A stretch of 34,077 nt of DNA, from positions 39,116-73,192 of the forward strand of contig JAOAIH010000006.1 of assembly GCA_026414805.1 (NCBI GenBank), read 5' to 3'. The notes under the pieces are model-generated. The model ran no database searches. It saw nothing but the letters and a program-made list of their open reading frames with translations, and had not been told where the DNA came from. The translations under genes and the position numbers were made by a program. Source of the stretch: Spirochaetota bacterium. Its GTDB lineage: Bacteria; Spirochaetota; UBA4802; UB4802. Every line of letters begins with the position of its first letter. The stretch's first letter is position 1. Of the stretch, positions 1 through 34,077 are shown one piece after another.

Positions 1-993
1 TCCAGTGGAGATCCACTATTAGTGAATAATATTATTGCCGATCCATCACTTGCTTCTTTTGCAAAAATTCATGAATACATCACACCTTCTTTTATTTCCA
101 TTCCTTTACGTTATAAAAATACTATTATTGGCGTTTTAAATCTTGCTGACAAATTAGATAAAACAAGTTTTGACGCTTATGATTTGAGAGTAGCAACTAC
201 CATAGCTAATCAGATAGTTGAAGCATATCAGAATTCATTGTACCTACAACAAACAGAAGAACAACGCAGGCTTGCGCAAGAAATTGATATTGCATCAGAA
301 ATACAAAAAAGAATTCTTCCAAAAATTCCACAGTCAATTAATAATCACCGTCTTGCAGCTTTTAATAAATCCGCAAAAGAGGTAGGAGGTGATTTTTATG
401 ACCTCTTCCAATTTGACAATGAAAAATTTGGTTTACTAATTGCCGATATATCCGGCAAAGGAATACCAGCAGCACTGTTTATGGGTACCGCCCGCAACGT
501 ATTAAGGGCAGAATCCCGTATCAACAACCAGCCCGGGCAGTTGCTCACTCATGCCAATAAATACATTTATGAAGATTCAGAATATGGAATGTTTGTAACT
601 GTATTTTATATGCTCATTGACTCACATAATAAACTTTTAACCTATGGAAGTGCAGGACATAATAATCAACTGTTGATACGCGCTAAAACGCTTGAGGCAA
701 TTCACCTTAATGCAAAAGGTGTCGCGTTAGGAATTACCAATAATGCAAAATATGAAGAAAAAGCATTATTTTTTGACGATGGAGATCTTGTTGTGCTTTT
801 TACCGATGGAGTTCTTGACTTGTTGGGCAACGGCAACATGGATGCTGGCGAAAAACAGCTTATTGAAATTGCACTCACATCAATAAACAAAGGCCCCGAT
901 TTTTTGATAGCTCGACTTCAAGATAATCTTGTTACCCTTGATATTGATAAAGAATTTCTGGACGATTTTACAGTACTAGCCATTCAATTCTAA
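1..993 (+). CDS. GAF-domain SpoIIE/PP2C-type protein phosphatase (5' truncated)
   Basis: The reading frame is open from base 1, so the N-terminus lies outside the window. The first ~80 visible residues look like the end of a GAF sensor domain (ISIPLRYKNTIIGVLNLADK). A helical linker with the usual SEIQKRILPKIP sequence follows, then a SpoIIE/PP2C serine phosphatase domain. The metal-binding signatures are present: GGDFYD, ADISGKG, FTDGVLD and the terminal DDFTVLAI. Proteins of this family dephosphorylate STAS-type anti-anti-sigma factors in partner-switching pathways; a STAS gene lies at 16770-17144, but a link is only inferred. The next gene starts 17 nt downstream on the same strand, so the two are probably co-transcribed. 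The ligand of the GAF domain cannot be told. Confidence 0.88.
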   Translation, partial: SSGDPLLVNNIIADPSLASFAKIHEYITPSFISIPLRYKNTIIGVLNLADKLDKTSFDAYDLRVATTIANQIVEAYQNSLYLQQTEEQRRLAQEIDIASEIQKRILPKIPQSINNHRLAAFNKSAKEVGGDFYDLFQFDNEKFGLLIADISGKGIPAALFMGTARNVLRAESRINNQPGQLLTHANKYIYEDSEYGMFVTVFYMLIDSHNKLLTYGSAGHNNQLLIRAKTLEAIHLNAKGVALGITNNAKYEEKALFFDDGDLVVLFTDGVLDLLGNGNMDAGEKQLIEIALTSINKGPDFLIARLQDNLVTLDIDKEFLDDFTVLAIQF

Positions 994-1010
994 TTAAATT
1001 TGGATACATC

Positions 1011-1991
1011 ATGAAAAAGGCACGTTACATTTTTTTAATAATAGGAATATTAATCCTTATTTTTCTTTTTAAAACTTTTGGCTTTCAGAAAACAATTTCA
1101 CAAATACTATCTGTTGGATGGGGCTTCTGGATTATTGTCAGTATATTTATTTTCAGCCACATATTTCTTACACTAGGCTGGAAGGTTGTAATAAATCATC
1201 CTGTTCCCTTGAAAACATTTATTTTGCTTATTTTTGCTCGTATTGCTGGTGATTCAACTTCTTCAATAAACGCTTTTGGATCTATTGCTGGAGAACCGTT
1301 AAAAGCTATGTTTATGAAAAAATATATCCCTTTTCAGATTGGATTGGCCTCTGTTGTGCTGGACAGGACTGCACATTCACTGGCAAATGCACTAATGTTT
1401 TTAACAGGAATTATATTAAGTTTATTTATTCTTAAACTGCCTCTTTACATCACAGCTATTGCATTAGGATTTTTTTCACTTACTCTGTTAATTATTTTTT
1501 TGATTATTCAAAAACAGCGTGAAGGTCTATTAGATTTTATCATTTCAATAATACCATCACGATTGAGCACTAAAATAATTACAGAAGACAGACGAAAAAA
1601 AATTGAAGAATTGGATGAAGAAATTAAATACATCTTCAGCAGCAAATCTCACATATATAAGTTTATCATATCAGTATTACTTCATTATTTTGCAGTGACA
1701 ATATCATGTACTTTAGAGATATATCTGATAGTATATTTCCTCAATATTCAATTTAATATATATCATGCACTTTTTCTGTATGTATTTGGTCTTTTCTTAA
1801 CATCCGTAATGTTCTTCATGCCAGCCAACTTAGGAACCAGTGAAGGATCGTATTCATTAGCCCTTAAACTTTTAGGATATGATCCATCAATGGGCCTTAC
1901 AATAGGTATAGTGCGACGATTGCGTACTTTTATATGGTCAATTATTGGTATCATTATCCTTATACTTGCCGGCTTAAAAAAGAACGAATAA
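1011..1991 (+). CDS. Flippase-like integral membrane protein (LPG-synthase TM / YbhN-like family)
   Basis: This 326-residue protein is almost entirely hydrophobic, with about eight membrane segments. It contains the family pattern of lysylphosphatidylglycerol-synthase transmembrane domains: an early stretch on dispensing with sorting (SINAFGSIAGEPLKAMFMKK), then VVLDRTAHSL, and a C-terminal block MPANLGTSEGSYSLAL. Members without a synthetase domain, as here, are annotated as flippase-like or glycosyl-lipid-associated proteins of the inner membrane; the substrate is not evident. The start ATG has only a weak GGA upstream. It follows the phosphatase gene by 17 nt. Its 3' end overlaps the oppositely oriented phosphohistidine-phosphatase gene by 32 nt. 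Confidence 0.8.
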   Translation: MKKARYIFLIIGILILIFLFKTFGFQKTISQILSVGWGFWIIVSIFIFSHIFLTLGWKVVINHPVPLKTFILLIFARIAGDSTSSINAFGSIAGEPLKAMFMKKYIPFQIGLASVVLDRTAHSLANALMFLTGIILSLFILKLPLYITAIALGFFSLTLLIIFLIIQKQREGLLDFIISIIPSRLSTKIITEDRRKKIEELDEEIKYIFSSKSHIYKFIISVLLHYFAVTISCTLEIYLIVYFLNIQFNIYHALFLYVFGLFLTSVMFFMPANLGTSEGSYSLALKLLGYDPSMGLTIGIVRRLRTFIWSIIGIIILILAGLKKNE

Positions 1992-2445
1992 TTACATCAA
2001 TCATCTTTTCAGGTATATATGCTGTGCAATACAGCATTTCGCCATCGCTAGTTACAAACACAGGAGAAGCATTAGTTATAGTTAAAATCCCTGTTTGAGA
2101 AGTTGAAAGAATTTTTGCCACAAGTACATCAATAAATGGTTTATGGGTAACCACAATGGTATTCCTCTTTTCCTGTAGCAAATATTGAATAATACTATCA
2201 GGATTATCGTTAGGATTTATTGATTTGTTGATTGCAATTTCACAATTAAATTTTTCAGCAAGTATTGCTGCACTTTCATGAGCCCTCAAAACACCACTAT
2301 GCAACACAATATCAGGCCTCCAATTAATTATATGCAAAAAATCTGCAAATCGTAAAAACTGCTCTCTGCCTTTTTGTGACAATGGCCGCTGGGGGTTAAT
2401 CGAAGAATCAACCGCTTCACCATGTTGTATGATAATTGCTTCCAT
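1960..2445 (-). CDS. SixA-like phosphohistidine phosphatase (histidine phosphatase superfamily)
   Basis: This 161-residue protein has the histidine-phosphatase fold signatures: IIIQHGEAV at the N-terminus (His8 is the expected phospho-acceptor), LSQKGREQ, the phosphate-binding block LHSGVLRAHESAAIL, and a second active-site His in VVTHKP. Length and order match SixA, which dephosphorylates histidine phosphotransfer domains. The canonical RHG motif reads QHG here, so the first active-site Arg is replaced by Gln; activity may be altered. The start is supported by GGAGG five bases upstream of the ATG. The 3' end overlaps the convergent flippase-like gene by 32 nt. A sigma70-like promoter lies at 2507-2535. 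Its substrate is unknown. Confidence 0.78.
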   Translation of the reverse strand: MEAIIIQHGEAVDSSINPQRPLSQKGREQFLRFADFLHIINWRPDIVLHSGVLRAHESAAILAEKFNCEIAINKSINPNDNPDSIIQYLLQEKRNTIVVTHKPFIDVLVAKILSTSQTGILTITNASPVFVTSDGEMLYCTAYIPEKMIDVIIRSFLSRQV

Positions 2446-2506
2446 TACGGCCTCCAGGAAAAATAAAAGACTTCACAACAAAAATTTATATCTACATTGT
2501 ACTAAA

Positions 2507-2535
2507 TGTATACTCTATCGATTTTAATTAATCAA
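2507..2535 (-). promoter_or_regulatory. Predicted sigma70-type promoter for the SixA-like gene
   Basis: On the minus strand TTGATT (2530-2535) and TATACA (2507-2512) are separated by 17 nt, giving a good -35/-10 pair that points into the SixA-like gene about 60 nt downstream. It is found by eye only. Confidence 0.5.
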
Positions 2536-2550
2536 CACTATTTTTTACGT

Positions 2551-2579
2551 TTGACTGCATAAAGGCTGTGCAGTATAGT
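2551..2579 (+). promoter_or_regulatory. Predicted sigma70-type promoter for the patatin gene
   Basis: TTGACT (2551-2556) and TATAGT (2574-2579) are spaced by 17 nt. The start of transcription would be near 2586, giving a leader of about 40 nt to the patatin ATG. It lies back to back with the minus-strand promoter at 2507-2535. Confidence 0.6.
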
Positions 2580-2625
2580 TACATATTTAGAATAATTACT
2601 CTACGCTAAATAAAATGGAATCACA

Positions 2626-3537
2626 ATGAAAGTACTGTCGCATATCATTAAATATGTAAGCAAACAATCTCAAAAAAAATCATATCCCAAAAAGAAAGTG
2701 CTCATATTAGAAGGCGGAGGTATGCGTGGAGTTTTCCTCACAGGAGTCCTTCAGGCATTCACTGACAGAGATTATTTCCCTTTTAAACTCATCATTGGAT
2801 CATCAGCTGGTGCTTTAACTGGTGTAGCGTATTCTGCTTCTCAAATTTATTTAGCGCGCGATGCTTTTTTTGGTGTACTGCTAAGCAATAACTTCATTAA
2901 GATTTCAAACATTTTACGGCCAACTAAACATATACTTAACCTTGATTGGATGGTTTCAACAGTCATCGAGGGCAAGGAAACATTAAATTTTCAATACCTA
3001 AAACACTCTATTCCCGTCTTAATAACTGCAACTGAATATAGCGACAACAATCCTCCTGCAACAGTCTATTTAAATTCTAAAAAAGATGATATCGTTACCG
3101 CATTAAAAGCATCAGCAGCAATACCTGTATTATACAGAGGTTTTGTAGAATATCAAAATCGAAAGCTCTGCGATGGAGGTCTACTTGATCCTATTCCCTT
3201 TAAGAAAGCGCTACATATGGGATTTAAGGAAGAAGATATTCTTGTTGTTGTAACAAGGAAAAAAGGATATAGGAAAAAAGAGGAATCATTCTGGATCCGC
3301 TATATCATAGAAAATTATTTTAAAGATTCAAAATATCGATATCTCATTCAGGCACTTGAAAACCGGTATATTATGTATAACGCAATTCTTGATGAACTTG
3401 AACACACATATAAAAATATCAGTGTTATTTATCCACCTGATGATTTCAACGTAGACAGATTAACCCGCGACCCAAAAAAAATTCTAGAAGGCTTTGAGCA
3501 AGGGGTACAATCAGGGAAAAACTTTTTGCTATCCTAA
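2626..3537 (+). CDS. Patatin-like phospholipase
   Basis: This 303-residue protein has the complete patatin Ser-Asp dyad: the oxyanion-hole motif GGGMRG (residues 30-35), the nucleophile elbow GSSAG (58-62, Ser60) and the catalytic Asp in DGG (Asp183). Such enzymes hydrolyse acyl esters of phospholipids. The length and the long C-terminal part after the DGG motif resemble the bacterial YjjU-type branch. No signal peptide is seen; the N-terminus is basic and the protein is probably cytoplasmic or membrane-associated. The ribosome site is weak (GGA). It has its own predicted promoter (2551-2579) and ends 6 nt from the end of the convergent FecR gene. Physiological substrate unknown. Confidence 0.88.
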   Translation: MKVLSHIIKYVSKQSQKKSYPKKKVLILEGGGMRGVFLTGVLQAFTDRDYFPFKLIIGSSAGALTGVAYSASQIYLARDAFFGVLLSNNFIKISNILRPTKHILNLDWMVSTVIEGKETLNFQYLKHSIPVLITATEYSDNNPPATVYLNSKKDDIVTALKASAAIPVLYRGFVEYQNRKLCDGGLLDPIPFKKALHMGFKEEDILVVVTRKKGYRKKEESFWIRYIIENYFKDSKYRYLIQALENRYIMYNAILDELEHTYKNISVIYPPDDFNVDRLTRDPKKILEGFEQGVQSGKNFLLS

Positions 3538-3543
3538 CACAAT

Positions 3544-4578
3544 TTATTGTGCTTTCTTATTAACTTCTTCTTTAATTTTTTCGATGCTTTGCTTATGTTT
3601 CCCTTTAATTTCTTCATAGCTCTTTCTATAGGCTTCTTTTATTGCCATTATTGCCTCATAATTAGCTTTTTGTTGTTTAACAACCTTATCTGCCTGTGCC
3701 TTTACTTTATTAAAACTATCAAATATTTCCTGCCGCTTTTCTTTATAATTCTGTAACACATGATCTACAGCAGCATTTGCACAATCACCTAAATAATAGT
3801 CATCTGCAATTGCGGCTACTTTATTCTCCAATTCATTAATGTCATTCTCTAATTTTTTTGGATCTTTTTTTCTAGTGGATGCTTGCTTAATTTTTTCTAT
3901 TTCAGCTGATTGCATTGAACTTCTTTGTTCCAACATCGAAAGATATTCTTCATAACTTTGAGCATATTTATCTGGCTCAAGCATAAAATCTTTGTCAGCG
4001 GCATTTTTCCACACTTCAGGGTTTTTTGGGTTGTCATCCATCAAAGGTTTTTTTGCTAGTTCAGCAGTAGCCTGTTCATCATTATTTACATTGATTTCAC
4101 CATAAGGATTTATTAAAGTAAGTGTACCCTCTTCCATATTTATCCTGGAATTTGAGCTATCGCTTACTGCAACAAAAAACTCTGTTCCTCTTATTGCACA
4201 CACTGTGGTTGGGGTATATACTTTTTTAGACTCACCCTTTTGTAATTTTGAAATCTTTGCTTTAATCACACCATTAATTACAGAAACGTTTTCCTGATTA
4301 TCCTGTACCGCAGCAATTTTGACTTTTGTATTTTCAAAAATTCTTACAATACTGTTATCTGTATACTTCAACTCTGCTATACTTGCATTTCGTGTTATAA
4401 CAATATCACCCTGGAGAGCTTTCATGCCTACTACTGCTATCATTTGCTTTCCATCCCGTTCAACAATTACTTCCCCAACCACAAAGCTTACTTCAAGTGC
4501 AAAGATACATTGTGCTGATAATAAAACGCCAACAATACATACTAAATATATAAAAGAAACAGATAAAACTTTTTTCAT
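3544..4578 (-). CDS. Exported FecR-domain protein with C-terminal coiled coil
   Basis: 344 residues. An N-terminal signal peptide (about residues 1-27, MKKVLSVSFIYLVCIVGVLL then a cleavable region) is followed by a FecR-type domain to about residue 165, recognisable by EVSFVVGEVIVERDGK, ALQGDIVITRNASIAEL and TPTTVCAIRGTEFFV. The rest, about residues 185-344, is charged, Lys/Glu-rich and predicted coiled coil. The ATG at 4578 is chosen over an upstream TTG because GGAGG lies five bases before it and the protein then begins with a normal signal peptide. FecR domains are found in periplasmic signal relays and, in many spirochaete and delta-proteobacterial proteins, alone in exported proteins without a sigma factor, as here. 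It lies 172 nt downstream of the response-regulator gene and may be read from it. Confidence 0.78.
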   Translation of the reverse strand: MKKVLSVSFIYLVCIVGVLLSAQCIFALEVSFVVGEVIVERDGKQMIAVVGMKALQGDIVITRNASIAELKYTDNSIVRIFENTKVKIAAVQDNQENVSVINGVIKAKISKLQKGESKKVYTPTTVCAIRGTEFFVAVSDSSNSRINMEEGTLTLINPYGEINVNNDEQATAELAKKPLMDDNPKNPEVWKNAADKDFMLEPDKYAQSYEEYLSMLEQRSSMQSAEIEKIKQASTRKKDPKKLENDINELENKVAAIADDYYLGDCANAAVDHVLQNYKEKRQEIFDSFNKVKAQADKVVKQQKANYEAIMAIKEAYRKSYEEIKGKHKQSIEKIKEEVNKKAQ

Positions 4579-4583
4579 GACAT

Positions 4584-4588
4584 CCTCC
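4584..4588 (-). promoter_or_regulatory. Ribosome binding site fixing the FecR-protein start
   Basis: GGAGG on the minus strand, five bases before the ATG at 4578; it rules in this start against the in-frame TTG 15 nt upstream. Confidence 0.7.
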
Positions 4589-4750
4589 ACCAATATTTTC
4601 TACAGTATTCTTTTTGTACTACTATTGTGTGAATATTAACCATTAATCTTTTTAACTACATTATTACTATTTATTATTATTAAAAGTGCAACAATTTTAG
4701 AGTGTTTATTTATTTAAATTATTGAATATCTACAAAATTATAATTTACTA

Positions 4751-5953
4751 TTACGGATTAAATTTCATCCCCAACATTGTAACATCATCAACAAAGCGAT
4801 CGGCTCCACAAAAATCCTGTATTTTATCAAACAAAAATTCTATGAGTTCTGGTATTTCTAGTTGCCTGTGTTCATCAATTAATTGCTGGAATCGCTTTTC
4901 ACCAAGAATTCTATCAACTCTATCGGGGCACTCAAATGCACCGTCTGAAAAGAATAACAACTTATCCCCAGGTAAAAGTTCAATACTTTTAGTTGTATAC
5001 AGCGAAGTATCAAATATGCCAACAAAGGGGCCTGTTGTTTCCATCCTTATTATTTGTCCATCAGGATGTACCACAATAGGTGCAGGTAGACCCGCGTTTA
5101 CATACTCAAGATGGGATTTTTGTAAATCAAAATGCGCAAAGAATATTGTAGCATAATTGTAGCTCATCATCTTTTGTGTCTGAATTAAAAACTGGTTCAT
5201 CTCTTTTAATATTTGGTCAGGAGTTTTTGATATATCTACAAAAGTTGTTATAGCTGTCTTTACAATAGCTGAATAAAGAGCAGCTGGTACTCCATGCCCT
5301 GAAACATCAGCAAATATGAATGAAAAATGCTTTTCGTCATGAATTATAAAATCAAAAAAATCACCACTTATTTTCTCAACAGGCTTGAACTTAAGGTAAA
5401 ATGAAAATCCTTTTATATCCGGAAACACCACTGGAAACAAGCACTGCTGCAGGTTGCTAGCAATATCAAGCTCATTTTCTATCTGTATGGAACGTGCTTG
5501 TAATTGTGCATAAAGCCGTTCAAGTTCCTGGTTTTTTAATTTTAGCTCTTCGAGCAATTTTATATTTTCTTTTACCAGCTTATGGCGCTCATATGCCCTT
5601 TTCACTGCCAGAGTTATTTGATCATTTTTAAATGGTTTAAGTATAAAATCAAATGCTCCAGCTTTTAATGCTGATATTGCAATTTCAATATCATTGTATG
5701 CAGTGATAACAATTATTGGAACATTTTCATCAATTTCATGAACTTTATGTATAAATTCCAATCCGTTTATGCCGGGAAGATTCACATCGGTTATTATGAC
5801 ATCGGAAGAAGCTATTACACCACTTTTTAGTGCATCTTCAGCCGTATAAAAATTATAAACTTTATATTCATTCTCCAGAATAAACTTTAACACTTCATTT
5901 ACTATCTCATCATCATCAATGATGATTACAATTGGCATTTCTATTTTATTCAT
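4751..5953 (-). CDS. Response regulator fused to SpoIIE/PP2C phosphatase (RsbU-like output)
   Basis: 400 residues. A receiver domain spans about 6-125, with acidic pocket DDD (13-15), phospho-acceptor Asp56 (ITDVNLPG), Thr84 and Lys106 (LKPF), all intact. A coiled-coil linker of about 60 residues follows, then a SpoIIE phosphatase domain from about 170 to the end (SGDFFDF, ADVSGHG, FFSDGAFE, DDVTMLGM). Phosphorylation of Asp56 by a histidine kinase would be expected to switch the phosphatase, whose usual substrate is a phosphorylated STAS protein. No histidine kinase is in the window. Its ATG directly follows the TAA of the giant lipoprotein gene with no spacer, indicating translational coupling in the operon that starts at 16634. 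Confidence 0.92.
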   Translation of the reverse strand: MNKIEMPIVIIIDDDEIVNEVLKFILENEYKVYNFYTAEDALKSGVIASSDVIITDVNLPGINGLEFIHKVHEIDENVPIIVITAYNDIEIAISALKAGAFDFILKPFKNDQITLAVKRAYERHKLVKENIKLLEELKLKNQELERLYAQLQARSIQIENELDIASNLQQCLFPVVFPDIKGFSFYLKFKPVEKISGDFFDFIIHDEKHFSFIFADVSGHGVPAALYSAIVKTAITTFVDISKTPDQILKEMNQFLIQTQKMMSYNYATIFFAHFDLQKSHLEYVNAGLPAPIVVHPDGQIIRMETTGPFVGIFDTSLYTTKSIELLPGDKLLFFSDGAFECPDRVDRILGEKRFQQLIDEHRQLEIPELIEFLFDKIQDFCGADRFVDDVTMLGMKFNP

Positions 5954-8900
5954 TTATTGGGCACCATTGGTTGTATCTTTTATTGTACTTCTATAATAAC
6001 GAATCCCAATCCAATACGCAGGATTTTTGAATCGCTTGTCTGCTTTTATAAATTTATATGCTGTTGTATACGAGGCAGTACAATTATTACTTTGAATTGC
6101 ATTGCAAAACTCTCGTATAAATATAACTCCATTTACATCAGCTACCGCAACCTGCAACAAAATGCAGTTTTGTATCTCCCTTTGAATCATAAATAATAAA
6201 TAATAATATGGTACAGAAGATTTACCCCCTACATTTATTAGTAAATAATTAGACTGCAGCATGTCATCTTTCATCATTAACCTTTTTTTATCACTATTAT
6301 ACTCAATGAGGCTTTCATCAATTGCAATCCCTTGAGGTATTGCCTTAAACGTATATGGTAAACCTGATTGCTTAAGTGCCGCTGCAACAAGATCTTTTTT
6401 TGTATTACTTACGTTAATCCACGCAATTGGCGGCACAGGCTTTGCATCATTGAGTGCTGCCATAAGAGATGGCATAAAACTTACTGTCGTATCATATCTA
6501 TTAAATTGGATAATCTCAAACGGTATTGCTTCAGTATATGCATCGGGTACTACTATTATGTCTGAATACCCACTTATTTCATTTATAATTGGTTTCATTA
6601 TACTGTTAATTTCAGCCTCTTTATCAAATGCCTGTTGTAGCAATCCTACTTTTTCATAATATTCACTTACAATCGCATAAAGCTTGGTATATACATTCGG
6701 TAGCCTCACCGGTTGAATGAATGTCCTTGTTATTATCCAGGCAAAAATATCATTTTCATTTTTTGCAATGTATAATATCGCTTTGTGTCTTTGAATAATT
6801 TTCTGAATATCACTGATTGGAAAATTTTTTGAAATAAGCTCATTATAGATACTTTGATACCGACTATTTTCATTGAATAACGCTGTTGCCATAATCATCT
6901 TATGCATTTCAGCATACCGCAGTGCTTCGCGTTGATTTCCTCTGCTCATTGTATATGATATTGCGTAATTAATAAGTTTATCGAATAAATACTTGTACTC
7001 AGTATAATACAATTGTATAGCATCACTACGTAAGCTTGACATCAATTCATCAATATTCTGGGCGATAGTTTGTAATAAAGTGCTCTCTACAGTCTTATCT
7101 GCAGAAATTTTCTGCAGTTGTATGCATATATTGAATACTCTATACAGGAAAGCATCCTTGGTAACCAAGGTACTATCATTTAAAAGTTTGTATGCCTCAT
7201 CAGTTTTGCCTAACATTATTGCTGAATAAACATAGTACGCATACCATATTTTTTCCAATGCATAAGGCACTTTCTTTAACGATTTACATGAAGCATATGC
7301 TTTGGTAAAATTATTATTTTTTTGATATGCAACTATAGATTTGAGAACTACTGCATCGGCCAACATAACATCCTTTTTGGAATTAGCCGCACTTATATAC
7401 TCTAATGTCCGTAAAGGGTTACTGACATTTAGTATTTCAGCTATTTTTACTGTGTTGAATTGCTCATCAAGCCAGCACATCTGATCACTTTTTTCAGTAA
7501 CAAGCATGATTTGCTGCCATTTTTCATCATCTAAATTTTGGCTTTGCTTTATAATTTCTAAAATGGCAAAATGTGATAAAGTACCAAATTCAATTATTGC
7601 TTTAGCAATATTGCTGCTATACGTTGCTTCTGTAACTTTTTTTACCATTTGGTATGCAATTGAATGAGTGTAATGATTAAGAGGATATCCTAAATAATAG
7701 GCAACTAACAGCTCACGCATTGAGGGGATGTAATCCGGTTTATATACCTTTACAAGTTCTAAAGCTTTTTTCTCTTCTCCCAATAGATAAGCAGCTTGAG
7801 CAAATAACAATAACAGCTGATTTATAGATACAATTGATGTGTTGGTTTGTGAAATTTCATTAATATCAGCAATTTTTTCTTTATATTTAAATCCTTTAAT
7901 TATTGACTCATACACTCTATAATCAAATGTATTAACCAGATAAGTATTGGACAGCAATTTTTCAGCACTCTGTATATCCCCTTTTAGGAGATGTATATAC
8001 ACACTGTATGAAATAGCACGCGCGTTATGGGGCTGAGAACGCAGCAATTGCAATGCTTCATCTAATTTATTCTGGTAGATCAACACCAAAACCTTTTTCT
8101 CAAAATATTCTTTTTCTGTTAATCCAGCCCTTCTCCAGCGCAGCAAAGCTAACTGTGCACTATCATAATCACCGCGTATAAGAGCATCTGTGAACTCACT
8201 TTGTTTTTTCTGACCAACTATCTGTACATTACGTAGCTGTTGTTCTATAGAATCAGGAACTTTACCAAGAACAACTGCTCTTGCTTTTTTAAAATCAGAT
8301 GGATGTATTTCACCCTTTATAAACGACGCAATCATGTTTTCAGAACTCCTATCTGAATACACGATAACAGAAGCAATGTGCGAATACACCGCTGCATCTG
8401 CCAAAAGCATTAGCTCCTCTATTTTTAAGACATCCATATATTTAAATAGCGCTGAACATTCTATTTTGTTGGAATAACAGTATTGTGGTGTTACATCAAT
8501 ATCAGGATTATCAGTATCAACTATATACTCCGAGTCAGTTATATTTATGGTAGTTTTTTCAATTTTTTGAAGTCCTTTGTCAGTAGCTACTACATTTCCA
8601 GGCAACCACATCAACTTTTCAGCATCTATTACCCGTGAAATAACCGGAACGCATCCCATGCCATAGAATACTGATGTGCGTATAGTGTTGTATATTGTAA
8701 TCAACGTACTGTTAATTATACAGTAAATTTTGCCTCCAAATGGTTGAATACATTTTTCAACATCCTCAGCAAGTCTTTCTGAATAGGGTGAATCCGAAAT
8801 TAGTCTCCAATTTATAGTATTGTTATATACCAGCCATCCATAAAGTTTACTATCAAACATATAAAAATGTACCACAGGAATATCAGGGGATGTTGGCGTA

Positions 8901-11900
8901 TATACACCTAAATAGGGCAATAGATATAATGGTGCAGATGACCGATGTGCTGCAAGTATGCTATACTGCGAAACAATGTGAGATTGTAATTTTTCAATAT
9001 TGCTTGTTGCCTCTTCAGCAAGAATAGCCTTTGTAAGTTTTTGTTCTAGATCCTGTATGGTAAAGCATGTACGCAAGAATTTTCCATAAAAAGCAGTATC
9101 TTCTTTATTATAAAAATGAGGGATAGATAGCGCATTGAAAGCCATTGTAATGACCTGCTTGCGCGCTTGTATTGTGTAGGCTTCTTTATACCGTTTGTTT
9201 TGTAATAGTTCATTGGTATATGCATCATAGAGGTATTGTACAAACTCCTTTTTCATACGATAGAGGGGTGGTAACAACTCTACGCGAGACAACACCCCAA
9301 TAATGAGCTTTTCAGGATTATCTATAAATTGCTTGATTTCCACATGCCGGTAAGCCATATCCCAGAGCGTTGCTTCAACATCCCACAGTAAATCCTTTGA
9401 CATAATTTTATTTGCTTTGAAGCGCGCACTGATAATATCATCATACCCTTCACGGTACTGGCCACTGCGTATTTTACATATTCCTCTATTGATAAGCAAT
9501 TTAATAACAAATTCCTGATGAACGGCTTCATTACCATAGTAGACAATAGCTTTAGAAAACAACCGTTCTGCTTCCCTGTACATTGAATTAGCTTTAATTA
9601 CATCACTGCTATCATCAGATGCTTTTCTATCCTGTTGCATCATAGCAGCTTTATGCATATACAAAAGAGCAATTAATGCATCAAATTTAATGCTATAGGC
9701 TTCTACCTGTTTTTCCGCCTGTTCTTTTAGTGCAGCAATATCCTGTTCTGCTGGTTTTTTCTTTTGGGCTTTCATCTTTTTAGTATATTCATCAACAAGT
9801 GAATTATATACTTTATCAAATATACTATTTTTGAGCTGCTCAATTTTTTTCAGAGCACCATCAATGCGCATCAACTTCTCTGGATCACTGTTCAGAGTGC
9901 TGGTATAACAATATGCCCATTGAACCAGGATTTGATAGATTTTATCAATAGCAATATTTTTATCCTGCGCAATGGCAAGAGCGCTATCGTACAATTCCAG
10001 TGCTTTTTGCATTGAGCCTGAAAGAGCATAACAGTACCCCGCATTGTACAAGGCAGTAAAATATGCATCAGTCATTAAAGAAGATTTTTGTTTTTTTGTT
10101 AATTCGGCAATAGCCATATACTGGGCTATAGCTTCTTTTAATTTTCCACTCTTTGTAAGAATGTCAGCTTGCATGTTATTGATAAGGATTTCCATTTGCA
10201 TTCCTGAAAGGTGCGAAACAATTTTTCCCTCACCAATAACAACAGTGTCCTGTCCTAGATCATAGAAGTATACGGGGCCAAAACCTCCAAATTTCCAGCC
10301 TATTTTATACTGTACTGACTTTTCTTTCTGCAAAGACCGTTTTGCAAGCTCTAAATACGTAAGAGCCTGGTTATCATTATCCATTTTTCGGTAACACTCA
10401 GCTATCTCAATATATATACGCGAAGAGCTTTCATCACTGTGAATGTTAGGTAGTTGACTCAATGCGTGAGTATACCATTCTATAGCTTTCTCGTAATTGC
10501 CTTGCATTCGTTCAAAGAGGGCAAAATACTTATACAGTACAAACAATGTACCCATTGCAGGTTCATTTTTCTGAGCTATCGCCTTATAAATTCGATATGA
10601 CTGCTGCATTGATGAAAAAGCCTGGGCATAATTCCCCTTCTGCCACATGCAGTATCCATAGTGATAATAAAATAAAGCCTCTTCCTTCAATGTTGAAAAA
10701 GCTTTTTTGAATTCAATTGCTTTATCATAATGGCGTGCAGCTAAATTGAAATTTTTTAAAAGAAAATATATGTTACCAATATTGCAATGAATATCTGCTT
10801 CTCGCTGCGGAAACAAGATTTCATTATTTGCTGCCAGTGCCTTTTCATATAGTGGAATACTTTTTTCCCACAGATACTCAGAAAAATATGTATCTATGAC
10901 TCGTTTCTTTGAAGGGAAAAGACTACGAAGTTCATCGATATACTGATATATCCACCCTTTTAACAGATATGCATCCACAAACATGTCATCTATAAAAAGT
11001 GACCAGTCAATGTGGCGCAAAGCTTTTTTGAAAAGCAAGAGAAGCTCTTCAAACTCCTGTGAGGATTTCCCATTCATTTGCCCTGGAGATAATGCCAATG
11101 CCTGTGCCCATTTCACATAAATATACCCAAGGCCAAAGATGTGCGCCTTATCAAAATCCATTCGTGCAATAGGCAATCGGTTAAGATACTCCTTCTCAAG
11201 ATCATGTATTGAACTATCCTGTGATAAGCCCAGCATTGCATTAATATACCCTGTGTGTGCACCTGGTGCATTATTGCTGTAAATATCTCTGTATCGCCGT
11301 TTGAGAAGGAGCAATGTATTCATAGTAATGTAACGCTTATATAATGAAGCAGCATCCTTATAATTGCCTTCTGAAATAAGCCTTTGTCCAGTTTGTTCAA
11401 AATATTGACTTAGCTGTTCAATAATTGGTCGTATATCCTGTTTCCACTGAGCCTGATAATTATTGACTGCAGCCTCATAGTACACAACCCACTCATCACT
11501 TTTTTGGTCATAGTATAATTGCCCTAATGCTATATTGATTAAAAAATATGAAACATCAAGCTTCTTGGTGTTTTCCAATCCCTGTTTCAAAAGCGGTATT
11601 GCTTCGTCATTCCGCTGTAACTCAATGAGGCTTGTTGCAGCAATATACTGCATAATAGCTTTGATGATTGGAACAGTGTAGCTTTTGGATGCATCTAGTG
11701 CGTTGCTATATCGTTTGTGTATTGCAATATTTTTTGCACTATCAATAATTTGAATAGTAATAGCATTTTTTAAATAGGTGTATGAGGATTGTAAAACAGA
11801 AATCCATTCTTCAGGAATAGCAAAATCATTATACACCAGCCCTCCTACCTTGTAGCGCACATACATCACCCGCGCATAGTGAGGATAGTGTGCAATAATG

Positions 11901-13321
11901 CCAGAGTATACTGCTTGAGCTTTCTCAAACATTCTTGCACTCATGTACAAATCAGCAAGCTCTTCCATAAAAAACGGTGTTTCTTTCTCATTATTTTGTG
12001 CCGACAGTTCCTTAATACTGTTCTCAAGCAATGATATTTTTTCCTTATCTTTGACCGATCTTAAGCGCGCATATATGAACGCAGGTTTACTGGTTTTAGC
12101 CATTGCAGCAAGAATTGTTTGAACAAATGAATACTGCTTGTAATACGATAGTTCATATAATGCTTTTGCAATGATCATCCCAGACTCAGCATCACCTGCT
12201 TCTTTGAAAAAATAATATGTCGCAAAAAGGCATCGTAGGTAACGGTCATGATCATCATAATCTTCTTTATATTTCAAAGCAAGTTCATACTGCCGCAATG
12301 CATTCTTTTGTTTTGGGATTATCCCTGTATGCGGGATCATTGCTATATTAATATATTCCCCTTCAACAATGCTGTACACAATTACACCATCAGCATACGG
12401 GACCCATCGTGGTGTTGCTGATGGCTCTTCAACAAGCGTTAGCGGGTATTCTTCTTTTTTGCTTACATCATAGGCATACAGTATACTTGCATCATTGGTA
12501 TTCACTATACCATCATTATTGGTGTCTTGTTCAATGCGCATAAAATAAATTTCATTTCTGGTTTTACCAAAGCAGGGCGATAGCTCTAAATATTCATTGT
12601 GAGTGATTTGATTTATTTGACCAGTGGTAAGATCTACTGTAAAAACATTGGTTCCTTTTTGATTTTTTTTCACAAATATTAGCGTATTACCATCATTGGA
12701 AAACCGCGGCTGCATGCCCTCAGTAATTTTTTTTATGCCTTTCCCATCCCTTCCCATGATGTAGATAGATTCCTCGCCATCGCGGGTAGATGAAAACGCA
12801 ATTAATTTTCCATCTGGCGAAAAGCATGGTGAAGCATCACGTACTGGTACGATAGCTCCTGAAAGCGGGTCCCTTATAACAGTAATATTTGTTGATGGTG
12901 CTTCCTGATCGGATTGTGCAATCATCGTTTCAGGATCAAGCTTCATGATAAAGATATCACCTTCAGGATCATCTCTGGTGGAAACAAATGCACACCATTT
13001 ACCATCCACTGATACGTCAGGAGAGAAATCACGAGCGGGATGCATGGTTATACGGACAGTAGTAATGTCATTGAGCGCTCGCAGGTAAATATCAAAATTA
13101 TTGCGTTCCTTATTTGAAGCATATACAAAATATTTTCCATCAGCAGTTATACTACCGCTCACATTGACCTTACGATCAAAGGTGAGCGGTATTGAACGTC
13201 CTGTTCCAAAACGATATTCTTTTGTTAAAACTTGTGAATAATCAAACGGTATGTCGCGGTATGCTGTTGTAGCACATCCCGTGAGTAATAATACAACAAT
13301 TGCAATTACAATACGTTTCAT
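5954..13321 (-). CDS. Giant lipoprotein: PD40/TolB-like propeller, TPR solenoid, two degenerate CHAT-like modules
   Basis: 2455 residues. The N-terminus MKRIVIAIVVLLLTGC is a lipoprotein signal with lipobox LTGC (Cys16). Residues ~40-330 hold PD40/TolB-like beta-propeller repeats (for example SPDVSVDGKWCAFVSTRDD and SPCFSPDGKLIAFSSTRDG), interrupted at ~264-275 by a calcium-loop-like DTNNDGIVNTND. Residues ~340-1400 and ~1690-2190 are tetratricopeptide-type helical repeats. A CHAT-like fold is suggested at ~1482-1690 and again, more clearly, at ~2195-2445 (IIVVPDAYTEAIPFEII near 2252, NPAYWIGIRYY near 2432). At the C-terminal module the usual catalytic His (HxxTHG block) reads LLINVGGKSS and no LSAC cysteine block is seen, so protease activity is unlikely. 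The start overlaps the YdbL-like gene by ATGA. The function is not known; a large envelope scaffold is inferred. Confidence 0.85.
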   Translation of the reverse strand: MKRIVIAIVVLLLTGCATTAYRDIPFDYSQVLTKEYRFGTGRSIPLTFDRKVNVSGSITADGKYFVYASNKERNNFDIYLRALNDITTVRITMHPARDFSPDVSVDGKWCAFVSTRDDPEGDIFIMKLDPETMIAQSDQEAPSTNITVIRDPLSGAIVPVRDASPCFSPDGKLIAFSSTRDGEESIYIMGRDGKGIKKITEGMQPRFSNDGNTLIFVKKNQKGTNVFTVDLTTGQINQITHNEYLELSPCFGKTRNEIYFMRIEQDTNNDGIVNTNDASILYAYDVSKKEEYPLTLVEEPSATPRWVPYADGVIVYSIVEGEYINIAMIPHTGIIPKQKNALRQYELALKYKEDYDDHDRYLRCLFATYYFFKEAGDAESGMIIAKALYELSYYKQYSFVQTILAAMAKTSKPAFIYARLRSVKDKEKISLLENSIKELSAQNNEKETPFFMEELADLYMSARMFEKAQAVYSGIIAHYPHYARVMYVRYKVGGLVYNDFAIPEEWISVLQSSYTYLKNAITIQIIDSAKNIAIHKRYSNALDASKSYTVPIIKAIMQYIAATSLIELQRNDEAIPLLKQGLENTKKLDVSYFLINIALGQLYYDQKSDEWVVYYEAAVNNYQAQWKQDIRPIIEQLSQYFEQTGQRLISEGNYKDAASLYKRYITMNTLLLLKRRYRDIYSNNAPGAHTGYINAMLGLSQDSSIHDLEKEYLNRLPIARMDFDKAHIFGLGYIYVKWAQALALSPGQMNGKSSQEFEELLLLFKKALRHIDWSLFIDDMFVDAYLLKGWIYQYIDELRSLFPSKKRVIDTYFSEYLWEKSIPLYEKALAANNEILFPQREADIHCNIGNIYFLLKNFNLAARHYDKAIEFKKAFSTLKEEALFYYHYGYCMWQKGNYAQAFSSMQQSYRIYKAIAQKNEPAMGTLFVLYKYFALFERMQGNYEKAIEWYTHALSQLPNIHSDESSSRIYIEIAECYRKMDNDNQALTYLELAKRSLQKEKSVQYKIGWKFGGFGPVYFYDLGQDTVVIGEGKIVSHLSGMQMEILINNMQADILTKSGKLKEAIAQYMAIAELTKKQKSSLMTDAYFTALYNAGYCYALSGSMQKALELYDSALAIAQDKNIAIDKIYQILVQWAYCYTSTLNSDPEKLMRIDGALKKIEQLKNSIFDKVYNSLVDEYTKKMKAQKKKPAEQDIAALKEQAEKQVEAYSIKFDALIALLYMHKAAMMQQDRKASDDSSDVIKANSMYREAERLFSKAIVYYGNEAVHQEFVIKLLINRGICKIRSGQYREGYDDIISARFKANKIMSKDLLWDVEATLWDMAYRHVEIKQFIDNPEKLIIGVLSRVELLPPLYRMKKEFVQYLYDAYTNELLQNKRYKEAYTIQARKQVITMAFNALSIPHFYNKEDTAFYGKFLRTCFTIQDLEQKLTKAILAEEATSNIEKLQSHIVSQYSILAAHRSSAPLYLLPYLGVYTPTSPDIPVVHFYMFDSKLYGWLVYNNTINWRLISDSPYSERLAEDVEKCIQPFGGKIYCIINSTLITIYNTIRTSVFYGMGCVPVISRVIDAEKLMWLPGNVVATDKGLQKIEKTTINITDSEYIVDTDNPDIDVTPQYCYSNKIECSALFKYMDVLKIEELMLLADAAVYSHIASVIVYSDRSSENMIASFIKGEIHPSDFKKARAVVLGKVPDSIEQQLRNVQIVGQKKQSEFTDALIRGDYDSAQLALLRWRRAGLTEKEYFEKKVLVLIYQNKLDEALQLLRSQPHNARAISYSVYIHLLKGDIQSAEKLLSNTYLVNTFDYRVYESIIKGFKYKEKIADINEISQTNTSIVSINQLLLLFAQAAYLLGEEKKALELVKVYKPDYIPSMRELLVAYYLGYPLNHYTHSIAYQMVKKVTEATYSSNIAKAIIEFGTLSHFAILEIIKQSQNLDDEKWQQIMLVTEKSDQMCWLDEQFNTVKIAEILNVSNPLRTLEYISAANSKKDVMLADAVVLKSIVAYQKNNNFTKAYASCKSLKKVPYALEKIWYAYYVYSAIMLGKTDEAYKLLNDSTLVTKDAFLYRVFNICIQLQKISADKTVESTLLQTIAQNIDELMSSLRSDAIQLYYTEYKYLFDKLINYAISYTMSRGNQREALRYAEMHKMIMATALFNENSRYQSIYNELISKNFPISDIQKIIQRHKAILYIAKNENDIFAWIITRTFIQPVRLPNVYTKLYAIVSEYYEKVGLLQQAFDKEAEINSIMKPIINEISGYSDIIVVPDAYTEAIPFEIIQFNRYDTTVSFMPSLMAALNDAKPVPPIAWINVSNTKKDLVAAALKQSGLPYTFKAIPQGIAIDESLIEYNSDKKRLMMKDDMLQSNYLLINVGGKSSVPYYYLLFMIQREIQNCILLQVAVADVNGVIFIREFCNAIQSNNCTASYTTAYKFIKADKRFKNPAYWIGIRYYRSTIKDTTNGAQ

Positions 13322-13914
13322 TTTTTTACCCAGCGCCCATCCTCTTTTTGTATCCAGTCGCCTTTTTTTGCTTTTGCATGCTGCTCTTTTGCAAAATCAT
13401 ACCCAAACCGTATAGCTTTAGGATCATTTTTATCCTGTGAGCCAGAACTTTTAATAAAAATAATCACTCGTGCATTATTTTCATCATTAACAACAGAACG
13501 TATGGCTGCACTATCTTTGACTGACTGTAATTTCTTTTCATCTACTATTCCCACATATCCGTTATTCATTTCACCAATAATTCCCATGTCTTTATACATG
13601 CGTATCCTGTCAAGGTTGAGTTCACGTATCTTTATTGCCTGTAGTAGGGATTCATCTGTAGATATAAATGCATAACGTTCCCCCTTTGACGGAACCATAA
13701 CTGTTGAAGTGACCCAGGCGTCCTTCTCAATTTCTTTGTATTCACCAATAAGCTGACGCTCCAAAGCCGTTTTTTCACCTGTAATGTGTATTGCAGGGGG
13801 ATGTATCTCAATACAGCTTGGCATTCCTTTTAGGCAAGCTGATGAACTGCATCGTACCTGTGAATACAGTATTCCCGCAACGATAGCCAGTGCTATCGCC
13901 ACTATATGTTTCAT
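13318..13914 (-). CDS. YdbL-like exported protein (DUF1318)
   Basis: 198 residues. An N-terminal hydrophobic signal (about 1-21) is followed by a Cys-containing segment and a block IHITGEKTALERQLIGEYKE. The C-terminal ~90 residues carry the DUF1318/YdbL pattern: GIIGEMNNGYVGIV, NDENNARVIIF, and the closing GDWIQKEDGRWVKK. In Escherichia coli YdbL is a periplasmic protein encoded with the AsmA-like YdbH and the small lipoprotein YnbE, which together act in outer-membrane lipid homeostasis. Here no separate YnbE gene is seen; the extra N-terminal ~70 residues might take its place, which is speculative. The start follows GGAGG by seven bases and overlaps the AsmA-like stop by ATGA; the stop overlaps the giant lipoprotein start in the same way. 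Confidence 0.75.
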   Translation of the reverse strand: MKHIVAIALAIVAGILYSQVRCSSSACLKGMPSCIEIHPPAIHITGEKTALERQLIGEYKEIEKDAWVTSTVMVPSKGERYAFISTDESLLQAIKIRELNLDRIRMYKDMGIIGEMNNGYVGIVDEKKLQSVKDSAAIRSVVNDENNARVIIFIKSSGSQDKNDPKAIRFGYDFAKEQHAKAKKGDWIQKEDGRWVKK

Positions 13915-16634
13915 AACGTTTCCTCCCTTACCCTGTTAAAAAATTCAACTACCGGTATCCGCTCATAGCGTACTTGCTCATTATTGACAGTAACAAAAAC
14001 ACCCAGCACTTTCTTTTTAAATAAAACAGTAGGATAAACTAGCCCTTTATCAAGATAAAAATCAAAACCGGTAATAATAAGTGAGTTGTCTACTGCAAAC
14101 TGTGCCATTCCCAATTTAGATCTGCCACGCTCTTCATTAATACCTTTGAACAGCCTGTTTGCAAATTGTTCGCCCACCTTATAGATATTTACTGAACCAG
14201 AAATATCAAAATCCTGTGCAATATTAAGATTCTTGCCCACAACCTGTGCATTAAAAGATAACAATGAATCTTTATTAATTTTGACCGACTCAGGCTTGTC
14301 AAGCTTGCCTATATCAATGTCATGTGCATTGAGGACAATTTTAAATTCCATGTTTTGCGGATTGAGATCGGCCAGATTGAAATATAATTCTTTAAAGGTA
14401 ACCGTGCCCTTTAACACCTGTGCACTAAAATCTTTGATTTCAAGTATATTGCGATTAAAACCAATATGCCCGTGAATGTTTGTAACATATTCAAATGCAA
14501 TATTTCGTGATGGATGCTGTGCCACAATTTTACCAATTGAAACGTTTGCCTTTTGTTTGAAAAACTGAATATTCATAACATCTGTTGAATCAAATGGTAT
14601 TTTAAAGCTCTTGCCCATTGAGTAGGCTATAGGTATATTCATGTCAACAGGGCCAACAAAAAGCTTTGCAGAATCATTACTAAGCAGAAAACCCTTTGAC
14701 TGCAAGCTTCCTGTGGCAACTAATGTATGCAGTGTTCCTTTGAGGGCTATAATTGCTTGCAGCATACCGCTCAATGAGTAATTGCCAAATGCAACTTTTG
14801 ACGTCGGAGCAACCTTTGCTCCTGCCTCAATATCAAGCATCAATTCCTGATTTGTCATCAATGAGCCTTTCACATAACAATGAGCCTTGTGCTTGTAGCT
14901 TGATACATCAAAGTAGGATATATCAATTTTTCCTTTTTTTGGTTTTTGTGTAATTGCTGCTTGTACCAATAAATCATCAATGGAATAATCAGGTATATTA
15001 CACATCGCTTTAATATTAATACTATTTGTTTCTTCAGAACTACTTAGATCTGTATGTATATTCAGTGTCACAGGTTTTGTTATAGGACTTGATGAAAGGG
15101 AATGCTTAAGCTGAGCTGGAAGAGTATATGCTATTGAAGAAAGATCAAACTTTAACATAGAAACTGTAATGTCTGCATTCAAACTTTCACCCAGTATTAC
15201 TTTACCAAAAGCTTCACATCGAATTGTTTCAGATGCTATCTCCGGTGCTTTATGAATTAAAAGTAATTTTTGGATGTCCAGAGAATTATTATTCATAGAA
15301 TACAATACAGTACACTGTACACTGACACTGTTTTCCCTAGATTTGTTTTCATCCAATGAATACACAAAATGTGGTAATTGAGCATCAACAGTTGCCTCAA
15401 TAAAAGGATTGCGCATGATTACTGAATACGGTATTTCAACTGTTGGTATGGTAATAGCAAAATCTCCCGTAGAAAACGCAAGTTTACTACCTCTTATTGC
15501 ACCTTTAACTTTTAACTCATGTGAATCCCCTGTAATCATAAGAGGAAATATTGAAAGCGAACCATTAAAATATGGTTTTTTACCCAGAAGTATACTGGTG
15601 TATCTATACACTTCATTAAGACGGATATTGCTATCAAGCATGGCAAACTGTATTGTAGGCTGTGTATTTATTTTTTTTATGGTTCCAGCAAATGATATCC
15701 AGGTTGATTGCGCAAATACAACTTTCAATATATTGCAGTGCAATATATCATCTGTTGGATTGTATACAATATCATATTTTACTTGTGCATTGAGGGGGGC
15801 TACATGCTTTCTTGTAAACCTGATGGGAGTATTGTGGGTACCACACTTAAAATTACTTGCCACTTGTGTTTCTTCAGGATTATATAAAAGATTGAAAGTA
15901 AATAACACCGGTGGCCCTGCAGCAATATCCCTTGACACAAACGAAAGTTGTAGCGTTTGGTCGGGATTTACTTTTATGTGTAATTTGTCAAATATCATTA
16001 CTGCCATAAGATTTAATGGAATATGGCGTGTTGGGGGAATGTGGAATGAAATGCCTGCTGAAAAATTATCAAGATTGAGATTATACGTGCTGCTTTTAAT
16101 ATGTAACGAAAGATTTTCCACTACAAACCCAAAAAGAATTTCAAATGGAACTGGCAAAGTTATTTCATCCTTTTTTTCTTTTTCTTTTTTGTCTTTATCT
16201 TCTTCTATTTTATCTTCTTTTGCATGTGGTTTTAACAATTTTTGAACATTCCATATTCCATTATGCTCTTCTATATATATGTGTGGCTTATATATGCCAA
16301 TTTCATATATTTTTATTTTCCCTATAAACAGTGGGAAAAAACTATACCTCAATTTTAACTCATCAAAATAAATGACAGGTTTTAAATCATTAATATTCAA
16401 AAGTTTGAAATTCTTTATTTCAAAGCCATTGAATAAAGAAAAATGAGTCACATCACAGGAAGCTTTTGCATTGAGGTTGGACTCTACCTGGTTAATAATA
16501 ATTTTTTCTACTCGTTCGTTGGTTAATACAATATTGGCAATGCATAGAATCAGTACAATTAAAATGATCAGGCTGCTGAGTGCTATCACACTATAAAAGA
16601 CAATTGAAAAGATGCATCGCGTAAGAGTTCTCAA
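13911..16634 (-). CDS. AsmA/YdbH-like inner-membrane-anchored protein
   Basis: 907 residues with one N-terminal membrane anchor (about residues 10-35). Next comes an AsmA-type N-terminal region: NERVEKIIINQVESNL, FNGFEIKNFKLL and IYKPHIYIEEHNGIWNVQKLL. A Lys/Glu-rich linker (about 135-157) precedes a long beta-rich region to the end, as expected of the repeating beta-groove fold of AsmA, TamB and YdbH proteins that bridge the periplasm. Co-localisation with a YdbL-like gene argues for the YdbH branch; E. coli YdbH has a similar length (about 880 residues). The start is a TTG, chosen because GGAG lies seven bases upstream, the anchor follows at once, and no in-frame ATG is near. It is the first gene of a four-gene minus-strand operon. 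Confidence 0.75.
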   Translation of the reverse strand: MRTLTRCIFSIVFYSVIALSSLIILIVLILCIANIVLTNERVEKIIINQVESNLNAKASCDVTHFSLFNGFEIKNFKLLNINDLKPVIYFDELKLRYSFFPLFIGKIKIYEIGIYKPHIYIEEHNGIWNVQKLLKPHAKEDKIEEDKDKKEKEKKDEITLPVPFEILFGFVVENLSLHIKSSTYNLNLDNFSAGISFHIPPTRHIPLNLMAVMIFDKLHIKVNPDQTLQLSFVSRDIAAGPPVLFTFNLLYNPEETQVASNFKCGTHNTPIRFTRKHVAPLNAQVKYDIVYNPTDDILHCNILKVVFAQSTWISFAGTIKKINTQPTIQFAMLDSNIRLNEVYRYTSILLGKKPYFNGSLSIFPLMITGDSHELKVKGAIRGSKLAFSTGDFAITIPTVEIPYSVIMRNPFIEATVDAQLPHFVYSLDENKSRENSVSVQCTVLYSMNNNSLDIQKLLLIHKAPEIASETIRCEAFGKVILGESLNADITVSMLKFDLSSIAYTLPAQLKHSLSSSPITKPVTLNIHTDLSSSEETNSINIKAMCNIPDYSIDDLLVQAAITQKPKKGKIDISYFDVSSYKHKAHCYVKGSLMTNQELMLDIEAGAKVAPTSKVAFGNYSLSGMLQAIIALKGTLHTLVATGSLQSKGFLLSNDSAKLFVGPVDMNIPIAYSMGKSFKIPFDSTDVMNIQFFKQKANVSIGKIVAQHPSRNIAFEYVTNIHGHIGFNRNILEIKDFSAQVLKGTVTFKELYFNLADLNPQNMEFKIVLNAHDIDIGKLDKPESVKINKDSLLSFNAQVVGKNLNIAQDFDISGSVNIYKVGEQFANRLFKGINEERGRSKLGMAQFAVDNSLIITGFDFYLDKGLVYPTVLFKKKVLGVFVTVNNEQVRYERIPVVEFFNRVREETL

Positions 16635-16641
16635 GTGAATG

Positions 16642-16645
16642 CTCC
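16642..16645 (-). promoter_or_regulatory. Ribosome binding site supporting a TTG start for the AsmA-like gene
   Basis: GGAG on the minus strand, seven bases before the TTG at 16634. No in-frame ATG is available nearby, so this site decides an unusual start codon. Confidence 0.55.
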
Positions 16646-16708
16646 ATACGTTCTATTACAAGCTTGAAGTACAATACCAAGTGTAACTATATCAAAAACT
16701 TTTTTTCA

Positions 16709-16738
16709 TTGACATATCAATTATTAACTTTTTACCAT
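16709..16738 (+). promoter_or_regulatory. Predicted sigma70-type promoter for the STAS gene
   Basis: A consensus TTGACA (16709-16714) is followed after 18 nt by TACCAT (16733-16738), which matches four of six -10 positions. Transcription would start about 25 nt before the STAS ATG. No convincing promoter was seen for the divergent AsmA-like operon in the same 135-nt gap. Confidence 0.45.
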
Positions 16739-16769
16739 GACATAAATATTTATAAAAAAAGGGTAACGT

Positions 16770-17144
16770 ATGAGTACACTAAATGATCTTTTTTCTTCTG
16801 AATATTTAAAAGACAACGCCATTCTCATAGGTAAAATCAAAAAACCAACAATCACCAAAGAAGAAGCTAACCAAATCCTAGAATTTGTCAAGCAAGATAT
16901 ACAAAACTACCCTGACCACCAGCATTTTATACTTGATGTCCTTGTGGTACAGGAGGTATCAAATCCAATAATAGGCGTTTTAATGAAAGCGCTGCAATTC
17001 TGGAAAAAAACAAGAGGGTATGCTCTCCTTGTGATGACTGATGATCTTTTGCAAAAAATAATGATTGAACAGCCTGCAATGTTTGACTTTTTTGCAGTTT
17101 TTCATAGTATTGATGAAGCAATAGCCTTTACAAAAAAGGCCTAA
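16770..17144 (+). CDS. STAS-domain protein (anti-sigma-factor-antagonist-like)
   Basis: This 124-residue single-domain protein has the STAS pattern: a central strand FILDVLVVQEVSNPIIGVLMKAL, where Ser in EVSNPIIGVL occupies the usual phosphorylation loop. A strand GYALLVMTDDLLQKI follows, then the closing FFAVFHSIDEAIAFTKKA typical of anti-anti-sigma factors. Such proteins are phosphorylated by RsbW/SpoIIAB-like kinases and dephosphorylated by SpoIIE phosphatases. Two of the latter are in this window (1-993 and 4751-5953), but no kinase is. The gene stands alone and diverges from the AsmA-like operon. Its end lies 3 nt from the end of the convergent CoA-activase gene. Ribosome site is a weak AGGG. 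The regulated partner is not known. Confidence 0.72.
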   Translation: MSTLNDLFSSEYLKDNAILIGKIKKPTITKEEANQILEFVKQDIQNYPDHQHFILDVLVVQEVSNPIIGVLMKALQFWKKTRGYALLVMTDDLLQKIMIEQPAMFDFFAVFHSIDEAIAFTKKA

Positions 17145-17147
17145 AGG

Positions 17148-20100
17148 TTATAACTCTTTAATTATTTTTCTTTCAACTCCAACTGCCCTTACCTCACGGT
17201 GCTCAATAATATCATTCATTTTGGGCTCTTCCTTAAAGCGCATCACATTCAACATGAATATTTCAAGCTTGTTTAATGTTGTAGGAGGGAGAGTATTTCC
17301 ATCAATTTCCAATGACATTACGGGATATCCTTGTAACCGCGCCCAAGGGGTGAGAATTCCTTCAATTACACGGCCAATCAAACAAGCAAATGGCGAGATA
17401 TTGACAATGCCCGAATACCCATCCTGCATTGCTGATGCTGCAACGCCACTTGACACACTTATCTCGGACTGAAGCTCTAAATTAACAAAATGTTTTTTTG
17501 CCATGTCCATTATTGCATGCATATCATGAGGAGTTTCCAGAATAAGCCCTGTTTTCCCAAGTGCTCTTTTAACTTTTTTTTCTACCGAATGTTTATACCA
17601 TTGTTCAATATAAAATCGTAATAACTTTTTTGTTTCAGCTATAAAAAGCTTTTTATACCATGGCGCTTGCTTTATTACCTTTTTAAGCTCATACTCGCGA
17701 ACAAAATCACAATAATAGATCCATTCACTAACTCCTGAAACCTTGGCAATAATTCCTTTTGTGCTGAAATGTTTAATAAGTTCATCAATTGCAAAATCAT
17801 CTCTGCGTACATAGATCTCTCCCACTACCAGTACTTTTGGGCATTGGGCGATAGCTCTTTGTAATGGTATTTTGCTGATAGTATCAGCTATTCTTTTTAG
17901 CACCGGTATCACTCTGGTAATATCCTTTTCTGCAACCTGAAGTAACTCCTGCCACAGTGTATCATACACTGCAAGTGCAGCTATTGGGTCTTTGGCACAT
18001 GCTCTCAGTGCTGTTTCAATATCTTTCATATAGTCGCTGATGACAACTCCCCACCATGCATGTTTTGAAAAGTGCGGACCCAACTCTGTATATGAATGTG
18101 ATGAATCAAGTGTTACCACGCATACATTTTCAAAACGTAAATCCTTAAATAAATTTTCATAGAGTACAAAATACTGGCCTGTGCGGCATGGTCCTTGGGT
18201 TGTAGGCACAAATAATAAATATATTTCATCCTTCTTGTATCGTGACGAAGAAAAGTATTGCAGTGCGCTTCCCAATACCAGATGCGAAGGCAAGCATTCT
18301 TTCCCCGAGACAAATTGCCGTGCTAATTGCAATGTTCTGGCATCAGGTACTGGCATTGCTTCAGCATGTATGCCTGCAGAACGCAGTGATGCAGCTAAAA
18401 GCTCTGCACCCAAACGACCCATGCTGGCTAAAAGCAGCGTAACTTTGTTATTGTTTCGTACAGGAATTTTGTGACCGGTAAACACATTGCGTACATACAA
18501 ATCATTATCTTCAATGACAAACCGTAAACCATTATCATATCTTGCAACATTTTCACCCATACACTTTTGTCTGTAGCCTTCAATAATATCTAAGAATGCT
18601 TCAATACGCGTATCAATACCTGCATCAGCAGTATGCGAATCAAGTTCTAGAATGAGGAACGGTTTTGAACCCATAATCCATTTCAGGTAGTGCAGCATAA
18701 ATGAGTCGGGAGCACATGAAAAATTTGAAATAAACGTTACATATATGTTATTTTCTTTTGCAAGCATGACAGCTGCCTTCATATCCTGCTGGCCATAAAA
18801 CCAGTACATGTTTGAAAATATTGTCTCATCTACAAAAGGCAGTATGTCAAAAGGAATTACTGTATATCCCATACTGGTATATTTTTTTGGAATACCCATG
18901 TTTGCATTACCAGTAAACGCATTATACGGGCGTCCTAACAGAGCTATTGCCGGTTTTTGCAATGTGCGAGCAAACTCTAATGCCTGCTTTCCCAATTCTT
19001 GTGCTTTTTTGAAGTATTCATTCTGTTTTTCCAGTGCAATCCTGAAAGCCATTTTCCCCTGTGCTTCAGAAAAGCCCAATTTTTTTGCAATTTCCACAAA
19101 CGAAATCTCTGTTTGTTCGTCTGACAGTTTAAGGTTTATAACTGGCGAAAGTATTTTCTGCTGCGGTAACTCATCAAACGCTTTTTGAATATAATAGGGC
19201 AGCCCCTGGGTTATAGGACAGAATGTAGCACGTACATCATTCTGGTAACTCTTCATTTCCTTAATATGTGGCAGGAATATATAATCAACATTCTTCTCTA
19301 AAATATTTTTAACCACACCATGCGCAATCTCAGCAGGGAAGCAATAGGCACTTTCTACTTTTGCTACTCCTTCTTCTGAGATTTCATCCGAAGTAACTAT
19401 CGCCACACCTAATGAATGAAAAAACCATGAATACAATGGCCACAATGTGTAAGTAGAAAAGCACAACGGTATACCAACTGTAACAGATGCATTGTGAATT
19501 TTTTCTTGTGGGGAATATTCATTAAACAATAGCGCATTTCTTTTTTCTATAAAATCAACAACTTCATTTTGGTTCACTATCCTCTTTTTGCGGATGTTAG
19601 CATACTTGTTGCACCTTCCACCAAACATATAAGTATTGCCATTGACATTGAGCACTCGTATAGGGCAATAATTGTCACATGCCTTGCAGGTGAACTCTCG
19701 TTCGTATATGATATTGGTATTGAGGATTGCCTCAAGGGAATATATTTTTTTCTGTAGCTGTCCCTCCTTCAACTTGTTATAAGCAACCAGCGCTACACCA
19801 AAACATCCCATGAGTTCAGGATCAGGTGGTACTGTTATGTGTTTGCCAAGTAACATAGCAAATGCAAGGGGAACTGCTTTGTTTTTTGCTACACCACCCT
19901 GCAGCACTATGGCATTGCCTATTGTTCTATTACCCACAACACGATTAAGATAATTTGCAACAATTGATGTTACTAACCCTGCAGTGATGTCCTCTTTGCT
20001 TGCGCCCTGCTGAATAGCTTTGCGTATATCAGAATTAATAAATGCCGAGCAGTGCTGGCCAAATTTAAGTGGATTATCTGCTTTAAGTGCAATATCACCT

Positions 20101-21449
20101 ATTTGCCATGCATGCTCAATATTTAAATCTCCCTGCGCTGACTCCTCTAAAAATGAGCCAGTACCAGCTGAGCATGCTTCATTCATTGCATAATCAATAG
20201 GAACACCATTTTTCAAGTATACATACTTGGCATCTTGTCCACCAATTTCAAAAATAGTGTCAATATCTGGTTTAAAATACGTTGTTCCCACCGAGTGGGC
20301 AATTATCTCATTATAGACAGCCGGGGTTTCCAGAAACACTCCCAGAATTTCACGGGATGAGCCGGTTGTTGCTGCCAACGATATTGTAATTGAGCTATCG
20401 CCAATCTGTTCTTTGAGCTGCTTTTGTATCTCTACAATACATTGCTTCAATGCGTTCACTGGGTCGCCATGTGTTCGTCCATAGTAAGCTGCAACAATCT
20501 CATGAGTATGCATATCAACAAGGCATGCTTTTGTAGTTGTAGAACCACCATCAACACCTAATATATATTCACCTCCTGGTTGTGCCCTGCCGCGTTTTGA
20601 TGGAATATAGGTTACATTATCTAGTGCCGTTTTCAAACTCTTAAACCGTGGAAAGCTTATGGTATGTTTTTCAAACAAATTGCTGCCCAAAGGCTCACCA
20701 AAATGCTGTGCTAAAAGCGCAGCGCCATAGGCTTCAAAATATGCAGCAGTTGTAGGTACAACAAATTCAATGAGTGGCAATTTTTCTTTGATAAATTGCA
20801 AAATATACGGATTGCGTGTGATGCCACCAACGACAATAACTGTACCCTTTTGTATTCTGGCTTTTTTTAAAAAATCAGCAACCTTAATTGCCATGACATT
20901 TGACAGCGATAGGACTATATCGCCTTTGGTTGCCTCTCCTTTATTGAGCCTGTGAGTACAATCACTTTTCATAAACACTGAACATCGGGTTGATAGTTTC
21001 AATACCTTACTTTCCCTAGAGATTGTAAAAATATCTTCAAGTGTCATATCCATCCGGGCTAACTGTTGTTTGAAGAATTCACCAGTTCCTGCCGCACATT
21101 TATTGCCCGAAAAATAATTTTTTATTTTTTTATTTTCATCAATAGTATACACAATAAGGTCTTCACCCCCCATGGATACAACTGCATCAGGATAACAATC
21201 AATATGCTTCAACGCTTCTTCAATGCTAACCGATTCAATGGTACGGGGAAGCTTAAGCAAATACCGACCTTCATTTCCAGTAACTATCGCCTTGGCATTT
21301 TGAGGTATTTTTAATTGAGCAAGTATTGTAGCAAGCGTTCCAATAACATCTCCTTCATGGGGCATACTACTAACCTTTTCTACTGCCACACCATTGCATA
21401 CAACAACTTTAACACTGGTAGAACCAATATTAATACCCACGCTCACCAT
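17148..21449 (-). CDS. Fused 2-hydroxyacyl-CoA dehydratase activase (tandem BcrAD/BadFG ATPase + DUF2229 + dehydratase-like domain)
   Basis: 1433 residues. Two activase ATPase domains of the actin/hexokinase fold occupy about 1-255 (VGINIGSTSVKVVV; GGEDLIVY; CAAGTGEF; TRCSVFMKSDC) and about 290-560 (LGVDGGSTTTKACL; GGQDAKYVY; CSAGTGSF; GQHCSAF). Each has the two cysteines that in HgdC-type activators help hold the bridging [4Fe-4S] cluster. A cysteine segment (CKACDNYCPI...GGRCNKY, about 585-613) starts the DUF2229 part. The C-terminal half resembles the D subunit of 2-hydroxyacyl-CoA dehydratases (GPCRTGQY near 1090). Such activators drive ATP-dependent electron injection. No separate dehydratase genes lie near, so the target is unknown. 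The start is the ATG preceded by GGAGGT. Confidence 0.85.
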   Translation of the reverse strand: MVSVGINIGSTSVKVVVCNGVAVEKVSSMPHEGDVIGTLATILAQLKIPQNAKAIVTGNEGRYLLKLPRTIESVSIEEALKHIDCYPDAVVSMGGEDLIVYTIDENKKIKNYFSGNKCAAGTGEFFKQQLARMDMTLEDIFTISRESKVLKLSTRCSVFMKSDCTHRLNKGEATKGDIVLSLSNVMAIKVADFLKKARIQKGTVIVVGGITRNPYILQFIKEKLPLIEFVVPTTAAYFEAYGAALLAQHFGEPLGSNLFEKHTISFPRFKSLKTALDNVTYIPSKRGRAQPGGEYILGVDGGSTTTKACLVDMHTHEIVAAYYGRTHGDPVNALKQCIVEIQKQLKEQIGDSSITISLAATTGSSREILGVFLETPAVYNEIIAHSVGTTYFKPDIDTIFEIGGQDAKYVYLKNGVPIDYAMNEACSAGTGSFLEESAQGDLNIEHAWQIGDIALKADNPLKFGQHCSAFINSDIRKAIQQGASKEDITAGLVTSIVANYLNRVVGNRTIGNAIVLQGGVAKNKAVPLAFAMLLGKHITVPPDPELMGCFGVALVAYNKLKEGQLQKKIYSLEAILNTNIIYEREFTCKACDNYCPIRVLNVNGNTYMFGGRCNKYANIRKKRIVNQNEVVDFIEKRNALLFNEYSPQEKIHNASVTVGIPLCFSTYTLWPLYSWFFHSLGVAIVTSDEISEEGVAKVESAYCFPAEIAHGVVKNILEKNVDYIFLPHIKEMKSYQNDVRATFCPITQGLPYYIQKAFDELPQQKILSPVINLKLSDEQTEISFVEIAKKLGFSEAQGKMAFRIALEKQNEYFKKAQELGKQALEFARTLQKPAIALLGRPYNAFTGNANMGIPKKYTSMGYTVIPFDILPFVDETIFSNMYWFYGQQDMKAAVMLAKENNIYVTFISNFSCAPDSFMLHYLKWIMGSKPFLILELDSHTADAGIDTRIEAFLDIIEGYRQKCMGENVARYDNGLRFVIEDNDLYVRNVFTGHKIPVRNNNKVTLLLASMGRLGAELLAASLRSAGIHAEAMPVPDARTLQLARQFVSGKECLPSHLVLGSALQYFSSSRYKKDEIYLLFVPTTQGPCRTGQYFVLYENLFKDLRFENVCVVTLDSSHSYTELGPHFSKHAWWGVVISDYMKDIETALRACAKDPIAALAVYDTLWQELLQVAEKDITRVIPVLKRIADTISKIPLQRAIAQCPKVLVVGEIYVRRDDFAIDELIKHFSTKGIIAKVSGVSEWIYYCDFVREYELKKVIKQAPWYKKLFIAETKKLLRFYIEQWYKHSVEKKVKRALGKTGLILETPHDMHAIMDMAKKHFVNLELQSEISVSSGVAASAMQDGYSGIVNISPFACLIGRVIEGILTPWARLQGYPVMSLEIDGNTLPPTTLNKLEIFMLNVMRFKEEPKMNDIIEHREVRAVGVERKIIKEL

Positions 21450-21455
21450 GACAAT

Positions 21456-21461
21456 ACCTCC
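21456..21461 (-). promoter_or_regulatory. Ribosome binding site fixing the CoA-activase start
   Basis: GGAGGT on the minus strand, six bases before the ATG at 21449. It favours this start over an in-frame GTG 24 nt upstream, and the protein then begins directly with the ATPase strand. Confidence 0.7.
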
Positions 21462-21510
21462 ATGTTTATGCACACTTTGGTCTATTATTAGTTTTTTTGT
21501 ATATTCCTGT

Positions 21511-22431
21511 TTATTTTTCTTTATTTTCGGGGATATAGATAGAAGTGAGTATTGAAATTGTCAATACAAAAGCTATTACTCCAAGAGAAATCTCTGTTGG
21601 GATATGAAAACCTAACTGTGCTGCAATCATTTTGCATCCTACATATATCAGGATAACTGACAACCCATAGTGTAAAAACCTGAAAAGCCGCATAACAGCA
21701 GCCAGCGCAAAATATAGAGCGCGTAAGCCAAGAATTGCCATAACATTTGAAGTATACACAATAAAGGGATCATGGCTTATTGCCAGTACAGCAGGAATTG
21801 AATCAACAGCAAATACTACATCAGTTGATTCAACTACCAATAATACAATGAATAGTGGTGTGACAAACCGCTTACCATTTTCCTTTACAAAAAAATAACC
21901 ATTGCGATAATCACCGGTAACCGGCAGCATTTTGCGTGCTAATTTAAGTACGGGATTTTTTTCAGGATGTATTTCTTTATCCTTTTCTTTCATCATTTTA
22001 TAGCCAGTGTATATCAAAAATGCACCAAATACATACAAAATCCAATCAAACTTTTCAATTAGTGCAATTCCTGCAAATATAAATATTGCACGCATGATAA
22101 GTGCACCCAATACACCCCAAAATAACACCTTATGCTGATATATAGGATGCACTTTAAAATATGTGAATAACATTAAAAAAACAAAAATATTATCCATACT
22201 CAATGACTTTTCAACAAGGTAGGCAGTAAAAAATAATAAGGCTTTCTGATAACCTGAGTAGAAATATATTCCAGCATTAAAAAGCAATGCCAGCAAAATC
22301 CAGAAAATTGTCCATAGTACAGCTTCTTTTACTTTAATTTCATGGGCTTTTCTGTTAAAAACTCCCAAATCCAGAAGAAGCATGGCTAAAACAAAAGCAT
22401 TAAAACCAACCCACAACAGCGTTGATGTCAT
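21511..22431 (-). CDS. TerC-family integral membrane protein (Alx-like)
   Basis: 306 residues with about eight to nine membrane segments. The TerC signatures are present: FFTAYLVEKSLSMDNIFVFL and VESTDVVFAVDSIPAVLAIS, which carry the conserved membrane acidic residues, and the loop GNYFFV-like RNGYFFVKENGKRFVTPL. The family member Alx of E. coli takes part in manganese homeostasis; other members are linked to tellurium resistance or metal export. Start supported by GGAG seven bases upstream. It lies 27 nt after hypB on the same strand and 61 nt before the CoA-activase gene, so a common transcript is likely. The gap to hypB is too short to hold a yybP-ykoY riboswitch, which often precedes such genes. 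Confidence 0.87.
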   Translation of the reverse strand: MTSTLLWVGFNAFVLAMLLLDLGVFNRKAHEIKVKEAVLWTIFWILLALLFNAGIYFYSGYQKALLFFTAYLVEKSLSMDNIFVFLMLFTYFKVHPIYQHKVLFWGVLGALIMRAIFIFAGIALIEKFDWILYVFGAFLIYTGYKMMKEKDKEIHPEKNPVLKLARKMLPVTGDYRNGYFFVKENGKRFVTPLFIVLLVVESTDVVFAVDSIPAVLAISHDPFIVYTSNVMAILGLRALYFALAAVMRLFRFLHYGLSVILIYVGCKMIAAQLGFHIPTEISLGVIAFVLTISILTSIYIPENKEK

Positions 22432-22458
22432 TTATTTCTCCACACTAATAGAGTGAAA

Positions 22459-23127
22459 TCACTTCCCAATCTTATTCTTTATTCTTGCTCTCAGCGCTTT
22501 TAAAAAGCCTTCCATTCCTTCTCCTGTTTTTGCACTGACTGTATGTATCTCCATCTTTGGATTTGTGCGTTTAACATTTGCAAGCAATTCATCCATGTTG
22601 AAATCAAGATATGGCAAAAGGTCAATTTTATTAATCAACAGTGTATGCGAGGAGTTAAACATCAAAGGATATTTAACCGGTTTATCCTCTCCTTCGGTTA
22701 CACTCAATACCACAATCCTTTCATCATCACCTAATTCAAATTCAGCAGGACAGACCAGATTACCAATATTTTCAATTATAACTACATCAATGGCATCAAG
22801 ATTAAATTTTTCAAGACAGCCCATAATCCATGAACTTTCTAGATGACATGCACCACCAAAAAGTTTTGTTTCAATTTGCACGATAGGGATATTGTACTTG
22901 GCTAATTTTTTTGCATCATTTGTTGTTTCCATATCCCCTTCAATAAGTGCAATAGCATAATCCGGTTGTAGGTGTGCAATAATCTTATCAGTTATAGTTG
23001 TTTTCCCTGAACCTGGTGAACTCATGATATCAAGCATATAGACTTTTTTTTCTTTTAGTAGTTTTCTTATCTCATCGGCTTTCTGGATATTAGATTCATA
23101 GATATTCTGTAAAACCTGAATTTCCAT
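22459..23127 (-). CDS. hypB: Hydrogenase/urease nickel insertion GTPase HypB
   Basis: 222 residues. A P-loop SSPGSGKT (36-43), metal-site motif GGACHLES (Cys94, His95), ENIGNLVCP (Cys126) and the G4-like NKIDLLP identify HypB, the GTPase that with HypA delivers nickel to [NiFe] hydrogenase. The N-terminus lacks both the His-rich stretch and the Cys-rich high-affinity Ni site found in some HypB proteins, so it should rely on another nickel carrier. No hypA lies in this window. The start has AGGAG upstream. It is separated from the rest of the hyp genes, on the opposite strand beyond the hydrogenase operon, and heads a probable hypB-terC-activase unit. Confidence 0.95.
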   Translation of the reverse strand: MEIQVLQNIYESNIQKADEIRKLLKEKKVYMLDIMSSPGSGKTTITDKIIAHLQPDYAIALIEGDMETTNDAKKLAKYNIPIVQIETKLFGGACHLESSWIMGCLEKFNLDAIDVVIIENIGNLVCPAEFELGDDERIVVLSVTEGEDKPVKYPLMFNSSHTLLINKIDLLPYLDFNMDELLANVKRTNPKMEIHTVSAKTGEGMEGFLKALRARIKNKIGK

Positions 23128-23656
23128 ATAATTTCTCCTAATATTATAAGGTTAATGTTGGTTTCATACTGATTGAAATTCCTGTAAGCTATTCTCTACC
23201 TGCAACATGTTGATACAATTGGTATTTGTTTAACGTAATAATTGTATTTGTCATCCTTCCTGGATTTATACAAAGGAAGTATGTCCATTATTGTAACTTT
23301 ATCACAAAAATTTGCAATACAGCAAAAATTTCATGTATTATTAAATTATTAATTCTTAAAGATTCTCAATGCACAATTTAAAACAAATTTGTATACACAT
23401 TACTTCAAGCAGCGTATAGACGTCAACTACTTCATTTCTTTTATACATTGTTATAATTACCCACGGCAAGCAAGAATAAAGAGTTTGATACATAGAATAT
23501 TATATTTGTTTTTGCGTTATATTCACTTTACCTTTTATACTGAATGTGATATTTCAAAATAAGAAAGTCTCTGGTCATTTTTTAAACGTTGGATAATTGA
23601 ATGCAATCCTGAATTACTCAAAGTAGCACTGTGTATATAAATTAGGTAAATAGCAA
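23128..23656. other. Gene-free AT-rich region upstream of hypB
   Basis: About 530 nt without a credible coding frame or RNA gene. It must hold the hypB promoter; the best candidate is at 23290-23317. Otherwise I see only short AT-rich stretches. The downstream terminator of the hydrogenase operon borders it. Confidence 0.6.
23290..23317 (-). promoter_or_regulatory. Possible promoter for the hypB unit
   Basis: On the minus strand TTGCAA (23312-23317) and TACAAT (23290-23295) are spaced by 16 nt. It is the best pair I found in the region and would give a leader of about 155 nt. Weak evidence, by eye. Confidence 0.3.
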
Positions 23657-23691
23657 AAAAAGGCTATCCGTAGTATACGAATAGCCTTTTT
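23655..23691 (-). terminator. Intrinsic terminator of the hydrogenase operon
   Basis: An inverted repeat AGGCTAT-C-CGTA / TACG-A-ATAGCCT with a 3-nt loop and one mismatch lies 20 nt after the large-subunit stop. Read on the minus strand it is followed by a run of seven T. The A run on the other side could also extend the stem, and the T5 on the plus strand would allow weak bidirectional action. Confidence 0.85.
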
Positions 23692-23710
23692 ATGGACAAT
23701 ACTATTGTAG

Positions 23711-25276
23711 TTAACAAATCTTGAAGGTTCCTATCTCCCTATCACCTTCAACAACATGTACTGCACAGGCAATACATGGGTCAAAGGAACGAACTACTCG
23801 AGCAGCTTCAATAGGATTCTTGGGATCAGCTATAGGAGTGCCAAGCAATGCCTGCTCAACTGGACCCAACTTGCCATCGTCGCCACGTGGGCCACAGAAC
23901 CATGTTGTTGGAACTACGCACTGGTAGTTTGCAATTTTCTTATCTTCAATTACTATCCAGTGACCTAATGCTCCACGAGAAGCTTCGGTTAAACCTTCAC
24001 CTTGACCTTTGTCAGGTATTTCATAGGTTGAACGTGGCATAGCTCCAATTTCAAGCTCATCTAACCATTCATAGGCTCTCTGGCATAGCAGTTTACATTC
24101 AATGACTCGTGCAGCATGACGGCCTAATACTGAAAATACCGCATCAATGTCAGCATTAAAAACTTTTAACAAAGCATCAACTTCCTGTTTAATTTCTTTA
24201 TGGCCGCTTAGATAATTGATTGCAACACGCGCTAAAGGTCCAACCTCCATTGGCATGCCATCATAACGAGGAGCCTTAAGCCATGTATATGCACCAGGCT
24301 TATGTGGATCAGGATTAGTCTGCCCCTGATATGGATGCAGGTTGGTTCCGGAGTTATAGCGTGCAAATCGCACCTGCTCACGTATTTTGGAAGAATCAAA
24401 TTCTAGTAATTTCTTGCCATCAAATACTCCACGTTTGAAGTAAAATTCTGTCTGTTCCTGATTTTCATCAAAAACACCGTATGACAAGAAATTAGTATAT
24501 TTACCTATTTTGAAATAATCACTGTATGCTTTAGCCACAGCGATAATATCATTATAATACACCTCATTGACAAACTCTTCCACCTGTTTTAATAACTTCT
24601 TATACTGCCGTATTGCACTTCTGGTTGGGACCTGAGTAACACCACCAGGTACCAAGCCAACCATATGTGGTGTCCTTCCGCCAAAAATGCCGATCATCTG
24701 TTGTGCTTTTAAACGGACATCCAGAGCTTCAAGATAGTGCGCAATTGCAGCAATATTTAGGTCCTGATCCTTAATGTAAAAATCACCCTCATATCGAGGC
24801 AAAAATGGAGCAACTGCAGTAATCGCATCCTGCCTGTTCTTTTTTACCTCAAGCTCATTCTTTGCCCAATCACGGACTGCCAAAAGCTTCTTATCGCTGC
24901 CATTATACTTTAATATTGATGTGATATCAACATAATCAAGCGCACAAAGATGATAGAAATGCAAAATATGTGACTGCAGATAATCAGCAGTTAAAATTAA
25001 ATTCCTAAGCAATCTACCATTATTATTTGCCTTAATGCCAAAGGCAGAATCAAGACATTTGCTTGATGCAATGCCATGAGGTGCTGGGCATACACCACAG
25101 ATTCGCTGGGTTATCTGATTTGCATCAACAGGATTTCTCCCTTTAAGAATCATTTCATATCCTCGGAACATGTCGCCTTTGCTTTTTGCATCGACAACTT
25201 TTCCGTTCTGTACATCTACTTCAATAGATAGATGTCCTTCTATTCTGGTAATGGGATCCAATAATACCTTAGCCAT
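23711..25276 (-). CDS. [NiFe] hydrogenase large subunit, HysA-like with cysteine
   Basis: 521 residues. The four active-site cysteines are in RICGVC (Cys60, Cys63) and DPCIACAVH (Cys501, Cys504, His507). The 14-residue tail after His507 is the part expected to be removed by the maturation protease. Overall similarity by eye is to the large subunit of periplasmic [NiFeSe] hydrogenases (ITRIEGHL, YLQSHILHFYHL, GAYTWLKAPRYDG, EVGPLAR). The position that is selenocysteine there is a plain TGT Cys codon here. The ATG at 25276 is chosen over an upstream in-frame start because GGAGGT precedes it by seven bases; it overlaps the small-subunit stop by 8 nt. It would reach the periplasm with the small subunit by the Tat route. 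Last gene of the operon; terminator at 23655-23691. Confidence 0.95.
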   Translation of the reverse strand: MAKVLLDPITRIEGHLSIEVDVQNGKVVDAKSKGDMFRGYEMILKGRNPVDANQITQRICGVCPAPHGIASSKCLDSAFGIKANNNGRLLRNLILTADYLQSHILHFYHLCALDYVDITSILKYNGSDKKLLAVRDWAKNELEVKKNRQDAITAVAPFLPRYEGDFYIKDQDLNIAAIAHYLEALDVRLKAQQMIGIFGGRTPHMVGLVPGGVTQVPTRSAIRQYKKLLKQVEEFVNEVYYNDIIAVAKAYSDYFKIGKYTNFLSYGVFDENQEQTEFYFKRGVFDGKKLLEFDSSKIREQVRFARYNSGTNLHPYQGQTNPDPHKPGAYTWLKAPRYDGMPMEVGPLARVAINYLSGHKEIKQEVDALLKVFNADIDAVFSVLGRHAARVIECKLLCQRAYEWLDELEIGAMPRSTYEIPDKGQGEGLTEASRGALGHWIVIEDKKIANYQCVVPTTWFCGPRGDDGKLGPVEQALLGTPIADPKNPIEAARVVRSFDPCIACAVHVVEGDREIGTFKIC

Positions 25277-26273
25277 TGATGACACCTCCATTCTTAAGTT
25301 TTACTACAGTGCTGGCAATCTCAGGATGCAGCTCTTTCAAATCTTGATTGCTGGCAACAAGATGTTTATAAATACCTCTGTTACCATAATCTGGGAATGG
25401 AGGCTCTGTACATCCAATACATCCTGAACCACAGTTAGTACAGGTATTAACCCCGCCAACCCATTTACGGGTGGGGATATCACATCCTGTATCCATACCT
25501 AAGCATCCTAAAAGATACAGACACCCTTCTTCACCCCAGTGTTTTGCAAACCGGCCACGTTTATAATCAGGCAGCCGTTCGCATTTTTCATGAACTGTGG
25601 TACCAAAATACATAAGCGGACGATTGTATTCGTCAAGCTCCGGCATGCCTTTGAGTAGAACATGCAACAGAGTGCCTACCATCCAGTCAGGATGAGGTGG
25701 GCATCCCGGAATATTTATTACCTTCTTGTCAGGGAACATCTTCTGCAATGATATTGCTCCAGTAGGATTATCGCCTGTTGCTCTTAATTTTGCAGCAGGA
25801 ATACCCCCAAATGCAGAACAAGAACCAACTGCTACCAATGCTATCGCATTTTTACCCAATTTTTCAATCCATTCCCTAGCACCAATTAATCTTCCATCCA
25901 TTTCGCCTATGGTGCAATATTCATCGGATTTAGTGGGGATAGAACCTTCTACTATTAATACAAAATCTTTACGGTTTGTCTTCACTGCATTTTCAAGCAC
26001 CTGTACGGCTGCATGACCTGTTCCACCGCATAACGTCTGATGGTAATTCAAGCTAATATATTCGGTGATAACAGTTGCAATATCAGGCTCCAGCTTGTTT
26101 AAAAGCGAAACCGAACACCCAGAACAGGATTGCGCCTGTATCCAGATAACATTGGTACGCTCAGAAGCTTTCTGTAATGCTTTTTTACAACCTTGAATCA
26201 GTACACTGGGAAATGCTACAGCAGCAGTAGTAGCTCCCATTATTTTTAAAAATTCTCTTCTGTTTAGCGACAT
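25269..26273 (-). CDS. [NiFe] hydrogenase small subunit, HysB-like, Tat-exported
   Basis: 334 residues. A twin-arginine signal (NRREFLK, Arg5-Arg6, then a hydrophobic stretch) ends near IQGC (Cys29), which might serve as a lipidation site. Proximal cluster ligands are in SCSGCSVSLLN (Cys50, Cys53), GSCSAFGG and PGCPPHPDW. The distal cluster has His228, Cys231, Cys251 and Cys257. The medial cluster region has Cys264, Cys278, Cys285 and Cys288, with an extra Cys281. Cys278 matches the added cysteine of [NiFeSe] enzymes that makes the medial cluster [4Fe-4S] instead of [3Fe-4S]. The subunit passes electrons from the active site to the cytochrome partner. No C-terminal membrane anchor is present. 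It lies between the protease and large-subunit genes. Confidence 0.95.
   Translation of the reverse strand: MSLNRREFLKIMGATTAAVAFPSVLIQGCKKALQKASERTNVIWIQAQSCSGCSVSLLNKLEPDIATVITEYISLNYHQTLCGGTGHAAVQVLENAVKTNRKDFVLIVEGSIPTKSDEYCTIGEMDGRLIGAREWIEKLGKNAIALVAVGSCSAFGGIPAAKLRATGDNPTGAISLQKMFPDKKVINIPGCPPHPDWMVGTLLHVLLKGMPELDEYNRPLMYFGTTVHEKCERLPDYKRGRFAKHWGEEGCLYLLGCLGMDTGCDIPTRKWVGGVNTCTNCGSGCIGCTEPPFPDYGNRGIYKHLVASNQDLKELHPEIASTVVKLKNGGVING
25284..25289 (-). promoter_or_regulatory. Ribosome binding site fixing the large-subunit start
   Basis: GGAGGT inside the last codons of the small-subunit gene, seven bases before the ATG at 25276. It decides this start against an in-frame start 15 nt upstream and suggests coupled translation. 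Confidence 0.75.
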
Positions 26274-26297
26274 GTAACAACCTCCTAATGTATCAGG

Positions 26298-26765
26298 TTA
26301 ATAAGCAGTAACACTATCAAGAATCAACTCCACAACTTTTGGAATTGATCCTTCTACCGAAGGGCTGAGAGAAGTATCCAGTGACCATATATCCTCTGGA
26401 ACAATACCAATTACTTCAACTTCTGGACGTGCTCCTTTCAATTGCAGAACCCTCAGTACTTCGGCAATACCCATTTCATGCAATGAAACCTGGGGCGACT
26501 GTGCCTTGAGATGATTTCCACTGAATCTATATATACTGCCAGGTTTATCTTGAACCCTTAATGCATCAATAATAACCAGTTTATCATACCCCAACATATA
26601 CTGAATAAGATTAAATCCGGCAGTCCCACCATCAAGCAATTTTACACTTGCAGGAAGGGGTACGTTATGCTGTTGCATGTACTGTACTACATGCACTCCA
26701 ACACCATCATCTTTCTGAAACATATTGCCTATACCAAGTATTAATGTCTTTTTACCACGTTTCAT
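26298..26765 (-). CDS. Hydrogenase maturation endopeptidase (HybD/HycI family)
   Basis: 155 residues. The family signature GIGNMFQKDDGVGVHVV is at the N-terminus, with the acidic residue of the DDG motif, the Asp of VIDALRV and the His of SLHEMG as the expected nickel-sensing ligands. This protease removes the C-terminal tail of the large subunit after nickel insertion; the tail is present in the gene two places downstream. Its position between the cytochrome and the small-subunit gene fits a dedicated protease. The ribosome site is weak and the gene follows the cytochrome by 26 nt, so translation may depend on the upstream gene. Confidence 0.93.
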   Translation of the reverse strand: MKRGKKTLILGIGNMFQKDDGVGVHVVQYMQQHNVPLPASVKLLDGGTAGFNLIQYMLGYDKLVIIDALRVQDKPGSIYRFSGNHLKAQSPQVSLHEMGIAEVLRVLQLKGARPEVEVIGIVPEDIWSLDTSLSPSVEGSIPKVVELILDSVTAY

Positions 26766-26791
26766 TGCAATGTCTTTGATGGCACCATTGT

Positions 26792-27196
26792 TTAATTCTT
26801 AGCTATGTGACACTCGTTGCACAACACAGGCCCTTTCTTTGACTGGGCATGGCAATTAATGCACAGGTTGTGAATAGTGTCCTCCCCTTTAGCACCTTTG
26901 TGGCACGCTGCACACTGTTTTATTCTGTCATCATTACCTGTTTTGTGGTGACATACAACGCATTTAATACCAGCATCTTCATGTTTTTTATGTGGCATTG
27001 CAACAGGGTCCATTGCATTCATTGTTGCACCAATACCAGCCAGTTTGTCCTTATCCGTAATAAATTTATTCACATCCGTTACTGTGACAACATCAGTTGG
27101 GCTTGGATTAATATTAGTTGTCCCTTCAGAGCAACCAATAATTACTGCAATGGATAGCATACCTAAACAAAACACTAACAACCTGATTTTACTCAC
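26792..27196 (-). CDS. Tetraheme cytochrome c3-type lipoprotein, probable hydrogenase electron acceptor
   Basis: 134 residues. The signal peptide ends in lipobox VIIGC (Cys22), so the protein should be a periplasm-facing lipoprotein. Four CxxCH heme motifs start at Cys79, Cys95, Cys112 and Cys126. Four further histidines (His69, His72, His84, His109) match the number needed for bis-His ligation of four hemes. The HxxH segment and a CxxCHH motif resemble class III cytochromes, although all four sites here have two-residue spacing. As first gene of the hydrogenase operon it is the likely partner that takes electrons from the small subunit. Strong ribosome site AAAGGAGGT just before the ATG. A predicted promoter lies about 205 nt upstream. 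Confidence 0.9.
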   Translation of the reverse strand: MSKIRLLVFCLGMLSIAVIIGCSEGTTNINPSPTDVVTVTDVNKFITDKDKLAGIGATMNAMDPVAMPHKKHEDAGIKCVVCHHKTGNDDRIKQCAACHKGAKGEDTIHNLCINCHAQSKKGPVLCNECHIAKN

Positions 27197-27406
27197 ATTT
27201 TACCTCCTTTGTTGTATAAAAGTATTGAGTAAATATTTTTAAAATAAATTATAGAAATTAGGCAAACAAACCATTAAAAGAATAGAATTTATGAACATAG
27301 GTTTTAAGTCAATCACTTATTGAAATGGAATTCATAGCATAAAACCATACTGCGTGCATAAAAATGGAATAATAAAAAACGCACTGTGTAAAATGCTTGG
27401 ATTGTT

Positions 27407-27435
27407 ATTCTATAACAGAACTAAAATATTGTCAA
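27407..27435 (-). promoter_or_regulatory. Predicted sigma70-type promoter of the hydrogenase operon
   Basis: On the minus strand a consensus TTGACA (27430-27435) and TAGAAT (27407-27412) are spaced by 17 nt. The -35 box lies in the centre of the 26-bp palindrome. The predicted leader to the cytochrome gene is about 205 nt. Confidence 0.72.
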
Positions 27436-27446
27436 CAATATTTTAG
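27421..27446. promoter_or_regulatory. 26-bp perfect palindrome, candidate operator for both hydrogenase operons
   Basis: Arms CTAAAATATTGT and ACAATATTTTAG are perfectly complementary over 12 bp around a 2-bp centre. The site covers the -35 boxes of both divergent promoters, the expected place for a dimeric regulator acting on both operons. Not followed by a T run suited to termination. The regulator is not in the window; its core TTGT..ACAA is not a clear match to an FNR, Rex or NikR site. Confidence 0.75.
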
Positions 27447-27457
27447 CATTATATAAA
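27429..27457 (+). promoter_or_regulatory. Predicted sigma70-type promoter of the hypFDEC-fumarase operon
   Basis: TTGTCA (27429-27434, five of six) and TATAAA (27452-27457, five of six) are spaced by 17 nt. Transcription would start near 27464, about 60 nt before hypF. Its -35 box overlaps that of the opposite promoter inside the palindrome. Confidence 0.7.
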
Positions 27458-27524
27458 ATGCTTTATAATCTTTTCTTGTTTCTTTATCGCTTTGCATTGA
27501 ATGCTATGGAGATGATGTGCTACA

Positions 27525-29798
27525 ATGTTTTGTATGACAACCCATTATCACATACAGGTCAAAGGTATTGTTCAGGGCGTGGGATTTAGGCCTTTTGTAT
27601 ACAACATTGCAGTTTCACATAACCTGTGTGGCAGTGTATCTAATAATACAGAAGGAGTGACAATCCACCTGGAGGGACCCGAATCAGAAATTCAAAAATG
27701 TATAGAAATTATCCGTACTAATCCACCTCCACTGGCACAGATAATCGATATACACATTGAAAAACTACCACCTGATGGGTTCACGCATTTTTCCATACTT
27801 GAAAGCACCACTACCACAACCAGGGATGTTTTTATTCCACCGGATGTTGCAATTTGCCCGGAATGTCTCAGTGATTTTTTTGATATGGGCAACCGGCGAT
27901 ACCACTATCCCTTTACTACCTGTACTCATTGTGGACCACGATTCAGCATTATTCAAGACATACCCTATGATAGAGAAAACACCGCAATGAATCCGTTTAT
28001 TATGTGCAGTGAGTGTCAACGGGAATACACAAATCCACGCGACCGTCGTTTCCACACACAGCCCAATGCCTGTGCCACATGTGGCCCTCATATAGTGCTG
28101 TGCGATAGCTCCGGCAACATACTCCAAACACAATTTGATGATATCATCATCCACCTGCAAAAAATTTTGCGCACCCACATTGTTGCACTGAAAAGCGTTG
28201 GGGGGTATCATTTAGCCTGTGATGCAACCAATGATGAATGTGTAAAACTTTTACGCCAGCGAAAACAAAGACCTTTCAAGCCATTTGCTATTATGGTATC
28301 ATCACTTGAATTTCTTGAAACATTTTGTACCGTCACCAATAAAGAAAAAGAACTGCTACAAAGCAAAGAGCGCCCCATCGTTTTAGTACAATTGCAAAAG
28401 AACATCATAAGTCCATATGTTGCTCCAGGCCTTTCGTACATTGGGGTGATGCTTCCGTATACGCCATTTCAGTATATGCTCTTTCACAATAACACCCAAA
28501 GCATATATGTAATGACCAGTGCAAATATATCAGACGAGCCTATTATATACAAAGATGATGATGCATTTGAGCGACTACACAGTATAGCAGATTACTTTGT
28601 TACTTACAATCGCGAGATACTATCACACACTGATGATTCTGTCATGTACGTGGTAGATGAAAAACCTTACTTTGTGCGCCGTTCACGGGGGTTTGTGCCA
28701 GCACCACTTTTTATCAAACAAACACCTGTTCATATTCTTGCAACTGGTGGTGATTTAAAAAACAGCTTTGCATTGGCTCGCAACAACGTTACAGTTGTTA
28801 GTCAGTACTTAGGAGATTTGTCTACTCCATGGGGCAATGAGTTATACAAAAAAACTATCGCCCATTATTGTAAAATCTTTGATTTTGAACCTCAAAGTAT
28901 AGTCCACGATTTGCATCCCAATTACTTTACCACAATGTATGCACATGAATACAAAGAGCGCGGGATGCTGACCGTTGGAGTACAGCACCATCATGCTCAC
29001 ATAGCATCTGTATGCGAAGAACACAAGCTGTATGAACCTGTCATTGGAATTGCCTTTGATGGGACAGGATACGGTACTGACCACACATTGTGGGGAAGCG
29101 AATTTTTAATAGCAGACACAACATCCTTTACACGCGCAGCACACTTTGATTACTTTGGGCTTCCTGGTGGAGAAAACGCAATAAAAGACCCTTGGAAAAT
29201 AGGCCTGTCATTGCTTATGTCAGGAACTATTGATGACAAAAATTTTTTTACTGAAAAAAAGGAAAAAGATTTTGTAAAGGAGATAATTTACAAAAACATC
29301 AACTGTCCACTAACCTGTAGCATTGGAAGGTTATTTGACGGTGTTGCTGCTATTTTAGGTATTGCACATCACATCAGCACCGAAGCCCAAGCCGCAATGC
29401 TTTTAGAAGAATATGCATTACACGCACTGAATGACACCACAACATTTACTGTCCCCATAAAAGAAGACGCTTCACTTGTTATAGACACTTCGTATATCAT
29501 CAGAGAAATTATCACAATGTATGAAGCTAACATTCCTGTTACTGCTATAGCCATGCGCTTTCACCGGGCAATAGCCGATGTAACTATCGCCACTGCACTA
29601 AAGCTTAAGGACCTTTACAACATCAACAAAATAGTGCTTTCGGGGGGTGTGTTCCATAACAGGATATTACTACACCTCATTTCAACAGGCTTACAAAAAA
29701 AATCATTTGACGTATATATACCTCAAAAACTACCGTGCAATGATGGCGGTATTGCACTTGGCCAGATTGCTATAGGAAGGGATACCTATGGACATTAA
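27525..29798 (+). CDS. hypF: Carbamoyltransferase HypF (hydrogenase cyanide-ligand synthesis)
   Basis: 757 residues, full length. An acylphosphatase domain comes first (VQGVGFRPFVY, about 8-95). Two zinc-finger-like modules follow: Cys111, Cys114, Cys133, Cys136 and Cys161, Cys164, Cys183, Cys186. Then come a YrdC domain (about 200-385) and a Kae1-like C-terminal domain with HHHAH (488-492), FDGTGYG and LSGGVFHN. HypF uses carbamoyl phosphate and ATP to make the thiocarbamate on HypE that becomes the CN ligands. An in-frame stop lies just upstream; ATG 27525 or ATG 27534 could be the start, and neither has a well-placed ribosome site (GGAG is 13 nt before the first). First gene of the plus-strand operon; hypD overlaps its end by 11 nt. 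Confidence 0.96.
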   Translation: MFCMTTHYHIQVKGIVQGVGFRPFVYNIAVSHNLCGSVSNNTEGVTIHLEGPESEIQKCIEIIRTNPPPLAQIIDIHIEKLPPDGFTHFSILESTTTTTRDVFIPPDVAICPECLSDFFDMGNRRYHYPFTTCTHCGPRFSIIQDIPYDRENTAMNPFIMCSECQREYTNPRDRRFHTQPNACATCGPHIVLCDSSGNILQTQFDDIIIHLQKILRTHIVALKSVGGYHLACDATNDECVKLLRQRKQRPFKPFAIMVSSLEFLETFCTVTNKEKELLQSKERPIVLVQLQKNIISPYVAPGLSYIGVMLPYTPFQYMLFHNNTQSIYVMTSANISDEPIIYKDDDAFERLHSIADYFVTYNREILSHTDDSVMYVVDEKPYFVRRSRGFVPAPLFIKQTPVHILATGGDLKNSFALARNNVTVVSQYLGDLSTPWGNELYKKTIAHYCKIFDFEPQSIVHDLHPNYFTTMYAHEYKERGMLTVGVQHHHAHIASVCEEHKLYEPVIGIAFDGTGYGTDHTLWGSEFLIADTTSFTRAAHFDYFGLPGGENAIKDPWKIGLSLLMSGTIDDKNFFTEKKEKDFVKEIIYKNINCPLTCSIGRLFDGVAAILGIAHHISTEAQAAMLLEEYALHALNDTTTFTVPIKEDASLVIDTSYIIREIITMYEANIPVTAIAMRFHRAIADVTIATALKLKDLYNINKIVLSGGVFHNRILLHLISTGLQKKSFDVYIPQKLPCNDGGIALGQIAIGRDTYGH

Positions 29799-30846
29799 AA
29801 AAGAAGCATCGTTATTATCGCACTTTAAAATTGAAAAGCCTGTTGCCATAATGGAAGTATGCGGCACACATACTACTGAATTTTTTCGCACTGGCGTTAA
29901 GGATATATTCCCTGCTAACCTGCGCCTAATTGACGGACCTGGCTGCCCTGTCTGTGTTACTTCAAACGAATATCTTGACACAGCCATTGCCATTGGCTGG
30001 CAGCATAACTGTGTTATCACTACCTTTGGTGATATGATGAAGGTACCCTCATCATATAGTTCACTGGCAAAAGAAAAATCTAAAGGGCTGCAGGTTGAAG
30101 TTGTATACTCACCAATGGATGCTGTATATCTTGCAGAGCAACACCCAGACAAAAAAATTATTTTTTTGAGCATTGGTTTTGAAACCACCGCACCAGCTAT
30201 AGCAGCTTGTGTACTTGAAGCAAAAAAGAAAAATTTAAAGAATTTTTACATTTTACCCGGAAACAAGCTTACAGTGCCTGCTGTGAAGGTGTTGCTTGAT
30301 TCAGGCGAGGTCAACATAGATGGCTTTATTTTGCCAGGACATGTGAGTGCAATCATTGGCAAAAAAGCATGGGATTTCATTGCCACTGATTATGGCAAGC
30401 CAGCGGTTGTTGCCGGCTTTGAAGACTTTGACCTTATACGCGGAACGTTGATGCTTCTTGGTCTTATTAAAGAAAATACCCCCAAAGTGCTGAACGAATA
30501 TCCCCGTGTGGTACGTGATAATGGTAACCCCAAAGCTCTTGAAATATTATACAGTGTGTTTACAAAAGGTAATGCCCACTGGCGAGGTATAGGAGTAATA
30601 CCTGAAAGCGGCCTTGACCTTAAAGATGAATTTGCTGATTTTGATGCAGGTAAACAATTGAAAGCTGAAGTTCCCTCACCCAAAGAACATCCGGGGTGCC
30701 GTTGCGGAGAACTTTTGCGTGGAGTCATTATACCTACAGATTGCCCACTATTTGGCAAGGCATGTACTCCGGAACACGCCGTGGGACCATGCATGGTTTC
30801 CTCTGAGGGACCATGTTCAGCATACTATAAATACGGGAGAAAGTGA
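29788..30846 (+). CDS. hypD: Hydrogenase maturation scaffold HypD
   Basis: 352 residues. The conserved motifs EVCGTHT (Cys25) and GPGCPVC (Cys53, Cys56) belong to the active site where Fe(CN)2CO is assembled. The C-terminal cysteine cluster (HPGCRCGELLRG, DCPLFGKAC, GPCMVSSEGPC) includes the ligands of the [4Fe-4S] centre. HypD works in complex with HypC and receives CN from HypE. The gene begins inside the end of hypF (11-nt overlap) with AAGGGA before the ATG and ends directly against hypE. Confidence 0.97.
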   Translation: MDIKKEASLLSHFKIEKPVAIMEVCGTHTTEFFRTGVKDIFPANLRLIDGPGCPVCVTSNEYLDTAIAIGWQHNCVITTFGDMMKVPSSYSSLAKEKSKGLQVEVVYSPMDAVYLAEQHPDKKIIFLSIGFETTAPAIAACVLEAKKKNLKNFYILPGNKLTVPAVKVLLDSGEVNIDGFILPGHVSAIIGKKAWDFIATDYGKPAVVAGFEDFDLIRGTLMLLGLIKENTPKVLNEYPRVVRDNGNPKALEILYSVFTKGNAHWRGIGVIPESGLDLKDEFADFDAGKQLKAEVPSPKEHPGCRCGELLRGVIIPTDCPLFGKACTPEHAVGPCMVSSEGPCSAYYKYGRK

Positions 30847-31845
30847 ATGGAAATAATTGTTCCTGCTCATGGCAGTGGCGGAAAGCCAATGAATGACCTC
30901 ATTACCAATCTAATAAAATCAATCCTTGGGAATGAAACTATACAGCTTGACGATGCTGCATGCCTTACGTTGCCGGGAAGTAACATTGCTTTTACCACCG
31001 ACAGCTATACCATTACACCCATAGAATTTTCCGGTGGGAGTATTGGCAGTCTTGCAATTAACGGCACCGTCAATGACCTGGCGGTAATGGGAGCAACACC
31101 TCTATATATTTCATGTGCACTCATTCTTGAAGAAGGGCTTGAAATTGAAACGTTACGTCGCATTCTTATTTCCATGAAAGAAGCAGCGGTAAAAGCAGGG
31201 GTGGCGATAGTTACCGGCGACACCAAGGTTGTGCCAAAAGGCAAAGGGGATGGTATATATATAAACACTGCTGGCATCGGAGTATTTATTAATCCACCAC
31301 AGCGAAGGGAAATTAAGCCTGGCGACAGCATCATTATAAATGGTACCATTGGCGACCATGGCACCACTATTATGGCACTGCGTAACAACCTTACCTTTTC
31401 TAAAGGGCTCTCTTCAGATTGCGCTGCACTCAATCACCTGATTTTAGATGCTATTAAACACTATCCTGATGCAATTAAGTTTATGCGCGATGCAACGCGT
31501 GGTGGTGTTGCATCCATACTTAATGAAATTACGAAAAATGCCTTGTTTGGTGCTACACTGTTTGAAGATAGTTTACCAGTAAAAGATGAAGTCCGTGGAG
31601 TAGCTGAAATTTTAGGTATTGACCCGCTGTATATTGCAAATGAAGGGAAAGTTGTCATGATAGTTGACAGCCAATATGCTGATGGTATTGTTGCTGTCAT
31701 GAAAAACCATCCTGAAGGAAAAGAGGCAGCCATAATAGGCACAATAACCTCTGAGTTTCCTGGCAAAGCATTTATGCAAACTAAAATTGGCGGCAAACGG
31801 ATATTGCCTGTACTCATTGAGGAACAACTGCCACGAATTTGTTAA
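30847..31845 (+). CDS. hypE: Hydrogenase expression/formation protein HypE
   Basis: 332 residues. It begins with the family segment AHGSGGKPMNDLI and ends in PRIC, whose C-terminal cysteine is the residue carbamoylated by HypF and dehydrated to the thiocyanate. PurM-like ATP-binding segments are present (FTTDSYTITP, SLAINGTVNDLAVMGA, MRDATRGGVASILNEI). All parts needed for activity appear intact. The ATG directly follows the hypD stop with no gap; hypC follows after 19 nt. Confidence 0.97.
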   Translation: MEIIVPAHGSGGKPMNDLITNLIKSILGNETIQLDDAACLTLPGSNIAFTTDSYTITPIEFSGGSIGSLAINGTVNDLAVMGATPLYISCALILEEGLEIETLRRILISMKEAAVKAGVAIVTGDTKVVPKGKGDGIYINTAGIGVFINPPQRREIKPGDSIIINGTIGDHGTTIMALRNNLTFSKGLSSDCAALNHLILDAIKHYPDAIKFMRDATRGGVASILNEITKNALFGATLFEDSLPVKDEVRGVAEILGIDPLYIANEGKVVMIVDSQYADGIVAVMKNHPEGKEAAIIGTITSEFPGKAFMQTKIGGKRILPVLIEEQLPRIC

Positions 31846-31864
31846 CATGGTGAGGTAAAAAACT

Positions 31865-32098
31865 ATGTGTTTGGCTATACCAATGACAGTAAAAAAGATA
31901 GAAGGCTCCAAAGCTACTGTTGAATCGATGGGGGTTGAAAAGCTGGTTGACATTGCACTAACCCCCGATGTAAAGGTTAATGATAAGGTAATAGTGCATG
32001 CAGGATTCATCATTGAAATCCTTGATCCTGAAGCCGCACGCCAAATAGAAGAAACCTGGAATGAATATACAACACTGCTGGAGCAAGAACACAAATAA
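31865..32098 (+). CDS. hypC: Hydrogenase assembly chaperone HypC
   Basis: 77 residues, starting MCLAIPM with the essential Cys2 that coordinates the iron precursor after Met removal. The HVGFAI-like segment reads HAGFIIEILD. HypC shuttles the Fe(CN)2CO group from HypD to the large-subunit precursor. GAGGT lies before the ATG. Only one HypC/HybG-type gene is seen, which fits a single hydrogenase. The fumarase gene starts directly after its stop, so hyp and fumarase genes share a transcript. Confidence 0.96.
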   Translation: MCLAIPMTVKKIEGSKATVESMGVEKLVDIALTPDVKVNDKVIVHAGFIIEILDPEAARQIEETWNEYTTLLEQEHK

Positions 32099-32935
32099 AT
32101 GCGAATAATTTCACAAGAAGAGCTTTATTCTGCTGTAGCAAATCTTGTAGTGCAGGCTAATTTCAATTTACCTAGTCACGTGCATAAGGCGCTTTCCACA
32201 ATGCACAGTGCCGAGCAAAAACCGTTAGCCAAAGAAACTCTCAATATTTTATTACAAAATGCGTTCATTGCTTCAAATAAGCACATTCCACTGTGTCAGG
32301 ATTGTGGTTCGGTTATTGTTTTTTTGGAGATAGGCACCGGCGTTAAAGTTGATGGCAACCCTGTGGATATTATTAACACTGCTGTAGCAGATAGCTACAA
32401 GAAACATTTTCTGCGGCCATCTATCGTTCAAGACCCGCTGTTTGATAGAATGAACACTGGAACCAATACTCCAGCATTTATTCATACCGAATTTGTTGAT
32501 GGCAACGACGTAAAAATCACTGTATACTTAAAAGGTGGTGGTTCTGAAAATATGACTGCACTAAAAATGTTTACCCCAACAGTCCACATTGAAGAAATCA
32601 TGAATTTTATAGTAACCACCCTACAAAAAGCAGGACCTAATCCCTGCCCACCCCTTTTTTTAGGAGTTGGCATTGGCGGTACTGCTGACGTTGCTGTGCT
32701 TAACGCTAAAAAAGCAGTGTTACGGACACAATCTCATCCAAAAAAAGAATATCAAAAACTTGAAGAAGAAATTCTTACACGGTGTAACAAAACGGGCATT
32801 GGTCCTTTAGGATTTGGTGGGAACAATACTGTTGCTATGGTCAGAATAATGGAAGCACCCACTCACATTGCAACACTACCAGTTGCACTCAATCTTAACT
32901 GCCATTCTTTACGGTTTGGGTGTGCCATTATATGA
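32099..32935 (+). CDS. Class I fumarate hydratase, alpha (Fe-S) subunit
   Basis: 278 residues, the size of the N-terminal subunit of two-part class I fumarases and L-tartrate dehydratases. The three cysteines expected to hold the catalytic [4Fe-4S] cluster are visible: Cys66 in PLCQDCG, Cys183 in PNPCPP and Cys268 in NCHSLR. Segments KGGGSENMT and GVGIGGTADVAVLNAKKA are typical. The enzyme would interconvert malate and fumarate in the cytoplasm and be oxygen-sensitive. Tartrate dehydratase cannot be fully excluded from sequence alone. The ATG abuts the hypC stop; the beta subunit overlaps its end by ATGA. Confidence 0.9.
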   Translation: MRIISQEELYSAVANLVVQANFNLPSHVHKALSTMHSAEQKPLAKETLNILLQNAFIASNKHIPLCQDCGSVIVFLEIGTGVKVDGNPVDIINTAVADSYKKHFLRPSIVQDPLFDRMNTGTNTPAFIHTEFVDGNDVKITVYLKGGGSENMTALKMFTPTVHIEEIMNFIVTTLQKAGPNPCPPLFLGVGIGGTADVAVLNAKKAVLRTQSHPKKEYQKLEEEILTRCNKTGIGPLGFGGNNTVAMVRIMEAPTHIATLPVALNLNCHSLRFGCAII

Positions 32936-33483
32936 AAGCTATCGAAATACACACACCCATAACTGAAGAGGTCATACGTAAACTGAAATCAGGAAATCTT
33001 TTGGCTATAAGTGGTACTATCTACACAGCCCGTGATAGGGCACATAAAATCATTGCTGATCTATACACACAGCAAAAACCTATTCCTGTAGATTTCACTA
33101 ATGAAATAATCTTCTATGCAGGTCCAAGCCCTGCTCCTGAAGGGATGCCTGTGGGAGCTATCGGCCCTACTACATCATACCGTATGGATGCGTATACCGA
33201 TGTTATGCTTTCTCTTGGAGTTCGTATGTTTATTGGCAAAGGTTCACGCAGTGAAGAAGTTAAAAGGCTTTTGATTCAGCATAAAGCTGTGTATTGTTCA
33301 GGCTTTGGTGGTGCTGCGGCATACTTAGCGCAATGCGTAGTTGATGCTCATATTGTGGCTTTTGAAGAGCTTGGACCAGAGGCTATTTATAAATTGACTG
33401 TCGAAAAATTCCCGGTTATTGTAATAAACGATATATATGGCGGAGACCTGTATGCTGATATTTACCAATCATCATCAGTTTGA
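32932..33483 (+). CDS. Class I fumarate hydratase, beta subunit
   Basis: 183 residues matching the C-terminal (beta) subunit of class I fumarase. Key segments are ISGTIYTARDRAHK, FYAGPSPAPEGMPVGAIGPTTSYRMD, IGKGSR and SGFGGAAAYLAQ, which form the substrate-binding part. The ATG at 32932 overlaps the alpha stop by ATGA and fits the family's start better than a GTG 12 nt upstream. The Nudix gene begins inside its last codons (32-nt overlap), so the operon continues downstream. Confidence 0.9.
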   Translation: MKAIEIHTPITEEVIRKLKSGNLLAISGTIYTARDRAHKIIADLYTQQKPIPVDFTNEIIFYAGPSPAPEGMPVGAIGPTTSYRMDAYTDVMLSLGVRMFIGKGSRSEEVKRLLIQHKAVYCSGFGGAAAYLAQCVVDAHIVAFEELGPEAIYKLTVEKFPVIVINDIYGGDLYADIYQSSSV

Positions 33484-34051
33484 AGATTTTTGTAATAGAA
33501 TTTCACAAAAACTACATGAACGCCCCACACGGCAGATTGAGCGCAAAAGCCTTAAGGATGCGGCAGTCCTTATTCCCCTTTTTTTAAAGGACAATGCCCC
33601 TCACATTCTTGTTACCAAACGCACTACGAAAGTTGCTACCCATAAAGGAGAGGTATCACTGCCCGGGGGCGGCATTGATGAAAATGATAGAACGCCTCTG
33701 GATACAGCACTGCGCGAAACATATGAAGAAGTTGGTATAAAGCCTGAAGATGTTACCGTATTAGGTGAATTTGATCATTTTATTTCAATTTATGGTTTTC
33801 ATGTATACACGTTTGTGGGGACTATTCCATATCCATACACCCTTACCATAAATCACGATGAAATTGAATCATACACTGAAGTGCCTCTTTCACTTTTTGT
33901 AGAGGAAAAGTATGATTCAATGGAATACTATACCTATGAAGGAAATCAATATGCCATTTATTACTACCATTATAATGGCTATACCATCTGGGGATTGACC
34001 GCTCGTATTCTTACTGATTTTTCACGGAAAATTATAAAAGATATAATGCTC
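33452..34051 (+). CDS. NudL-like Nudix hydrolase (probable CoA pyrophosphatase), 3' truncated
   Basis: About 200 residues are visible. The start ATG is preceded by GGAG seven bases upstream, within the fumarase beta gene. The Nudix box LPGGGIDENDRTPLDTALRE-TYEEVGI and the preceding THKGEVSLPGG pattern match the NudL/YeaB branch, which hydrolyses coenzyme A and acyl-CoA pyrophosphate bonds. Substrate is inferred from this pattern. True sequence stops at 34051 where the sequencing adapter begins; the frame stays open through it, so any residues after about MLL are artificial. It is the last visible gene of the hyp-fumarase operon. Confidence 0.85.
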
Positions 34052-34077
34052 CTGTCTCTTATACACATCTCCGAGCC
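34052..34077 (+). other. Illumina Nextera adapter (Tn5 mosaic end), not genomic
   Basis: CTGTCTCTTATACACATCT (34052-34070) is the 19-bp Tn5 mosaic end, followed by CCGAGCC, the start of the Nextera read-2 adapter arm. This is read-through adapter left at the end of an assembled contig. Confidence 0.95.

Follow-up and report, generated by a model that had tools for sequence, protein, structure and literature searches.

A Spirochaetota gene trio encoding an AsmA-family protein, a YdbL-domain protein and a giant lipoprotein as a candidate TamB-alternative intermembrane bridge

To our knowledge, the route by which phospholipids reach the outer membrane is still largely open outside the Proteobacteria. 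In E. coli, YdbL partners an AsmA protein that is tied to lipid homeostasis, and extra ydbH-ynbE-ydbL suppresses the bile-salt sensitivity of a strain without tamB and yhdP (PMC8593681). Borrelia TamB is reportedly essential and binds BamA (PMC12045153). The YdbL structure was deposited in the PDB under the label "probable chaperone-like", and a literature search found nothing on DUF1318 biology, the function of LIC_11026 or an operon of the three genes described here. In this study, we analyzed a stretch of 34,077 nucleotides from a Spirochaetota genome (the window) and a comparative set of 198 Spirochaetota genomes. Three genes of the window, encoding an AsmA-family protein (gene 1), a DUF1318 protein (gene 2) and a giant lipoprotein (gene 3), are referred to as the trio. 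The reading that we prefer, with a probability of about 0.5, is that the trio forms an intermembrane bridge which is specific to spirochaetes, serves as an alternative to TamB, has the giant lipoprotein as a partner and is either controlled by a partner switch or feeds into one.

The four minus-strand reading frames reported in the earlier note were confirmed together with their junctions: gene 1 meets gene 2 (ACGTTATGAAAC) and gene 2 meets gene 3 (AAAAAATGAAAC) at ATGA, and gene 3 is followed by gene 4 at TAA|ATG (CAATAAATGAAT). Gene 1 starts at a TTG codon with GGAG upstream. The order AsmA, DUF1318, giant on one strand was observed at every complete locus inspected in the window's taxonomic order and also in several other families, and this recurrence points to an arrangement beyond chance. 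The earlier note had proposed a search for the same gene order elsewhere; the unit was found widely across Spirochaetota families.

Gene 1 (13911..16634, minus strand; 907 residues) matched Pfam AsmA (PF05170) with an E-value of 2.5e-8, at 33.7 bits against a cut-off of 29.8. Over much of its length it also matched the Leptospira family LIC_11026 (NCBIfam NF047499), for which we know of no function, with an E-value of 6e-87; since its score of 292 bits lies below the curated cut-off of 325, gene 1 is a relative of this family rather than a listed member. The AlphaFold model (pLDDT 84.5) showed an N-terminal membrane helix and a long beta groove. Profile and model together identify gene 1 as a predicted AsmA-family beta-groove bridge protein of the LIC_11026 branch. 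The YdbH-specific domain PF11739 had no significant match among 26 gene 1 relatives (one of 26 at E 0.019; the window protein none) and hhalign against YdbH gave 0.9% and 0.1%, so that no specific relation to YdbH was found. For the TamB domain PF04357, the best E-value among the same 26 relatives was 0.093.

Gene 2 (13318..13914, minus strand; 198 residues) encodes an exported protein that matched DUF1318 (PF07027) with an E-value of 8.6e-13, at 49 bits against a cut-off of 27, and E. coli YdbL with an hhalign probability of 96.8%. The sole significant PDB match of its model was the YdbL crystal structure 28oj (probability 1.00; TM-score 0.72 by target length). Domain match, profile comparison and predicted fold thus agree in identifying a genuine YdbL relative, as had been expected of this protein. 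The likening of genes 1 and 2 to YdbH and YdbL therefore stands for gene 2 and for the AsmA family of gene 1, but not for a specific YdbH relation. A lipobox survey found a lipobox in most relatives of gene 2 and an atypical one in the window protein. The protein has a conserved additional N-terminal segment, which is disordered and without beta structure in the model; residues 38-70 of gene 2 are conserved. A fused YnbE was considered for this segment and rejected, because the profile comparison with YnbE reached 4.7%, which is no support, and because of the missing beta structure; the segment is possibly YnbE-like solely as one that folds on its partner. When contigs of named genomes were scanned for the DUF1318 motif, hits fell in Spirochaetota and unlabelled bins only, although this motif is lineage-specific and does not show absence elsewhere.

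Gene 3 (5954..13321, minus strand) encodes a lipoprotein of 2455 residues with the lipobox LTGC at Cys16, and it is conserved in about 86 of the 198 genomes. Alignment occupancy delimits a conserved core at residues 1-1400 (9122..13321), with PD40 propeller and TPR matches, and short relatives of 1429-1452 residues stop at its end. The variable C-terminal part (residues 1401-2455; 5957..9121) holds a CHAT-like region that is degenerate in the window protein and missing from some relatives: Pfam CHAT matched 7 of 18 relatives and not the window protein, and the tail has no invariant or conserved His or Cys. CHAT protease activity was rejected on these grounds, so that propeller, TPR core and lipobox remain from the initial description as a PD40/TPR/CHAT-like lipoprotein and an active CHAT domain does not. 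The giant showed no transmembrane signalling part, and no gene for a YnbE-like small lipoprotein was found within the operon. The earlier note had placed the giant in the position of YnbE. This is not supported: most relatives of the DUF1318 protein have a lipobox of their own as well as the extra segment, and the giant is an additional partner and no simple YnbE substitute.

Gene 4 (4751..5953, minus strand; 400 residues) was borne out as a receiver-SpoIIE phosphatase by matches to Response_reg (1.1e-26) and SpoIIE (4.1e-45) and by intact motifs (D56, K106, GDFFD at 197, DVSGHG at 216 and SDG). Such a gene was found in trio loci of four families (f1, f3, f4 and f7) and is a lineage-restricted fourth member outside the universal core. 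The divergent gene previously called STAS is a real open reading frame (16770..17144, plus strand; 124 residues), seen in the window's genus only, and its product appears to be a degenerate STAS-like protein by comparison with a STAS alignment (hhalign probability 88%, E 2.8e-6), but it had no Pfam STAS match. It is the sole STAS candidate adjacent to the trio in the window, where no RsbW-type kinase gene is adjacent. A fifth same-strand gene, missing from the earlier note, encodes an exported FecR-domain protein (3544..4578, ATG at 4578, minus strand; Pfam FecR 1.6e-12). It lies downstream of gene 4 in the window and in relatives, and directly after the giant, without gene 4, in several others; it is the fifth gene of the cassette in many relatives.

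The three trio genes co-occurred in 86 of 87 genomes among the 198, also where they are dispersed, in a comparison that is not phylogenetically independent. The earlier note had named as evidence against its proposal a match of gene 1 to a different AsmA branch that lacks a YdbL partner in other genomes; the branch is indeed a different one, yet the YdbL partner is present in these 86 genomes. Copy numbers of the trio match in five genomes, those of the giant and DUF1318 match, the trio is duplicated jointly in family f11, and all three genes were lost together in genus g3, inside the window's own order. The AsmA protein, the YdbL-domain lipoprotein and the giant are therefore inherited as one set, linked or unlinked. 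A tie of the trio to LPS was considered and rejected, because the distributions of trio and lipid A do not match: the window's genome and most of its order have the trio but no LpxC, and many trio-less genomes do have LpxC.

The TamB domain (PF04357) had no match in the window's genome. Outside the Brachyspira-like family (f15), which has both TamB and the trio, TamB was found in 1 of 60 trio genomes versus 82 of 109 others, a contrast confounded by shared ancestry, and 27 genomes have neither. This complementary distribution suggests a shared job. It could also reflect no more than an old split of Spirochaetota into a trio clade and a TamB clade, without bearing on function, given that presence tracks families closely and that a family-level test on hand-assembled counts was much weaker (p about 0.001-0.003); the joint loss in g3, where two of six trio-less genomes have strong TamB, and the joint duplication in f11 argue against this, and we regard it as unlikely. 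If the job is shared, the trio might replace TamB as a TAM-like assembly machine, in which the AsmA protein and two lipoproteins help to place proteins or lipoproteins in the outer membrane instead of moving lipids. Besides the complementarity, the essential, BamA-binding TamB of Borrelia (PMC12045153) and the TolB-like propeller and TPR arms, typical of protein-protein docking, would fit such a machine. The link of YdbL's AsmA partner in E. coli to lipid homeostasis (PMC8593681) and the absence of an Omp85 protein from the operon loci inspected make it improbable.

Partner-switching genes were seen next to the unit in several families. SpoIIE, STAS and RsbW-like genes occupied 33 of 276 positions within two genes of the trio versus 5 of 228 more distant positions on these contigs, a sixfold enrichment over local background in a comparison that is not phylogenetically independent. 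Seven arrangements were seen, which differ from each other and belong to separate lineages, and in each the partner-switching genes share the trio gene's strand; for example, a complete SpoIIE-HATPase_c_2-STAS set adjoins the giant in some Turneriella-like genomes (f22). A STAS neighbour at the Turneriella-like DUF1318 locus was discarded, as the neighbours there look like FKBP-type isomerases; it is the unlinked giant that has the partner-switch set next to it. The recurrence suggests that spirochaetes have their own, regulated form of a basic envelope machine. That the trio is a functional unit with incidental neighbours is somewhat unlikely. Spirochaetes do carry many such genes (SpoIIE: 14-77 in most of the genomes that were counted; STAS: 23-29 in the four genomes with a count), and about half of the families have none beside the trio, but this sits poorly with the enrichment, the seven same-strand arrangements in separate lineages and a receiver-SpoIIE gene kept in four families. 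Alternatively, the giant could be an envelope sensor or scaffold that mainly signals to the partner switch, with the AsmA and YdbL-type proteins serving its folding or placement. Partner-switch genes do adjoin the giant even where AsmA is unlinked (f15, f22), and the matched DUF1318 and giant copy numbers and the "chaperone-like" label of YdbL agree with this; in f11, however, the STAS gene adjoins AsmA instead of the giant, and the giant has no detected transmembrane signalling part, so we consider it very doubtful.

Under the bridge reading that we prefer, the AsmA protein would, by analogy, be anchored in the inner membrane and carry phospholipid along its groove. The YdbL-domain lipoprotein would contact the other end of the bridge, at the outer membrane, and its disordered conserved segment would perhaps fold onto either the bridge or the giant. 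The lipid anchor of the giant would sit in the outer membrane's inner leaflet, where its propeller and TPR arms may dock or organize bridges. The cytosolic receiver-SpoIIE phosphatase, or STAS and RsbW-like proteins in other families, may control, via a partner switch, how much of the machine is present or how active it is, or read its state. It counts against this reading that a lipoprotein in the periplasm and a phosphatase in the cytosol have no way of touching directly. A wider proposal, that spirochaetes use two alternative bridges, either TamB or a new AsmA-YdbL-giant complex wired to partner switching that sets or reports lipid supply, is put forward tentatively, as possible rather than probable. 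With near-perfect co-inheritance and complementarity to TamB across most of the phylum, the trio is a testable candidate bridge for Leptospira and its relatives. Such a bridge would link the widespread, poorly understood YdbL domain with core envelope machinery, hint at the role of a family of lipoproteins of 2000-3000 residues, for which our searches found no function, and connect outer-membrane supply to a signalling switch.

Compared with known systems, the PD40 repeats of the giant match models of the TolB beta-propeller far under the cut-off (92 bits; TolB equivalog cut-off 343), and the giant differs from TolB in its lipid anchor, its huge TPR region and the lack of a pal neighbour. RsbU/RsbV/RsbW modules share with the window an intact receiver-SpoIIE phosphatase, and the full set stands beside the giant in the Turneriella-like genomes, whereas the window lacks the adjacent kinase gene and its STAS-like gene is degenerate. 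Gene 1 shares with TamB of the TAM the beta-groove bridge of the AsmA superfamily, but has no TamB domain match, and the operon loci inspected contain no TamA or BamA gene. As in E. coli YdbH-YnbE-YdbL, an AsmA-superfamily bridge gene is followed by a DUF1318/YdbL-domain gene in one operon with a lipoprotein. In the spirochaetes, by contrast, the AsmA protein belongs to a different branch and has no detectable match specific to YdbH, a YnbE homologue is lacking, the protein with the YdbL domain is mostly a lipoprotein in its own right with an extra segment, and the set includes an obligate giant propeller-TPR lipoprotein and partner-switching neighbours.

We identified four minus-strand genes in the window, encoding an AsmA protein (16634-13911), a DUF1318/YdbL-domain protein (13914-13318), a giant lipoprotein (13321-5954) and a receiver-SpoIIE phosphatase (RR-SpoIIE, 5953-4751). 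The operon described in the earlier note was borne out by the junctions read in the DNA, which are ATGA, ATGA and TAA/ATG, respectively. Its count of four genes overlooked an exported FecR-domain protein on the same strand (ATG 4578 to 3544), which comes next in the window and in many relatives. The source genome comprises 3.24 Mb in 186 contigs, and its close relatives are metagenome bins, for example Spirochaetia bacterium UBA2205.

Beyond the FecR gene, positions 1-3537 encode a GAF-SpoIIE protein, an LPG-synthase-like membrane protein, a histidine phosphatase and a patatin-like phospholipase, and portions of this block adjoin the operon in relatives too (loci L032, L047, L048, L052). Upstream of the AsmA gene lies a 1441-residue BcrAD/BadFG-DUF2229 CoA-dehydratase-activase-like protein (17148-21473), a kept neighbour of AsmA in several families (L037, L052, L074, L091, L092). 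Positions 22459-31845 carry NiFe hydrogenase subunits, a class III cytochrome c and a HypB-like GTPase, with apparent HypF/HypD/HypE genes, named from sequence starts only, on the opposite strand.

Every complete locus inspected from the window's order had AsmA, DUF1318 and the giant in this succession on one strand, and the arrangement recurred in family f30 and partly in the Leptospiraceae-like family f11; the earlier note had proposed a search for the four-gene order as a check. RR-SpoIIE is the fourth gene in families f1, f3, f4 and f7, and FecR comes after it, or directly after the giant in f2 and f5. The labels Leptospiraceae-like (f11), Brachyspira-like (f15) and Turneriella-like (f22) are provisional and draw in part on gene content. 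Among 198 genomes across the phylum, with presence lists drawn up by reading match tables and setting cut-offs (E below 1e-28 for the AsmA profile), 87 were positive for AsmA, 86 for the giant's core profile and 86 for DUF1318. AsmA and the giant occurred together in 86 genomes, AsmA only in one, the giant only in none and neither in 111; the corresponding numbers for DUF1318 and the giant were 85, 1, 1 and 111 (p-values ~1e-54 for these pairings, which take no account of the relatedness of the genomes). The three families also co-occur unlinked: the giant is distant from AsmA-DUF1318 in the Brachyspira-like family f15, and all three are dispersed in the Turneriella-like family f22. The f15 giant matched the core profile weakly (1e-7 to 1e-10), and a full-length profile confirmed it at 103-140 bits in the five genomes retrieved from this family. 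Five f11 genomes have two DUF1318 genes and two giants, and four of these five have two full AsmA genes.

The first gene belongs to the AsmA superfamily (Pfam AsmA, 2.5e-8) and matched the Leptospira NCBIfam 'LIC_11026 family protein' at E 6e-87, its 292 bits being below the cut-off of 325. The AlphaFold model (pLDDT 84.5) displayed an N-terminal membrane helix, a long beta-groove and a C-terminal helix. Its top structural matches were apoB-100 and LPD-3, the latter a eukaryotic bridge-like lipid-transfer protein; this likeness gives weak support because the E-values were marginal and the TM-scores low. Membership of the YdbH family failed every test run: the YdbH domain PF11739 matched one of 26 relatives (E 0.019), and hhalign against a single YdbH sequence gave 0.9% over the full length and 0.1% when limited to the C-terminal region. 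Ahead of the membrane helix, a charged extension of 30-100 residues (alignment columns 1-100) is present in most relatives of the order and absent from the window's genus. This extension is presumably cytosolic, and proteins of the cytosol might dock on it. In two genomes the AsmA gene is two overlapping ORFs (L056 3484-6335, L073 6922-9977), through a frameshift or an error of assembly, or because the protein is really made in two pieces.

The second gene is a true YdbL relative, as had been suggested: DUF1318 matched at 8.6e-13, hhalign gave 96.8% to E. coli YdbL, and the profile matched the YdbL crystal structure 28oj, also the sole significant fold match of the model. Unlike E. coli YdbL, most relatives carry a lipobox, and the family also has a conserved N-terminal segment with invariant P40, T49, E52 and G57, whose low confidence in the monomer model would fit a stretch folding on a partner. 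The window's lipobox is atypical (YSQVRC), and one same-genus relative has MSGC. Right behind the lipobox, a second Cys in a PSC motif (Cys34, 13813-13815) is conserved in the window's order.

As the earlier note had read it, the third gene encodes a PD40/TPR lipoprotein, with a canonical lipobox (LTGC, Cys16) followed by PD40 and TPR repeats; PD40 was found in all 18 relatives. The CHAT-like part of that reading needs correction: Pfam CHAT matched seven of the 18 relatives and not the window protein, and no His or Cys is invariant in the CHAT-like tail, which is therefore not a conserved protease. The conserved core spans residues 1-1400, where relatives of 1429-1452 residues end. In several f15 genomes (G121, G101, G077, G092, G141), this core lies ~7 kb from lpxC.

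The fourth gene was correctly recognized as a receiver-SpoIIE phosphatase, both motif sets being intact. For the divergent ORF (16770-17144), the likeness to STAS comes only from hhalign (88% probability). Partner-switch genes, counted as SpoIIE, STAS or RsbW-like (HATPase_c_2), filled 33 of the 276 positions lying no more than two genes from a member of the AsmA-DUF1318-giant trio, versus 5 of 228 at a distance of four genes or more on the same retrieved stretches (odds ratio 6, p 2.6e-5, with many loci mutually related and the samples not independent). Arrangements vary: RR-SpoIIE lies behind the giant in f1, f3, f4 and f7, SpoIIE ahead of AsmA in one f2 genome, STAS behind the giant in f6, STAS 1-45 bp ahead of AsmA in f11, kinase-AAA-GAF-SpoIIE behind DUF1318 at two f11-like loci, STAS ahead of the giant in four of five f15 genomes checked, and GAF-SpoIIE then HATPase_c_2 (then STAS) behind the giant at three of six f22 loci, one ending before the STAS position. 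Weighing against a special association, about half of the families have no partner-switch neighbour of the trio, and SpoIIE genes are abundant (14-77 in all but one genome counted), as are STAS genes (23-29 in the four genomes counted). In f30 (L060, L164, L165), a GAF-sigma54 activator gene is convergent to the giant and no partner-switch gene is adjacent.

TamB, for which essentiality and binding to BamA are reported in Borrelia (PMC12045153), was sought with PF04357 and not found in the window's genome. Outside f15, which has both TamB and the trio, TamB was present in 1 of 60 trio genomes versus 82 of 109 trio-less ones (family-level p ~0.001-0.003, from counts assembled by hand); 27 genomes had neither by PF04357, a model that could therefore overlook a diverged TamB. 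The trio is absent from genus g3 of the window's own order, where two of six genomes (G037, G086) carry strong TamB matches (1e-41, 4e-38), far nearer the Pfam model than nearly all other spirochaete TamBs and possibly acquired by horizontal transfer. Lipid A was rejected as an explanation of the trio/TamB pattern, since most of the window's order lacks LpxC.

The components, the unit they form, its co-inheritance, the complementary distribution of TamB and the enrichment of partner-switch neighbours are shown, and the mechanism is inferred from them. By analogy with YhdP, TamB and YdbH of E. coli (PMC8593681, PMC8912898), phospholipid would travel along the AsmA groove. The DUF1318 lipoprotein may sit at the outer-membrane end, as YnbE and YdbL suggest (for the YdbH-YnbE interaction, as cited in PMC12977461), and the giant might act as a docking scaffold. 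The phosphatase switch could control this machine or serve as its readout; since a periplasmic giant is unable to touch a cytosolic phosphatase directly, any such link has to run via gene expression or a membrane-spanning member.

The gene set is real and widely conserved, and apparently undescribed. The general idea of the earlier note held in part: its observation stands, with corrections on YdbH, YnbE, CHAT, STAS and the gene number. Compared with YnbE, whose place the note had given to the giant, the N-terminal segment of the DUF1318 protein shows superficial likeness only (4.7%). The set as a whole is a variant AsmA/YdbL bridge and does not copy YdbH-YnbE-YdbL.
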